Shown here piece after piece: positions 1 to 64,000 of a DNA stretch of 64,000 nucleotides (within the stretch, counting starts at the first letter, position 1; every line of letters starts with the position of its first letter). The notes below the pieces were generated by a model that did not search any database, was not told the origin of the DNA, and was given only the letters and a program-made list of their open reading frames with translations. The stretch is from Planctomycetota bacterium. Lineage in GTDB: Bacteria; Planctomycetota; J058; J103. A program made the position numbers and the translations under genes. Location of the stretch: contig BPJM01000001.1 of NCBI GenBank assembly GCA_026004615.1, positions 124,001 to 188,000 of the forward strand, given 5' to 3'.

Positions 1-16
1 CCGCTCGGGCCGCTCG

Positions 17-35
17 GGGTGGCCCCAGGCCACCC
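17..35 (-). terminator. possible terminator hairpin after the stress-protein pair
   Basis: A perfect 8-bp inverted repeat (GGGTGGCC / GGCCACCC) with a 3-nt loop lies about 40 nt past the stop of the minus-strand stress gene. No T-tract follows, so intrinsic termination is only an inference. Nothing else is visible in positions 1-74. Confidence 0.3.
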
Positions 36-74
36 GGTGCGCGGCGCACGCCGCCGGGCTGGCGAAGCCGGTAC

Positions 75-1031
75 TCACTTCGCCTCCTCGCCGGATGGGC
101 TCGGCGCGGTGGCGGCAGCCAGCGGCGAGACGAAGCCCTCGGGCTTGCACACCCAGAACGAGCCCTCCACGCGCTCGACCAACCGCTCAGCGGTGTTCCC
201 CATGAGCAGGCCCGCCAGGCCGGTGCGCGCCGCCGTACCCATGACCACGAGGTCGATCCCCCACTCCGCGATCAGCCGCGCGACCGCCTGTTCGACCTTG
301 CCCTCGGCGAGGTGGATCGCCGCGCGCGCGCCCTCCGCCCCGAGCAGCTGCTCCAGTGCGGCCCGCGCGCCCTCGAGCACCTCGGCGTGGTAGCGGGCGA
401 TCTCCGCCTCCGCGTCCGGCTCGCGCCGCAGCGCGAAGTCGAGCGGATAGCTCACGCAGTGCAGCACGTGCAGCTCCGCCCCTGCCAGTTCGCACAGCAT
501 GCGCCCGGTGGCGAGACACAGCGCACTCACCGGGGAGAGATCGACCGCCACCAGCACCCGCCGCAGCCCCGGGCGGCTGTCGGGATGCACGCTCCAGACC
601 GGCATCGGGGCCAGGCGCATGAGCTGGCGGGCGGTCAGCCCGTGTACCAGCCGCTCGAGCAGGGTGTGTCGCCGCGCGGCGACCACCACCAGCTCGTGAC
701 CGCGCGCGATCGCGTGCCGCACGAGCTCCACGCTCGGCCGTCCGTGCAGGATCGTGGCCTCCGCCCCTACCCCCTGCTGGCGCGCGCGCTCGACCCAGCG
801 CTCCAGCGCGGCGCCCAGCAGCGCCTCCAGCGCGCCGGCCGCCGCACCCGCACGCGCGCTCGCGGCCGGTTGGGCAGCGCCCTCCAGTACGTGCACCAGC
901 TCCAGCGCCGCACCGGCGCGCCGGGCGAGCCACAGCGCCTGCTCGAACGCCGGCTCGCCCGCCAGCTCCCCCTGATCGGTACAGGCCACCCCGAGCAGGA
1001 CGCGGCGCGGCGGTACCAGGCCCGGCGTCAT
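75..1031 (-). CDS. tandem-domain universal stress protein (UspE-like)
   Basis: A 318-residue cytoplasmic protein with two consecutive UspA folds, roughly residues 8-150 and 155-300. The second domain keeps a nucleotide-loop-like segment near the C-terminus (MGTAAR...LLMGNTAE), while the matching region of the first domain (HGLTARQLM) is degenerate. Only one half may therefore bind nucleotide, as is common in tandem-domain Usp proteins. The ATG is preceded by AAGGAGC. It lies 11 nt downstream of the single-domain Usp gene, so the two probably form an operon. Family members are induced by starvation or respiratory stress, but the exact role here is not deducible. Confidence 0.85.
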   Translation of the reverse strand: MTPGLVPPRRVLLGVACTDQGELAGEPAFEQALWLARRAGAALELVHVLEGAAQPAASARAGAAAGALEALLGAALERWVERARQQGVGAEATILHGRPSVELVRHAIARGHELVVVAARRHTLLERLVHGLTARQLMRLAPMPVWSVHPDSRPGLRRVLVAVDLSPVSALCLATGRMLCELAGAELHVLHCVSYPLDFALRREPDAEAEIARYHAEVLEGARAALEQLLGAEGARAAIHLAEGKVEQAVARLIAEWGIDLVVMGTAARTGLAGLLMGNTAERLVERVEGSFWVCKPEGFVSPLAAATAPSPSGEEAK

Positions 1032-1042
1032 GCGCAGCTCCT

Positions 1043-1525
1043 TCAGGACGCGGGCTCGGGGCCGGTGGCCCCGCCGCCGCGCAGCGCCAGCAGCGGCACC
1101 GGACTGCGCTCCAGCAGCGCCTCGGCCACGCTGCCCTGCAGCAACCGGTCGATGCCCTGCCGGCCATGGGTGGCGACGACCAGCAGATCGGCGCCGATCT
1201 CGCGCGCCAGCTCCAGCAGCTCATCCACCGCCTCGCCGACCCGCAGGTGGACCCCGGCGAGGCGCTGCGCGGCCCCGGGAACGCGGGCGAGCACCCCTTC
1301 GAGCTCGGCGCGAGCCTGCCCGACCAGCTCGCGCTCGAGCGCTTCCCGATCCCGCCCGGCGCCGATCCGCTCGAGCTCCTCTTCGGGCCGCAGGCAGGCA
1401 TGATCCACCACGTGCGCGGCGTGGACCTGTGCCCCGAGCCGCTCGCCGAGTTCGAGCGCACGGGCGAGCGCCTGCGCGGAGGCCGGCGTGAGATCGACCC
1501 CGACCAGGATCGTGCGGAACGGCAT
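1043..1525 (-). CDS. universal stress protein, single UspA domain
   Basis: A 160-residue UspA-fold protein. It begins with the typical first strand (MPFRTILVGVD) and ends with the ATP-binding-type loop THG-x9-GS followed by SVAEAL, so it probably binds ATP. I chose the internal ATG because GGGGAGGA lies just upstream of it and the family fold starts immediately after it. An upstream in-frame ATG would add 27 residues of low-complexity sequence. It is the promoter-proximal gene of the pair. A TACCAT hexamer at 1551-1556 (minus strand) is a possible -10 element, with no convincing -35. Confidence 0.87.
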   Translation of the reverse strand: MPFRTILVGVDLTPASAQALARALELGERLGAQVHAAHVVDHACLRPEEELERIGAGRDREALERELVGQARAELEGVLARVPGAAQRLAGVHLRVGEAVDELLELAREIGADLLVVATHGRQGIDRLLQGSVAEALLERSPVPLLALRGGGATGPEPAS

Positions 1526-1648
1526 CGCGTCCTCCCCGCCGCGCGGTGGCATGGTAGCAGATCGCGCACCCGGCTTCACGCCGTGGCGAGACCCCCCCGA
1601 CGCCACCGCGCGGGGTCGAACCCATGCCGGAGGGAACGCGGGCTCGCC

Positions 1649-3749
1649 CTACTTCACGCCCCCCGGCGGGGCCGGCCGGATCGACTCCATCACCCGGCGC
1701 ACCAACGGCTCCCGCCGCGCCACCTGCTCGGCGAGGCCGAGCCCCGTCACCACGACCAGCTTGCCCTCCACGACGCGGACCCAGCACTCGACCACGATCA
1801 GCTGGCTGCCGTCCGGGCTGCTCGCCGTCCAGCGCATGCGGCCAGCCTCGTAGCCCTTGCCGGCGACCCGCTCGGGCGGTCCCTGCGCGCGCAGCGGTAC
1901 CGGGAACTGCTGGCTCATGCCCTGGGCGATGCCCTGTTGGATCCGCGGATCGGTCGGCGCGATGTCACGCGCGCTCGGGTCGAGGGCCTCGGTGGAGACG
2001 AGATAGGTCTCCATCGCGTCGCCGTCGGCATCCACCGCCAGGTCCGGGGGCACGAGCACCGCCACCGTCTGCGCACCGGCCGCCTGCAGCCGCGCCGTCC
2101 AGCCCGGGGGAACCGAGAACAGCACCCCGGCCGGGTGCGCGAAGTCCCGCCACGGCCCCGGCGCCTGCGCCGCCGGCGCCGGTTCGCCCCGCGGCGCCGG
2201 CGCCGGCGGCGCCCAGGCGCCCGGATCCTGCCCGGGCCCCGCCGGCACCGGCGGCGCGGGCGGCCCAGGTGGCGGCCCCGCCGCCGGCTCCTGGTCCCGC
2301 CCGGTGGGCGCCGGCGGCCCCGGCGGCATGGCCCCGCCGCCCGCCAGCGGATTGGCGGGCGCGGGCGCGGGCGGGGCTTCGCGGCGCAGCTCGTAGCTCG
2401 CGCCCCCCGTCCTCAGCACCAGCCGGCGGCCGCCGTCCTCGAGCACCGCGTCGAACTCGAAGCTCGCGCCCCCCCGCCTCGAAGCTACCGCGCAGCGTGC
2501 CGTCGGGCTGCCGCTGCGCCTTGAGCGGAAACGCCTGGCCCTCCAGCTCCATCCGCCCCTCGTAGCTGCCCGCCGGCGCGCCCGCCGCCCCGCGCAGCTC
2601 CACCCGCAACCGCTCGCCTGCGAAGCGGCCCTCCAGTGGATCGGGCGGCGCGAGCGGATTGCGCGCGGCCGCGCTGCCGGCTCCCAGCGGGTTGGCCGGC
2701 CCTTGCCCGGCCGGGCCGGGCGCGGGCGGCGCGCCCGCAGCGGCAGGCGAGGGCGCAGGTGGCTTGCCGGCCGCGGCTGCACCTGCCGGTGCGGGCGGGG
2801 CCCAGGCCCCTGGATCCTGGCCCGGACCCGCGGGCGCGGGCGGCTGGCCGGCAGAAGGTGCGCCCGCGGGCGCCGGCGGGGTGCCGGCACCGCCCGCCAG
2901 CGGATTGGCGGGCGCGGGCGCGGGCGGGGGCGGGGACTCGCGGCGCAGCTCGTAGCTCGCGCCCCCCGTCCTCAGCACCAGCCGGCGGCCGCCGTCCTCG
3001 AGCACGGCGTCGAACTCGAAGCTCGCGCCCCCCGCCTCGAAGCTACCGCGCAGCGTGCCGTCGGGCTGCCGCTGCGCCTTGAGCGGAAATGCCTGGCCCT
3101 CCAGCTCCATCCGCCCCTCGTAGCTGCCCGCCGGCGCGCCCGCCGCCCCGCGCAGCTCCACCCGCAACCGCTCGCCTGCGAAGCGGCCCTCCAGTGGATC
3201 GGGCGGCGCGAGCGGATTGCGCGCGGCCGCGCTGCCGGCTCCCAGCGGGTTGGCCGGCCCTTGCCCGGCCGGGCCGGGCGCGGGCGGCGCGCCCGGAGCG
3301 GCAGGTGGCGGGGCCGGCGGCGCCGCGGGCCCGGCGCCGGGGCCGGCCGGCGGAGGCTGCTTGCCCTGGCCCGGGCGCGGACCCACGCGGCGGAACGTCA
3401 CCACCTCGAACTCGCCCGGCTGCTCGAGGCCCGCCTCGCTGTCCGCCGCCCGCAGGCGCAGCGTGTCCGGATCGGCCAACTCCATCCGCACCCAGTACGT
3501 CTCCCCCTCTTCGGTGAACTTCACGTAGATCTTGCCGTCGCGGAGCCGCCCCTCGAACGGGCTGCGGCTCTGGTCCTCGGTGTCGATCGCGACCCCGCGC
3601 ACGATCCCGCCCGCGGGCGGCTCCAGCTCCAGCCGCATCGCCCACTCGGGGCACTCCCAGCTGCCGGCGAACTCCTGGGCGCGCGCCACACCGGCGAGCG
3701 CCAGCACCAGCACCGCGCCGAACGCCGCGGTCCATGCTCCTCGAACCAT
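1649..3749 (-). CDS. secreted Pro/Ala/Gly-rich repeat protein, interrupted by a frameshift
   Basis: Removing one C from the 7-C run at 2469-2475 gives one frame of about 699 residues. The order is a signal peptide (residues 1-24, cleavage after ARA), an N-terminal beta-rich domain (about 25-125), Pro/Gly/Ala linkers, two nearly identical beta-rich modules starting DPLEGRFAGERL, and a C-terminal domain (about the last 190 residues) beginning near the DFAHPAGVLFSVPPGW segment. As sequenced, the frame runs from 3749 past the run and then leaves the coding phase. The duplicated module carries 6 Cs at the same place (3028-3033), which shows which frame is right. A strong AGGAGGTG precedes the ATG. 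I do not recognise a family. Export and an envelope or extracellular role are inferred from the signal peptide. Confidence 0.7.
2338..2750. repeat. internal direct repeat, copy 1
   Basis: Copy 1 of a roughly 410-bp direct repeat inside the Pro-rich gene. It matches 2891-3308 with only a few visible substitutions over the module-coding part. The offset is 559 before the C-run and 558 after it, because this copy has 7 Cs (2469-2475) where copy 2 has 6. Confidence 0.85.
2891..3308. repeat. internal direct repeat, copy 2
   Basis: Copy 2 of the intragenic duplication, with the 6-C in-frame version of the tract at 3028-3033. Its high identity to copy 1 points to a recent duplication or to gene conversion. 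Confidence 0.85.
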
Positions 3750-3775
3750 CCCCCCACCTCCTCACAACGCCCCTC

Positions 3776-3801
3776 GCCGGCCGCGGCCCGACCCGGCCGG
3801 C
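3776..3801 (-). terminator. possible terminator hairpin after pntB
   Basis: An 8-bp perfect inverted repeat (GCCGGCCG / CGGCCGGC) with a 10-nt loop, between the pntB stop and the start of the downstream minus-strand gene. There is no T-tract. Confidence 0.35.
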
Positions 3802-3883
3802 CGCGCCACACACCCGCCCACCGGGCCTTCCCCGGCGCGGGGCCGGCGGCTGCACGCGCATGCAACCCTCGGACGGCCGATTC

Positions 3884-5263
3884 CTACGCTCCCTTCAGCG
3901 CCTGCACCAGCTCCAGTACCGCCTGTTTGCCATCCCCGAAGAGCATGAGCGTGTTGTCGGCCGCGAACAGCGGATTGGGCAGGCCGGCGAAACCCGGGCT
4001 CAGGCTGCGCTTGATCACCACGACCGTGCCCGCCTTGTCGACGTCGATGATCGGCATGCCCGCGATCGGGTTGCCGCTCTGCTCGCGCGCCAGCGGGTTC
4101 ACGACGTCGTTCGCCCCCAGCACGATCGCCACGTCCGTCTCGTGCATGAGCGGGTTGATGCTGTCCATGTCGTACATCTCGTCGTAGGGCACCTCCGCCT
4201 CGGCGAGCAGCACGTTCATGTGGCCGGGCATGCGGCCGGCGACCGGGTGGATCGCGTAGCGGACCTCGGCCCCCCGGCGCTTGAGGCAGTCGGCGAGATC
4301 GCGCACCGCGTGCTGCGCCTGGGCCACCGCCATGCCGTAGCCCGGCACGATCGTGACCACGCGCGCCGCCTCGAGCAGCATCGCGACCTCCTCGGCGGTC
4401 GTGCGCTTGATCCGGCCCTCATAGATCTCATCCGCCTTCGCCGCCCCGCCCGCCTCCATGGTGCCGAACAGCACGTCGGGCAGCGAGCGGTTCATGGCGT
4501 CGCACATGATCTTGGTCAGGATCAACCCCGAGGCGCCGACCAGCGCCCCGGCGGTGATCAGCACGGTGTTGGCCAGCACGAATCCGGTCGCCGCGGCCGC
4601 CAGCCCCGAGTAGGAGTTCAGCAGCGCGATCACCACCGGCATGTCCGCGCCGCCGATCGGCATCACCAGCGTCACCCCGAGCACCCCCGCCAGCACCACC
4701 AGTCCCCAGTACGCCGGCAGCGCCGGCGGCCAGGCGGAGACCACCACCGCCAGCAGCAGCGCCACCGCCCCCAGGCCTGCGTTGATCCAGTGGTGGTGCG
4801 GCAGCCGCACCGAACCGCTCAGCCACCGCTCCTCCAGCTTGCTCCAGGCGACGAGGCTGCCGGTCAGCGTGACCATCCCGATCAGGCCCGAGGCCGCGGT
4901 GGCGACCGCGATGTCCGTGGCGATCTCCCCGCCCCGGACCGCCATCCCGTGCAGCTCCGCCCCGGCGACCAGCACCGAGGCTCCGCCCCCGAAGCCGTTG
5001 AACAACGCCACCAACTGCGGCATCGCGGTCATCGCCACGGTGAGCGCGAGCCATGCGCCGGCGGCCGCCCCCAGCGCCAGCCCGGCGACGATCCAGCCCA
5101 GCGACAGCCCCCCGCCGGCCAGCACCGTCACCACGGCGACCAACATCCCCGTGGCGCCGAGCAGGTTGCCCCGCACCGCGGTGCGCGGCGAGGTGAGACC
5201 CTTGAGCCCCAGGATGAACAGCACCGCGGCCAGCAGATAGCCCAGGCTCGTCCAGTCGCTCAC
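3884..5263 (-). CDS. pntB: NAD(P) transhydrogenase, beta subunit
   Basis: A 459-residue inner-membrane protein, normal length for PntB. It couples hydride transfer from NADH to NADP+ with proton movement. The N-terminal half is a run of membrane helices beginning MSDWTSLGYLLAAVLF. The C-terminal third is the NADP(H)-binding dIII domain with the segments IVPGYGMAVAQAQH, HPVAGRMPGHMNVLLAEA, GANDVVNP and KRSLSPGFAG, all typical of the family. The start is GTG at 5263, overlapping the pntAB stop by 4 nt (GTGA), which indicates translational coupling. It is the last gene of a three-gene operon. Confidence 0.97.
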   Translation of the reverse strand: MSDWTSLGYLLAAVLFILGLKGLTSPRTAVRGNLLGATGMLVAVVTVLAGGGLSLGWIVAGLALGAAAGAWLALTVAMTAMPQLVALFNGFGGGASVLVAGAELHGMAVRGGEIATDIAVATAASGLIGMVTLTGSLVAWSKLEERWLSGSVRLPHHHWINAGLGAVALLLAVVVSAWPPALPAYWGLVVLAGVLGVTLVMPIGGADMPVVIALLNSYSGLAAAATGFVLANTVLITAGALVGASGLILTKIMCDAMNRSLPDVLFGTMEAGGAAKADEIYEGRIKRTTAEEVAMLLEAARVVTIVPGYGMAVAQAQHAVRDLADCLKRRGAEVRYAIHPVAGRMPGHMNVLLAEAEVPYDEMYDMDSINPLMHETDVAIVLGANDVVNPLAREQSGNPIAGMPIIDVDKAGTVVVIKRSLSPGFAGLPNPLFAADNTLMLFGDGKQAVLELVQALKGA

Positions 5264-5730
5264 GTGCCGCTGCCCCCGCGCTCCGCCCCACCGGCGCCGC
5301 CCGTGGCCGCCGCCCGCCGGCTGCGCCCGCGGAACATGCCCAGCATGCGGTCGGTGACCAGAAAACCGCCGACCACGTTGATCGTCGCCAGCACCACCGC
5401 CAGGAACCCCAACAGCGTCGTCCACCAGCTGAGCTGCGTGCCGGCCGCCAGGATCGCCCCCACGATCGTGATGCCGGAGATCGCGTTCGAGCCGCTCATG
5501 AGCGGGGTGTGCAGCGTCGGCGGGATCTTCGTGATGACCTCGAAGCCGACGAAGGTCGCGAGCACGAACACCGTCAGCGCCACCCCGAAGCCGAGCCCCG
5601 CCCCACCGGCCCGCCCCGCCGCCATCGCCTCCCGGGCAGCCTCCGCCGCCGCCTGCGCGGCCTCGGCCACCGCGGCCGGGTCGGCCCCTGCCGCTGCGAG
5701 CAAGCCCAGCACCGATGTGAGTGCGAGCAT
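5260..5730 (-). CDS. pntAB: NAD(P) transhydrogenase, alpha subunit part 2 (membrane)
   Basis: A 156-residue membrane subunit corresponding to the C-terminal membrane part of E. coli PntA, here a separate gene as in many proteobacteria. The family signature FVGFEVITKIPPTLHTPLMS is followed by conserved SNAISG and helices carrying the WWTTLLGFLAVVLATINVVGG and MLGMF segments. The N-terminal stretch (residues 1-45) is unusually Ala-rich. The ATG at 5730 lacks a strong ribosome site. It overlaps pntB by 4 nt and lies 88 nt after pntAA. Confidence 0.95.
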   Translation of the reverse strand: MLALTSVLGLLAAAGADPAAVAEAAQAAAEAAREAMAAGRAGGAGLGFGVALTVFVLATFVGFEVITKIPPTLHTPLMSGSNAISGITIVGAILAAGTQLSWWTTLLGFLAVVLATINVVGGFLVTDRMLGMFRGRSRRAAATGGAGGAERGGSGT

Positions 5731-5818
5731 CGCGATCGTCCGCCCCTGTGCCTGTGCCCTTTGCTCCGCGCCGCACCAGCCCGCCGGCGCTGCTCGCGCC
5801 GCGCGCCCCCGCCGGCGC

Positions 5819-7033
5819 CTACCCCCCGCTGCTCGCCCCGGCCGCGGCCGACGCCTCGCCAGGCGCCGCCGGGGCCGGCGCCGCCTCGGCCCCCGGCGGC
5901 TCGCCGCCGAGCCGGCGGCTGGTGATCCGGCCCTGATGCGCCACCATGGCGTCGGCCACGATCGGATCGCCGGGCTCGAGCACCAGCGCGCCGTCGCGGA
6001 TCAGATGCAGCAGCAGGTTCGCCACGTTGCGCGCGTACATGCGGCTGGCGTCCACCGGCATGGAGGCAGGCAAATTGAGCGGTCCGAGGATCGTGACCCC
6101 GTGGTGTTCGGCGGTCTCGCCCGCCACGGTGAGCTCGCAGTTTCCGCCGCGCTCCGCCGCCAGATCCACGATGACGGCACCGCGCTTCATGCCCTCGACC
6201 ATGGCGGCGGTCAGGATGCGGGGGGCGCGCTTGCCCGGCACCGCCGCGGTCGTGATCACGACGTCGGCCTCGGCCACCGCCCGCTGGAGCAGCTCGCGCT
6301 GCTGGCGCAGGAACTCCTCGGACTGCTCGCGCGCATAGCCCTGCTCGTCGCCGGCGGCCGCCAGCGGCAGCTCGAGGAAGCGCGCGCCCACGCTCTGCAC
6401 CTCTTCCTTGACCTCCGGGCGCACGTCGTAGGCCTCCACCACCGCACCCAGCCGGCGCGCGGTCGCGATGGCCTGCAGCCCCGCCACCCCGGCCCCGATC
6501 ACCAGCACCCGGGCCGCCGGCACGGTGCCGGCCGCGGTCATGAGCATGGGGAAGAAGCGCGGCAGCTGCGCGGCCGCGAGCAGCGCGGCGCGGTAGCCCG
6601 ACACGGTGGCCATGGAGCTGAGCGCGTCCATGCCCTGGGCGCGGGTGATGCGCGGGATCAGCTCCATCGCGAAGGCGGTGACGCCGCGCGCGGCCAGCCG
6701 CTCCATGGCCTGCTCGTTGCCCAGCGGTTCCAGAAAACCGACCAGGAGCTGGCCCTCGCGCAACCGCTCCAGGTCGGCCGCCCCTGCCTCCGGATTGGCG
6801 GCGGCGGCGCGCACCGCGATGATCCCGTCCGCCTCGGCGAACAGCGCCTCGCGCTCCGCGATCACCCGCGCTCCCCGGTCCTCGTAGGCGCGATCTGCGA
6901 ACCCGGCAGCCTGCCCGGCCCCCGCCTCGATGGCGACCTCGATCCCCTGGCGCGCGAGCCGCGGCAGCTCCCCCGGCACCAGCGCCACGCGCCGCTCGCC
7001 GGGAAAGGTCTCCTTCGGCACCCCGAGCAGCAT
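5819..7033 (-). CDS. pntAA: NAD(P) transhydrogenase, alpha subunit part 1 (NAD-binding)
   Basis: A 404-residue soluble dI domain that binds NAD(H), homologous to alanine dehydrogenase. It starts with MLLGVPKETFPGERRVAL. It contains MDALSSMATVSGYRA, the Rossmann loop GAGVAGLQAI (about residues 180-189) with an acidic strand end (AYDVRPEV), and the mobile-loop region ASRMYARNVANLLLH. The ATG at 7033 is chosen because family homology starts exactly there. Sequence further upstream is not family-like, and a promoter-like element lies at 7069-7098. The C-terminus ends in an Ala/Pro-rich tail of about 30 residues. Confidence 0.96.
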   Translation of the reverse strand: MLLGVPKETFPGERRVALVPGELPRLARQGIEVAIEAGAGQAAGFADRAYEDRGARVIAEREALFAEADGIIAVRAAAANPEAGAADLERLREGQLLVGFLEPLGNEQAMERLAARGVTAFAMELIPRITRAQGMDALSSMATVSGYRAALLAAAQLPRFFPMLMTAAGTVPAARVLVIGAGVAGLQAIATARRLGAVVEAYDVRPEVKEEVQSVGARFLELPLAAAGDEQGYAREQSEEFLRQQRELLQRAVAEADVVITTAAVPGKRAPRILTAAMVEGMKRGAVIVDLAAERGGNCELTVAGETAEHHGVTILGPLNLPASMPVDASRMYARNVANLLLHLIRDGALVLEPGDPIVADAMVAHQGRITSRRLGGEPPGAEAAPAPAAPGEASAAAGASSGG

Positions 7034-7068
7034 GGAGCCCCCTCTGCTCCTCTTCCGCGAAGGGCAGG

Positions 7069-7098
7069 ATTCTATGAAAGGGACCGACAGGGCTGCAA
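7069..7098 (-). promoter_or_regulatory. candidate sigma-70 promoter of the pnt operon
   Basis: On the minus strand, TTGCAG (7098-7093), an 18-nt spacer and TAGAAT (7074-7069; 5 of 6 match to TATAAT) lie 36 nt before the pntAA ATG in a locally AT-richer patch. Confidence 0.45.
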
Positions 7099-7175
7099 GC
7101 CGGCGCCCGCCCTTGGAGTGCGCCCGGCGGAAGGCCCGCTCGACACCCAAGCGCCGCCGCGGCTGGTCTTGCGCT

Positions 7176-7204
7176 TTGACAGCCGCCCCGCCGAGGGCTA
7201 GGAT
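7176..7204 (+). promoter_or_regulatory. candidate sigma-70 promoter of the kelch-lipoprotein operon
   Basis: A perfect TTGACA (7176-7181), a 17-nt spacer and TAGGAT (7199-7204) lie about 32 nt before the ATG at 7236. This is the best-matching promoter in the window and is divergent from the pnt promoter. Confidence 0.6.
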
Positions 7205-7235
7205 CCGCGCCCCTCGAGACGGAAGGCGCAGGGCC

Positions 7236-9842
7236 ATGGCGCACGGACTGGGAGCGATCGCGACGCGGCTCGCCGTGGCGATCGCGGTACTGGCCGGCAG
7301 CATGACGGCGGGCTGCCGCGACCGCGATCCCAACACCCCGATCACCCTGCTGGAGCAGCCGGTCGACGCCGGCGGGGTCATCGAGCTCGTCTACACGCTG
7401 CGCAACCCCGACACCAGGCGCGTGAACGTCACCGTGAGCTGGGCGGCTGCGGACGGGGTGTTCGCCCCTGCCACCCCGGCGCCGGGCAGCCCCCGCACCA
7501 CCGAGCTGGAGGCGAGCCCCGGCGGCACCGTGCACCGTTTCCTGTGGGACGCGCTGGCCGATCTCGGGCCGGGGCGGCACCAGGTGCGCGTGCGCGTGGA
7601 GCCGCGCGTGGACGGCAGGATCGGCAGCCCTGCCACCAGTCTTCTGTTCACCGCGGACAACTCGCACCTCGTGCTGCCGGTGGAGGCGCTCGCGCTGGCG
7701 CGCCAGCGAGGCGGGGCGGCCGAGGCAGCCGACGGCGCAGTGGTGGTGGCGAGCGGCGCCTTCGGCACCGAGACCGAACGGTTCGACCCGCCGCGCGGGA
7801 CCATGAGCCTGCTCGCCCCGCTCGTGCCTGCGCGCCAGCAGGCCGCGGTGGTGACGCTGCTCGACCTCGACAGCGGCTTCGACGAGCCGCGGCCGGCGGT
7901 GCTGGGCGGCGTGGATGCGGCCGGCAACGCCCTGGCCGAGGTCCAGGTCTACGACGCGGGCGAGGATCTGTGGCAGCTCAAGGGCAGCGGCCTGCTCGCG
8001 CCGCGCGCCGGCGCGCAGGCGACGGTGCTGCCAGGCGGCGTGCAGGTGCTGCTGAGCGGCGGGCACGATGGCACGGGCGCGCCGCTCGCCTTCGACGAGG
8101 TGTACGACGTGCGCACCGAGCTGGCACGCGCGGTCGCCGGACCCGGGGCGGCGCGCACCGGCCACACCGCCACGCTGCTGCCCGACGGGCGGGTGCTCAT
8201 CGCGGGCGGCACCACCGCGAGCGGCGTCACCGCCAGCACCCTGCTCATCGATCCGCGCGGGCCGACCCCGACCGCGACCGTCGGGCCGCCGCTGGCGCAG
8301 CCGCGCAGCGGCCACGGCGCGGCGATCGCGGCGGGGCTGCTGGTCGTGTTCGGCGGGCGTGATGCGGCGGGTGCGCCGCTCGCCTCCCTGGAGGCGATCG
8401 CCGCCGATCTCAGCGGCAGTTTCGCGCCGCTGCTCGACGGCGCGGGCCATCCGGTGATGCTGCTCCAGGCGCGTGCGGACGCGGCGGCCGCCCCGCTCGG
8501 CACGCGCCAGATCGTGATCAGCGGCGGGCGGGGCACGGCCGGACGCCCCCTCGGCACGATCGAGCGGCTGGATGTCGAGGCGGGGCTCGCGGTGGCCGCG
8601 CGCACCGAGCTGCTCGCCCCCCGTGACGGCCACAGCCTCACCCCGCTCGGCGGCGGGGCCATGCTGGTGACGGGCGGGGGCACCGCGATCGCCGAGCTGT
8701 ACCTGCCGCCGCTGCCGCCGGCGGGCAGCGCCCCCGCGGTGAGCCCGGTGCTGGAGCTCCCCCGCGGCCGCGCCGAGCACGCCGCGGCCGCGCTCGCCAG
8801 CGGCCGGGTGCTGGTGGCGGGCGGCACCGACGGGGTGGTGGAGGGCGGCCGGCTGCGGGCACTGGCCGACGCGGTGCTGTTCGATCCGGCGGCCGGTCCG
8901 GCGCAGCCTGACTTCATCACGAGCACCGCCGTGCTCGCCACCCCGCGCCGCCTGCACACCGCGACGGCCCTCGGCGGCGAGCGCGCGCTGATCGCGGGCG
9001 GCATGGATTCGGCCGCTGCCTACGTCGCGACGCTGGAGATCTACGACGGGACCCTGGACGCCTTCGTGCCGGCGGCGGCCTCGCTGCCGACGGGCACGGC
9101 GCGCCATGCGGCCGTGTCGCTGCCCGGCGGCCGGGTGCTCATCGCCGGCGGCGCCACCCCGGCGGGCACCACCGCCGCCGCCTTCCTCTACGATCCGGCG
9201 CTGGACGCGCTCCTGCCCACCGCTCCCATGGCGCGGCCGCGCGAGCGGTTCGCCCTGCTGGTGCTCGCCGACGGGCGGGTGCTGGCCGCCGGCGGCTGGG
9301 ACAGCGCAAGCGGGACGGCGGCGGACGACGGGGAGGTGTTCGACCCGCAGAGCGAGAGCTGGAGCCCCGTCGGTGGCGGCCTGGGCGGAGGGCGGTTCGA
9401 CATGGCAGCGGCGGTGCTGGCAGGCGGCGATGTCCTGCTGGCGGGCGGCCGGCCATCCCCCACCGCCGCTGCTGTGACCACGGTGGCGGTGTTCGCCGCC
9501 AGCAGCGACACGCTCGTGGTCAAGCCGGTGGGGCTCGCCACCCCGCGCGCCGAGGCGGTGGCCGTCCCGGATGCGAGCGGCCGCGCGCTGATCGCCGGCG
9601 GCGCGACGAGCGCGCCGCTGGCCGGCACCGCCCTCGGCGTGGTGCGCACCGCGAGCGTGGAGCTGTACGATCCGGCGGCCGGCGGCGGCGCCGGGCAGAG
9701 CAGCGTGCCGGCGGGAGTGGACCTGCCGGCGCCGGTGGCCGGCGCCAGCCTCAGTCCGCTGCCGGACGGCGAGTGGCTGCAGCTGGGCGGCCGCGGCCCG
9801 CACGGGGCGGCCCGCGCCGGCGCGGAGCGGATCCGCCCGTGA
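7236..9842 (+). CDS. kelch-repeat (beta-propeller) lipoprotein
   Basis: An 868-residue exported protein. A hydrophobic N-terminus ends in MTAGC, so Cys27 is the probable lipidation site, although the lipobox is weak. Residues about 30-160 form an Ig-like or fibronectin-like domain. The rest consists of about ten kelch-type units of the pattern RTGHTATLLPDGRVLIAGG followed by LYDP or VYD, which make one or more beta-propellers. Such proteins usually mediate binding or act as galactose-oxidase-like scaffolds. I see no copper-ligand set that would make it an oxidase. GGAAGG precedes the ATG. Its stop overlaps the start of the PyrK-like gene (GTGA), so the two are co-translated. Confidence 0.85.
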   Translation: MAHGLGAIATRLAVAIAVLAGSMTAGCRDRDPNTPITLLEQPVDAGGVIELVYTLRNPDTRRVNVTVSWAAADGVFAPATPAPGSPRTTELEASPGGTVHRFLWDALADLGPGRHQVRVRVEPRVDGRIGSPATSLLFTADNSHLVLPVEALALARQRGGAAEAADGAVVVASGAFGTETERFDPPRGTMSLLAPLVPARQQAAVVTLLDLDSGFDEPRPAVLGGVDAAGNALAEVQVYDAGEDLWQLKGSGLLAPRAGAQATVLPGGVQVLLSGGHDGTGAPLAFDEVYDVRTELARAVAGPGAARTGHTATLLPDGRVLIAGGTTASGVTASTLLIDPRGPTPTATVGPPLAQPRSGHGAAIAAGLLVVFGGRDAAGAPLASLEAIAADLSGSFAPLLDGAGHPVMLLQARADAAAAPLGTRQIVISGGRGTAGRPLGTIERLDVEAGLAVAARTELLAPRDGHSLTPLGGGAMLVTGGGTAIAELYLPPLPPAGSAPAVSPVLELPRGRAEHAAAALASGRVLVAGGTDGVVEGGRLRALADAVLFDPAAGPAQPDFITSTAVLATPRRLHTATALGGERALIAGGMDSAAAYVATLEIYDGTLDAFVPAAASLPTGTARHAAVSLPGGRVLIAGGATPAGTTAAAFLYDPALDALLPTAPMARPRERFALLVLADGRVLAAGGWDSASGTAADDGEVFDPQSESWSPVGGGLGGGRFDMAAAVLAGGDVLLAGGRPSPTAAAVTTVAVFAASSDTLVVKPVGLATPRAEAVAVPDASGRALIAGGATSAPLAGTALGVVRTASVELYDPAAGGGAGQSSVPAGVDLPAPVAGASLSPLPDGEWLQLGGRGPHGAARAGAERIRP

Positions 9843-10744
9843 GCACGGCCGGCGGCGCGCCGCAACAGGCGCCGGTGCCGGATGCGCGGGCGCTGCCGGT
9901 GCCGGCGGGGCTCAGGGAGATCACGGCTGCCCGGCCCGCGGTCTTCGAGGCCGAGGTCACCGCGCGCCGCCCGCTCGGCGGGCGCGGGGTGCTGCTATCG
10001 GCCTACGCCCGGGGAGTCGCGGTGGTGCTGCGGCCCGGGGAGTTCCTCACCGCGCGCGCCTGGCCCGGGCTCGACCCGCTGCTGCGCCGGCCGCTGGCGC
10101 CCTTCGACGTCCAGCTCGAGGCGGGCGGCACGCGCATCGACCTGCTGCTGCTGGCGGGCGGGCGCGGCACCCGGCTGCTGGCGGCGCTCGAGCCGGGCGA
10201 GCGGCTGAGCCTGCTGGGGCCGCTCGGACGGCCCTTCAGCCCCCCCCGGCCGGGCCGGCTGCACGTGCTGGTGGGGGGCGGGGTCGGGATCGCCCCGCTG
10301 CACCATCTGGCGCGCGAGGCGTGCGCGGCGGACAGCCGGATCCGGTTGCAGGCCGTGATCGGCGCCCGCACGGCGGCGCTGCTGTTCGGAGCGGACGAGC
10401 TCCAGGCGCTCGGGGTGCCCCTCACCCTGGCGACCGAGCAGGGGGACCGCGGGCTGTGCGGCACCGCGATCGAGGCGCTCGAGCAGCTGCTCGAGCGCCT
10501 CCCCGAGCCGCCGCTGCTGTATGGCTGCGGGCCCGAGGGCATGCTGCTCGCGCTGGTGCGGCTGGCGCGCGCGCGGGGGCTGGGGGGCGAGGTCTCGCTC
10601 GAGCGCCACATGGCGTGCGGCTTCGGGGTCTGCTACACCTGCGCCTGCCGCGTGATCGAACCCGACGGCGCCGTGCGCCGGGTGCGCTCGTGTCTGGCCG
10701 GCCCGGTCTTCCCGATCGCGGCGCTGCCCGAGGACGGCTGGTGA
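9839..10744 (+). CDS. PyrK-like flavin/[2Fe-2S] electron-transfer protein
   Basis: A 301-residue protein of the ferredoxin-NADP reductase superfamily, closest to PyrK. An N-terminal FAD-binding barrel is followed by a nucleotide-binding domain (GGGVGIAPL, then YGCGPEGML). The C-terminal iron-sulfur loop carries Cys260, Cys265, Cys268 and Cys285 (C-x4-C-x2-C-x16-C), and SCLAGPVF matches the PyrK end motif. The GTG start overlaps the kelch stop. PyrK normally passes electrons between a PyrDB dihydroorotate dehydrogenase and NAD, but no pyrD is nearby. It may therefore serve another redox partner. Confidence 0.8.
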   Translation: MSTAGGAPQQAPVPDARALPVPAGLREITAARPAVFEAEVTARRPLGGRGVLLSAYARGVAVVLRPGEFLTARAWPGLDPLLRRPLAPFDVQLEAGGTRIDLLLLAGGRGTRLLAALEPGERLSLLGPLGRPFSPPRPGRLHVLVGGGVGIAPLHHLAREACAADSRIRLQAVIGARTAALLFGADELQALGVPLTLATEQGDRGLCGTAIEALEQLLERLPEPPLLYGCGPEGMLLALVRLARARGLGGEVSLERHMACGFGVCYTCACRVIEPDGAVRRVRSCLAGPVFPIAALPEDGW

Positions 10745-10787
10745 GCCGGGCGCACCCGCGGGCGCCGGCCGCGATCCGGCTCCGGGC

Positions 10788-10816
10788 TTATGCACCGAGG
10801 GCGGATCGGGTAGGAT
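10788..10816 (+). promoter_or_regulatory. weak candidate promoter before the thiolase gene
   Basis: A TAGGAT box (10811-10816) lies 17 nt downstream of a poor -35 (TTATGC), about 40 nt before the thiolase ATG. The -10 is plausible; the -35 is not. Confidence 0.25.
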
Positions 10817-10855
10817 GGCCCCGGATACGGGCGAGGCGGATGACGAGGTGACACC

Positions 10856-12046
10856 ATGCGCGAGGTGGTGATCCTGGGGGCGGCGCGGACCGCGATCGGC
10901 AAGTTCCTCGGCGGGCTGAGCGAGGTGCCGGCGCCGCGGCTCGGCGCGGTGGCGGTGCGGGCGGCGCTGGAGCGCGCGCGCGTGCCCGCCGATGCGGTCG
11001 ACGAGGTGATCATGGGCTGCGTGATCCAGGCCGGGCTGGGCCAGAATCCGGCGCGCCAGGCCCAGATCTTCGCCGGCCTGCCGAGCTCGGTCGCCGCCAT
11101 GACGGTCAACAAGGTCTGCGGCTCGGGGCTCAAGGCGGTGGCGCTGGCCGCGCAGGCGATCCGCGCCGGGGATGCCGACATCGCCGTGGCCGGCGGCATG
11201 GAGAACATGTCGCGCGCCCCGCACCTGCTCGCCGGCGCGCGCACCGGCTACCGCCTCGGACATGCCGAGCTCAAGGACGCCAACCTCACCGACGGGCTGT
11301 GGGATGTCTACCGCGACATCCACATGGGCCAGACCGCGGAGCTGGTGGCCGAGAAGTACGGCATCGGGCGCGAGGAGCAGGACCGCTACGCGCTGGAGTC
11401 CCACCGGCGCGCGGCCGCCGCGATGGCGGCCGGCCGCTTCGCCGAGGAGATCGTGCCGGTCGAGGTGCCGCAGCGCAAGGGCAACGCGACGCTGTTCGAG
11501 CGCGACGAGGCGGTGCGACCGGACACCTCGCTCGAGGCGCTCGCCGCCCTCAAGCCCGTCTTCAAGAAAGACGGCACCGTGACCGCCGGCAACGCCCCCG
11601 GTCTCAACGACGGAGCGGCCGCCCTGGTGCTGGCGGCGGCGGAGGTCGCGCGCGCGCACGGACTCCAGCCGCTGGCGCGGGTGCTCGGCTACGCCACCGG
11701 CCACCGCGAGCCGGAGTGGGTGATGATGGCGCCCGTGGTGGGGGTGCGCCGGCTGATCGAGCGGCTGGAGGGCTTCAAGCACCCGCGGGAGTTCGATCTG
11801 GTCGAGCTCAACGAGGCGTTCAGCGTGGCGGCGATCGCGGTCAGCCGCGAGCTGGAGCTCGACCCGGCGCGGCTCAACGTGCACGGCGGTGCGGTGGCGC
11901 TCGGGCATCCCATCGGTGCGAGCGGGGCGCGCATCCTGGTCACGCTGCTCTACGCCATGAAGCAGCGCGGCGCGCGCACCGGACTGGCGGCGCTGTGCCT
12001 GGGTGGCGGCGGCTCGGTGGCGCTCGCGGTCGAGCGCCTCGCATGA
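10856..12046 (+). CDS. atoB: acetyl-CoA acetyltransferase (thiolase II)
   Basis: A 396-residue biosynthetic-type thiolase that condenses two acetyl-CoA to acetoacetyl-CoA or runs the reverse. All three catalytic elements are present: Cys88 in NKVCGSG, His351 in GHPIGASGA, and Cys381 in CLGGGG. Length is normal for the family. The ATG is preceded by GACGAGGTG. Its stop overlaps the start of the next gene (ATGA), and a 3-hydroxybutyryl-CoA dehydrogenase follows, so it probably feeds a four-carbon CoA pathway such as butanoate metabolism or polyhydroxybutyrate supply. The same protein could equally be called phaA. Confidence 0.93.
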
Positions 12047-13193
12047 GCGGCGCGTCGGCCGCGAACGAAGCCGGCGCTGCCGCGCGACCGGGGCCCGCGC
12101 CCCCGCAACCGGCGGCCGCGGCCGCCGCCGGCAGCGAGGCTGCACAGGGGCGAGCGACTCCGGTCGCGGCGAGGGCGGCTGCCGGTGCGGCCGCCCTGCC
12201 CGAGGAGGCCGGCCGCCCGCACCGCCGGCCGCTGCCGCCGCTGCAAGCACTGCCACCGCTGGAAGCGGCGCGGTGCGCCGCCTGGATCGAACGGCGGCTC
12301 GCCCGCGCCGCCCTGGCCGAGCAGCTTCCGCTCTGGGGTGCGGAGATCGAGCTGCCCGCCGAGGCGCTCGAGCGCGCGTGCGCGTGGGCGCGCGCGGTGC
12401 AGGGGGCGCCGGGCGCGGTGCTGCTCGGCGCGGACCCGGGCCTGGCCTGCGAGCTGATCGCCACCGGGCTGGCACCGCTGCTCGTGGCCCCGAGCGCGGG
12501 CGCGCTGGGCTGGGTGCACGTGCTCGCCCGCCGGGCGCACGATGCGGCCTGCCGGCGGGCGGCGGCGCTGGCCGCCGAGCTCGCCGCCCGCCGGCGGGCG
12601 GCGAGCTGGTGGGCGGGCCCGTCCGCCCCGGAGGCGACGGCGAGCGCCGGCGCGGAGCGCGCGCGCGAGGCGGGGCCGCCGCAGCCCGCCACCGCCGCCC
12701 CGCTGCCCCCGGCGCCCCCGTTGCTCGGGGCCGGAGCCGTGGCGCTGCCGCTGCGCGACGGCGCGCTCGGCTGGCTGTGCGCGGCCGACGTGCTGCCGCA
12801 CCTGCCCGACTGGCAGGCCGCCGTCCGCGAATGGGCGCGGGTGCTGCGGCCGGGGGGGCGGCTGGTGCTCGCCTCGCTGAGCGAACGCGACCCCGACGCC
12901 CCGGGCTTCTTCTCGGCCCTGGGACGGGTGCTGTGGCCCGAGGCGCTGGCGGGCTTCCCGCGCAGCCAGGACCTCACCTGGCTGCTGCACAGCGAGCGGC
13001 TGCGCGTGGAGAGCGCCTCGGTCGTGCGGCTGCGCATGCAGTGGGAGCGGATCGAGAAGCTGGAGAGCGAGCCGGGCGCTGCGCGCGCGTTCGCCGAGCA
13101 GGCGAGCGAGAGCCTGCGCGCGCTCTACGAGATCGACCGGGAGGGGATGACGTGGCGGTACCTGATGCTGTCGGCGAGGCGGCTGGGAGCGGA

Positions 13194-13197
<4 letters not shown>
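12043..13197 (+). CDS. SAM-dependent methyltransferase-like protein
   Basis: A 384-residue protein. The first 75 residues are an Ala/Pro/Gly-rich, probably disordered tail. The remainder resembles the C-terminal half of class I methyltransferases (Methyltransf_11 type): [18 protein letters not shown] followed by [11 protein letters not shown], then a helical C-terminus. A canonical glycine-rich motif I is not clear (the nearest is LLGADPGL), so SAM binding is uncertain. It looks most like a BioC/UbiE-type enzyme or a diverged relative. The ATG overlaps the thiolase stop, and its own stop overlaps the likely start of the dehydrogenase, so translation of the three is coupled. Confidence 0.6.
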
Positions 13198-14048
<851 letters not shown>

Positions 14049-14127
14049 GCGCGCGGGCACGAGCACGGCGGCAGGACGGCACGGACCCACAGGTCATGGG
14101 CCCACCACACGGCGAAAGGGAGCAGCC

Positions 14128-14379
14128 ATGGAGTTCCGGATCGACACGCAGGGTCGCGAGCTGACGGCCGAGGAGAAGGCGGAGCTGGAGCGCGATCTGC
14201 CGCACATCCGCCACACGCTGCAACACCGCTTCGGCAAGGTCCGCTGCGCCGAGCACGGCGAGCCCGCGCTGACGGCGGTGCTGGAGGTCGGCGACTTCCC
14301 CGAGGTGACCTTCACCTTCGAGGGTGCCTGCTGCGAGCAGCTCGAGCGCGATCTCTTGGCGGCGGCCAAGGCGCGCTGA
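14128..14379 (+). CDS. small conserved-looking hypothetical protein
   Basis: An 83-residue soluble protein with no signal peptide or membrane helix. A charged N-terminal helix is followed by a short beta-hairpin region containing VRCAEHG and a CC pair near the C-terminus (EGACCEQLE). The ATG is preceded by AAAGGGAG. Family unknown. The three cysteines and a histidine could bind a metal, but no established motif fits. It follows the C4-CoA genes by about 80 nt and may be co-transcribed. Confidence 0.65.
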   Translation: MEFRIDTQGRELTAEEKAELERDLPHIRHTLQHRFGKVRCAEHGEPALTAVLEVGDFPEVTFTFEGACCEQLERDLLAAAKAR

Positions 14380-14484
14380 TCCGCGGCGGTCGCGCCGCGA
14401 CCACCAGGGCCGCAGGGAGGCCCGTGCGTCGCCCGCCCGGGGGACACCGCGCCGCCCAGGGGTCCTGCTCGCCCCGGGGGGCCA

Positions 14485-14513
14485 TTGCGCCGCCGCCCGG
14501 GCCGCCCTACGAT
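14485..14513 (+). promoter_or_regulatory. candidate sigma-70 promoter
   Basis: TTGCGC (14485-14490), a 17-nt spacer and TACGAT (14508-14513) lie 29 nt before the ATG of the periplasmic protein gene at 14543. Confidence 0.4.
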
Positions 14514-14542
14514 GAAGGGCAATCCCTGGAGGAGAAGACCCC

Positions 14543-15607
14543 ATGCGTGCGCGCGTGGCGTTGCGACTCGCCGCCGCGACCGTGTTCATGCTCGGCAGTG
14601 CGACCGCGGCCTGGGCCGCCGATGCCCTGACGCCCGAGGACTGGCGGTACGGCGAGCGCATGTCGTACAAAGACCAGTTTCGCAAGGGCGACGTGAAGCT
14701 GTGGCTAGCCACCCTGTTCCCGGCCGATCCCAGCGACGAGGCGAGCGCGCGCGAGGTCAAGGAGTACCGCGCCATCCTGACCCGGTTGTTCGTGCTGCTG
14801 CACGACGCCGGGGTGGAGTTCCGCCGCAGCCACAAGCGCAAGGACTGGCAGCCCTGGCCGTGGTCGACCGCCTCGGTGCTCTCGCACGGCGGCAAGCTGC
14901 TCATCGCCGTGCGGCGCGAGGCCCAGCTCGAGCCCTTCACGGTCATGAACTGGATCTTCACGGGCCAGGCGAGCGGCACCGAGCCCGCCGAGCATCCCAT
15001 CCTCAAGAAGAAATGGTGGCGGTACCGCCGCGTGGTGCTGGGACTCGAGCCCTACGATACGGAGCTGGAGTTCGACCGCAAGGAGCCATTCGCACCCCAC
15101 GAGGTCAAGGTGCGGCGGACCGACATCCAGCCGGACGAGGGCTACTGGGGGATGAACCTGCCGATCGGCGGCTTCGGCAATCCGGACGCACGCGGCCAGC
15201 CGGTCGACGACCTCGGCGCCCACGGCCACCTGCTGTGGCACTACCGGCTCGCGGCCGCGGACAACCCGCACTGGCAGGTCGCCTACCTCCTGGTGCTGCT
15301 GCCCTCGCCGCCCGCCGGCTACATGAAGAAGGACGACTGGCCCAAGCCGCACCTGCACGCAGCGGTTCACGCGACCGATGGGGGCAAGCCGGGCGGTGCA
15401 GTCGCGGTCACCGGCGGGGCGCTGTGGGCCGACCTCAAGGTCGCCGACAAGCCCGGCGAGCGCGACTGCCTGCGGGTCGTCATCGCCGACCGGCAGAGCT
15501 GGGACGCCATCGTCGCGCGGGCCCCGGAGCTGGTCCACAAGGAGCGGGAGGTGTACAAGCTGCTGCGCGGGGTGCCCCGCGCCGAGGACGAGGGCGGGGA
15601 GGACTGA
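14543..15607 (+). CDS. exported protein of unknown function
   Basis: 354 residues with a clear signal peptide (residues 1-26, cleavage after AWA). The mature protein is rich in Trp, Lys and His and has no membrane helix. It contains segments such as [35 protein letters not shown] and [12 protein letters not shown], which look like a folded periplasmic enzyme or binding protein. I do not recognise the family. GGAGGAG precedes the ATG and a plausible promoter lies at 14485-14513. It stands alone or heads a short unit with the following giant gene, 62 nt downstream. Confidence 0.8.
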
Positions 15608-15669
15608 GCCGGGCGGCCGCGGGGCCGCCCCGGCCCCCGGCGGACCCTGTCGCGACGAGGGGGAGCGGG

Positions 15670-18600
15670 GTGCTGCTGCTGCACCGCGTGCGATGGTGCG
15701 CCGTCCGGGCGGCGCTGTGGGTTTGCTTCTCGGTCTTCGCAGCCGCAGCGCGCGCGGACTTCTCCAGCGGCGCGCTCCGCGCCAGCGTCGGCTCCAGCAG
15801 CGACGCCCAGACCACCGGCCCGGAGCTGGTGCCGGGCGAAGAGGTGACGCTGCTGCTGAGCTGCGGCATCAGCGACGGCGTCGAACTCGACAACCCCGCG
15901 ATCACCATCGAAGTGCCGCCGGGACTCGACTTCACCTCGGCCTCGCTGGCGGCGCTCGGCGAGCCCACGAACCTCACCGGCCTCGCCCTGTCGGCGGCCC
16001 CTCCGTTCGGCAGCGATGCCGATCCGACGCCGGGCTCGAACCTCACCGCCGATGGCAGCGGCGCCGACGTCGTGCTCTCGCTCGGCACGGAGATCTCCAA
16101 CGGTGGCGGGGACGGCAACCCGCAGGATGACTTCTTCGTCGTCGCGGTGCGGCTGGTGGTGCGCGAAGGCGCGCGCGGGGTGCTGCCGGTGCGCTTCGTC
16201 TACCGCGGCAGCGGCGTCGGACTCGGCGAGGCGGGCGTCGACCTGCGGGTGGTGCGTCTGGCCCTGGCGGTCGCCAAGTCCACCCGCAGCTCGCCGAGCG
16301 TGCCCGGCGCCGTCGAGGTCCGGATCGAGGTCACCAACACCGCGCCACCGCGCGGTCCGTTCGCCTACGCGCTCATGGTCCAGGACCTGGTCGACGAGGC
16401 GGCGTTCGATCTGTCCGAACTGCGCCCGGCGCAGGCCCCGGCCGGCTACACGCTGGCAGTGCGCGTGGCCGACCCGCGCCCGGGGCTCGCCCGCATCGTG
16501 TTCGACGGCAGCACCGCGGCTCCACTCGAGCCGGAGCACAAGGCGGAGTTCTCCTTCACGCTGCGACGCCGGCCGGGACGCCCGCTACCGTCTTCGCTGT
16601 CCCCGGCCCTGGTGAGCGCCGACACCGTCGCCCGGCCATTTCCCCACGGCTTCCGCGAACGCATCGTCGCGGCCTCCGACCCCCAGGGCGCGGCCGACGA
16701 CGACGGCGACGGACTCACCAACCTGGAGGAGCAGTTCTCCGGCACCGATCCCCTGGATGCCGACAGCGACGACGACGGGGTGCCGGACGGCGCCGAGCCG
16801 AGCAGCTTCGTCCACCTCGACGGCGACGGGCGGATCGGGGCGCTCGATCCGGACAGCGACGGCGATGGCCTGATGGACGGCACCGAGCTGGGGATCACCC
16901 AGCCCGTCCCGGACGGAGCTGGATTCCTCGGCACCGATACCGCCTCGCCCTTTTTCGTCCCCGACGCCGATCCGGCGACCACCACCGACCCCGGCAAGGC
17001 GGATACCGACGGCGACGGAGTGCGGGACGGCCTGGAGGACGCCAACCGCAACGGCAGGGTCGATCTCGGCGAGCTCGATCCCGCCGACCCGGCGGACGCC
17101 GCCGCGACCTACGCGCAGATGCCCGATGCCGACGGCGACGGCATCCCGGACGCGGTGGAGATCCAGATCGGCACCGATCCCGCGCAGGCCGACGACGCCA
17201 CCGACACCGACGGCGACGGCATCCCGGATCGGGTGGAGCTGGCCCTGGGGCTCGATCCGGCGGTGGGAGATCGCGACGCCGACGACGACGGCATCGCCGA
17301 TCTCGATGAGCCGGGCGGATTCCGCGATCTCGACGGGGACGGGCGGCTGGGCATCCTCGATCCCGACAGCGACGACGATGGGCTGCTGGATGGCACCGAG
17401 CTGGGCGCCAGCGCCGCCGGACCGCTCACCCCGACCGCCGATACCGACCCGTCCTCCTTCGTGCCCGATGCCGACCCGCTCACGACCACCGACCCGCTGA
17501 AGGCCGACACCGACGGCGACGGGATCCCGGATGGCTGGGAGGACCTCGACCGCAACGGACGGGTCGATCCCGGCGAGACCGATCCGAACGATCCCGGCGA
17601 CGCCGCGGCCTTCGACCTCACCGACACCGACGGCGACGGCCTGCCGGACCTCGTGGAGCGGGCGAATGGCCTGCCGCCTCTGGATGCCGATGCGGATGAC
17701 GACGGCGTGCCCGATGGCGCCGAGCCGAGCGGGCTGCTCGATCTGGACCGCGACGGCGCGATCGGCGCGCTCGACCCGGACAGCGACGGCGACGGGCTGC
17801 CGGACGGCACCGAGCTGGGGATCGTGCTGCCGGTGGCCGATCCGGACGGCCCCGGCCCCATGCTGGGCACCGATCCGCTGAAGAAGGTCTTCCGTCCCGA
17901 CCTGGACCCGAGCACGCGCACCCACCCGACGCTGCGCGACACCGATGGCGATGGCGTGCCCGACGGCTGGGAGGACCTCGATCGCAACGGCCGGGTGGAT
18001 GCCGGCGAGACGGACCCGAACGATGCCGGCGACGCCGCGGCCTTCGATTTCACCGACACCGACGGCGACGGCCTGCCGGACCTCCTCGAGCTGGCCCACG
18101 GGCTCGCGCCGGCCGAGCCGGACTCCGATCGGGACGGGGTCCCGGACGGCGAAGAGCCCGACGCCCTCATCGACACCGACGGCGATGGCCGGCCCGGGGC
18201 GCTGGACGCCGACGCCGACAACGACGGCCTGCCCGACGGCGAGGAGCACGCGCTGGGCACGAGCGCCGTCAACCCCGATACCGACGGCGACGGCCTGCCC
18301 GATGGCTGGGAGGTCGCAGCCGGCACCGATCCGACCGATCCAGCGGACGCGGGGGTGTTCGACCGCACCGACACCGACGGCGACGGGCTGCCCGACGTGG
18401 TCGAGACCTCCTTCGGCTCCGAGCCGGCCGATCGCGACAGCGACGACGACGGCGTCGCCGATGGCGAGGAGCCCGCGGCGCTGAGCGACGTGGACGGCGA
18501 CGGGCTTCCGGGGGTGCTCGATCCCGATTCGGATGGTGACGGGCTGCTCGACGGCACCGAGCTGGGGGTGAGCCGGCCGGTGCCAGCGCGGGACGGTTTC

Positions 18601-19983
18601 CCCGGCACCGAGGTGCGCCGCGGCAACTTCCGCGCGGACGCCCACCCGGCGAGCCGGACCAACCCGCTCGATCCGGATACCGACGGCGATGGCAAGCTCG
18701 ACGGCGAGGAGGATCTCGACCGCAACGGCCGGCTGGACGCTGGGGAGACAGACCCCTTGCGCGCCGAGGATGGCGTGCCGCGCCGCACCCGCGCCCGCGG
18801 CGGCGGCTGCACCCTGGCCGGACCGGGACCCGGTGCGGCCCGCGGCCCGCACCGCTGGTGGCCGCTCGCCCTGCTGGTCCTGGCACTCCTGGTGCAAGCG
18901 GCGCGCCGGCGCGCGCGGCGATCCCGCCCTGCGTGGGATCCACCGCGCGGCGCGCCCGCCCGGCGCCGGCGCAGCAGCGCCCGGGCGGCGGTCCTGGTGC
19001 TGGCGGCGGCCTGCAGCGCCGGCGCCCAGGCACGCGAAGGGTTTTCGGCACACAGCTTCCGGGCGGTTCCGGACGGCCTCGGGGTGGCGAGCGTCGTGCC
19101 GGCGCCGCTGACGCTGGCGCCCGGCTCCTTCCGGGTGGGGCTCGCCTACGACCACACCGACGATCCGGTGGTGCTGGAGACCACCACCGGATCGAAGCTC
19201 GCGGACCTGGTCAGCGCCCTGGAGGTGCTCTCGCTCACGCTCGCCGCCGGCCTGCCGGCGAACCTGGGACTGGGACTCGAGCTGCCGCTGGTGCTGCACA
19301 CCTCCGGGCGCGATCCGCACGACCTCGCCGAGGAGCTGGAGGGCTCGGGGCTCGGCGACCTGCGCGTGGAGCTCAAGTGGAGCGCGCTCCGCTGGCAGCA
19401 GCCCAACGCCGCGCTGGCGCTCGCCGCCTGGGCGGTGCTGCCCACCGGCGAGCAGCGCGAGCTGCGCGGGCAGGGGCGGCTAGAGGCCGGCGCCGCGCTG
19501 CTCGCCGAGCTGCGGCCGCTGCCTCGCCTGCGGCTCGTGGCGCACCTGGGGTATGCGTGGCTCGACGGCCAGGTCGAACTCGCCGGGCTGCGGATCGACG
19601 ACCGGATCCGGTTCGGCGCCGGGGTGGCGATCGTGCTCTGGCGCGCGCTGCCCTTCCCCGCCCCCCCGCGCCCCCCGGATGCGCGCGAGCTGGGACTGGC
19701 CGGCCCCCGGCCGGCGCCGCCCCCGCCGCGTGCGAGCTGGCAGCTGGACCTCGAGGCCGCGCTCGATGGCGCCGTGCGCGCGGGCCGCCCCTCCGCGCCG
19801 CGCACCTCTCCCGTCGAGGTCTACGGCGGGCTGCGCGCCGACACCCCGTTCGGCCTCGATCTGGCGCTCGGGATGAGCTTCGCCGCCACCGAGGGCGTCC
19901 CCGCCGCCCAGTGGCGGCTGGTCTTCGCGCTCGGCTTCACCTTCGGCCCCTCGCCCCGCGCCGAGTGGTATCCGGGGCGCTGA
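15670..19983 (+). CDS. giant envelope protein: Asp-rich type-3 repeats + sorting-tag-like segment + predicted OM beta-barrel
   Basis: 1437 residues from a GTG with GAGGGGGAGC upstream. The order is a signal peptide (1-27), a beta-sandwich region (30-330), about 20 thrombospondin type-3-like calcium-binding units of the form [12 protein letters not shown] or DSDGDGL (about 340-1035), then a tripartite segment: GGGC with Cys1047, a hydrophobic helix at about 1063-1077, and an Arg cluster. That layout matches C-terminal sorting signals of the GlyGly-CTERM/JDVT-CTERM/MYXO-CTERM kind, which normally end a protein. Here the frame continues into a second signal-peptide-like stretch (18961-19030, cleavage-like AQA) and a 300-residue predicted barrel ending [19 protein letters not shown]. 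Either two genes are fused in frame or a stop codon has been lost. Confidence 0.75.
16690..18760 (+). repeat. Asp-rich type-3 (calcium-binding) coding repeats
   Basis: Imperfect repeats coding for D-x-D-x-D-G loops, arranged in larger units of about 190 residues (YxxPDSDxDGL...LGxDP...DLDRNGRVD...GETDPND). At least three long-period copies are visible within the giant envelope protein. Confidence 0.85.
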
Positions 19984-20126
19984 GGCGCTCGGTGAAATGC
20001 CCTGCGCTCCGGCGCCCCGGCGAGCGCCCGCGCCCGTACGCTGGCGCCCGCGCCGGCTCAAGTCCTCGCGCCGATGCGCCGATCCCCTGAACTGGAAACA
20101 GGCCGGCTGATCAGGAGGAGCTACCC

Positions 20127-20717
20127 ATGCAGGCGCACGATACGAGGTTGGAGGACGCGGTGGCGGCGGCGCGCGCGGAGGGCCTCCCGATCGCCTTCGG
20201 CAGCTACCGGCTGGTCCGGCTGTCGGCGAACCGCCGCACCGGCCAGCGGCTGTTCGTCTACCGCAGCGCGAGCGGGGGCACCTTCTGCGCCAACGCGCGC
20301 GGGGTGCGCACGCGCATGCAGACCGAGCAGCAACGGCTCCAGAGCACCCCGGCGCCCCAGGCCGAGGCGGCACCGGCGCCGGCGCCGCCGGCGGCGGTGA
20401 ACCCGGCGGCAGCCCCCGCCGAGCCGGCGCCGGTCTTCACCGAGCGGACGGCGAACTCCCCGCCCCGCACGCTTCCCCACAGCCCGGCGAGCGCGGCGGC
20501 GGCGGCCGCCCTGCGCGCGCCGCTGCCGATCGCCGATCCGATCGCGGTGCCGCGCCCGGCGGCGGCGGCCCCGCCCGCTCCGCCGGCCGCCCCTCGCCGC
20601 GCGCCCGAGCCGCCCGCCCGCGCGCGGTCGGTCTGGGGTGCGGTGCGGCGTGGCTGGGGTTTCCTCACCTTCGGGGCGCTGCTCGCGCTGACCGCGCTCG
20701 CGCTCGCGCGCAGCTGA
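20127..20717 (+). CDS. hypothetical protein with Ala/Pro linker and C-terminal membrane anchor
   Basis: 196 residues. An N-terminal basic, folded-looking domain (1-70, with GSYRLVRLSANRR and CANARGV) is followed by a Pro/Ala-rich linker (75-165) and one C-terminal membrane helix (about 175-193, FLTFGALLALTALALA). Tail-anchored topology would leave the N-terminal domain in the cytoplasm. The ATG has a strong ribosome site (AGGAGGAG). Family unknown. Confidence 0.7.
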   Translation: MQAHDTRLEDAVAAARAEGLPIAFGSYRLVRLSANRRTGQRLFVYRSASGGTFCANARGVRTRMQTEQQRLQSTPAPQAEAAPAPAPPAAVNPAAAPAEPAPVFTERTANSPPRTLPHSPASAAAAAALRAPLPIADPIAVPRPAAAAPPAPPAAPRRAPEPPARARSVWGAVRRGWGFLTFGALLALTALALARS

Positions 20718-20720
20718 GGG

Positions 20721-20757
20721 AGGGGCAGGGCGCACCCCGCCCCCGCGCCCTCCCCCT
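20721..20757. terminator. bidirectional terminator-like hairpin between convergent genes
   Basis: A 13-bp stem with one mismatch (AGGGGCAGGGCGC / GCGCCCTCCCCCT) and an 11-nt loop, placed between the convergent genes ending at 20717 and 20885. No T-tract. Confidence 0.45.
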
Positions 20758-20884
20758 CACCCCCGCCCGCTGCCCGGCGGGCGGCCCGAGGAGAGCACCC
20801 TCTGCTCGCGGCTGCCCGCTGCGCACCCGGCCGAGCAGGGCCACCGGAGTGCAGCGACCCGCGGCCCCGCAGAGCGCAACGGGC

Positions 20885-22324
20885 TCAGCTCTTCGCCGCC
20901 ACCCATTCGTACACCTCGGTCAGGCCCTCGGCGTGCGCCACGGTCAGCAGCTGTGCCCTGGCCAGCGGCTCGATCGTGAAGGCGAGCGGGTAGTTGGGGG
21001 GCGAGGCGGGCTCGGCCGCCGGCTGCCCGTCCAGCTCGAGCCCTCCGGCGAGCCGCCCCTCGATGCGCTGCTCGCGCGTATCCAGCGAGACGTACCAGCC
21101 GGCGGACAGCGGATCGAAGCCGTAGACCTCGAAGCGCACCCGCACCGGCTCGTCCTCCAGGTCCTGCTGCTGCAGCAGGGCCTGCAGCTGCTGGGCGTTG
21201 GCCGCCGAGAGCCGGCACCCGATCCGCAGCGCGGGGTGCCGGCGCCTGCAGAGCAACGCCGCGCGCCGGATCGCCTGCAGCTTGCGCGACAGCTCCAGCC
21301 GCGCCCGCAACCGCCGCTGCTCCAGTGTCATCGTCTCCTCCAGCAGCAGGGCGTTCTCCAGCCGGCGGCGGTAGGCGGCGAGCAGCGCCTGCTCGCGCGC
21401 GCCCGGCGGCCCTGCGCGCTCCTCGGCGTCCTCGTCCTCCGCGACAAGCTCCTCCCCGCTCTGCTGCGGGGGGGCCTCGCCGCGTTCCAGCCGCGCGCGC
21501 AGCGCCGCCAGTTGTGCAACGCCCTGCTCCATCGCGGCTGCGATCTCGCGCCGCACCGCCGGTCCGTACTCCTCGAGCGCCGCGCGGCGCGCGGCGAGCA
21601 AGGCGGCGAACCGCGCGAGCAACACCTCCAGCTGGTGCTCCAGCGCCTGGCGCACCGCCGCCCCCGCCTCCTCCGGCTCCTGCTCCAGCTCGTCCAGCAG
21701 CGGGTCGTCCTCGCGCTCCAGCTCCTCGGTCCAGACCACCTCCTCCAGCGGGCCGACCACGCGCACCGTCCGCTCGCCGGCGCCGCGCACCGCCGGCGCG
21801 CGCAGCGCCTGGTCGGCGAGCAGCCGCAGCGAGCCGATCTCCAGCTCCTGCACGTGGCCCATCGGGACCTGCACGGTGCGGAGGAACTGATACGCCTGCA
21901 CCGCGTCGCTGCGGCGAACGAGCACCGTCCGCTCACCGGCGGAGCGCCAGCGCCGCTCGGCCGAGGGCGCCTGCTGCCCCTTTTGCGGCGGCGCGGCGGC
22001 GCGGCGCGCCACCGCACGGGCGCTGGCGGCCCGCTCCGGGTCGAACACGCACACCCGCCCCGCCGCCAGCCAGGACGCCAGACGCCGCAGAGCGGCGCCA
22101 TCCACCGGCCGCGCCGGCGCGCCGGGACGGCCGCGCTCGCAGCGGGCGAGCAGCGCGCCGAGTGCACCCCGGTTGCCGGGCTGGTGCACGAGCCGCTCGA
22201 GCCAGCGCTGCGCCGAGGCCGTGCTTCCGAACGCGAGCCGGCCCTGCGCCTGGGCTGCCACCGCCGCCTCGTGCCACAATAGCGCCTCGTAGTGCTTGAC
22301 GCCGTCGCGCAGAAGGGTTCCCAT
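20885..22324 (-). CDS. hypothetical protein with long helical core
   Basis: 479 residues, no signal peptide or membrane helix. Residues about 240-400 are strongly helical and charged (long Glu/Arg/Ala/Leu runs), suggesting a coiled coil. The last 110 residues form a mixed domain containing VRVRFEVYGFDPLSAGWY. I prefer the ATG at 22324, with GGGGAG a few bases upstream; another ATG 5 nt before it is out of frame. Family not recognised. It is divergent from the small membrane protein at 22404 and close to the T6SS block, but nothing in it is a known T6SS part. Confidence 0.7.
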   Translation of the reverse strand: MGTLLRDGVKHYEALLWHEAAVAAQAQGRLAFGSTASAQRWLERLVHQPGNRGALGALLARCERGRPGAPARPVDGAALRRLASWLAAGRVCVFDPERAASARAVARRAAAPPQKGQQAPSAERRWRSAGERTVLVRRSDAVQAYQFLRTVQVPMGHVQELEIGSLRLLADQALRAPAVRGAGERTVRVVGPLEEVVWTEELEREDDPLLDELEQEPEEAGAAVRQALEHQLEVLLARFAALLAARRAALEEYGPAVRREIAAAMEQGVAQLAALRARLERGEAPPQQSGEELVAEDEDAEERAGPPGAREQALLAAYRRRLENALLLEETMTLEQRRLRARLELSRKLQAIRRAALLCRRRHPALRIGCRLSAANAQQLQALLQQQDLEDEPVRVRFEVYGFDPLSAGWYVSLDTREQRIEGRLAGGLELDGQPAAEPASPPNYPLAFTIEPLARAQLLTVAHAEGLTEVYEWVAAKS

Positions 22325-22403
22325 GGCATGGACTCCCCGCCGGGTGCATCGCGCGCATCCTAGCGGAGTCGAACCGCAGGCGGCCAGAGCGGGAGGATGG
22401 GCC

Positions 22404-22706
22404 GTGAAGCGACTGCTCAAGCTGGTGGTGGTGCTCGCGCTCGCGACCGGCGGTTGGGTCGTCTACCAGTACACCCAGACCGGCAAGTGGAGCGTGTTGC
22501 CGGTGGAGCTGAGTCCCGAGGAGCAGCGGCTGCGCGAGCTGGAGGCCGAGCTCGCCGAGATCCGCGGCAAGATCGCCGCGCAGGAACGCACCCTGGGCCG
22601 CGCGGGTGCGGCGCCCACCCCGGCGCTGGAGCTCTTGTACAGCCAGCGCGACCGGCTGCAGGCTGAGATCGACGCGCTGCGGGCCGCGGTGCAGGCCGAG
22701 CGCTGA
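22404..22706 (+). CDS. small membrane-anchored coiled-coil protein
   Basis: 100 residues from a GTG preceded by GGGAGGA. An N-terminal membrane helix (about residues 5-22, LLKLVVVLALATGGWVVY) is followed by a charged helical domain with heptad character (EQRLRELEAELAEIRGKI) to the end. The layout is that of a FtsB/FtsL-like or other bitopic coiled-coil envelope protein, but no specific family is assigned. It is divergently transcribed from the gene ending at 20885. Confidence 0.65.
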   Translation: MKRLLKLVVVLALATGGWVVYQYTQTGKWSVLPVELSPEEQRLRELEAELAEIRGKIAAQERTLGRAGAAPTPALELLYSQRDRLQAEIDALRAAVQAER

Positions 22707-22851
22707 GCCCGACGCTCGCGCCCGGGCTCGGCCGCCCGGCGCCGGCGTCCCGGCGCTCGGCGCCCCGCCGTCCCGGACACGGCACGTCGCTTCGGCGCTG
22801 GGGCGCGGCTACCATCGGAGGCAGCGGGCGGGAGGGTTCGGAGGCAGGGTC

Positions 22852-23109
22852 ATGGTACAGGAGCGGAACAGCCGCCGGTGCTGCACGGCGGCGGCGCTGC
22901 TCGCGGCGCTGGCGGCGGGGGCGGGCTGTCCCTCGGTCAACCCCGCCGCGGAGGGCCAGGCGCGGTTTCTGCGGGCGTGGGACCGGCCGTACACCGGCAC
23001 CGACAACACCCAGCGGCTGGAAGGGGCGTTCGTGACCGGCGACCCCGGCCTGGCCGAGGATGCCGTCACCAACGAATCGCTGATGCGACTGCCGACGCCG
23101 CCCTTCTGA
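22852..23109 (+). CDS. small putative lipoprotein
   Basis: 85 residues. The basic N-terminus and hydrophobic stretch end in AAGAGC, making Cys26 a likely lipidation site. The mature part is only about 60 residues and ends in MRLPTPPF. GGAGG precedes the ATG. Function unknown. It is convergent with the T6SS gene tssF, from which it is separated by 94 bp of GC-rich, hairpin-prone sequence. Confidence 0.6.
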   Translation: MVQERNSRRCCTAAALLAALAAGAGCPSVNPAAEGQARFLRAWDRPYTGTDNTQRLEGAFVTGDPGLAEDAVTNESLMRLPTPPF

Positions 23110-23203
23110 GGGCGGTGGCCGCCACGGGCGGGTGCGGGCGGCGGGGCGGCCGCGGCCCGGGGCCCGGGGCAGCGCCCGGACCGCGGTCTCCAGGTAGGGC
23201 GGT

Positions 23204-24874
23204 CTAGCCGGCGCCCTCGGGGCCGATGCGCCAGACCTCCCCGCCTTCGGACTGGGAGGCCTCGATCTCGACCACCGCGTCGGCGACCCAGCAGTCCAGC
23301 ACCTCGTGGGCGCGCTCCAGCGCCACCCGCACCGCCGGCTCCTCGCCGGCGGCGAACGGCCGCAGGCGGACCCGGTAGATGTGCTTGAAGCCGCCGCCCT
23401 GCTCGCGCGGCCGGGGGACGCTGCTCACGTGCAGGTCGCTCGCCAGCTCCTCGAACGGGCGGAAGCGGCGCTGCGCGCCCATGCCGAGCACCTGGAGCAG
23501 GAATGCCAGCTCCCCGAGCTGGAGCAGGCTCTTGCTCCGGAGCGAGACCATGTGCAGCAGCGCCTCGACGTCATCCCGCAGCGCGCTCTCGGCATGCGGC
23601 CGGATGCCGCCGATCAGCTCCCAGTCCACGCCCGCCACCACGCGCGTGCGCAGCGCGGCCTGCAGCCGCTCGTGGGCGTATTCGGAGAACCACGGCTGGT
23701 GCCACATGGCGTCGACCGCGATGGTGCGTGGCGCGTCGAACGCCTCCGGCAGCTCGAGCAGCAGCCACTGCCGCCCTTGCCCCCTGCGCTCCTCGCCCTC
23801 GGGCTCGTCCAGCTCCACCTCGTACGAGCCCGCCCCGCCGGCCAGGATGCCGGGCCGCAGGGCCGTCATGCCCTGCTCCGTCACCTGGTAGACCCCCAGC
23901 ACCGAGTGCAGCTCGTAGCGCTGGTCCGGCTCCGGCGAGCGGATCGGGTAGCGCTCGTGCCGCCCGTCGGCCTCGATGGGGGCCGCCATCATGCGGTGCA
24001 GGTTGCGCACCGGCACCACGAACAGCTTGAACAGGTCCTCGTGCAGCCGCAGCTTGCGACCTGGCCAGCCACGCCCGAGGTCGAACACCACGCTGAAGCG
24101 CTGCCAGTTGCGGCGCGGCTGCGGCACCTCGACCGCCAGGTAGAGCTCCCGCTCCGGGAAGTGGAAGAAGGAGCGCACGCGCTCCAGCGGGTGCGCATCC
24201 CCGCTCTGCGGCCCGTCCGGATCGCGCGGCGCGCCGAAGCGGACCTCGCAGCGCGGGCCGGTGGACTCCTCGGTGACCCGCTCATCGAAGCAGACGAAGG
24301 CGCCTTCGAGGTGGCGGCGCAGCTGCGCCAGCACGTGGAGCGAGGCGAGGTAGGTGTTCATGTGGTTGACGTGCAGCCACAGGGTGCCGATCTCGTCGTT
24401 GCGCGGGAAGGCGGCCTGGAAGTGCAGCGCCACGCGGTGGCCCGCCCCGCCCCGCAGCATGGTCTCGACCCCGCGCAGGCGGATGGGCAGGATGCGCAGC
24501 TCCCACAGGGTGCGGAAGGTGGCGGGCCGCCCGGCGGGCGGGAAGACCGAGACCTCGGTTCCGGCCGGCAGCACCGCCGGCTCCGCGAAGCGGCCGCTCG
24601 GCACCGCCTGCAACATCCCCATCGCCGGCAGCGGCGAGAGCAAGAAGTCGAAGTACTGCCGGAACAGCCGCCGCCGCGTCGCCAGGATGTTGCGGAGCGC
24701 GGTGGCGCGGGTGCGGGCGGCGAAGAAGGCCATGGCCTCGATCAGCCGGCGCACATCCGGGTCCTCCCGGTCGAGCCCGGCCTCCGGGCGCTGCCCGGTA
24801 TAGGCCATGCGGAAGCTCTCGAGCGCCTGCATCTCGTCGAGGAAGGCCTTGTACAGCGCGTCCGACTGCCGCAC
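23204..24874 (-). CDS. tssF: T6SS baseplate subunit TssF
   Basis: A 556-residue homologue of TssF/ImpG/VasA, part of the wedge complex with TssE, TssG and TssK. Family features are the N-terminal acidic helix region with DPDVRRLIEAMAFFAARTRA, followed by LPAMGMLQAVPSG and LPAGTEVSVFPP. The central HLEGAFVCF region and the C-terminal LHVSSVPRP also fit. A GTG start at 24874 is chosen because GGGAGAG lies 6 nt upstream. An in-frame ATG at 25051 would add 59 Arg/Gly/Ala residues that do not look like TssF. It is the last gene of the minus-strand T6SS arm. The 186-bp gap before it shows no gene. Confidence 0.88.
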   Translation of the reverse strand: MRQSDALYKAFLDEMQALESFRMAYTGQRPEAGLDREDPDVRRLIEAMAFFAARTRATALRNILATRRRLFRQYFDFLLSPLPAMGMLQAVPSGRFAEPAVLPAGTEVSVFPPAGRPATFRTLWELRILPIRLRGVETMLRGGAGHRVALHFQAAFPRNDEIGTLWLHVNHMNTYLASLHVLAQLRRHLEGAFVCFDERVTEESTGPRCEVRFGAPRDPDGPQSGDAHPLERVRSFFHFPERELYLAVEVPQPRRNWQRFSVVFDLGRGWPGRKLRLHEDLFKLFVVPVRNLHRMMAAPIEADGRHERYPIRSPEPDQRYELHSVLGVYQVTEQGMTALRPGILAGGAGSYEVELDEPEGEERRGQGRQWLLLELPEAFDAPRTIAVDAMWHQPWFSEYAHERLQAALRTRVVAGVDWELIGGIRPHAESALRDDVEALLHMVSLRSKSLLQLGELAFLLQVLGMGAQRRFRPFEELASDLHVSSVPRPREQGGGFKHIYRVRLRPFAAGEEPAVRVALERAHEVLDCWVADAVVEIEASQSEGGEVWRIGPEGAG

Positions 24875-25060
24875 CCCGTCTCTCCCGTCCGCTTGCAGCC
24901 GCCAGCGCCAGCTGCGGCCGTCTGCTCGTCCCGCGGCCGCGGCGCCCGCGGGGCGCCCCGGCGGGCAGCGCGGCCGCGGGGCCATGCGCCCTCGCCCCTC
25001 CGCCCGGCTCCGGCGGCGGCCCCGCGCGGCGGCGGAGCCGGGCCTGCTCACCGGGCCGGG

Positions 25061-25648
25061 CTAACCCAGTTTGAGCATCCCCTGCAGCTGGACCATGCCC
25101 CCCTTGACCTGGGTCAGCCCTCCCTCGACCGCGGTCTGGGCCTGCCCGGCGACCCTGACCTGCGCCCCCGCCAGCTCCGCCTGCCCCTTGCCGTTGAGCT
25201 TGAGCTGGGTGCAGTCGATCTCGCCCTTCAGCCTGGACTTGCCGCTGAAGTTGAGCGCGTCGATGATCGCGTCGGTCCTGGCCTTGAGTTCGATCTTGAG
25301 CCCCTCCAGCCCCATGTCCTGCGCCGCTTTGGCGAGCAGCTTGGCCTTGCTGTCGAGGCTGAGATCCTGCGAGCTCTCGACCGTATACTTGCCCTGGGCC
25401 TGCTGGAGCGTATCCTTGCTCGACTTGCAGGTGATCGTCTCCGCCTCCAGCGTGAACTCCTTGCACTGGATCGCGATGCTGTCCTGCTTCTGGGTGATGG
25501 TGCTGGTCTGCTGATCGCCCTTGACGGTCGTGATGATGGCGGTGCCGTCCATCTGGACCGTCTGCGTGATCTTGCCGTCGGCGTTCTCGACGGTGAGCGT
25601 GATGCCCTTGTTCTTGTCCAGCTCGACCCGGCAGACCAGCGTCCCCAT
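25061..25648 (-). CDS. stand-alone T6SS spike (VgrG-tip/Gp5C-like beta-helix) protein
   Basis: A 195-residue protein made almost entirely of short alternating beta segments (ITLTVENADGKIT, IAIQCKEFTLEAETITC, GLTQVKGGMVQLQG). These resemble the triple-stranded beta-helix that forms the C-terminal tip of VgrG and the C-terminal needle of phage gp5. It has no PAAR motif, signal peptide or enzymatic motif. It lies 75 bp after the VgrG-like gene, which lacks exactly this part. I infer that it completes the spike as a separate trimer. An alternative is a spike-associated cargo or adaptor protein. Confidence 0.65.
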   Translation of the reverse strand: MGTLVCRVELDKNKGITLTVENADGKITQTVQMDGTAIITTVKGDQQTSTITQKQDSIAIQCKEFTLEAETITCKSSKDTLQQAQGKYTVESSQDLSLDSKAKLLAKAAQDMGLEGLKIELKARTDAIIDALNFSGKSRLKGEIDCTQLKLNGKGQAELAGAQVRVAGQAQTAVEGGLTQVKGGMVQLQGMLKLG

Positions 25649-25722
25649 GGCAGCCCTCGCTCCCCCGCCCCGACTCCCGGTCTCCTCCCGCCCTCAGCCG
25701 GCTCGGCCGGCCCGGCGGCCGC

Positions 25723-27459
25723 TCACGACGACTCTTCTTCCCTGGTCTGCAGGGTGAGCTTGCCCTCCTCGAGCTGGATCAGCACGGTGTCCTTGTCCAG
25801 CGTCCGCAGGACCTTGAGGATGGGCTTGTTGTCGGCGTAGTAGTGGCTCACGCTCGTGCGGCTCGCCGGCGTCTTGCCGAGCACCAGATGGTTGCCCTGG
25901 CCCTCCAGCGGCAGCTGGGCGCCTTCGCGCCAGTCGAGAAAGCGCTCGATCCACGCCGCATCGAACTCCAGCGCCACCAGCACCCGCTGGTCCCGGTAAT
26001 ACGGGAAGTAGAAGTGGCCGGGCATGGTGTTGGGGTGGAACTCGACCGGCACGACCTGTTCCCAGCGCTCGATCCGGACCTTGCACTGATCCTGGGAGGT
26101 CTCCGGGTCCTGGTAGAACTGGTAGGTCTCCTCGCCCTGCTGGCCCTGCTCGCTGACCACGCGGCCTTCGACCCGCACCGGATAGCGCGGCGGCACGTAC
26201 GGCGGCAGCTCCACCACGGGGCAGCCCTCCGCCTGCAGCCGCGCGCCGACCTCCATCATGTAACCGGCCGAGGACTCGTACAGCCCCTCGTGGTGGCTCT
26301 GCACCGTCGCCGCCGCCCGCACCCGCATCGAGCGGACGCGGTAGGCCCTGCCGCTCTGCCAGGCCTGCGAGCTCCAACCCTCGCGCTCGAAGGAGACCCA
26401 GCTGCCGGGGCGCAGCGTGATGGTGGGCCAGCGGGCAAAGCTCACCTCCAGCTCCGGCGCCGGGTTGACCAGCCGCCGCAGCCGCTCCTGGCGGCGGGCG
26501 ACGAGCGCCTGGAAGCGCGCCGGCACCGGCTCGCGCACCACGATGTCGCGCCGCAGGCCGGCCACCGCGCTCACCTGGCCGACATCCGTGCGATCGCTGT
26601 CGATCTGGCGCGCCTCGACGCGGCTCTGCCCGTCCCCTCCCACCCCGCCGCCGCTCGGCCCCCCCTTGCCCTGTTCGCCAGCAGGCAGCGATGCCCGCGC
26701 GTTCATGACGCTGAGGCCGTAGCGCGGGCACTCCCCGATCACGACCTCCAGGCTCTCGACATCGAGCGGATCGAGCAGCCCCGCGTTGGCCACCGCGTCC
26801 TTGGCGTCGCGGAGCTTGTACTCGTTCGTGGAGGACTCGTAGACGAGCTCGCCGTTGTGCTCGTCGAGCCACCACACCAGCAGGTCGTACAGGCTGGCCT
26901 CGTTGCCCGGCGCCCCGAGCCCGAGAAAGATGAGCGGGCGGGTCTGCGCCGCCGCTGCCATGGCGTACGATAGCCGGAGGTGGCGGCCCTTGTGCTCGTC
27001 GAGCACCTGCTGCATCGACTTCTGGGTGTACAGCGTCGAGGGCCAGTGCTGCCGCCACAGCACCTGCATCGGGTCGAGGAAGCGGATCCAGTAGCGCCGG
27101 TACAGCACCGGCTGTCCCTCGACGTCGGGGTAGGACTCCTCGAACAGCCGCTTGTGGGTGACGAGCCCCGTCAGAAAAAGCGGCTCGGGAGGCGAGTCGC
27201 CGGGCGGCGGCTGCGTCGCCACCAGCTTCAGCGCCACCTCGATCAACCCGTGCTGGCAGAACAGCTCGTACAGCTTGTCATTGTGCCGCCGGCTCGCCGC
27301 GGCCAGTTTCTCCTCGTAGCTGACCCAGAAATCCAGCTCGGCCTCGTAGCCCCAGCCCGCCAGGTCGATCGAGAGATTCTTGACCTGCCCCCCGGGGAAC
27401 TTGAACACCTCGCCGTCGATGGTGAGCGCGAGCTCCACGTCCATCAGCTCGGTGAACAA
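25723..27459 (-). CDS. tssI: T6SS spike base protein, VgrG without its C-terminal needle
   Basis: 578 residues. The N-terminal about 400 residues match the gp27/gp44-like base of VgrG, and residues about 415-540 look like the gp5 OB-fold (CKVRIERWEQ, MPGHFYFPYYRDQRVLVALEF). The protein ends shortly after at LQTREEESS, so the long beta-helix of ordinary VgrGs is missing. The start is a TTG at 27459, supported by GGAGGG 8 nt upstream; the first ATG is 15 nt further on and too far from that site. It lies 1 nt after the tssE stop. A Gly/Pro-rich insertion at about 265-285 looks disordered. Confidence 0.8.
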   Translation of the reverse strand: MFTELMDVELALTIDGEVFKFPGGQVKNLSIDLAGWGYEAELDFWVSYEEKLAAASRRHNDKLYELFCQHGLIEVALKLVATQPPPGDSPPEPLFLTGLVTHKRLFEESYPDVEGQPVLYRRYWIRFLDPMQVLWRQHWPSTLYTQKSMQQVLDEHKGRHLRLSYAMAAAAQTRPLIFLGLGAPGNEASLYDLLVWWLDEHNGELVYESSTNEYKLRDAKDAVANAGLLDPLDVESLEVVIGECPRYGLSVMNARASLPAGEQGKGGPSGGGVGGDGQSRVEARQIDSDRTDVGQVSAVAGLRRDIVVREPVPARFQALVARRQERLRRLVNPAPELEVSFARWPTITLRPGSWVSFEREGWSSQAWQSGRAYRVRSMRVRAAATVQSHHEGLYESSAGYMMEVGARLQAEGCPVVELPPYVPPRYPVRVEGRVVSEQGQQGEETYQFYQDPETSQDQCKVRIERWEQVVPVEFHPNTMPGHFYFPYYRDQRVLVALEFDAAWIERFLDWREGAQLPLEGQGNHLVLGKTPASRTSVSHYYADNKPILKVLRTLDKDTVLIQLEEGKLTLQTREEESS

Positions 27460-27460
27460 G

Positions 27461-27826
27461 CTACACGCCCTCCAGGAACACCTTGTTGGCCAGCGAGTCG
27501 ATCACGATGTAGACCGGCTTCTCGGCCGCCAGGAAGCGGCAGCGCACCTCGAGCCGGATGCGAAAGGGGTTGTCGGTCTCGACCTCCTTGATCTCCTCGA
27601 TGTCGACCCGGGGCTCGTAGCGGCGGATGTTGTGCGCGATCTCGGCCATGATCGTATCCACGATCTTGCGGCGCGACTTCCACTCGTTGAAATCCCCGAT
27701 GCCGTAGTCCTGCAGCCAGGCGCCGAACGTCTTCTTGGTGTTGAGCATGTGGTTTAGGTGGTCGATGACCGCGCGCAGCTCGGCATCCTTGCGCGGCCGC
27801 AGGTAGAACCGATCGAACAGCGCCAC
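27461..27826 (-). CDS. tssE: T6SS baseplate subunit TssE (gp25-like)
   Basis: A 121-residue gp25-like protein that nucleates sheath assembly in the T6SS baseplate. The N-terminal SLFDR-type start (MALFDRFYLRP), the helical segment with VIDHLNHMLNTKK, the FGAWLQDYGIGDF segment, the IRRYEPRV motif and the final beta-strands (RIRLEVRCRFL) fit the family, and length is normal. It lies 3 nt after the tssK stop and 1 nt before tssI, consistent with one operon. Confidence 0.92.
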   Translation of the reverse strand: MALFDRFYLRPRKDAELRAVIDHLNHMLNTKKTFGAWLQDYGIGDFNEWKSRRKIVDTIMAEIAHNIRRYEPRVDIEEIKEVETDNPFRIRLEVRCRFLAAEKPVYIVIDSLANKVFLEGV

Positions 27827-27829
27827 CGC

Positions 27830-29089
27830 CTAGCCCGTCCGCCAGTACAGGTGCGCGCGCACGCCCTCCAGCTCGGGCCGCTCGTAGAACGCGAGCGTGC
27901 CGTCGCGCAGGGCGTGGTCCCACTCCTCGCCCTCGGCCAGGCGGTAGAACTCCACCTCGGCGCCGAACTGGTGCTGGAACGGCGGCCGCTCGATGCGGCG
28001 GATCGGAATGCCCTGCAGGGCGAGCTGATGCACGACCTGCAGCCGCTGCGCGCTGGCGAGCTTGAGTCCGTCGAGCCGCAGCGTCTCGGCGACGCGCGGC
28101 TTCTGGATCAGAAAGTAGATCTCCTTCGCACCGCGCACCTGCGGCGGCAGCTCTTCGATGACGAACATGCCCCCCTTGCGCTGGAAGCTCACATAGGGGC
28201 TCCGCGCCCGGCTGACCTGGACCTGGCGCACGAGCGGCTGCAGCACCTCGTCCAGGCACTGGGCGAGCTGCTCGTGCCGGTAGGGGCGATCGACGTGTTC
28301 GGGCGACACATCCTGGTAGAGGCAGACATCGGTGTAGAACGCCTTCAGCGCCTCGTACAGCTCGTAGGGATGCACGCGCAGCTCGGCACGCAGGTTGGCG
28401 AGCAGGCGGCGGAACCGGTAGATACCGGCCAGGCAGAGCTTGGCGCTGAACAGTCCCTCCCCGCCGAGGAAGCTCGCCGCCACCTCCTGCTGCAGCCGGA
28501 AGTGGAACTGCTCCACCAGCTGGCCCAGCGCCTCGAGCGTGCGCGCGAGAAACGGCGAGCTGCCCACCAGCAACAGCGGCGGCAGGTAGTCCTCCGACAG
28601 CGACCACGTCCCCTCGCTGTCCTTGACGAACTCGGCGAGCTTCATCGTGTACAGCGAGGCATCGACGCTCGGGTCGGGCGACAGCTCCAGCCGCTGCAGC
28701 ACCCGGCCGATCCGCTCGCCTCCTCCGGCGCCGCCGCCCGCGCTCGGCGCGGCCTCCTCCAGCCGCCCGCCGACCAGATGCAGAAAAACCGCCAGCCGCG
28801 TGGCGCCGGCGACGTTCAGGTTGAGGGTGTTGCAGACCGCGTTGCCGGGAACGTCGATGAGCTGCCCCGAGGGCAGCACCGCGGTGAGTGCCCGGATCTG
28901 CAGCGTGCCGTCGGCGAGCAGCGCGTCGTTGTAGCGCAGGGTCGCGATGCCGAACGATGGCAGCCCGAGCAGCCGCAGCCGGGTGCGCAGTTCGGCCAGC
29001 AGCGACTCCTCCTGCGCCACGAAGTGTTCGGGCAGCAGGGTCTGGCCCATCTCCCAGTGCACCCGTGCCAGCGCGTGCTCCGTGCTCAT
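27830..29089 (-). CDS. tssK: T6SS baseplate-membrane adaptor TssK
   Basis: A 419-residue TssK/ImpJ/VasE homologue that links the baseplate to the TssJLM membrane complex. The opening VHWEMGQTLLPEHFVAQEE is the conserved N-terminal shell domain. It is followed by LPSGQLIDVPG, a helical middle, and a C-terminal head domain containing YFLIQKP and EVEFYRL. I start at the ATG at 29089 with GGGGAGAG upstream. It is the first gene of the minus-strand arm and faces tssB across a 261-bp regulatory gap. Confidence 0.93.
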   Translation of the reverse strand: MSTEHALARVHWEMGQTLLPEHFVAQEESLLAELRTRLRLLGLPSFGIATLRYNDALLADGTLQIRALTAVLPSGQLIDVPGNAVCNTLNLNVAGATRLAVFLHLVGGRLEEAAPSAGGGAGGGERIGRVLQRLELSPDPSVDASLYTMKLAEFVKDSEGTWSLSEDYLPPLLLVGSSPFLARTLEALGQLVEQFHFRLQQEVAASFLGGEGLFSAKLCLAGIYRFRRLLANLRAELRVHPYELYEALKAFYTDVCLYQDVSPEHVDRPYRHEQLAQCLDEVLQPLVRQVQVSRARSPYVSFQRKGGMFVIEELPPQVRGAKEIYFLIQKPRVAETLRLDGLKLASAQRLQVVHQLALQGIPIRRIERPPFQHQFGAEVEFYRLAEGEEWDHALRDGTLAFYERPELEGVRAHLYWRTG

Positions 29090-29350
29090 GGCCGCTCTCC
29101 CCGCCCCCGGAGCGGCGAGCATACCCCGCCCCGTGCCGGCACGTCAACACGGCGGCAGGCAACTCTCCACGGAGCACGGCGCCTGTTGAATTTCTGTACA
29201 CTTGACAGCCCCCGCGCGCGGCGAGACCATGAATCTCATTCCTGATCTGTCGGAACGGCGGTACGGGGAGGGCAGCGCCGATCACGGACCGTCGCGAACG
29301 TTGCGTGGTGGCGCCGGAGGAGTCCGGCGCCGGGAGGGAGGGAGAGGACC
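29090..29350. promoter_or_regulatory. divergent T6SS control region
   Basis: A 261-bp gap between tssK (minus) and tssB (plus), the largest within the T6SS block, with an AT-richer core near 29185-29240. On the plus strand a perfect TTGACA (29202-29207) is followed after 17 nt by a weak -10 (GACCAT, 29225-29230). No clear -12/-24 sigma-54 site or confident minus-strand promoter is visible. Both arms probably start here. Confidence 0.55.
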
Positions 29351-29869
29351 ATGGCCATCCAGGATGAGATCCCGAAGTCGCGGCTGACGCTCCGCTACCG
29401 GACCGAGATCAGCGGCGAGCCGGAGACGGTGGAGCTGCCGCTGCGCCTGCTCGTGCTGGCCGACTTCTCGCAGGGCACCTCGCAGGACCGCAAGGTCGAC
29501 CTCGAAGAGCGGCGCGTGCGCAACCTCGACGGCACCAACCTCGACGGTGTCATGAAGGACATGGGGATGTCGGTCGAGTTCGCGGTGAAGAACCGCATCG
29601 ATCCCGACAAGGAAGAGGAGATCAAGGTCAAGCTGCCCATCGACAGCATGAAGGCGCTGTCGCCCGAGGGCTTCGCCCAGCACATCCCCAAGGTCAAGGC
29701 GCTGCTGCTGCTCAAGCAGCTGCTGCAGGAGGTGCAGGCGAACGTGGCCAACTCCAAGGAGTTCCGCCAGCTCCTGAGCGATCTGTATGCGAACGAGGAA
29801 GCCTTTCAGAAGATGCTGGACGAGCTGAAGGGCTTCGAGGGCTTCAAGCTGCCGGGCGCGGGCGCCTGA
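29351..29869 (+). CDS. tssB: T6SS contractile sheath small subunit TssB (VipA)
   Basis: 172 residues. It pairs with TssC to build the contractile sheath around the Hcp tube. The N-terminal MAIQDEIPKSRLTLRYRTEI, then PLRLLVLADFSQGT and DRKVDLEERRVRNLDG, are hallmark TssB segments, and the length is normal. The ATG follows a strong GGAGGGAGGGAGAGG. First gene of the plus-strand arm, with tssC 67 nt downstream. Confidence 0.97.
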   Translation: MAIQDEIPKSRLTLRYRTEISGEPETVELPLRLLVLADFSQGTSQDRKVDLEERRVRNLDGTNLDGVMKDMGMSVEFAVKNRIDPDKEEEIKVKLPIDSMKALSPEGFAQHIPKVKALLLLKQLLQEVQANVANSKEFRQLLSDLYANEEAFQKMLDELKGFEGFKLPGAGA

Positions 29870-29936
29870 GCGGCGAGCGAGCGCCCTTGGGGCGGCGGGC
29901 TGGCAATTCCAAGAGAGCGAGAGGAGTCGGAGCGTC

Positions 29937-31415
29937 ATGGCGGACACGGCGCAGCAGGTCACGGTCAAGCGGTTTTTGTCGAGTCTGCGGCTCAATCCCG
30001 AGCACGCAGCCCCGAAGCCGATGGTGCAGGACAACCTGCAGACGGTCGTCGAGGAGGTGAGCGAGGAGGACCGCCTGCTGTCGGGGCTGGCGGCGGTGCT
30101 CTTCAACATCGACCGCGCCGACGGCAAGTTCAACAAGGGCAAGATCAACGATGTGATCCTGCAGATCGACAAGCTGGTCAACGCCCAGCTGAACGAGGTG
30201 CTGCACCACCCCCGCTTCAAGCAGATGGAGGCGACCTGGCGCAGCCTCAACGACCTGGTGCAGAACACCAAGTTCAAGTCCAACATCATGATCGATCTTC
30301 TGGATGTCAGCAAGGAGGAGCTGTACGAGGACTTCGAGAACAACTCGGTCGACATCAGCGGCTCGGCGCTGTTCCGCAAGATCTACGTCGACGAGTACGA
30401 CCAGTACGGCGGCAAGCCGTACGGGGGCATGATCGGGCTGTTCGAGTTCGAGCACAACCCGCGGGACCTGTTCTGGCTCCGCCAGATGGGGCGGCATGCG
30501 GCCGCCGCGCACGCGCCGTTCATCGCCAGCGTCTCGCCCCGCTTCTTCGGCTGCGAGACGATCGAAGAGGTCGCCAACATCAAGGACCTCGAGGGGATGA
30601 TGAACCAGCCGAAGTACAGCGCCTGGAACGCGCTGCGCGACTCCGAGGAGGCGGCCTACCTCGGGCTCACCATCCCGCGCTACATGTTGCGGCTGCCCTA
30701 CCACCCCGACACCAATCCGGCGGGCAACCTCAACTTCACCGAAGAGCTGGAGCCGGGCAAGAACGACAGCTACCTCTGGGGCAGCTCGGCCATCCTGTTC
30801 GCCCGCAACATGGTGCGCTCGTTCGCCGAGTCGGGCTGGTGCCAGTACATCCGCGGCCCCAAGGGCGGGGGGCTGATCACCGGGTTGCCGGTGCATGCCT
30901 TCAACGTGCGGGGCGAGGAGGAGATCCAGCTCCCGGTGGAGATCGCCATCCCGGACTACCGCGAGCTGGAGTTCGCCAACTGCGGCTTCGTCCCCCTGGT
31001 CTACCGCAAGGGCAGCGGGGATGCCTGCTTCTTCAGCGTGCAGTCGGTCAAGCGGCCCAAGAAGTTCAAGGACCCCAAGGACAGCGAGAACGCGCAGCTC
31101 GCCTGCAACCTCAGCTACACGTTCTCGGTCTCGCGCATCGCGCACTACGTCAAGTGCATCATGCGCGACAACATCGGCAGCACCGCCGATGCGGCGTACA
31201 TCCAGAACCAGCTCAGCCGCTGGGTGGGCCAGTACGTGACCAAGGTCGCCAACCCGGATGACCTGACGCTGCGCTACTACCCGTTCAAGAAGGCCGAGGT
31301 GCACGTCGAGGAGCAGCCCGGCGCGGCCGGCTGGTACAAGTGCCAGATCGCGGTCCTGCCCCACATCCAGTTCGAGGGCATGGATGTGGAGCTGCGGCTG
31401 GAGTCGCGGCTGTAG
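29937..31415 (+). CDS. tssC: T6SS contractile sheath large subunit TssC (VipB)
   Basis: A 492-residue sheath subunit of normal length. The N-terminal linker region is followed by DDVILQIDKLVNAQLNEVLHH-type helices, the FKSNIMIDLLDVSKEEL segment, RLPYHPDTNP, FARNMVRSFAESGWCQYIRG and a C-terminal domain ending FEGMDVELRLESRL, all characteristic of TssC. Codon use and spacing match tssB, and AGAGGAG lies upstream of the ATG. Its N-terminus is expected to be the ClpV recognition site after contraction. Confidence 0.97.
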   Translation: MADTAQQVTVKRFLSSLRLNPEHAAPKPMVQDNLQTVVEEVSEEDRLLSGLAAVLFNIDRADGKFNKGKINDVILQIDKLVNAQLNEVLHHPRFKQMEATWRSLNDLVQNTKFKSNIMIDLLDVSKEELYEDFENNSVDISGSALFRKIYVDEYDQYGGKPYGGMIGLFEFEHNPRDLFWLRQMGRHAAAAHAPFIASVSPRFFGCETIEEVANIKDLEGMMNQPKYSAWNALRDSEEAAYLGLTIPRYMLRLPYHPDTNPAGNLNFTEELEPGKNDSYLWGSSAILFARNMVRSFAESGWCQYIRGPKGGGLITGLPVHAFNVRGEEEIQLPVEIAIPDYRELEFANCGFVPLVYRKGSGDACFFSVQSVKRPKKFKDPKDSENAQLACNLSYTFSVSRIAHYVKCIMRDNIGSTADAAYIQNQLSRWVGQYVTKVANPDDLTLRYYPFKKAEVHVEEQPGAAGWYKCQIAVLPHIQFEGMDVELRLESRL

Positions 31416-31535
31416 TCCGGGGGTGAACGCCGCGAGGTGTGCGGGCGGGCAGCCACCGCCGCTCGCCCGCGCCCCCGCCGGCGGCACGGCGAGCGGAATC
31501 GGGGCTGAGCCAGAACCGGGAGGGGAGACCGAACC

Positions 31536-32105
31536 ATGGCAGCGTTCAACAAGCAGTGCGATGTGACGCAGGGCTACAATCTGCAGCGCGACGCGCAGGT
31601 GCCGGTCGGCTATATCACCAAGCTCAAGATCGGCAACGTGGACCTGGCGGCCGACCAGAAGGTGACCACGCCGGCGGAGGGCCACGCCCAGAAGAAGGTG
31701 GTGGCGGTGCTCAGCGCGCTGGAGTGGGAGGGCGGTCAGGCGCAGCCGATCAACATGACCGGCAACGTCTCCACCGCCAACAAGCAGAAGATCAGCTCGC
31801 TGCTGCACAAGGACCTGGCCAAGACCGAGGTCCGCATCCAGATGGAGGTGTGGGAGTACGATCCGCTGGCCAAGGTCTATTTCAAGTCCTTCCACACCAA
31901 CGACGCCGACCTGATCGCGCTGCTGGCCAAGGAAGGCGAGACGCTCAAGCTCGAGGTCCAGGACACCCCGGCCACCGATGTCGTCTCGCCCCAGAACTAC
32001 GAGTTCACGATCGGGATCATGCCGGTCGAGCAGGAGTTCAATATCCACCTGGCGACCGGCGACCAGATGCCGGTCGTCAAGCTGTGGGGGGTGGCGGTCG
32101 GCTGA
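31536..32105 (+). CDS. hcp: T6SS inner tube protein Hcp (TssD)
   Basis: A 189-residue Hcp-family protein that forms the hexameric inner tube loaded with effectors. The beta-barrel pattern includes the VGYITKLKIGNVDLAADQ segment, EGHAQKKVVAVLSALEWEGG, VRIQMEVWEYDPLAKVYFKS and the C-terminal EQEFNIHLATGDQMPVVKLWGVAVG. It is slightly longer than common Hcps (about 160-172). The ATG follows GGGAGGGGAG. No effector extension is present. The 218 bp between hcp and tssL hold no gene I can support. Confidence 0.93.
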   Translation: MAAFNKQCDVTQGYNLQRDAQVPVGYITKLKIGNVDLAADQKVTTPAEGHAQKKVVAVLSALEWEGGQAQPINMTGNVSTANKQKISSLLHKDLAKTEVRIQMEVWEYDPLAKVYFKSFHTNDADLIALLAKEGETLKLEVQDTPATDVVSPQNYEFTIGIMPVEQEFNIHLATGDQMPVVKLWGVAVG

Positions 32106-32323
32106 GCTCGGCGCGGGCGGACGAGCCGCTGCGCCGCGGTGGCTCCTCCGCCCGCCACGTCGCGGGCGCGGCGGCGCAGGGAGCCGCGGGGGGGGTGGCT
32201 CGCGCCCGCTCGGGCCGGCGCGGCGGCTGACCGGCGGCGCCTGCCGGCGGGAGGCGCCGCCGGCGCGGGCCCGTACGAGCCCTGCCCCGCGCCCCGTCCC
32301 GCGCACTGGGGGAGCGGCACGCG

Positions 32324-33046
32324 ATGAAGGACCCGCTCTGGTCGGCGGTCTACGAGCTGCTGCAGGATTTCGAACGGCTGCTGGACAGCTTCGAGGTCGG
32401 CGGCTTCGGCGGCGCGGCCTCGGGCGCCGTGCCGATGCTCGGCGAGCCGGGGCCGCGCCCCGCCCCGCGCGAGGCCAAGGCCGAGCTCGGGCTGCGCCGG
32501 GCCTTCGTCGACGTCGATCGGCTGGTCACGCTGCGCCACGAGCTGCGGGGCAGGCTCGACCAGCTCAAGACCAGGCTCGCCGAGCGGCTCACCGAGCGGG
32601 AGAGCTATCTGGTGCTGTTTCCGCTCGTGATCTTCATCGACGAGACGGTGCACAAGCGCTTTCTGGCGGGCTCCGACGTCCAGTGGCCGCCGCTGCAGAA
32701 GGAGCTGTTCCAGATCGACAACGGCGGCGAGGCGTTCTACGAGGTGCTCGACGACCTCTTGCGCAAGCCCGATACCTTCCCCTTCGTCTACGAGATCTAC
32801 TATCTCTGCCTCAGCGACGGCTTCCGCGGCCGCTACCACGACAACCCGAGCAAGATCGCCGAGTACAAGTCCCAGCTGGAGAGCAAGATCCCGCGCCCGC
32901 GCCCGGAGGGGCGCGCCGGCGAGGAGCAGGCGGGCCCGCCCCTGGGGCAACGGCGCCTGCCGGTGTGGAACTACGCCGTGGCCGCGGCGCTGGTGCTGGT
33001 GGTGTTCGCCACCCTGCGCCTGCTCGGTACGGCGATGGCGAGCTGA
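32324..33046 (+). CDS. tssL: T6SS membrane subunit TssL (DotU/IcmH family)
   Basis: 240 residues. A helical cytoplasmic domain typical of TssL (PLWSAVYELLQDFERLL, RESYLVLFPLVIFIDETVHK, FPFVYEIYYLCLSDGFRGRY) is followed by a single C-terminal membrane helix (about 217-236, VAAALVLVVFATLRLLG). It forms the inner-membrane part of the trans-envelope complex with TssM and TssJ. There is no C-terminal peptidoglycan-binding OmpA domain, so wall anchoring must come from another protein or be absent. GGGGAGC precedes the ATG. Confidence 0.93.
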   Translation: MKDPLWSAVYELLQDFERLLDSFEVGGFGGAASGAVPMLGEPGPRPAPREAKAELGLRRAFVDVDRLVTLRHELRGRLDQLKTRLAERLTERESYLVLFPLVIFIDETVHKRFLAGSDVQWPPLQKELFQIDNGGEAFYEVLDDLLRKPDTFPFVYEIYYLCLSDGFRGRYHDNPSKIAEYKSQLESKIPRPRPEGRAGEEQAGPPLGQRRLPVWNYAVAAALVLVVFATLRLLGTAMAS

Positions 33047-33054
33047 GCCCGCGC

Positions 33055-33496
33055 ATGGCGCCTGGACTGGAGGAGATCTTCGACCTCGAACGGCTGCGCC
33101 GGCGGTGGTCGGGCAGCGGCGGCACCGCCGCGACCGGCGCCACCGGGCCGCAGGCCGCCGGCGCGGGCCTGCAGCGAGCGGCCGCACCGCCTCCGGTGGA
33201 GGGCCCTGCCGCGCGGGCGGCGCGGCCGCGCGCAGAGCCCCTGGTGCTGCTCGGGCAGCTGCAAGCGGCGCTGGCGGCCGAGGCGGAACCGGGGGCGGTC
33301 CAGGCGGCAGCGCCGCTGTTCGCCCCGCGCCGAGGAGCTGCTGCGCCGCCAGCAGGGCCTGCCCCCGGCACCCGCGGCCGGGGGCGAGCCGGCCGCGGGC
33401 GCGCCTCTGGCGGGGGCCGAGCTGGCGGCGAGCCAGGCCGAGCTCGCCGCGGTCCTGGATGCCCTGGAAGACCTCTTGGAGGCACTGGGATGCTGA
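33055..33496 (+). CDS. small T6SS-locus protein between tssL and tssH, frameshifted
   Basis: From the ATG at 33055, 8 nt after the tssL stop, coding-like sequence begins GLEEIFDLERLRRRWSGS. After the 4-C run at 33323-33326 the good phase shifts by one base and continues AEELLRRQQGLPP to [13 protein letters not shown], ending at a TGA (33494-33496) that overlaps the tssH ATG by 7 nt. Removing one C gives about 146 residues: an amphipathic N-terminal helix, a Pro/Ala linker and a C-terminal leucine-rich helix. As sequenced, the unshifted frame runs on into tssH through Gly/Arg-rich nonsense. Not a recognised core component; possibly an accessory to TssL or ClpV. Confidence 0.6.
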
Positions 33497-36129
33497 TCGA
33501 ACGGTTCACGCTCAAGGCCCAGGACGCGATCGAGCGCGCCGGCCGCCTCGCCGTCAAGGAGGGCCACCAGTACGTCACCCCCGAGCACCTGCTGGTGGCC
33601 CTCATCGAGACCGAGGATGGACCGACCCGCCGGTACCTCGAACTCGCCGAGGTCGACATCCCGGGGTTGACCAAGGCGCTCCGCCGGCGCTTCGCCGAGC
33701 TGCCCAAGGCGGGCCCCGGCACCCAGGAGACCACCATCAACCGCGCGCTCGAGGCGCTGTTCATCCGCGCCGACGAGAACGCCTCGGGGCTCGAGAGCAA
33801 GTACATCGCGATCAACCACCTGCTGCTGGGCGCGCTCGGCGATGACGGCGTCGGTTCGTGCCTGCAGGCGGTCGGGGCGAACCTGCCGGCGCTCGAGCGG
33901 GTGCTGCGCGATGCGGGCACCGGCCGCTACAAGGCGGGCGAGGGCGGGCTGAGCGGGTTCGAGTTCCTCAACCAGTTCACCACGGATCTGACCGCGCTCG
34001 CCCGCGACGGCAAGCTCGACCCCGTCATCGGGCGCGACGCCGAGATCCGCCAGACCATCCAGGTGCTCTCGCGCCGGCTCAAGAACAACCCGCTGGTGAT
34101 CGGCGAGCCCGGAGTGGGCAAGACGGCGATCGTCGAGGGACTGGCCCAGCGGGTCGCTGCCGGCGACGTGCCCGATGACCTGCGCGACCACGCGATCATG
34201 GCGCTCGATCTCGGCCGGCTGCTCGCCGGCGCCAAGTACCGCGGCGAGTTCGAAGAGCGGCTCAAGGGCCTGATCCAGGAGGTGATCGACGCCGGCAACG
34301 TCATCCTGTTCATCGACGAGATCCACATGCTGATCGGCGCCGGCGGCATGGAGGGCGGCATGGACGCCTCCAACCTGCTGAAGCCGGCGCTCTCGCGCGG
34401 CCAGATCCGCTGCATCGGCGCCACCACCCTGGAGGAGTTCCGCAAGCGCATCGAGCGCGACAACGCGCTGACCCGGCGCTTCCAGGTCGTGATGTGCGAG
34501 GAGCCCACCGTGGAGGCCACCATCTCGATCCTGCGCGGTCTCAAGGAGAAATACGAGGTCCACCACGGGGTGCGGATCGCGGATCCGGCGCTCGTCGCCG
34601 CCGCCAAGCTGTCGCGCCGCTATCTGACCGAGCGGTTCCTGCCGGACAAGGCGATCGACCTCGTCGACCAGGCGGCCGCCAACCTCCGCATGGACGTGCA
34701 CACCAAGCCGGAGCAGATCGAGACCATCGACCGCACGATCCTGCAGCTGGAGATCGAGCTGCGGGCCCTGGCCCAGGAGACCGACGCCGAGACGGTGCGC
34801 CGCCGCGAGGAGATCCGCGGCGAGCTGGAGGCGCTCAAGCGCCAGAGCGCCGAGCTGACCGAGATCTGGAAGAAGGAGAAGGCGGCGCTGTTCGAGGCCA
34901 GGCAGGCCAAGGAGGAGCTGGAGGAGGCCCGGCGCGAGCTGGAGCGCAAGCTGCGCGAGGAGGATTTCGCCCGCGTCGCGGAGCTGCAGTACAAGATCAT
35001 CCCCGACCGCGAAAAGGTGCTGGCGGCCTTCGGCGACCTCGATCTGCACGAGCTCCGCTTCCTGCAAGCCGAGGTGGGTCCCGAGCAGATCGCCGAGACG
35101 GTGGCCCGGCTCACCGGCATCCCGGTCTCCAAGATGCTGGAGTCCGAGCGCACCAAGCTGCTCCGCATGGAGGAGGTGCTGCGGGCCCGCGTGGTCGGCC
35201 AGGAGGAGGCGGTGAGCGCGGTCGCCAAGGCGGTCCGCCGCTCGCGCGCGGGGCTGCAGGACCCGGGCCGCCCCATCGCCTCGTTTCTGTTCCTCGGCCC
35301 GACCGGCGTCGGCAAGACGGAGCTGTGCAAGACGCTGGCCGAGTTCATGTTCGATGACGAGGCGGCGCTGCTCCGCTTCGACATGAGCGAGTTCATGGAG
35401 AAGCACACCGTGGCCCGCCTGCTCGGTGCGCCCCCCGGCTACGTCGGCTACGAAGAGGGCGGGCTGCTCACGAACAAGGTGCGCCGCCGCCCCTACAGCG
35501 TCGTGCTCTTCGACGAGGTCGAGAAGGCGCACGGCGACATCTTCCACATCCTGCTCCAGGTGCTGGACGACGGGCGGCTGACCGACAGCCAGGGCCACAC
35601 CGTGGACTTCACGAACACGATCATCATCCTGACCTCCAACCTCGGCGCCTCGGCGATCGAGCACTTCGAGAGCGACGAGCAGTACCAGCAGATGCGCGAG
35701 GCGGTGATGAAGGCTGTGCGCGGCCACTTCCGGCCGGAGTTCCTCAACCGCCTCGACGAGATCATCATCTTCCGCCGGCTGACCGCCGACGCCATGGCTC
35801 CCATCGTCGACATCCAGCTGCGGCGGCTGCAGCGCCTGCTCGCCGAGCGGCGCATCGCGCTGGCGGTGACCGAGGAGGCACGGCGTGCGCTCGCCGAGGA
35901 GGGCTACGATCCGGTCTACGGCGCGCGCCCGCTCAAGCGCGTCATCCAGCGGCGCCTGCAGGACCCGCTGGCCGAAGCCCTGCTCGAACAGCGCATCCTC
36001 GACGGCCAGACGGTGCAGGTGCGGCTCCATGACGGCCAGCTGGTGATCGAGCCCGCGCCCGAGCCGCCGGCCGCCGCCGGAGCGCCGGCGGCGCCGCCGG
36101 TGGAGGCGGGTGCGCCGGCGGGGGACTGA
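33490..36129 (+). CDS. tssH: T6SS sheath-recycling AAA+ ATPase TssH (ClpV)
   Basis: An 879-residue Hsp100 ATPase that disassembles contracted TssBC sheaths. A Clp N-domain starts [17 protein letters not shown]. The first AAA+ domain has Walker [10 protein letters not shown] (about residue 205) and Walker [10 protein letters not shown] coiled-coil M domain spans about 410-520. The second AAA+ domain has GPTGVGKTE (about 603) and [10 protein letters not shown], followed by a C-terminal D2-small domain and a Pro/Ala-rich tail. Sequence alone is close to ClpB, but the location within the T6SS arm makes ClpV the better call. The ATG overlaps the end of the preceding small gene. Confidence 0.92.
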
Positions 36130-36195
36130 GCTGCGAGCGCGCCGGCGTCTGGCCGCCAGGCCGGCGCGGGACACCGCTAGCTGACGAGGACAACG

Positions 36196-39100
36196 GTGGA
36201 CGAACTCTTCAACGCAGTCGTGGACGCCCTGCCGGCGAGCACCGCCGGCAAGGTCTTCGCCATCGTGGTCATCCTGGCGGCGCTCGCCCCGCTCGCCTAC
36301 CTCGGCGGCAAGATGGTGGCGCAGTGGTGGCGCGCCCGCCGCGAGCGCAGGACGCCCGCGCGCACAGCCCCCCCGCGGCCGGCACTCCGGCCCCGCACCC
36401 TGTCGCGCATCTGGAAGCGCTTCCTGCGCCAGATCCCGTGGGAGTTCCGCCGCGCGATCCTGCGCTACCAGCCCTTCGTGGTCCTGGGGGCCGCCGGCAG
36501 CGGCAAGACGGCGCTCATCTCCACCTTCACCGACTGGCAGGGGCAGGCGGCCCGGTTCTACTCCAGCTACTCGGTCGAGCGCGAACTGCAGATCTACCTC
36601 GGCTCGCAGGCGCTGGTCCAGGAGATCCCCTCGGCGCTGCTCGACGACATCTCGCAGGCGGCGCGCACCGCGCTCGTCAAGCTGTGGAAGCGGACGCTGC
36701 GCAAGCGCGAGCCCATCGCCGTGATCGCCCTCAATGCGGCCGCCCTGCGCGGCCTGGCGCCCGACGCCATCCGGCGCCAGGCCCAGGTCATGCGCGGCAA
36801 GATCAACGTGATCGCCCGGCTGCGCGGCAAGCCGGTGGAGACCCGCCTCGTCCTCACCCACATGGACAAGGTGGACGGCTTCCTCGCCTTCTCGCAGTTT
36901 CTCGACCGGCACGACATCCCGCTCGTCGTCGATCTGTCCGCGCCCGCGACGCGCGCGGACCTGAGCCAGGCGCTGGTGCCCTACGAGCGGTATCTGCCGC
37001 TGGCGCTCACCACCATGAGCGCCAAGGCGTACAAGAAGGTGCTGACCTTCCTGGCGAAGGTGCCCGCCCTGCTGTCGCTGGTGGACATCTTCGCGCGGAC
37101 GCTGTGCGACAAGGACCCCCTGTCGCACGAGCCGGAGCTGAAGGAGCTGTATCTCACGACGGATTCGGCGCCCTCCTCCACCGCCGCCGCCAATCCGTTC
37201 ACCTCGAGCTGGGATCCGGGCCTGCTGGAGGCGGAGCGGCTGGCGCACCGCCGGCACCGCTGGGCCGCCACCGCCGCCGCCGCCGCGCTGCTCGCCATGC
37301 TCATCGGCGGCTTCGTGCTGGAGCACCGCGAGTACACCCGGGCCATGGCGGCCCTGGCCGCCTTCGAGAAATCCCCGCAGCCCAGCGAGGCGGAACAGGT
37401 CCGGGTGCGATTGGCAGCGCTGCAGGACGGTGCCGGCCCGGCGCTCATGGGTCTGGTGCCGCGTTTCTTCAGCCACGCCGAGCAGGGGGTGCGCAGCCAG
37501 TTCCTCGACCTCATCCGCACCCGCTACCTGCTGCCGGCTCTGGAGCACGCCGCCGCCGCCGCCGATCCCCAGGACCGGACCCTGTTCCTGCTGGCGCTGC
37601 TGTATGCCACCCGTGACAACGACCTCGGCCGGCTGGTGCGCGAGCGGGCTGCCGACTGGGCGGGGGCGGTGCTGGTGCCCGAGCACCTGATCCGGACCTA
37701 CGTCGAGCAGAGCCGCACCCAGTGGGACGGTCTGGCACCGCTGCCGGCCGAGGCCTTCAAGCCGGCCCCGCGTGCGGTCAGCGACCTGCAGCCCTGGCTG
37801 GCCTTCTTCATGGAGCTCGAAGACGCGCTGCGCAATCCCAGCCTCGCGCCCGCGGACCTGGAGCAACTTCGCCAGACCGCCACCGAGCGGCTCAACGACA
37901 TGGCCGCCGCGCGCCGCAACCAGTTCGCAGTCGAGGTCTACACCCGGCTGCGCGCCTCGACACGGTTGCCGCTGCAGAGCGTCTTCGGGCCCTACATCGA
38001 GACCCTGACCATCCCCTACTGGATGAGCCGCTACGGGGATGCGATCGAATCGACCCTGCTCATGGTGCGCGCCGCGCACCTGGAACTGCCCGCGGTCGAG
38101 GGCATGACGCTGCCGCAGCTGTTCCTGCACCTGCAGGCGCTATCGCAGCTGCCCCGCTCGGACACGGTGCACCGCTTCGCGCTCGCCGACCGCGATTTCG
38201 CGTTCGAACCCCGCAGCTGGCACCGGCTGATCGCCACCAGCCGCATGCGGCTGCTGATCCAGCGCTTCGTGGCTCACCACCGGCGGGCGGCCGGCCGCTC
38301 GTTCTTCGGCAAGGGCGAGCGCTATCCCGACATCGTCATGAACCCGACCAATCTCGGCGAGTTCTTGTTCGCCGGCAAGGGACGGGTGCCGGGGCTGTAC
38401 ACGCGACCGGCGTACGAGGGCGAGGTGCGGCGGGTGGTGCTGGCGCTGCAGGCGCTGCTCGCCGAGGCCAGGCTCGATGAGACCGTGCGCGCCGACCTCA
38501 ACAACTTCATCTCCCAGGAGGTCGAGCACTACGCGATCGGCTACGAGGAGGCGTGGCGCAAGTACTACCAGGCCTTCGCCATCCGCGCCGAATCGCTCGG
38601 CGGCCTGCTCATCGCACTCGACCAGATGCAGCTGCCGGACTCGCCGTTCGCCGAGTTCTTGCGCACGGTCGCCACCCACACCGCACTCGACACCTCCGCC
38701 TCCCCGCTCCTGCGCCCGCTCGCGGAGCACCTGCGAGACTTCCAGTTCGTCAACCTCCTGCTCCAGCAGAAGCAGGGTGCGGAGCTGGAGACCTACCGGC
38801 TGATCCTGCGGCGCATCCATGCCGATCTGCAGGGCGTGCCGCCGGAACAGGGAGACGCCGCCGCAAAACCGGCCACCGTGGCGGCGCCGCCGGAGTTCCT
38901 CGCCACCCTGAGCCCGCTCGCGCGCGTCAGCCTCGGCATCCTGCAGGAGCACCGCGACAGCTACCTGCGCCTGGTCGAGCGCTGGCTGGACAACACCGGC
39001 ATCGTCGCCGAGTGGCGGGCTCCCTTCATGGCACCGGTGAGCCAGCTGTACGAGCTCGGGCTCGCCGATCTGCAGGCAGCGGTGCTCGGCAACTGGCGCA

Positions 39101-40056
39101 ACCGCGTCCTGACCGTCCTGCTGCCGATGGCGAGCCGCTTCCCGTTCAACCCCCAGTCCACCACCGACATCGCGCCGCTGGAGCTGGAGAAGGTGCTCCA
39201 TCCCGCGACCGGATCGTTCTGGGAGCGGTGGCGGCAGTATGCGGCGCCGGTGTGCCGGGAGAGCGGCGGGCGCTGGGCGCCGCTGGGCGGTCCGGGCGAG
39301 GCGTTCCGGCTGCCGTCGGTGATCTTCGAGCTGGTCGATCACCTGGCCGCGGTGCGGGACGCACTGTGGGACCGGGACGGCAACCCCCAGCCGCTGGTGC
39401 TGTTCGCCTACCCGCATCCGCTGCCCGCTGGCCAGCCCGGCGAGCCCGCCGGCACGCTGTCGTTCCTGCGCACCGGCAAGGCCTCCGCCTTCGGCTTCAA
39501 CCAGAAGCAGGCCTGGCAGCGCTTCGCCTGGGAGTGGTGGCAGAGCTACCCGTGCCAGGTCGGCCTCCAGATGGGGGATCCGCGTGACGACGACGTCTGG
39601 TACCGGACCCTCACCGTGCCCCAGGCGTTCTGGGCGCTGCTCAAGCTGCTGCGCATGGGGGAGCGGCGGCTCGGCAACACCTGGAGCTGGACGCTGCGCG
39701 AGGGCGGCGAGCCGCTGGACGCCCCGGCCGTCCGCTTCAGCTTCCGCGACGATCCCTGGCAGCCCTTCGCCATCGAGGGCCTGCTCGCCGCCGCCCGCCA
39801 CCCGGGCGGCCGGCCCGCCTCCCCCGCTGCCCGCCCTGCCGCCCCCGCGCCCGAGCCGGCCGCCGCCGAACCCGCCGCCGGCGGGGGCGAGGCCCAGGAC
39901 GAGCAGCACCAGGAGGCGATGGAAGAGCAGCAGGAACAGGCGGCGGAGGAGCAGGAGCAGGCCGGCGGCGGGCAGGAGCGCGCTGCCGCCGGGGCGATCG
40001 AGGGCGACGAGGACGAGGAGGTCGTGCCGCAAACGGAGGAAGAAGAGGAATGGTGA
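36196..40056 (+). CDS. tssM: T6SS inner-membrane channel subunit TssM (IcmF)
   Basis: A 1286-residue IcmF-family protein. The first membrane helix is at about 18-36. A cytoplasmic NTPase-like domain has Walker A GAAGSGKT (residues 98-105) and a THMDKVDGF guanine-type motif. A second membrane helix at about 355-375 is followed by a long periplasmic region of about 900 residues that contacts TssJ. The last 70 residues are a Gln/Glu-rich acidic tail (VVPQTEEEEEW), which is unusual. The start is GTG at 36196 with GAGGA upstream. The intact P-loop suggests nucleotide binding. Confidence 0.94.
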   Translation: MDELFNAVVDALPASTAGKVFAIVVILAALAPLAYLGGKMVAQWWRARRERRTPARTAPPRPALRPRTLSRIWKRFLRQIPWEFRRAILRYQPFVVLGAAGSGKTALISTFTDWQGQAARFYSSYSVERELQIYLGSQALVQEIPSALLDDISQAARTALVKLWKRTLRKREPIAVIALNAAALRGLAPDAIRRQAQVMRGKINVIARLRGKPVETRLVLTHMDKVDGFLAFSQFLDRHDIPLVVDLSAPATRADLSQALVPYERYLPLALTTMSAKAYKKVLTFLAKVPALLSLVDIFARTLCDKDPLSHEPELKELYLTTDSAPSSTAAANPFTSSWDPGLLEAERLAHRRHRWAATAAAAALLAMLIGGFVLEHREYTRAMAALAAFEKSPQPSEAEQVRVRLAALQDGAGPALMGLVPRFFSHAEQGVRSQFLDLIRTRYLLPALEHAAAAADPQDRTLFLLALLYATRDNDLGRLVRERAADWAGAVLVPEHLIRTYVEQSRTQWDGLAPLPAEAFKPAPRAVSDLQPWLAFFMELEDALRNPSLAPADLEQLRQTATERLNDMAAARRNQFAVEVYTRLRASTRLPLQSVFGPYIETLTIPYWMSRYGDAIESTLLMVRAAHLELPAVEGMTLPQLFLHLQALSQLPRSDTVHRFALADRDFAFEPRSWHRLIATSRMRLLIQRFVAHHRRAAGRSFFGKGERYPDIVMNPTNLGEFLFAGKGRVPGLYTRPAYEGEVRRVVLALQALLAEARLDETVRADLNNFISQEVEHYAIGYEEAWRKYYQAFAIRAESLGGLLIALDQMQLPDSPFAEFLRTVATHTALDTSASPLLRPLAEHLRDFQFVNLLLQQKQGAELETYRLILRRIHADLQGVPPEQGDAAAKPATVAAPPEFLATLSPLARVSLGILQEHRDSYLRLVERWLDNTGIVAEWRAPFMAPVSQLYELGLADLQAAVLGNWRNRVLTVLLPMASRFPFNPQSTTDIAPLELEKVLHPATGSFWERWRQYAAPVCRESGGRWAPLGGPGEAFRLPSVIFELVDHLAAVRDALWDRDGNPQPLVLFAYPHPLPAGQPGEPAGTLSFLRTGKASAFGFNQKQAWQRFAWEWWQSYPCQVGLQMGDPRDDDVWYRTLTVPQAFWALLKLLRMGERRLGNTWSWTLREGGEPLDAPAVRFSFRDDPWQPFAIEGLLAAARHPGGRPASPAARPAAPAPEPAAAEPAAGGGEAQDEQHQEAMEEQQEQAAEEQEQAGGGQERAAAGAIEGDEDEEVVPQTEEEEEW

Positions 40057-40178
40057 GTCCGGCTCCGGAGCACGGCGCCCGGGGTGCCGGCGCGGCGCGG
40101 TCCGGCTCCCCCGCGGCCCTTGCGGCCTCCGGCGGCGAGCAGCGCATGGAATCGACAGAGCGAGGTCCTGAGACAGCG

Positions 40179-40640
40179 ATGAACGAGCAGGGCACAGCTC
40201 GTGCGGGCGAGCGCAGCCCCCGCCGGCACCGGCTGGTGCCGCTGGTGCTCGCGCTGGCGGCCGCCGCCATCGCCGGTGGCGGCTGCGCCTCCGGGCGGGC
40301 GACGCTCCGGATCGAGGCGGCGGCGCAGACCAACGACGGACGGCCGCTCTATATGGTGCTGCGCGCGGTCGACGGCGCGGAGTTCGTGACCGAGACCTAC
40401 GAGGACATCGCCGCGCGCGTGTTCGCGGCCCCCCCGGACCCGTCCATCATCCGCGCCGACGTCGTCTACCCGGGGATGGTGCGCGCCATCGCCTTCGATC
40501 CCCCGGAGCGCAAGCCCATCGGCGTCTACTTCCTGTTCACCGAGCCCGGCGACCGCTGGAAGACCATGCTGCAGCAGCCGCTGCCCTCGACGGTCGAGAT
40601 CCGGCTCGGGCCGAACACGATCATCGGTACGAGCCCCTAG
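40179..40640 (+). CDS. tssJ: T6SS outer-membrane lipoprotein TssJ
   Basis: About 153 residues. The N-terminus is basic then hydrophobic and ends IAGGGC, with Cys36 as lipidation site. The mature domain is a small beta-sandwich with NDGRPLYMVLRAV and VYFLFTEPGDRWK, in the expected place directly after tssM. Similarity to TssJ is by layout and context more than by strong motifs. Starts at 40050 (overlapping the tssM stop) and 40146 are also in frame. I prefer the ATG at 40179 because it gives the most normal lipoprotein signal. Confidence 0.75.
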   Translation: MNEQGTARAGERSPRRHRLVPLVLALAAAAIAGGGCASGRATLRIEAAAQTNDGRPLYMVLRAVDGAEFVTETYEDIAARVFAAPPDPSIIRADVVYPGMVRAIAFDPPERKPIGVYFLFTEPGDRWKTMLQQPLPSTVEIRLGPNTIIGTSP

Positions 40641-40660
40641 CCAGGAGCCGCGGCCGCGCG

Positions 40661-42469
40661 ATGTCCGAGTCCCCGGACGAGCCCTTCGATCTCGCCTTGC
40701 TGAGCCGCGGGCTCGAGGTCGCCGAGCATCATCCTCCGCCCGCGCTGCCATGGCTGGCGGCGAGCTGGCGTGAGCCGCACCGGTTCTGGGAGCGGCTGTG
40801 GGCGGCGCATGCGGCTGCGTTCGCGGTGCGGCCGAAGAGCCGGCCGGCGGAGTACTACGACTTCTACCACGATGCGGTGCTGCGCCACCACCGCTCGCCT
40901 GTCCCGGCTCTGCGCTGGTTCGTGCCGGAGACCGCGAGCTGGCGCGAACTCTCCTACGCCGAACTCGACCGGCGCGCCCGTGCCCGCGCGGGCAGCTGGC
41001 GCGCCGCCGGCGTCGAGGCCGGGCAGTCGGTGTGCGTGATCGAACCGCCAGGCCCCGAGTGGCTGGTGTCGCTCGCAGCCGCGCTCGCGCTGGGAGCGGT
41101 CGTCAGCGTGCTGCCCCCGCTCGGCGAGGGCTTTCTGGCGCGGCGGCTGGCGGCGCTCCAGCCCCACCACCTCGCCGCCGACCTGGCCTACTCCCTGCTC
41201 GTGCCCGCGTTCGCCGAGCGGTTGCTGCCGCGCACCGCGGACGGTGCCGGCGCCGCTGCTGCCGAGTTGCCCGTGCACGCCACCGCCACCTACGCGACCG
41301 GGACGCCGGTGGCCCGGCTGTTCTCCCCGCTCGATCGGGAACCCCACCTGCCCCGGGCGCTGCTCGCCGACGATGCCTACCTGCGCGCGGTGCGCGACGG
41401 CCGCCTGCTGCTGGGCCTGGGGCCCGCAGACGCGCTCGCGGCGCCGGACGCCCACCCGCTGCAGGAGCTGCCGGCGCTGCTGCTGGCGAGCCTGCTCGCC
41501 GGCGCCACCTACGTCCACCTGCCCCTGGAGGCGGTGCAGGCGGAGCCGGCGCTGCTGCGCGAGCTGGATCTGCGCGTGCTCGGGGTCTCGCGCCGGCTGC
41601 GCGACCTGCTCGCCTGCTGGGACGGCGAGCTGAGCGGTTGCGCCCGGAGCTGGTTCCGCAATCCAGCCGAGGCCGTCGATGCGATCGTCTGGCAGGAGGT
41701 GGCGGCGCGCACCGGGCTCGGCCGCCTGCCCGGAGCCAACCTGCTGTTGGACGCCGCCTCGGGCGGGGCGGTGTTGTTCTCGCCGCGGCGCACCCGCTAC
41801 GTGCAGCTGGAGGTGCTGCCCGCACCGGGAGTGCCGTGGGCGCTGCGCGAGCTGGTGGCCGGCGGCCGCGCCCCGGCCGTGCAGGGCGCCGGCACGGCAC
41901 CCTTCGGCCTGTTCGCCCCCCAGCCGCACGATCCGGAGGCGCCGCCCCCGTTCGGCGGGCTGTTGCTCGTCCGTGCCCCCGATCGCTGGTTCTACGCCGG
42001 CACCGCCGAGCTCCGCCGCTTCGGCCGCACCTATCCCCGGACCGAGGTGCTGCAGGCGCTGCAGGGCCTGTTGCCGGGCGCGCAGCTGGCGCTGGCGGTG
42101 GCGCCGACCGGGGATGCGGCGCAGCCGCACCGCTTCGTGCTGCTGGTGTTCGTCGGCCCCGAACGCCGCGCGGCCATCGCCGAGCAGGGCGAGCGGTGGG
42201 CAGCTGCCATCCGGGCGCGCCTCGCCCATCACCTGGCGCCGGAGTTCCTGCCGGATGAGATCGAGTTCTATCCGCTGCGAGCACGCGAGCAGGACGGCGC
42301 CATCGACCAGGCGTGGTGCCAGGCGCAGTTCGTCAGCGGGGCGCTGGCCCGCAAGAGCCGCCGGCGCACCTGGGCGTTGCTCGCCGAACTGCGCAGCGCC
42401 CTGGCCCCGCCGCTGGGAGTTGCACCCGAGGTGCCGGCGGCCAGCGAGCGGCCAGCGGAGGAGGTGTAG
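40661..42469 (+). CDS. degenerate AMP-dependent synthetase/ligase-like protein in the T6SS locus
   Basis: 602 residues with the overall order of an ANL (acyl-CoA synthetase-like) enzyme. The N-terminal helix and strand region has WRELSYAELDRRARARA and an ALALGAVVSVLPP segment. The core segment LLAGATYVHLPLEA leads to VLGVSRRLRDLLA. The hinge region is at GTAELRRFGRTYPRTEV (447-463) and a C-terminal lid follows. Catalytic motifs are altered: the P-loop-equivalent stretch near Tyr211 reads YATGTPVAR instead of the Ser/Thr/Gly-Lys motif, no YGxTE is seen, and the lid lysine of GKIDR is Ala547 (GAIDQ). Adenylation is therefore unlikely. It sits between tssJ (20 nt upstream) and tssA. I infer a structural or binding role tied to the T6SS. 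Confidence 0.7.
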   Translation: MSESPDEPFDLALLSRGLEVAEHHPPPALPWLAASWREPHRFWERLWAAHAAAFAVRPKSRPAEYYDFYHDAVLRHHRSPVPALRWFVPETASWRELSYAELDRRARARAGSWRAAGVEAGQSVCVIEPPGPEWLVSLAAALALGAVVSVLPPLGEGFLARRLAALQPHHLAADLAYSLLVPAFAERLLPRTADGAGAAAAELPVHATATYATGTPVARLFSPLDREPHLPRALLADDAYLRAVRDGRLLLGLGPADALAAPDAHPLQELPALLLASLLAGATYVHLPLEAVQAEPALLRELDLRVLGVSRRLRDLLACWDGELSGCARSWFRNPAEAVDAIVWQEVAARTGLGRLPGANLLLDAASGGAVLFSPRRTRYVQLEVLPAPGVPWALRELVAGGRAPAVQGAGTAPFGLFAPQPHDPEAPPPFGGLLLVRAPDRWFYAGTAELRRFGRTYPRTEVLQALQGLLPGAQLALAVAPTGDAAQPHRFVLLVFVGPERRAAIAEQGERWAAAIRARLAHHLAPEFLPDEIEFYPLRAREQDGAIDQAWCQAQFVSGALARKSRRRTWALLAELRSALAPPLGVAPEVPAASERPAEEV

Positions 42470-42586
42470 TGCAGCCGCGACCGGGGGCTCGTGCATGCAG
42501 CGCGATGGCGCGCCGGAGACCGCTGCTGCGCCGGCGCGCCGGCCCGGCCGTGGCCGCACTGCGGTCTTTGGGAGCGCGGAGTTCGC

Positions 42587-43597
42587 ATGCCTGACATCAC
42601 CCTGCTCATGAAGCCGCTCGCCGCCCAAGGCGAGCCGGGGCTCGATACCCTCGACGAGCGGTTCCAGACCATCGTCGGCCTGGTGCAGAACGCGGAGTTC
42701 GCGCCGGCCGCCGAGCGCACCGAGGCGGTGGTGCGCGAGGGCATCTACGATGTGCGCTTGCTCGGCTACTTCCTGTACGGGGTGTTCCTGGAGCGGGGCG
42801 TGGCCGCCCTCGGGGAGATCCTCGACTGCCTGGTCCGCACCCTGACCGAGAACTGGAACGCCTTCGGGCCCGCTCGCAAAAAGGAGCGCCACGCCGACAA
42901 CGCGCTGCTCTGGTTCATGAACCGGCTGTACAGCCAGCTCGAACACGAGCAGCAGCGCTCGAGCGAGACCTACCAGGGCTGGATCCAGCAGCTCCAGAGC
43001 GAACAGCTGGAGGCCTTGCAGGACAAGGTCGAGGCGCTGCGCAAGACCATCCTCCAGGTGCTGCCCGAGTCCAAGGTGCTGGAGCTGTTGCCCAAGCTCA
43101 GGACCTGGCTCACCCAGTTCCACAAGATCGTGTACGCCGAGCAGCAGGAGGCCGCGGCCGAGCAGGCGGCGGCCGAGCAGGTCGCTGCCGAGACCGAGGC
43201 GCCGGCCGCGGGACGGGCCGGCCCCGGCCCCGCCCCCGGGCTCGCCGCGGCCGCGGCGAGTGCCGCGCCGGCGCGCGGCGACGGAGGCGCGCCGCTGCCC
43301 ATGGTCCAGGGCTCCCATCTGCTGCAGGAGCTGCTGCGCAAGCTCGAGGCGTTCGAGCGGCTGGTCGCCAAGGAGGCCTACGAGCGCGCGGCGGTGGTGG
43401 CGGCCGACATCAACGAGCTCGTCGAACACTTCGATCCGCGGCGCTATCTGCCGGGATTGTTCGCCTCCTACTACCGGCTGCTCAGCGAGCGCATCCGCGA
43501 GATCGAGCCCCACCTGGAGAACCGCGACTCGCTCGCCTGGCAGTCGATGAGCCAGCACTACCAGGTCGACCTCGAATCCTTCGTCGAGCATGACTGA
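42587..43597 (+). CDS. tssA: T6SS assembly protein TssA (ImpA-type)
   Basis: 336 residues. The N-terminal ImpA-like domain is recognisable in IYDVRLLGYFLYGVFLERG, ALGEILDCLVRTLTENW and the ARKKERHADNALLWFMNRLY segment. A Glu/Gln-rich helical middle, an Ala/Pro/Gly linker (about 195-235) and a C-terminal helical domain (YYRLLSERIREIEPHL) follow. TssA proteins prime or cap sheath polymerisation. This is a shorter, diverged class. The 117 bp between the preceding gene and the ATG hold no separate gene. The tssA stop overlaps the following ATG by 8 nt (ATGACTGA). Confidence 0.82.
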   Translation: MPDITLLMKPLAAQGEPGLDTLDERFQTIVGLVQNAEFAPAAERTEAVVREGIYDVRLLGYFLYGVFLERGVAALGEILDCLVRTLTENWNAFGPARKKERHADNALLWFMNRLYSQLEHEQQRSSETYQGWIQQLQSEQLEALQDKVEALRKTILQVLPESKVLELLPKLRTWLTQFHKIVYAEQQEAAAEQAAAEQVAAETEAPAAGRAGPGPAPGLAAAAASAAPARGDGGAPLPMVQGSHLLQELLRKLEAFERLVAKEAYERAAVVAADINELVEHFDPRRYLPGLFASYYRLLSERIREIEPHLENRDSLAWQSMSQHYQVDLESFVEHD

Positions 43598-46500
43598 GAG
43601 CACCGCCACCGCCGCCGATCCCCGCGGCGCCCTCGCCGAGCGCCTGGAGCGGCTGGCGCGCTGCGGGCGCCGGCACGGCAGCGCCCGCGGCGGCGCCGCC
43701 GACGGGGCGGCCGCCCGCCCGCCGTGCGACGACGAGCTGCTCTGCCCGTGGTGCGCGCGGCGCGCGGCCGACCGCGCCGCGCGCCACGCCCTGGACACCT
43801 GGGGCCCGGTCTGCGCCGTGCGGCTGGTGGGCCCGCCCGGCGCGCGGGCGGCGCTGCGCGCCGCCTGCGACGCCGAGCTGCAATGGCTCGCCACCATCAC
43901 CATCGCCGGCCGCGGGGCCGTCCGGCCGCGCTGGGTCGAGGGGTTCGACCACGTGTGGCTGTTCTTCCCCGAGGCGCTGCGCCCCGCGCTGGAGGACCGC
44001 TACGGCGAGCGGTTGGTCTCCCTGTCGCCCGCTGGCGCAGGCGAGGAGCTGCGGCGCACCTGGCTCAGCGTGCACGAGGCAGCGATGGCCGCCCAGGCGG
44101 CGGCCCCCGACGACCCGGCAGCGGCGCTGGCCGGCTTGCCCTGGCTCACCGAGCCCGAGGCGCCGCGCACCGGCGGCGGCACGGAGGCATGCGCCGCGCT
44201 GGGCTGGGTGGGCGAGCAGGCCCCGGCGGCGGCCCGCGCGTTGCTCGACGCGGCGCGGCCGCAGCCCGACGCACCCCGGCGGCTGCCCGTGCCCGCTCGC
44301 CGCCCGGAGCGGCCGCCGCCCCCGCCCGAGCCGCCCGCGCCCAAGAACCTGGAGCAGGCGCTGGGGGCCTATCGGACCGCGCTCGCGGTGGCCGAGGCCC
44401 TGGTCGAACAGAAGCCCGAGCACATGCCGTGGCAGCGGGATGTGCTGTTCGCCTACCGCAACATCGCGCGCACGCTGCGTGCGCTCGGGCGACCGGACGA
44501 GGCCCGCCAGTGCTGCGCGCAGGCGCTGGTGCGCTCGCACGCGGCGCTCGCCCTCGATGCGACCAACCCCGAGGTCCAGCGTGCGCTGGCCGCGCTGCAA
44601 CGGGAGCGGGCTGCGACGCTGGCCGCGTGCGGGGAGCTGCGCGAGGCCACCGAGGCGCTGCGCCAGGAGCTGGCGATCCAGGGGCGGCTGGTCCGCCTGG
44701 CGCCGGATCCCGACCACCCCGCCTTGCAGCGCGAACTGCTCGAGGCCAACCTGCGGCTGGGCGCGCTGTGCGCGGAGCTGGGCGACGACGCGCAGGCGCT
44801 GGCGGCCTACGGCGCGGCGGCCGATGTCGCCGAACGCATGGCGGCGCTGCGCCCGCAGGAGCCGGTCTGGCAGCGCGAGCTGGCGGCGGCGTGCGAGCTG
44901 GCCGGCCATGCGCTCGCCGCCACGGGCCAGCTCGCCCAGGCGCGCGAGGCGCTGCAGTCCGCCTACGCCGCCTACGAGCTGCTCGCGGCTGCCGAACCCG
45001 CCGAGCCGGCGCACCGGTTCGGCCTGCATCGCACGCGCACCGCGCTCGGCCAGGTGCTCCAGCGCCAGGGCGCGCTCGAGGCCGCACGCGAGGTGCACGG
45101 CGCCGCGCTCGCCCTCGCCACCCGGCAAGCCGCGCTCCAGCCGGACGCGGCGGACTGGCACCGGGCCGTCGCCGCCAGCCACGAGCACCTGGCCGAGGTC
45201 GCGCTCGCGCTCGGCGACGCCCAGGCGGCCTACGAGGCCTGCAAGGCAGCGGTGCTGGCGCGCGACGCCGTCGCGCGCCGCGAGCATGCCGAAGCCCGCT
45301 GGCAGCGCGAACTGCTGCTGGCGCGGCTCATGACCGGAGACGTGCTGCGGGCGCAGGGCGACGAGCGGGGTGCCCTGGCCACCTACCGCGCGGCGCTGCC
45401 GCTGGCGCAGGCGCTGTGGGAGGCGGCCCCGGACGATCCCGAGCGCCAGCGCGATCTGGCGATCGCCGAGGGGCGGCTCGGCGACATGTGGCTCGCGCAG
45501 GGGGCGGTCGGCGAAGCCCTGGCGCACTACCGCCGCGCGCTGGAGCGGAGCGAGGCCCTGTGCGAGGCCGCGCCCTCCGATCCCCGGCGGCGCGCCGACC
45601 TGGCGGCGGCCCGCCAGCGCGTGGGCGACGCATTGCGCGCGCGCGGCGACCTGGAGGAGGCGCTCGCCGCCTACCGGGCCGCCCTCGCCGGTCACCGCGA
45701 GCTGGCGGAACAGGCTCCGGACGACCACGACGCGCAGCGCCAGGTGATGCTCGGTCACCTGGACTGCGGCGAACTGCTGGCGGCGCTCGGCGACTGGCCC
45801 GCCGCCTACGAGCAACTGCACGCCGCGCTCGAACTGGCGCAGGAGCTCTTCGCGCTCGATCCCGACCCGCCGGCGCGCCGCCGTGACCTGGCGATCTGCC
45901 AGGAGCGGTTGGGCGAGGTGCTGCTGGCCGAGGGGGATCTGTCGGCGGCACTGCGGCTGCAGCTGGCGGCGCTCGCGGTGCGCGAGGGTCTGCTGGCCGA
46001 GCGGCCCGAGGAGCTGGTGCGGCGGCGTGATGTGGCCGCGAGCCGGCAGCGGCTCGGCGAGGTGTACATGGCCCGCGGGGAGGCGCGCGAGGCGATCGAG
46101 AACTTCCGTGCGGCGCTGGCGCTGCGCGAGGACCTGGTGCGGCGCGAGCCCACGCGCGCGCCCTGGCTGTACGATCTGGCGCTCGGCCAGCGGCGGCTGG
46201 CCGCCGCACTGGCGGCCAGCCTGGAGCTGGAGCCGGCACTCGCGCTGGCGCGGGCGGCGGTGGCCTCCGCGGAGCAACTCGCCCAGCTCGAGCCGGGCAA
46301 CGCGAGCTGGCTCGCCGAACTGGCGGCCTGCCGCGAACAGGTGCGCGAGATCGAGCGCACGCGCGCCGAGCTGCCCGAGGCGGGGACGCGCGAGCGCATC
46401 CACCGCCTGCAGCGCGAGGCGGCGCGCTTCGACGTCATCGCCCTGCTGGAGCAGCTCCGCCGTCTGGGCTACGACGCCGATGACATCCTGTTTCGGAGCA

Positions 46501-47240
46501 ATCCCCTGCCCACCGCCCAGAGCAGCCTCGTGCACGGGGTGGAGTTCCTCACCCACCCGGTGCGCCAGGTCGTCGTGACCCTGAACATGGGGCTGCTGAC
46601 CCCGTTCAGCCCGCTGCCCAGCTACTTCCAGAAGATCATCGACCAGGCCGAGATCGACGAGCAGGCATTCCTGGACTTCCTCGGGTTCTTCGACCACTGG
46701 ATCCTGCAGAGCTACCTCGGCGCCGCCTATCCCGAGCGCAATCCGGCGATCTATCCCCGGTGGGAAGAGACCAAGCGCCACTACCTGCAGCTGCTCGGGC
46801 TGCGCGCGCCAGCGACCCTGTACTGGCTGTTCCGGCTGGCCTTCCCCGAGCTGGGCCTGCAGGTCCAGCGCTGCCGCCTCGGCCGCGCGCTGGGACTGGA
46901 ACCGGCGCGCCTCGGCCACGCCGCGCTCGGCGGCGCGCATGCCCTGGGCGGCCGCACGGACGTGCAGGTCACCGGCTTCGAGATCGTGCTCTACGCCGAC
47001 GACGAGCAGACCGATGACGGCCGCGCGTGGCCGGAGGAGGTGGCGCGCCGGCTCCAGGAGCTGCTCTTCCCGCTGCTGCGCGACCCCATGCTGGAGCTGC
47101 TGGTGCGGCTCGTCATCCGCACCCAGAAGGGCTGGGCCCGGCTCACCCCGCAGAGCTACCTGGGCTTCGACCGCATCCGGGGGGGCCCGGAGACGGCCCG
47201 CACGGTCATCGTCCACCAGGGTCCCGTCCCGCGCGGCTGA
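43590..47240 (+). CDS. tssG: TPR protein fused to T6SS baseplate subunit TssG
   Basis: 1216 residues. Residues 1-60 contain a possible zinc cluster (Cys25, His29, Cys46, Cys52, Cys55). Residues 60-225 are an unassigned alpha/beta domain, followed by a Pro-rich linker (about 225-250). A long array of TPR-like helix pairs runs from about 255 to 930, with repeats such as RLGEVYMARGEAREAIENF. The last 280 residues match TssG/ImpH/VasB: ARFDVIALLEQLRRLGY, LFRSNPLP, MGLLTPFSPLPSYFQKI, FLDFLGFFDHWIL. TssG joins TssF in the baseplate wedge and is normally about 300-350 residues on its own. No other tssG is in the locus, so this gene must supply it. The ATG overlaps tssA. Confidence 0.85.
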   Translation: MTESTATAADPRGALAERLERLARCGRRHGSARGGAADGAAARPPCDDELLCPWCARRAADRAARHALDTWGPVCAVRLVGPPGARAALRAACDAELQWLATITIAGRGAVRPRWVEGFDHVWLFFPEALRPALEDRYGERLVSLSPAGAGEELRRTWLSVHEAAMAAQAAAPDDPAAALAGLPWLTEPEAPRTGGGTEACAALGWVGEQAPAAARALLDAARPQPDAPRRLPVPARRPERPPPPPEPPAPKNLEQALGAYRTALAVAEALVEQKPEHMPWQRDVLFAYRNIARTLRALGRPDEARQCCAQALVRSHAALALDATNPEVQRALAALQRERAATLAACGELREATEALRQELAIQGRLVRLAPDPDHPALQRELLEANLRLGALCAELGDDAQALAAYGAAADVAERMAALRPQEPVWQRELAAACELAGHALAATGQLAQAREALQSAYAAYELLAAAEPAEPAHRFGLHRTRTALGQVLQRQGALEAAREVHGAALALATRQAALQPDAADWHRAVAASHEHLAEVALALGDAQAAYEACKAAVLARDAVARREHAEARWQRELLLARLMTGDVLRAQGDERGALATYRAALPLAQALWEAAPDDPERQRDLAIAEGRLGDMWLAQGAVGEALAHYRRALERSEALCEAAPSDPRRRADLAAARQRVGDALRARGDLEEALAAYRAALAGHRELAEQAPDDHDAQRQVMLGHLDCGELLAALGDWPAAYEQLHAALELAQELFALDPDPPARRRDLAICQERLGEVLLAEGDLSAALRLQLAALAVREGLLAERPEELVRRRDVAASRQRLGEVYMARGEAREAIENFRAALALREDLVRREPTRAPWLYDLALGQRRLAAALAASLELEPALALARAAVASAEQLAQLEPGNASWLAELAACREQVREIERTRAELPEAGTRERIHRLQREAARFDVIALLEQLRRLGYDADDILFRSNPLPTAQSSLVHGVEFLTHPVRQVVVTLNMGLLTPFSPLPSYFQKIIDQAEIDEQAFLDFLGFFDHWILQSYLGAAYPERNPAIYPRWEETKRHYLQLLGLRAPATLYWLFRLAFPELGLQVQRCRLGRALGLEPARLGHAALGGAHALGGRTDVQVTGFEIVLYADDEQTDDGRAWPEEVARRLQELLFPLLRDPMLELLVRLVIRTQKGWARLTPQSYLGFDRIRGGPETARTVIVHQGPVPRG

Positions 47241-47438
47241 GGGGCGGAGGCGCCGGGGGCATCCCCGCTGGCCCTCCTTGCGGTCCCGAACGGCAGCCCC
47301 GGTGCCCGGGGCAAGCCCCGCCGGATCGCGCGACCGGATCCTCCCCCACCGGCCCCGGCCGCCCTGTGGGGAGAAGACGGAGAGACGAGGCGGACCGCCC
47401 CGCTGGCCAGTGCCTCCGCGGCGCTTTATGGTAAGGGC

Positions 47439-48356
47439 GTGATCCGAAGCGGGCGGCGCGAAGCTCGGTGGGCCCAGAGCGGCGGCGGGCCGGGTTGTGT
47501 GGCCGCGCTCGTGCTGCTCTGCTGCGCGGGTGGCTGTGCCGGCACCCCGGCCCCCCGCGCGCGGCTGGCGCGCGCCGACTGCCCCTTGTCGTTCGTCTGC
47601 TGCTACGCCCGGGAGGTGCGGCCCGAGCAGCTCGAGGGCTTCGCGCTGGCGATCCTCGACGCGCAGGTGCGCGCCGCCCCCGCGGCGTTCGCCGAGCAAG
47701 GGCGGATCGTGCTCGGCTACCTGTCGCTCGGCGAGACCGCCACCCATGACCCGGCATGGCCCGAGCACGCCGGGCAGCCCTATCTGGTGGAGCCCAATCC
47801 GGACTGGCCCGGCTCCTGGCGGGTCGATCCGCGCGCGCCGGCCTGGCGGGCGCACGTGCTCGCCCGGGCCGAATGGCTCCTGGCGCGCGGCTTCCACGGT
47901 TTCTTCCTGGATACCGCCGACGTGGCCGCCTGGCTCGAGGAGCGGGACCCGGCGCGTTTCGCCGGCGCGCTCGAGGCCATGATCGAGCTGGTGCAGGCCC
48001 TGCGCGCGCGCTTCCCCGAGGCCCCCATCGTGCTCAACCAGGGCCTGGCGCTCTACCCCGCGGTGCGGCCAGCGGTGGACGCGGCGCTCGCCGAGGGGCT
48101 GTTCGCGCGGTACGACTTCGCCGCGCGGCGCTACGAACCCACCCCCGATGATCCCTCGGAGCGCGGCCGGCGCGAGCGCTTCGCGGCGCTGCGCCGGAGC
48201 GGCCTGCGCGTGCTCAGCGTCGAGTACGCCCCGCCCGAGGACACCGCGCTCATCGCGCACGCGCTCGCCGGCTGCCGGCGGCTCGGCTTCGATCCCTACA
48301 TCGCGACCGTCGAGCTCGATACGGTGCGGCGGGATGCGCTGGAGCTCGTGCCATGA
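47439..48356 (+). CDS. PelA hydrolase part as separate lipoprotein (GH114/GH166-like)
   Basis: 305 residues. The lipoprotein signal ends CCAGGC (Cys33). The mature part is a TIM-barrel of the TM1410/endo-alpha-1,4-polygalactosaminidase type, with Glu99 in LGYLSLGET, Asp158 in FFLDTAD and IVLNQGLAL. This matches the hydrolase half of PelA, which cuts the Pel polymer (partially deacetylated galactosamine-rich). GTG start with GTAAGGG upstream. The 198-bp gap before it shows no gene and may hold the pel promoter, which I cannot pinpoint. Its stop overlaps the deacetylase ATG. Confidence 0.82.
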   Translation: MIRSGRREARWAQSGGGPGCVAALVLLCCAGGCAGTPAPRARLARADCPLSFVCCYAREVRPEQLEGFALAILDAQVRAAPAAFAEQGRIVLGYLSLGETATHDPAWPEHAGQPYLVEPNPDWPGSWRVDPRAPAWRAHVLARAEWLLARGFHGFFLDTADVAAWLEERDPARFAGALEAMIELVQALRARFPEAPIVLNQGLALYPAVRPAVDAALAEGLFARYDFAARRYEPTPDDPSERGRRERFAALRRSGLRVLSVEYAPPEDTALIAHALAGCRRLGFDPYIATVELDTVRRDALELVP

Positions 48357-50614
48357 GGCGAGAGCACGCTCTTTCGCGCCTGTTCCGGCCCGGCAGCGCG
48401 CGGCGCCGTTGCGGACCTGGGGCCGCAGCACCGCCACCGCCGGCAGCCGCTGGCTGGCGTGGACGCTGGCGCCGCGCTGCCACGGCACCGCGGCGCGCGA
48501 TGCTGGGCACCGCCCTGCTCGCAGTCGTGATCGCGCCGCCGGCTCTGGCCCAGCCGCCGGCCGCGCCCGAGCCGCTCCGGCTGCGCGTGTTGTGCCTATA
48601 CGACGGCACCGAGGGCACTGGCCCCGCGCGCGGGCCGTTGCACGAGATGCTCGAGCTGCCCGCCAACCACCTGGGACTGCGCTTCGACTACCACGACGTG
48701 GCACGGGGGCTGCCCGATGACGCCGCCATGGAGCGCTACCGCGGCATCGCCACCTGGTTCGCCGATGGCGCGCTGCCGGGGGCGGAGCGCTACCTGCGCT
48801 GGCTGGTGCGCCAGCTGGCGGCGGGCAGACGGGCGCTGGTGATCGGGCAGCTCGGGGCTGCGGTCGAGGCGAGCACGGGGGAGCCCGTGGATCCGGCGCT
48901 CCTCGCCGCGGCCTACCGCGCGCTCGGCCTGCTCTACACCCCGGCCTCGACCGAGAACCCCCTGCTGATCGAGCTCCAGCACGCGGTCGAGCCGCTGGTC
49001 GCGTTCGAGCGCCGCCTGGAGGGGGAGCTGCACTGGTTCGACGGGCTCGCCGCCAGCGCACCCGGCTCCCAGGTGCTGCTGCGGCTCAGGCGGCGCGACC
49101 GGCGCGATGTGCGGTGCGACGCCGTGGTGATCACCCCCCGGGGCGGCTTCGTCGCCCCCGGCTACGAGATCTGGGTCGATCCCGAGCCGCCCCACGGCGC
49201 GCAGTGGCGCGTCGATCCCTGGGCGCTGCTCGGCGCCGCCTTCGCGCTGCAGGGCCTGCCCCGCCCCGATCCCACCACCCGCACCGGTGCGCGGCTCGCC
49301 TATGCCCAGATCGATGGCGATGGATTCGCCAGCCCCTCGCTCGCCGTGCCCGGCCAGATGTGTGCCCGCGTCATCTACGAGCGCATCCTGCGGCCGTTCG
49401 CCTTTCCCACCACCGTCGGGCTTATCGCGGCGCCGCTCGATCCGGACGGCCCGGCCTTCGCCGGCCAGCCCGAGCTCGAGCTGGCGCGCGCCATCTTCGC
49501 GTTGCCGCACGTCGAACCGGCCACGCACACCTATTCCCATCCGTTCGACTGGCAGCAGGGCAACCGCGCCTTCGCCGCGCCCTGGGCGGGCCACGATCCG
49601 GTCGCCGAGGTCGAGCGCTCGGTCCAGGTGCTGGAGCGGCACATCTGCCCGCCCGGCCGCGAGGTCCGCGCCGTGCTCTGGTCGGGGGCGGCCAACCCGC
49701 CCGCGGCCGCGGTGGCTGCGGCCGCGCGGCTCGGCCTGCCCAACCTGGGCGGGGGGCTGACCCGGCGCGATGCGGCGCAGCCCTCCGCGAGCGAGCTCCG
49801 GCCCTACGCCCGCTGGGCCGGCGAGCACCTCCAGGTCCATGCCGCGACCGCCAACGAGAGCGACTTCACCGGCGGCTGGCGGGGCCCCTTCGACGGCTTC
49901 CGCCACGTGACGCAGACCTGGGAGTGGACCGGCGCGCCGCGCCGCACCCATGCGGTGGCGCTCTACTACCACTTCTACAGCGGCGAGCACCGCGCCTCGC
50001 TGGCGGCGCTCGAGCACGCGATCGCCTGGCTGCGGGGCCACATGCACGAGCTGTTTCCGGTGCCGGCGAGCCAGTATGCGCGCACCGTCGAGGGCTTCGT
50101 GGGGGCGGAGCTGTACCGGCTGCCGGACGGCGGCTGGTCGATCCGCAACCGCGGCGCGCTGGCGACGCTGCGCTTCGATGGCGAGCGGCGCCACGTCGAT
50201 CTGGAGCGCTCGCGCGGGGTGCTGGGGTTCGCGCACCAGCGGGGCGCGCTCTACGTGCACCTGGACGAGCGGACCGCCGAGCCGGTGGTCTACCTGAGCG
50301 AGTCCGCGCCCGCGCGGCCCTGGCTCGAGCTGGCGACCGTGCCCGTGTATGCCTTGCGCTGCGAGGAGCGCTCCGAGCTCGAGCTCGAGATCGAAGGGGC
50401 GCCGTGGTGCCGGCTAGTGCTGGCGGGGCTGCGCCCGCAGGCGAGCTATGAGATCATCGTACGCGCAGCGCGCAGCCCGGCGGACAGTGCGCCCCCGGCG
50501 CGCGCCTTCGCGCGCGCCGCCGATGCGCACGGGCGGCTGGAGCTGGCGCCCGCGGGCAGGGGACGGCTCGTGTTGCAGCTGGCGCTGAGCCCGCGCCAGG
50601 GCGAGAGCAGATAG
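48353..50614 (+). CDS. pelA: PelA deacetylase part as separate exported protein
   Basis: 753 residues. An Arg-rich N-terminus with a hydrophobic segment (about 50-66, ending ALAQ) suggests export. An in-frame ATG at 48500 would give a more ordinary signal peptide, but it lacks a ribosome site; the ATG at 48353 has GGAGCTC and overlaps the previous stop. The carbohydrate-deacetylase core carries the metal and catalytic motifs YAQIDGDGF (Asp321, Asp323) and THTYSHPF (His392, His396). Beta-rich C-terminal domains follow. It corresponds to the deacetylase half of PelA, which removes acetyl groups from Pel in the periplasm. Confidence 0.88.
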   Translation: MRREHALSRLFRPGSARRRCGPGAAAPPPPAAAGWRGRWRRAATAPRRAMLGTALLAVVIAPPALAQPPAAPEPLRLRVLCLYDGTEGTGPARGPLHEMLELPANHLGLRFDYHDVARGLPDDAAMERYRGIATWFADGALPGAERYLRWLVRQLAAGRRALVIGQLGAAVEASTGEPVDPALLAAAYRALGLLYTPASTENPLLIELQHAVEPLVAFERRLEGELHWFDGLAASAPGSQVLLRLRRRDRRDVRCDAVVITPRGGFVAPGYEIWVDPEPPHGAQWRVDPWALLGAAFALQGLPRPDPTTRTGARLAYAQIDGDGFASPSLAVPGQMCARVIYERILRPFAFPTTVGLIAAPLDPDGPAFAGQPELELARAIFALPHVEPATHTYSHPFDWQQGNRAFAAPWAGHDPVAEVERSVQVLERHICPPGREVRAVLWSGAANPPAAAVAAAARLGLPNLGGGLTRRDAAQPSASELRPYARWAGEHLQVHAATANESDFTGGWRGPFDGFRHVTQTWEWTGAPRRTHAVALYYHFYSGEHRASLAALEHAIAWLRGHMHELFPVPASQYARTVEGFVGAELYRLPDGGWSIRNRGALATLRFDGERRHVDLERSRGVLGFAHQRGALYVHLDERTAEPVVYLSESAPARPWLELATVPVYALRCEERSELELEIEGAPWCRLVLAGLRPQASYEIIVRAARSPADSAPPARAFARAADAHGRLELAPAGRGRLVLQLALSPRQGESR

Positions 50615-50632
50615 CGGGCCCGGGGAGAAGCG

Positions 50633-53600
50633 GTGGGCTGGCCGCGGCTCAAGATCGCGCTGTTCGCGGCAGCGGTGCTGGCCACCGCGGCGCTGCTCTT
50701 TCCCGGCCGTCGCGAACTCGCCGAACTGCTCGCCGCCAGCGGTCGCACCGAGGAGGCAGCGGCGCTCATCGAGCGGGCGCTCGAGCCCGCTGCCAGCGCC
50801 CGGCCGCCGCTTGCCGGCCAGCCTCCCGAGGCCCAGCGGGCGCAGGTGCGGAGCCTCGAGCTGGCCCTGCCCCTGCTGCTCGCCGCCGGGCACCGCCGGA
50901 GCGCGCTCGCCGCCGCCGAAGAGCTCGCCGCGCTCGAGCCCGGGCGCGCGGAGCACTGGCTGCGGCTGGCGGAGCTGTACGCCGAGGAGCTGCGCCCCGA
51001 GGACGAGTACCGGGCGCTCGAGCGCGCGGCCGCGCTCCGAGCCCGCGATCCCGCACTCCTCCAGCGGCTGGCGGCGCTGCAGCGCCGGCGCCAGGAACTG
51101 GGCGGGCTGGTGCGGACGCTGAGCGCGCTGGTGCCGCTGCTCGAACGGCCCGCGGAGGTGCTCGAGGAGCTGGCGCTGCTGCGGCTGGCCGCGGGCGAGG
51201 TGGAACTCGCACGCGCCGCGCTCGAGGAGCTGCTGCGGCTGCGGCCCACCGATCGCGCCGCCTGGCGGTGGCTGCTGGAGCTGGAGCGGGTGCGCGGCGA
51301 GCAGGCGGCCTACGCCGCCGCGCTGCGCCGGGCCCGCACCGCGCTCGGCGAACCGGCGGCCACCCTGCTCGCCGTCGACCTGGAGCTGAGCGCCGGGCGG
51401 ACCGAAGCGGCGCTCGAGCGGCTCGTGGAAGCGCTGCGCCTTGAGCCCGAGCCGGAGCTGTACCGCGCCCTGCCCGGACTGGCCCACGCGCTCGGCGATC
51501 CGGCGCGCGCCGCTGCCCACCTCGAGCAGCTGCTGGCAGCGCGCCCGGACGACCGGCGGGTGTTGGAGCTCGCGCGCGCGCTGTGTGCCGCGGCGGGGCA
51601 GTTCGCGCGCGCGGCCGCCCATGCCGAGCGGCTGGCAGCGCTGGCGCCCGGCGATGCCGCCGCCTGGCAGGAGCTGGCGGAGCTGCGGGCGGCCGCCGGG
51701 GACGCGCTCGGGGCGGCGGCCGCCATGCGCCAGGTGGTGCGGCTGCGCCCGGGCGAGGTCGAGCCGCTGGTGCGGCTGGCGGAGCTGCAGGTCTGGTCCG
51801 GCGATGCCGCCGCCGCGGCCTCCGGCTACGCCCGGGCGGTGGCGCTCGCGCCCGCACGGCCCGAGCTGCGCGAGGCGTGGGCGGACGCGCTCCTGGCCGC
51901 CGGCCAGCCCGGGGCGGCGGCCGATGCCCTGGCCCCGCTCGTCCAGCAGCGACCGGGCGACCTGCTGCTGCGCGAGCGCGTGGTGGAACTGCTCGTGTGG
52001 GCCGAGCGGCTCGCCGAGGCGATCGAGGCGCAGCGCGCCCTGGCGGAGTTCGCCGCGCACGAGCCGGCGCCGTGGCGCCGCCTGGCGGAGCTGCTCCGCT
52101 GGGCGGGTCGGGAGGCCGAGGCGGTTGCGGCGCTCCAGCGCGCGGTGGCGCTCGTGCCCGAGGACGCCTCGCTCCGCGAGGAACTGCTCGCGGCGGCGCT
52201 CGCGGCAGGCCGCCTGGAGGTGGCGGCACCCACGCTCCGCTGGCTGGCACGGGCGCGCGGGGGCGATCGCGCCACCCTGCTCCAGCTCGCCGAGGTGGAG
52301 CTGTGGCGCGGCGAGCAGGCCGCCGCGCAGCAGGTGCTCGCCGAGCTGCTGGCGCGCGCACCCCGGCGACGCCGAGGTCGCCCGCCGGCTCGCGCGGGTG
52401 GCGCTCGGGCGCGGCGATCTGGAGGTGGCCGCCGAGGGCTTCGCGCACCTGGTGCACCTGGTGCCGGGCGATGCGGAGGCGCTCGCGGCGCTGGCCGATC
52501 TCGCCGCCTGGCGCGGGCAGCCGCAGCAGGAGGCGCGCTGGCGGCGCGAGCTGCTCGCCCGCGGCATCGAGCCGGCGAGCAACGCCCGGCGGCTGGCCGA
52601 GCTGTATCTGGGGGACGTGGAGCCGGATGCGCAGGGGCTGGCGCTGCTGGAAGGCTTCGTGCAGGCCCATCCCGAGCAGCTCCAGACCCGTGCCCTGCTG
52701 GCGCGCGTGCAGCTCGCGGCCGGGCGAGCCGCGCCGGCGCTCGCCCACGCCGCGGCGCTCGCCACCGCGCGTCCGGACGGCACCGAGGAGCAGCGCCTGC
52801 TCGTCGAGGCGCTGCTCGCCGCCGGCCAGCGCGCGGAGGCCGAGCGCCGGCTGGCCGCGCTCATCCGGCGCTGGTGGCAGCAGCCGCAGCTGCTCCGCTA
52901 CGCCGCCCGCCTGGCGCTGGAACACGGCGCCGAGCCGGTGGCGCTCGCCGCCTGGGCGCGGCTGGCCGAGGCGGACCCGGGCGACGCCGAGGCGGCGGGG
53001 TGGGCGGGAAGGCTCGCGGTCTGGAGCGGTCGCTACGAGCTGGCGGTGCCCTGGCTGGAGCGCGCGGTGCGCGCGCGGCCGCGCGACGGCGAGCTGGTGC
53101 TGCTGTCCGGCGAGGCGCTCGCCGCCGCGGCGCCCGAGCATCCGGCCGCCCAGCGGCGCTTCCGCCGGGCCTACGAGCTCCTGCGCAGCGACGAGCACCC
53201 GGAGCATGCGCTGTTGCGGGCGCGCGCGGCGCTGCGGATCGGACGCACCGCCGAGGCGCTCGCGCAGCTGGAGCGGCTGCGGCGCGAGCGCGGCCCCGAG
53301 CCGTGGCTGGAGCTGCTCTACGGGCGGGCGCTGCTCCAGGCGGGCGCACACCAGGCCGCCCGCGCCGCCGCCGGCCGGGCCCTGGAGCTGGTGGCTGCCG
53401 GGGGCACGGAGCAGACCGCAGCCGCGGGCGGCGAGCCTGCCCGCGCGCGCGCCGCCGCGCGGACCGAGGCGCTGCTGCTCATGGCGGATGCGGCGTGGAG
53501 CCGGGGCGAGCTGCCGGCGGCGCGGGATCTCTACGCCGCGCTGTCGGACGCCGAGCCGGACAACCTGACGCTGCGGCGCAACCACGCCGAACTGCTGCGC

Positions 53601-55055
53601 CTCACGGGCCGGTGGCCCGAGGCGCTGGCCGCCTACCGGGAGCTCGTGGTGCGCGAGCGGCGCGGCCGGCTCGGTCCGCCCCGGCGCGCACCGGCCGCCC
53701 CGCCCCCCGCGGCGGGCAGCCCTACCCACCCTGGCCGTGCCACCGGCGGTGCGGGCGCGAGCGGCGGCAGCGGCCAGGCGCCCCCCTCCGGCGCTAGCGG
53801 GAGCGCGCCGGCGACCGAGCGCCAGCGCGAGCCCGGGCCGCAGGGCGAGCCGGCCGCCGATCCGCAGGCTCGGCGGGCGGGCGGCGGCACGGCTGGCGGC
53901 GCAGGGGCTTTGCTCGTCCCTGCCGAGCGCGAGCCGTCCCCGGCCGAGCCCGCTGCCGCTGCGCGGCCCTGGGACCGATCCGATCTGGAGCCGCTTCTGC
54001 CGGTGGGACCCGCCTACGTGCCGGCCGCGCGCGCGCAGCGGCGGTCCGGTGCGCAGCCGTTCGGCCTGTCGTACGAGGAGCAAGCGCTGGCGGAGCTGCG
54101 CCGCGCCTACGGAGCTGCGCTCGGCCTGCACAGCCGCTGGCTGAAGATCGACGACGAGCAGGCGCTCGAGCTGTCGGTGCGCGCCGAGCGGCAGCTCGCG
54201 CGCCGCTGGCGGACCGAGCTGCAGGCGGGCTGGCTGCGGCTGCGCGGCGAGGTGCCGGCGCTCGCCCGGACGCTGCGCGACGGCCGCTTCGTGCACCTGG
54301 GGATCACGCTCGCGCGCCGCCCCGCGGGCAGCCCACCGCGGCTGGAACTCGAGCCCGGCGCCGATCTGTGGACGGGCGAGCCGGGCGGCACCGCGCTCTC
54401 GCCCCGGCTGCGGGCGCGGCTGCTGCTCGGCGAACGGCTCGTGCTCGCAGCCGAGGGTCAGTGGAACGCGCTCTGGACGAGCCCGGTCGAGGCGGTCGCG
54501 TTCGGCGGCCGGACCAGCCACGTGCGCGCCGAGGCGAGCTACACCCGGCCGGCCCGCCCGCTCGAGCTGGCCGAGCTGCGCGCCGCCTTCACCTGGCGCA
54601 CCTTCCGCATCGACGGCGATCGGGTGCCGGGCGGCCGCCGGGACGGTTTCGATCGCGAACCGGCGCTGGAGCTCGGAGCCGTGCTACGGCTGCTGGAGGG
54701 CCCGCTGCAGCTCGATCTGCGCTACGCCTTCCGCTGGAGCGAGCACGGGGGCAGCGACGCCGACCGCGCGCTGGTGCCGCTGATCGAACGCTCCACTGCG
54801 CACGTGTTCACGCTCGCCGCCGAGGCGGCGCTCACCGACACGGTGCGCGCGAGTGCGTACGGCTGGGTGGCGGAAGACCCGGCCCGCGATCTCCGGCTGG
54901 TGCGCGGCGAGGCATGGGGAGTCGGTGGGAGCATGGTGCTGGAGCTGGGCCAGCGGCTGCGCCTGGAGGCGAGCTACGGCTTCGCCGCGGAATCCCTGGC
55001 CGCGGTCAGCGGTGAGCTCCACGAGCTCGGAGCGGCGCTCTGGTATCACTTCTGA
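50633..55055 (+). CDS. pelB: PelB outer-membrane exporter with TPR scaffold, frameshifted
   Basis: From the GTG at 50633 (GGGGAGAAG upstream), an N-terminal membrane helix and TPR-like helical repeats run in frame to the 4-C run at 52361-52364. Then the coding phase moves by one base (GDAEVARRLARVAL) and continues to 55055. Removing one C gives about 1473 residues. The order is a membrane helix (8-25), alpha-solenoid (about 30-990), a Pro/Ala/Gly-rich stretch (about 1010-1090) and a C-terminal beta-barrel of about 350 residues ending ELGAALWYHF with a terminal aromatic. This matches PelB, which guides Pel past PelA and through the outer membrane. It is longer than the P. aeruginosa protein. 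Confidence 0.8.
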
Positions 55056-55134
55056 GGCCGGGAGTGCGCCGGCGCCGGCGAGCGGTCGCCGCGGGCAGTA
55101 TGCTGGGGAGGGGAGGCGGCAGGAGGAAGAGGGG

Positions 55135-56134
55135 ATGGCAGAGCGAGGGGGATCCGGCGCCGGCGGCATGCGGGCGCCGTGCCGGCGCGCGGGCCGTGCC
55201 GCGCTGCTCGCCGGGTTGCTGTGCGCGAGCGGCTGCGCGCACACCTTCCGCAGCGACTGGGTGGCACCCGGCTTTCGCACCGCGGTGCTGCCGCGCGTGG
55301 CGGTGATGCCGTTCGAGAACCTGACGAGCTATCCGGATGCGGGCGAGATCGCCAGCCGGCTGTTCGCCACGGCCATGTACGAGCGGGGCTTCCACCTGGT
55401 GCCCGAGCCGGTCGTGCGCGCGGAGCTGATGCGCCGCGGGATCGATCCGGAACTCGACCGGCGCGCGGCGGCGACCGCCGACTGGGCGGCGATCGGACGC
55501 GCGCTCCAGGCCGATGGTGTGCTCGTGGGCGCGGTGGGCGAGATGCTGTACAAGCGCGACCTGGGCGAGGACCCGGTCGTCGGCTACTCGGTGCGGATGA
55601 TCGATGTGGCGACCGGACGCGTGGTCTGGGCCGCGAGCCACTCGCGGGCCGAGCACGGGCTACTGTACCACAAGCACCACCTGCACGAGAACGTCCAGCG
55701 CGTCGCCTGCGCCATGCTGGAGCACCTGCTCGAGGTGGCGGGCCCGCCTGGCAGCCCCGCCGCCGCGGCCGGGGCCGAGGCCCCCGCCCCGCAGGAGCCA
55801 CCGGCCGCCACCCCCGCCTGCAGCCGAGGCTGCGAGCCCGACGGCGACGCCTGCTGCCGAGCCGGCGCCCTCCCCGCCCGCTGGTGCACCGGCGGCCACA
55901 GCAGCGGGCGGTGCCCAGGCTGGCGCGGAGGGTGGAGCCGAGGAGCCGCCGCCGGCCGGGCGGGCCGAGCCCGCGCCGCCGGCGGCCGGGCCGGGCGCGG
56001 CGCCGGGTCCAGCTCCTGCACCCAGCACCCCGACCGCTGCTGCACGTCCTGCGCTGCCGGCTGCTCCGCCGGGAGGCGCTGCGAAGGCCGATGCGCTGTC
56101 GGAGTTCGAGACCGAGCCGGGAGACCAGCCATGA
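55135..56134 (+). CDS. pelC: PelC-like outer-membrane lipoprotein with Pro/Ala tail, frameshifted
   Basis: ATG at 55135 with AGGAGGA. The lipobox ends CASGC (Cys34). The compact domain (about 45-205: RVAVMPFENLTSYPDAGEIASR, FHLVPEPVVRAELMRRGID, GVLVGAVGEMLYKRD) fits PelC, which forms a ring at the periplasmic side of PelB. After the 5-C run at 55811-55815 the coding-like phase shifts by one base. Reading on, a roughly 105-residue Pro/Ala/Glu tail ends SEFETEPGDQP at 56134, overlapping the next ATG (ATGA). Unshifted, the frame becomes Cys-rich and runs straight into the response regulator, which I consider artefactual. Restored length is about 332 residues, versus about 170 for typical PelC. 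Confidence 0.75.
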
Positions 56135-56559
56135 CCCCGCACCCCGAACGCACCATCCTGGTCTGCGACGACGAGGTCGACATCACGCGTCTGCTGGAGG
56201 CCCTGCTCGCCTTCGACGGCTACCGCGTGCACTCGGTGCACCGCGCCGACCGCCTGGTGGAGGATGTCCGGCAGCAGGGCGCGGACCTGGTCATCCTCGA
56301 CCTCATGTTGCCGGGCACGCCCGGCCTGCAAGCCCTGCGCACCCTGCGCGCGGCCGGCGGGCCGCTCGGCTCGCTGCCGGTGATCGTCCTGACGGCGAAG
56401 CGACTGGGGCCCGAGGAGCGAGCGGAGATTCGGGGGCTGGGCGCGGCGATTCTGGAGAAGCCGTTTCGCGTGGACGACCTGCTGCAGCGCGTGCGGCATT
56501 GCCTGAGCGCCAGCGGACGTCCACACCGTGCCGGGGTGGGGAGCGAGGCGGAGACGTGA
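56131..56559 (+). CDS. stand-alone response regulator receiver protein in the pel operon
   Basis: A 142-residue single CheY-like receiver domain with no output domain. The acidic pair Asp13/Asp14 lies in VCDDEVD, phosphoacceptor Asp57 in VILDLMLPG, the conserved Thr in VLTAKR and Lys in LEKPFR are all present, so it should be phosphorylatable. No histidine kinase is nearby. The ATG overlaps the pelC stop and its stop overlaps the pelD GTG, so it is embedded in the operon and not a chance neighbour. I infer that it links a phosphorelay to Pel synthesis, for example by acting on PelD or PelE. Confidence 0.9.
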   Translation: MTPHPERTILVCDDEVDITRLLEALLAFDGYRVHSVHRADRLVEDVRQQGADLVILDLMLPGTPGLQALRTLRAAGGPLGSLPVIVLTAKRLGPEERAEIRGLGAAILEKPFRVDDLLQRVRHCLSASGRPHRAGVGSEAET

Positions 56560-58172
56560 CCGGGGGCAGCGGGGGGCAGAGCGCGCGCACGCGATCCTCG
56601 CCGCTGCGCTGGCTCGGCGAAGCGCTGGGCCTGTTGCTCCTGCTCGCCGCGCTCAATGCCGTGCTGGCGCCGGACGATCCCGGCGCCCTGCGCCTGGCGC
56701 CGCACCCGCTCTACGCGGTGCCCGCGCTGATCGGCGCGCGCTACGGCCTCGGAGGCGGGCTCGGCGCGGGGCTGCTCGCCGGGCTGGCGCACCTGCTCGC
56801 CCAGCTGCATCCGCTCGGGGCCGGCACGGCCGCACTGCCCGCACCCCCGGCCGGCCTGCCCTGGCACCTCGATCCCACGCAGCCTTTGCTGATGCTGCTC
56901 GCCGGTGGCGTGCTCGGGGGACTGTCCGAACGGCTGCTGCAGCGCGAGGCGCTCGCGCAGCGGCGGGCGCGCCAGGCCGAACGCGAGCGGGAGCGGCTCG
57001 CCGAGCGGCTGGTCATCGCGGAGGCGGCGAACCGGGAACTGGAGCGGCGCATCGTCGAGCCGGCCGCCGGTGTGGCGCGGCTGTACGAAGCCGCCCGCCG
57101 CCTGGAGGCGATGGACGAAGAGGCGCTGTATCCCGCCGTGCTGGAGATCGCTTCCGAGCACCTGCAGGCGGACCGCTGCGCCATCTACCTCCTCGAGGGC
57201 GAGCTGCTGCGGCTGCGCGCCGAGCGCGGACAGCCGCCTCACCCCGAGCGGCTGGTGCCCGACGGCCTGGCCGCGCTCGCGCTGCGGGAGCGCCGCGCCG
57301 TCTCGGCGCGCGAGCTGCTGCTCGCCGGTTCGGAGACCGCGCCCGCAGAGCGAGGCGGCGGGTCCGGCGCGCCCGCGGCGAGCCCGGCGCCGGCCGGCCT
57401 GGCGCCGCTGCTCGCCGCGCCGCTGCTCGATGCCGAACAGCGCCCGTTCGCGCTGCTGGCCGTCACCGCGATGCCGTTCCTCCGCCTGACCGAGGCCTCG
57501 CGCCGCATCCTCGACATGATCGCCGCCTGGGCAGCGCGTGCGGTGGAGAAGGCGCGTTACGTCGGCGCCATGCGCGAGCGCGTGGTGCTGGACGAGGCGC
57601 TCGGGGTGCTGCGTGCGAGCTACCTGCAGCGGCGACTGGCGGAGGAACTGGAGCGCGCGCAGCGCTACCGGCAGCAGGTGGCGCTGCTGGTGCTCGAGGT
57701 GGAGGACTGGGAGCGCGTGCCGGCCGAGGGCAGGCTGGTGCTGCTGCGGGTCCTGGTCGAGATCCTGCTCGCCCGGCTGCGCCGGGTGGACCAGGTGTTT
57801 CGCCTCGAGCGGGACGGCGCCCTGGCGGCGCTGCTGCCGCACACCGCCGAGGAGGGCGGCCGGCGCGCCGCGGTGCGGCTGGCCGCGGCGGTGCATGCGC
57901 TCGGACTCGCGCCCTATGCGCCGCCCGCGCCGCTGGGATTCCGGATCGGGCTGGCCGCCTACCGCGGCGATCCGGAGGCGGAGCCCCCGGCGCCCGCCTC
58001 CCTGATCGAGGCGGCGCTCGCCGCCGCGCAGCCCGGCGCCGAGCTGCTCGAGCCACCACCGCCGGCCGCCGCGCCCCAGGCGCCGCCCGCCGGCGACGAG
58101 CCGCCGCCCCCGGCCTCCCGGCAGCCCTCCCGCCCCCGGCGGCGCGCCCGCAGGCGCAAGGACGAGCCGTGA
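56556..58172 (+). CDS. pelD: PelD c-di-GMP receptor of the Pel synthase complex
   Basis: 538 residues from a GTG overlapping the preceding stop. Inner-membrane helices lie at about 20-130, then a coiled segment, a GAF domain (about 175-345) and a GGDEF-like domain. The c-di-GMP I-site RxxD is intact (Arg409, Asp412). Five residues later the GGDEF position reads ERDGA (418-422), so it should bind but not make c-di-GMP, as in known PelD. A Pro/Ala/Arg-rich tail ends the protein. Pel production here is probably switched on by c-di-GMP through this protein. Confidence 0.93.
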   Translation: MTGGSGGQSARTRSSPLRWLGEALGLLLLLAALNAVLAPDDPGALRLAPHPLYAVPALIGARYGLGGGLGAGLLAGLAHLLAQLHPLGAGTAALPAPPAGLPWHLDPTQPLLMLLAGGVLGGLSERLLQREALAQRRARQAERERERLAERLVIAEAANRELERRIVEPAAGVARLYEAARRLEAMDEEALYPAVLEIASEHLQADRCAIYLLEGELLRLRAERGQPPHPERLVPDGLAALALRERRAVSARELLLAGSETAPAERGGGSGAPAASPAPAGLAPLLAAPLLDAEQRPFALLAVTAMPFLRLTEASRRILDMIAAWAARAVEKARYVGAMRERVVLDEALGVLRASYLQRRLAEELERAQRYRQQVALLVLEVEDWERVPAEGRLVLLRVLVEILLARLRRVDQVFRLERDGALAALLPHTAEEGGRRAAVRLAAAVHALGLAPYAPPAPLGFRIGLAAYRGDPEAEPPAPASLIEAALAAAQPGAELLEPPPPAAAPQAPPAGDEPPPPASRQPSRPRRRARRRKDEP

Positions 58173-58277
58173 GAGCGCGGGCGCGAGAGCATGACCGGGC
58201 TCCGGCCGTGCGCGCGGCGCCCAGGGGGTATCGGTGAGACGGAGCGCAGTCGCGATGCGGACGGAGGAGCGCCGGCC

Positions 58278-61200
58278 ATGATCCAGCGGGTGCTCGGCTG
58301 GCTGCTGGCGCTGGGCCTGGAGGCGGTGGCGGTGGCGCTGTTCGCGCTCGATCCCGCAGCGTGGGGGATGGCGCTCGTCTTGCACCTCGGCTCGGCCCTC
58401 GCCACCGTGCGCGCGTCGTACCGGCCGCGTGCCGCCGGCGGCCTCGGAGGTGGTCCGGCCGCTGCAGGCGGTGCCTTCGCGGCGCTGGTGCCGGTCGCCG
58501 GGCTGCTCGCGGCGCTGCTGCTGGACATGGTGCTGGCCCGCGCGCCCCGTGGCCGCGCCATGCTGGAGCTGCTGGAGCAGGAGCTACACGGCCGGGCGGG
58601 GCCGCGGGTGCTCGAGCCCCCGCGCGCGGATCCGGCCGAGGCGCTGCGCGACGCGGTCGACGTCGAGCCCCTGGTGGACGCGCTCCGCTACGGCGACTCG
58701 GCGCTGCGGCGCGGCGCGGTCGAGCGGCTCGCCGCCCGCGGCGGGCGCGATGCCATCCGGGCGCTGCGCGCCGCGCTGACCGATCCCGACGGTGAGGTCC
58801 GGGTCCTGGCGCTCGGAGCGCTCGCCGCCATCGAGGACCGGCTGGCGCGGGCGATCCACGCCGCGCAGGAAGAGGTGCGCCGGCAGCCCGCCCAGCCCTC
58901 GGCGCACGCCGCGCTCGGGCGCCAGTACATGGAGTATTGCTACCTCGGACTGCTGGAAGGCCGCACGCGCCAGCAATATCTCGAACTGGCGGTGCAGTCG
59001 TTCGCGCGCGCGCTCGAGCTCGGCCGCGCGCGCGATCCCGAGCTGCTGCTGGTCATGGGGCGCGCGCTGCTGGATCTCGGCCAGCACGAACGCGGGCTCG
59101 GCTTTTTGCACCGCGCGGTCGAGGCCGCCCCGCATGACGGCCGGCTGTATCTGTGGCGCGCCGAGGGACTGTTGCGCGTCGGGCAGCTCGAGCTGGTCCC
59201 GCACGACTGCCGGCGGGCGCTGGAGCGGGGCGTGAGCGGCCCCGCCTGGGAGGCCGCCGCCTTCTGGGCGGAGGTGCTCGCGCGCCCGGAGGCCGCCCCC
59301 ACCGCAGCGGCGCCGCGCCCGCCGGTCGGCTTCGTCACGCCCCCGTCCGGGCTGCACCGGGTGGTGCTGCCGGCATCGGTGACCGAGGCCGATCGCCCGC
59401 TCGGCGGCGAGGCGTTGCGCCGCACGCTGGCACGCCTGCTCGAGGGGTTGGCGAGCGCCTCGCCTGCCCGCCGCGCCGAGGCGTACCGGGCACTGCTCCG
59501 CCACCGGAGCGAGGAGGCGGTGGCGGAGGTGTGGCGGCAGGCCGCGGCGGCCGAGGAGGTGGTGCGCGCGTTCGTCTGCCGGTATCTGTCCCAGGTCGGC
59601 GGTCCCACGGCGGCGGCGGCGCTCGTCGCCATGCTCGAGGCCCCCGAGGACGCCGTCCGGGAAGAGGCGGCACTGGCGCTGGAGCGGCTCGGGCCGGCGG
59701 ACAAGGTCGAGCCGCTGCTCGCCGCCCTCGGTCCGGGCGGCGGCAGGCACGCCCGCCTGTACGCCTGCCGCGCGCTGGGCCAGCTGGGCCTGGAGCGGGC
59801 GGTGCTGCCACTGGTGGAGCTGCTGCGCGACCCGCTGGCGGAGGTGCGGCGCGAGGCGGCCGACGCGCTGCGACGGCTGCGCGATCCGCGTGCCGTCCGC
59901 CCCCTGATCCCGCTGCTCGCGGATCCCGCCGAGCCGGTGCGCTACACCGCTGCCTACACCTTGGGCGAGCTGGGAGCTGGCCCGGCGGTGCGAGCCCTGG
60001 GGCGGGCGGCCCTCGGCGATCCCAGTCCCCGGGTCCGCCAGGTCGCGGTCTGGGCGCTGGGGCGCGCGCGCGGTCGGGCCGCGCTCGCGGTGCTGGCCCG
60101 CGCCCTCGCCCTCGACCCCAGCCCGCCGGTGCGCCTCGAGGCGGCGCGACGGCTGGGCCGGCAGCAGCGCCCGGCCGCCGTCGGCGAGCTGCTGCGGGCC
60201 TACGCCCGCGACCCCGAACCCGAGGTCCGGCTGGCGGCGGCGCACGCGCTGGATGCGCTGCCCGATCGCATCGCGGTCCCGGCGCTGGTGCGCGCGCTGA
60301 GGGCGATCGATCCCCGGCAGCGCCACGCCGCCGCCATCGAGCTCGGCCACCGCGGTGGGCCGCGCGCGGTGCGCGCGCTGAGCCGGACGCTCGCGCGCGA
60401 GCCGGATCCCATCGTGCGCGCAGCCGCTGCCGAGGCGCTGGGCACGATCGGCGAGGCGGCGAGCCTGCCCGTGCTCGAGGCAGCGCTCGCCAGCCCGAGC
60501 GTGCCGGTGGTCTATGCGGCCGCACTCGCGCTCGCCGCGGTGCTCGGGGCGCGCGGTCTGGAGGCGGTCGCCGATTTCGTGGCCCGCAGCCCCGCGCTGC
60601 GGCTGCTGCCGCCGGCCGGACAGCTCGCGCTGCTGCAGACCGTGCACCGGATCGGCGCCGACCGGCCGCTGCCCGAACCGCTCGCGGAGCTGGCCCGGCG
60701 GGCCCTGCACAACCCCAGCCCGAACTTGACCTACGCGGCGGCGCTGGTGCTCGGCCGCTCGCGGCGGGCGCAGGATGTGGCGCCGCTGCTCGAGCTGGCA
60801 GCGACGAGCGGGCTGGCGGAGGTGCGGGCGGCAGCGCTCGAGGCCGCAGGGGCGCTCGCCGCCACCCACCCGCAGGCGCTGCTGGCGGAGCTGGAACCGG
60901 CGCCGGGCAGGACTCCGGCTGTCCGGCGTGCGGCGCTGCTGGCGCTGGTGCGCGTGCGGCTCATGCCCGACGAGCTGGTGCCGCTGCTGGCGCGCGCGCT
61001 CGCGCACATGCCGGAGCTTCGAGCGCAGGGCCTCTCCCAAGCCGAGCAGGACGAGCTCGTGCGCTCGCTCGGCCGGCGGCTCGGCGCCTTGTTGCCGCGA
61101 CTGCTCGCGAGCGAAGACCCGGTTGTGGCCGCCGAGGGTGCGCGCGTGCTCCGGCGAGCGGCGGAGCTCGGAGCGCTGGCGATCCCAGAGGCAGACGCCT

Positions 61201-61421
61201 CGCAGGCACTGGCGGCGCTGGCGGCGCTGCTGCAGCACCCGGCGGCCGCCACGCGGGCCGCGGCGGCCGCCGCCCTCGGAGCGCTGCGGGCGAGCGAGGC
61301 AGTCGCCGAGCTGGTGCGAGCAGCGCTGGACGATCCCGCCGGCGAGGTGCGCACCGCTGCCCGCCGTGCGCTGGCGGGCTGGTGGCGGCCCGGCCGCGGC
61401 TCGGAGCGGGCGGCGGCGTGA
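58278..61421 (+). CDS. pelE: PelE with a long HEAT-repeat extension
   Basis: 1047 residues. Two membrane segments (about 5-42 and 72-90) lead into the PelE-type region with RLARAIHAAQ and TPR-like helices to about 360, similar in size to an ordinary PelE (roughly 330). From about 390 to the end there are about 20 HEAT/PBS-lyase-like repeats (for example VRREAADALRRLRDPRAVRPL, DPSPRVRQVAVWALGRA), so the protein is three times the usual length. PelE works with PelD and PelG in the inner-membrane synthase complex. The repeats probably add a protein-binding scaffold. ATG with GGAGGAGC. Confidence 0.87.
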   Translation: MIQRVLGWLLALGLEAVAVALFALDPAAWGMALVLHLGSALATVRASYRPRAAGGLGGGPAAAGGAFAALVPVAGLLAALLLDMVLARAPRGRAMLELLEQELHGRAGPRVLEPPRADPAEALRDAVDVEPLVDALRYGDSALRRGAVERLAARGGRDAIRALRAALTDPDGEVRVLALGALAAIEDRLARAIHAAQEEVRRQPAQPSAHAALGRQYMEYCYLGLLEGRTRQQYLELAVQSFARALELGRARDPELLLVMGRALLDLGQHERGLGFLHRAVEAAPHDGRLYLWRAEGLLRVGQLELVPHDCRRALERGVSGPAWEAAAFWAEVLARPEAAPTAAAPRPPVGFVTPPSGLHRVVLPASVTEADRPLGGEALRRTLARLLEGLASASPARRAEAYRALLRHRSEEAVAEVWRQAAAAEEVVRAFVCRYLSQVGGPTAAAALVAMLEAPEDAVREEAALALERLGPADKVEPLLAALGPGGGRHARLYACRALGQLGLERAVLPLVELLRDPLAEVRREAADALRRLRDPRAVRPLIPLLADPAEPVRYTAAYTLGELGAGPAVRALGRAALGDPSPRVRQVAVWALGRARGRAALAVLARALALDPSPPVRLEAARRLGRQQRPAAVGELLRAYARDPEPEVRLAAAHALDALPDRIAVPALVRALRAIDPRQRHAAAIELGHRGGPRAVRALSRTLAREPDPIVRAAAAEALGTIGEAASLPVLEAALASPSVPVVYAAALALAAVLGARGLEAVADFVARSPALRLLPPAGQLALLQTVHRIGADRPLPEPLAELARRALHNPSPNLTYAAALVLGRSRRAQDVAPLLELAATSGLAEVRAAALEAAGALAATHPQALLAELEPAPGRTPAVRRAALLALVRVRLMPDELVPLLARALAHMPELRAQGLSQAEQDELVRSLGRRLGALLPRLLASEDPVVAAEGARVLRRAAELGALAIPEADASQALAALAALLQHPAAATRAAAAAALGALRASEAVAELVRAALDDPAGEVRTAARRALAGWWRPGRGSERAAA

Positions 61422-61477
61422 GGGGCGGACAGGCGCGGGCGCGCGCAACCCGGGACCGGTCGCGCTGAGGACGAGGC

Positions 61478-63121
61478 GTGCTGGACGTCTGCCTGATCGT
61501 GGAAGGCACCTATCCCTACGTGCCGGGAGGGGTCTCGGCGTGGGTGAACGATCTGATCGAGGCACTGTCCGCGCTCCGCTTCGGGGTGGTGCACGTCGGA
61601 CCGGGCGGCGACGTGGCGCGCAAGCCGTTCTATCCGCTCCACGACAACGTGCAGCGCTTCGTCGAGGTCTTCATCCACGACGAGCAGGTGCAGCAGGAGC
61701 GGACGGCCGCCAGCCCGGCAGGCGTGCGCGGGCTGCTCGGGCTTGCGCGCCGGCGCCGGCAGCACGCCTTTGCGCGCCTGGAGCGCACCTACGAGGAGCT
61801 GCTGCGCCGCCCGCAGGCGGTGGTACCCGCGGCGCTGGACGAGGCGCTGGAGATCCTGGCCGGGCAGGGACGGTATGGGCTCGCCATCCGGGATGTGCTC
61901 GGATCGCACGAGAGCTGGGACCTGATCGCTCGGATGGCGGAGCGGCACGGCCCGGAAGAGTCGTTCGTGGATTTCTTCTGGACCGCCCGCTTCACCCACC
62001 TGCCGCTGTTGCGGCTGCTGCGGGCGCCGGTGCCGCGCGCCGCGGTCTACCATAGCGTCACCACGGGCTACGCCGGTTTCCTGGCCGCCTGGTCGGCGCG
62101 GCGTCGAGGAGCGCCGCTGGTGCTGACCGAACACGGGATCTACACCCGGGAGCGACAGCTGGAGATCCAGCGCGCGACCTGGATCCGCGGGCCGCGCCGC
62201 GAGCGGCTGCGCGCCGAGCGCTCGCTCGGACTGTTCAAGCAGTGGTGGGCGGGGTTGTTCGAACTGCTCGGCCGCTATGCCTACCAGCAGGCGACCGAAA
62301 TCGTGACGCTGTTCGAGGGCAACCGGCGGTTGCAGATCGAGGGCGGCGCGCCCGCGGAGCGGTGCCTGATCATCCCCAACGGGGTGGACCTGGAGCGCTT
62401 CGCCGGCCGGCGCGCGCGCGGGCTGCCGCTCGAGCGCAAGGCGGCACCGCACGTGGCACTGGTCGGCCGCGTGGTCCCCATCAAGGACGTCAAGACGTTC
62501 CTGCGGGCGGCGCGCCAGATCGCCGACGCCCTGCACGCGGTCCAGATCGAGGTCGTGGGCCCGACCGACGAGGACGAGGCCTACTTCGCGGATTGCCTGC
62601 ACGAGGCGAGGCTGCTCGGCCTGCAGGACGTCGTCCGTTTCCGCGGCACGCTGGATACCGCGGAGTTGCTGGAGCGGTTGGACTGTCTGGTGCTGACCAG
62701 TATCAGCGAAGGCCAGCCGCTGGTGCTCCTGGAGGCGATGGCGGCCGGGGTACCCGTGGTCGCGACCGACGTCGGGGCCTGCCGCGAGCTGATCGAGGGC
62801 AGTACGGCCGCCGACCGCGCCCTCGGCCCGAGCGGCCTGGTCTGCCCGGTCGCCGACGCCGAGGCGGTGGCGCGGGCGGTGCTGCGCTGTCTGGGTGATG
62901 CGACCCTGCGCGCGCGCATGGCGGCTGCGGGGCTGGAGCGCGTCCGGCGCTACTACCGGCGGGAACGGGTGCACGCGCTGTACGAGGAGATCTACCGCAG
63001 CTACCGCGACCGCTACCTGGGAGGGGAGCGGTTCGTCGAGCCCGCCTCGGGCTGGGGCAGCTTCGCGCGCTCGCTCGGGCCTCGCGGTGCCGCAGCGATG
63101 GCGCTGCTCGGGGGTGGTTGA
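61478..63121 (+). CDS. pelF: PelF glycosyltransferase (GT4)
   Basis: A 547-residue cytosolic glycosyltransferase that polymerises Pel from UDP-activated amino sugar. The start is GTG (first residues LDVCLIVEGTYPYVPGGVSAW, the PelF N-terminal signature). Two Rossmann-like domains follow, with VTLFEGNRRLQIEGGAP, IIPNGVDLERF, LVGRVVPIKDVKTF and the GT4 E-x7-E motif SEGQPLVLLEAMAAG. Length is normal. It lies 56 nt after pelE and 14 nt before pelG. Confidence 0.96.
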   Translation: MLDVCLIVEGTYPYVPGGVSAWVNDLIEALSALRFGVVHVGPGGDVARKPFYPLHDNVQRFVEVFIHDEQVQQERTAASPAGVRGLLGLARRRRQHAFARLERTYEELLRRPQAVVPAALDEALEILAGQGRYGLAIRDVLGSHESWDLIARMAERHGPEESFVDFFWTARFTHLPLLRLLRAPVPRAAVYHSVTTGYAGFLAAWSARRRGAPLVLTEHGIYTRERQLEIQRATWIRGPRRERLRAERSLGLFKQWWAGLFELLGRYAYQQATEIVTLFEGNRRLQIEGGAPAERCLIIPNGVDLERFAGRRARGLPLERKAAPHVALVGRVVPIKDVKTFLRAARQIADALHAVQIEVVGPTDEDEAYFADCLHEARLLGLQDVVRFRGTLDTAELLERLDCLVLTSISEGQPLVLLEAMAAGVPVVATDVGACRELIEGSTAADRALGPSGLVCPVADAEAVARAVLRCLGDATLRARMAAAGLERVRRYYRRERVHALYEEIYRSYRDRYLGGERFVEPASGWGSFARSLGPRGAAAMALLGGG

Positions 63122-63135
63122 GGGGAGCACGGGGC

Positions 63136-64000
63136 ATGGCCGGCATCGGCTTTCGCCTGCAGCGCCTGCTGCGCGGGGGCACCTACACGGGCCTGCTCGA
63201 GGCGTACGCCTACGCGGCGCTGCTGGCGGCAGGACCGTGGCTGGTCACGGTGGCGGTCATCGCAGCGCTCTCGCTGCTGGCGCCGGCCGGCCTGGCGGCG
63301 GAGGAACTCTCCTCGTTCCGCGCCACCGTCGTCTACATCTACATGGTCACGCTGGTGACCACCGGCCCGCTCCAGTTGGTGGCCAGCCGCTATCTGGCGG
63401 ACCGGATCTGGCTGCAGGATCTGGAGGCGATCACCCCGAGCTTTTTCACCGCGCTGCTGGCGACGCTCGGCGCGCACGCCGTGCTGGGCGGCGTTGCCGC
63501 CTTCGCGCTCGGCATGCAGCCGCTGTATGCGATCGGCACGATGGGACTGTTTGCAGTGGTCGCCGGCCTGTGGCTCGCCATCACCTTCCTGAGCGCGGCC
63601 AAGGAATACGAGGCCATCGCGGTCGCGTTCGTCCTCGGTGCCGTGGTCTCGATCGGGGCGGCGGTGGGGCTCGGGACGCGGTTCGGGCTGACCGGCTACC
63701 TGTACGGGTTTCTGTGCGGGCAGCTGCTGACGCTGGTGCTGCTGGTGGCGCGCGCCTTCATCGAGTTCGAGGCCGAGCACGTGTTCGAGCCCGGGGTGCT
63801 GAAGGCGCTGGGCACCCACGCCGATCTGGCGCTGGCGGGGCTACTGTACTACGGCGGCATCTGGATCGACAAGTTCGTGTTCGCCTGGTCGCCGCTGGGC
63901 GAGGAGGTACGCTGGGGCCTGCGCGCGCACCCGGGCTACGAAGGCGCGATCTTCCTCGCCTATCTGACCGTCATCCCGGCGCTGGCGCTGTTCATGATCC
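63136..64000 (+). CDS. pelG: PelG membrane transporter, cut by the window end
   Basis: The first 288 residues of a polytopic inner-membrane protein of the MOP/Wzx flippase superfamily. Homology starts at the ATG at 63136 (GGGGAG upstream), with MAGIGFRLQRLLRGGTYTG followed by hydrophobic helices, SSFRATVVYIYMVTLVTTGP and LYYGGIWIDKFVFAWSPLGE, typical of PelG. A full protein is about 450 residues, so the C-terminal third lies outside the window. It moves the nascent Pel chain across the inner membrane with PelD and PelE. Confidence 0.95.
   Translation, partial: MAGIGFRLQRLLRGGTYTGLLEAYAYAALLAAGPWLVTVAVIAALSLLAPAGLAAEELSSFRATVVYIYMVTLVTTGPLQLVASRYLADRIWLQDLEAITPSFFTALLATLGAHAVLGGVAAFALGMQPLYAIGTMGLFAVVAGLWLAITFLSAAKEYEAIAVAFVLGAVVSIGAAVGLGTRFGLTGYLYGFLCGQLLTLVLLVARAFIEFEAEHVFEPGVLKALGTHADLALAGLLYYGGIWIDKFVFAWSPLGEEVRWGLRAHPGYEGAIFLAYLTVIPALALFMI

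Follow-up and report, generated by a model that had tools for sequence, protein, structure and literature searches.

The locus described here raises the question of whether TssG, a component of the T6SS baseplate, occurs in a Planctomycetota genome (GCA_026004615.1) exclusively as the C-terminal part of a long TPR protein, and of what the TPR part would do at the baseplate. The region analysed is a 64,000-nucleotide stretch of contig BPJM01000001.1 (positions 124,001 to 188,000), referred to here as the window, and coordinates are those of the window unless preceded by a locus name. The open reading frame at issue (P0001; 43590–47240, forward strand) begins with an ATG inside the 3′ end of the preceding iglI gene, the two genes sharing 8 nt, and contains 1216 codons and a stop, exactly as in the original prediction from the sequence. 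We confirm that in one Planctomycetota family TssG forms the C terminus of a far larger TPR protein.

The fusion gene stands at the right end of a predicted gene cluster (23204–47240) that is a complete Francisella-like T6SS. In the rightwards direction the cluster encodes TssB (29351–29869; T6SS_VipA, 4.8e-39), TssC (29937–31415; VipB, 1.5e-115), a protein in the Hcp position (31536–32105) that has no Pfam match and is assigned by homology and by its synteny after TssC in relatives, TssL/DotU (32324–33046; PF09850, 4e-26), a ClpB/ClpV-type ATPase (33490–36129; AAA_2, ClpB_D2-small and Clp_N), TssM in the IcmF/PdpB role (36196–40056; TIGR03348, 8e-15, below cut-off, with homologues in related clusters), an IglE-like protein in the TssJ role (40050–40640; PF22361 (IglE_N), 1.8e-25, over cut-off, the NCBIfam IglE equivalog being below cut-off), an ANL (AMP-binding)-like protein (40661–42469), an IglI-family, TssA-like protein (42587–43597; NF041244, 1.8e-93, over cut-off; TIGR03362, 1.9e-9, below cut-off) and the fusion. 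Genes on the reverse strand encode TssK (27830–29122; PF05936, 8e-47), TssE (gp25; 27461–27826; PF04965, 1e-9), an unnamed 578-residue protein (25723–27459), a short VgrG-like protein of the Francisella TssI type (25061–25648; NF041249, 4.8e-4, below cut-off, and synteny) and TssF (23204–25051; PF05947, 3e-28; TIGR03359, 1e-27). The fusion is co-encoded with TssE, TssF and TssK, one of the features by which we judged its membership of TssG. The 578-residue protein has no Pfam or NCBIfam match and has homologues in most relatives at about 30–38% identity; it is possibly a spike or PdpA-like part.

The cluster has in common with the Francisella FPI (T6SSii; PMC9600919) the IglI-family, IglE-like and short VgrG-like proteins and a TssF with a weak IglH match, the general TssF model scoring better than the IglH model, which is below cut-off. 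It differs from the FPI in having a recognisable TssE and the ANL-like protein, and as equivalents of IglJ, IglF, IglG and PdpA were not recognised in it by profile search we label it Francisella-like only. The ANL-like gene is itself conserved near iglE, iglI and tssG, with homologues in 7 of 18 related loci (e.g. L008:1352-3127 and L049:7481-9133) that adjoin tssG in G008 and Uabimicrobium; its product matches no more than the start of AMP-binding enzymes (PF00501, 1.6e-10, residues 86–153 only), and may serve this type of T6SS as a component with an ANL fold but no catalytic activity. Directly downstream of the fusion is a GH114 glycoside hydrolase gene (47439–48356) whose product has a lipoprotein-like N terminus, and which is either cargo or an unrelated gene. 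A large HEAT-repeat protein is encoded further downstream (58191–61421), and in G008 a gene between tssG and tssB (L008:4025-6925) encodes a membrane protein whose repeats are HEAT-like.

The tail of the fusion (residues 926–1216; 46365–47240) corresponds to the baseplate wedge adaptor TssG. Whole-protein Pfam and NCBIfam scans of the fusion do not list TssG, and the tail thus needs a separate search; the C-terminal 287 residues then match Pfam T6SS_TssG (PF06996) with an E-value of 1.1e-8 (35.1 bits, cut-off 24.6), and match TIGR03347 TssG at 6e-6, under that model's cut-off. The TssG signatures quoted in the original prediction are present in the reading frame, with MGLLTPFSPLP at residues 1000–1010, and the tail shares 48% identity with the TssG of G008, which is stand-alone. 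A profile of 18 TssG sequences matches the solved TssG chains 6n38_G and 6giy_C with E-values of about 2e-5, and these same chains occupy the first two Foldseek PDB ranks for the tail model (6giy_C, probability 0.97; 6n38_G, probability 0.94), at a global TM of about 0.3. In both EAEC and Francisella, TssK trimers accommodate the TssG foot motifs (PMC6300606, PMC9600919), defined as TssK-binding in PMC9600919, and two such feet can be found in the tail: RLGHAALGGAHALGG (residues 1107–1121; 46908–46952), with three hydrophobic-small pairs, and RLTPQSYLGFDRIRGG (residues 1184–1199; 47139–47186), in a low-pLDDT loop of the TssG model. Both are aligned and conserved in the 18 TssG sequences. The TssK of the cluster retains, with equal spacing within HWEMGQTLLPEHF, the N-terminal pocket residues W8, L14 and F19 of EAEC TssK, whose positions are taken from PMC9600919. 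Given the Pfam and PDB profile matches, the Foldseek ranks, the conserved feet and the TssK pocket residues, the tail is best read as a functional TssG retaining both TssK feet. It shares with EAEC TssG (PDB 6n38 and 6giy; PMC6300606) the profile and fold match, both foot loops and a place in a complete T6SS cluster, but the EAEC protein is stand-alone, has 366 residues and no TPR, and the sequence in common with the fusion tail is short and weak. Francisella IglJ, a proposed TssG (PMC9600919), likewise has two feet but is small and stand-alone.

A TssG search of the genome, a draft of 3.87 Mb in 17 contigs that is an estimated 78% complete, found the fusion locus as its sole match, and the whole fusion protein used as a query matches only itself; the claim that TssG is present solely in fused form, behind a large TPR part, against which a stand-alone tssG elsewhere would have counted, therefore stands for this part of the genome. 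The missing part leaves room for a view in which this is an accessory protein whose tail derives from TssG and serves for docking, the true tssG lying elsewhere, and one Myxococcota genome (G392) does contain both an extended and a stand-alone TssG. We regard this as very improbable here, as the cluster is contiguous and otherwise has one copy of each core part, the fusion occupies the tssG position of the Myxococcota loci L046 and L047, and both feet have been kept.

Nor does the fusion appear to be an artefact of assembly or a frameshift that joined a TPR gene to tssG. Such an origin could be entertained for a draft genome, and the only sister reading frame stops at a contig end. But the GC3 is 0.90–0.98 in all 60-codon blocks and the frame is without a stop, indicating that it is coding over its full length; the repeats are gapless, the gene is interior to contig 1, and the same junction, behind the same upstream iglI, occurs in an independent second genus. 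On these sequence grounds an artefact is nearly excluded.

Between the N-terminal region and TssG the protein forms a TPR array (residues 246–917; 44325–46340), which matches Pfam TPR_12 at 5e-15 (55.8 bits, cut-off 30.1). The array had been described as about 15 TPR-like units; its TPR nature holds, but there are 14 units, and these are 48 residues long rather than the ordinary 34, in perfect register and without gaps, as confirmed with an HMM of the unit. In the AlphaFold2 model each unit consists of two helices of about 20 residues, with pLDDT mostly above 90, and the solenoid passes into TssG through a continuous 38-residue helix (residues 905–942; 46302–46415). Foldseek matches the solenoid to OGT, LGN/Pins and other TPR superhelices; the superhelical fold is shared, but the units of the fusion have longer helices and the proteins are otherwise unrelated. 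The superhelices of OGT and LGN/Pins bind peptides, and partner binding is typical of TPR superhelices. The remaining part, residues 1–245 (43590–44324), has a proline-rich end, is mostly of low pLDDT in the full-length model, and appears lineage-specific. The cysteines of what had been called a Cys-containing domain are present (C46-x5-C52-x2-C55), but the region has no Pfam or NCBIfam match, yielded nothing beyond chance-level matches (E 6e-4 or worse), none of them a convincing homologue, when 294 Planctomycetota genomes were searched, and is absent from the sister fusion.

That sister fusion is in G001, another genus of the same family, where iglI is again followed by TPR-TssG with the same junction, showing that the arrangement recurs in a second genome. 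Its TPR part aligns over the full length with an overall identity of 38%, and is followed by 32 aligned residues of TssG, 62% identical, before the contig stops. Identities of individual TPR units between the two genera are 25–50%, the divergence being rather even along the array, and no clear conserved patch of a fixed ligand site is evident in this comparison.

The in-frame linkage in G001 also bears on whether the gene yields two products in vivo, by cleavage or internal re-initiation, with an ordinary TssG entering the baseplate and the TPR protein free in the cytoplasm. TssG is normally stand-alone, and codon 918 is an in-frame GTG, placed 29 residues ahead of the FD motif and near the starts of stand-alone TssG proteins. 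However, no Shine-Dalgarno-like stretch precedes this GTG, an in-frame ATG is lacking from residue 860 to residue 999, and in the model a single helix runs unbroken across the junction; with the linkage itself retained between genera, we think two products improbable, and prefer to treat the protein as a single TPR-TssG chain.

Relatives of the fusion tail were not matched when the full protein was scanned as a single sequence against genome contigs, but a TssG alignment used as the query recovered 18 loci; the same alignment had no match in viral contigs. TssG proteins of the same subfamily (G008/L032, L028, L034–L048, and Candidatus Uabimicrobium amorphum L049) are about 30–49% identical to the tail and come from the same type of cluster, but have no TPR and are typically 282–318 residues long (302 in G008 and 313 in G128; that of Ca. 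Uabimicrobium amorphum, with an insertion, has 388). Subfamily loci without TPR are also found in Desulfobacterota, Myxococcota and Gammaproteobacteria. A TPR array on TssG was seen neither in the 18 named relatives nor in about 80 TssG from 299 Pseudomonadota genomes, for which every frame longer than 600 residues was inspected, and the 48-residue repeat is missing from every reading frame of 23 related-locus sequences. Long stop-to-stop frames at other TssG (up to 1004 residues) were considered as further fusions, but 16 such regions, including all the Pseudomonadota frames above 600 residues, lack a TPR unit, so that frame length alone is not evidence of fusion; a further candidate TssG (L019, frame 701) is a chance match in a membrane protein. 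In L046 and L047 the order ANL-iglI-tssG is the same as in the window, with tssG directly behind iglI and no TPR. This conserved order and the absence of the repeat from relatives are most simply explained by a gain, and an ancestral member of the family probably acquired the TPR module at the boundary of iglI and tssG; the TssG tree is poorly resolved and was kept out of this argument. We found no report of a TPR-fused TssG in the open literature, most subscription papers being outside this coverage; what is new concerns the form of TssG and not the type of secretion system.

Several other features of these loci were observed. Francisella-like T6SS clusters with IglI-family, IglE-like and short VgrG-like proteins are present in Planctomycetota, Desulfobacterota, Myxococcota, Shewanella and Psychromonas (window 23204–47240; L027, L028, L034–L049); a 2016 survey had T6SSii confined to Francisella (PMC4793230). 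In Ca. Uabimicrobium amorphum TssB and TssC appear as a single 856-residue reading frame (L049:10798-13368). The G008 cluster is flanked by two paralogous metallopeptidase-like reading frames (HExGH) and a lipase-like one (GHSLGG) (L027:3669-4631, 4751-5698 and 5770-7416), which are probable effectors.

Long N-terminal extensions of TssG also occur in three Myxococcota genomes (L043:8288-10981, L053:640-2373 and L054:1504-3027). Like the fusion these carry their extra residues ahead of TssG, but the extensions are apparently disordered and Ala/Pro-rich, with T-x-x-L/I repeats (e.g. TLIL) and without TPR. We note that the T-x-x-L/I motifs resemble FHA-docking phosphothreonine sites, and that two FHA-like reading frames are near tssG in L043. 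Two other Myxococcota genomes have C-terminal extensions. In this subfamily extra modules have been added to the TssG N terminus more than once, and EAEC TssG tolerates a fusion at its N side but not at its C side (PMC6300606).

As to what the solenoid does, two TssG and hence two solenoids per wedge had been proposed. The EAEC wedge is (TssK)6-(TssF)2-(TssG)1-(TssE)1 and holds a single TssG (PMC6300606, PMC9600919), which would give one solenoid per wedge and six per baseplate. The N-terminal helix of EAEC TssG lies in a helical stem that contacts the sheath protein TssC, and the TssK trimers held by its feet reach the membrane complex (PMC6300606); TssG–TssM contacts in EAEC are reported in work cited there. 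Of the recruitment roles suggested for the TPR part (effectors, the membrane complex or regulators), that for the membrane complex looks the least likely, since the N terminus of TssG would be in the sheath-side stem, an orientation borrowed from an EAEC protein only distantly related to the fusion tail.

We consider the fusion to be, with fair probability, a working TssG whose TPR superhelix serves as a baseplate-anchored docking arm. As in EAEC, each wedge would have a single copy, whose tail would contact TssF and two TssK trimers in the usual way, and with the stem toward the sheath side the six arms would radiate around the baseplate in the cytoplasm. There, as docking sites that never leave the baseplate, they could keep a partner needed for assembly or loading at a higher local concentration while the baseplate is built. 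We favour docking because the solenoid resembles the OGT and LGN/Pins superhelices, which are generally known as peptide binders. Among candidate partners we would place IglI, the TssA-like protein whose gene overlaps the start of the fusion, ahead of cargo or assembly factors, although for IglI itself this is doubtful. The solenoid could alternatively be purely structural, bracing neighbouring wedges or the first sheath ring, or forming a steric collar, with no exchangeable ligand; the even divergence along the array and the 14 units in a high-confidence superhelix are compatible with such a role, as is a location at the stem on the sheath side (PMC6300606). However, relatives assemble the same T6SS and have no TPR array. 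This, together with the general tendency of TPR superhelices to bind partners, makes a purely structural solenoid unlikely, and we retain the docking arm as the preferred reading.

TssG is a tightly placed wedge adaptor that touches TssF, TssK, TssE and the sheath, and a natural fusion that adds roughly 930 residues to it shows which of its ends is free. We tentatively speculate that the six arms form a cytoplasmic docking ring, fixed to the baseplate, that selects cargo or assembly factors before firing; were this so, clients would be recruited on the wedge itself, and not at the VgrG/PAAR/Hcp tip or by separate adaptors. In electron tomography the fusion should help to place the N-terminal stem, and it points to a site of recruitment on the baseplate.
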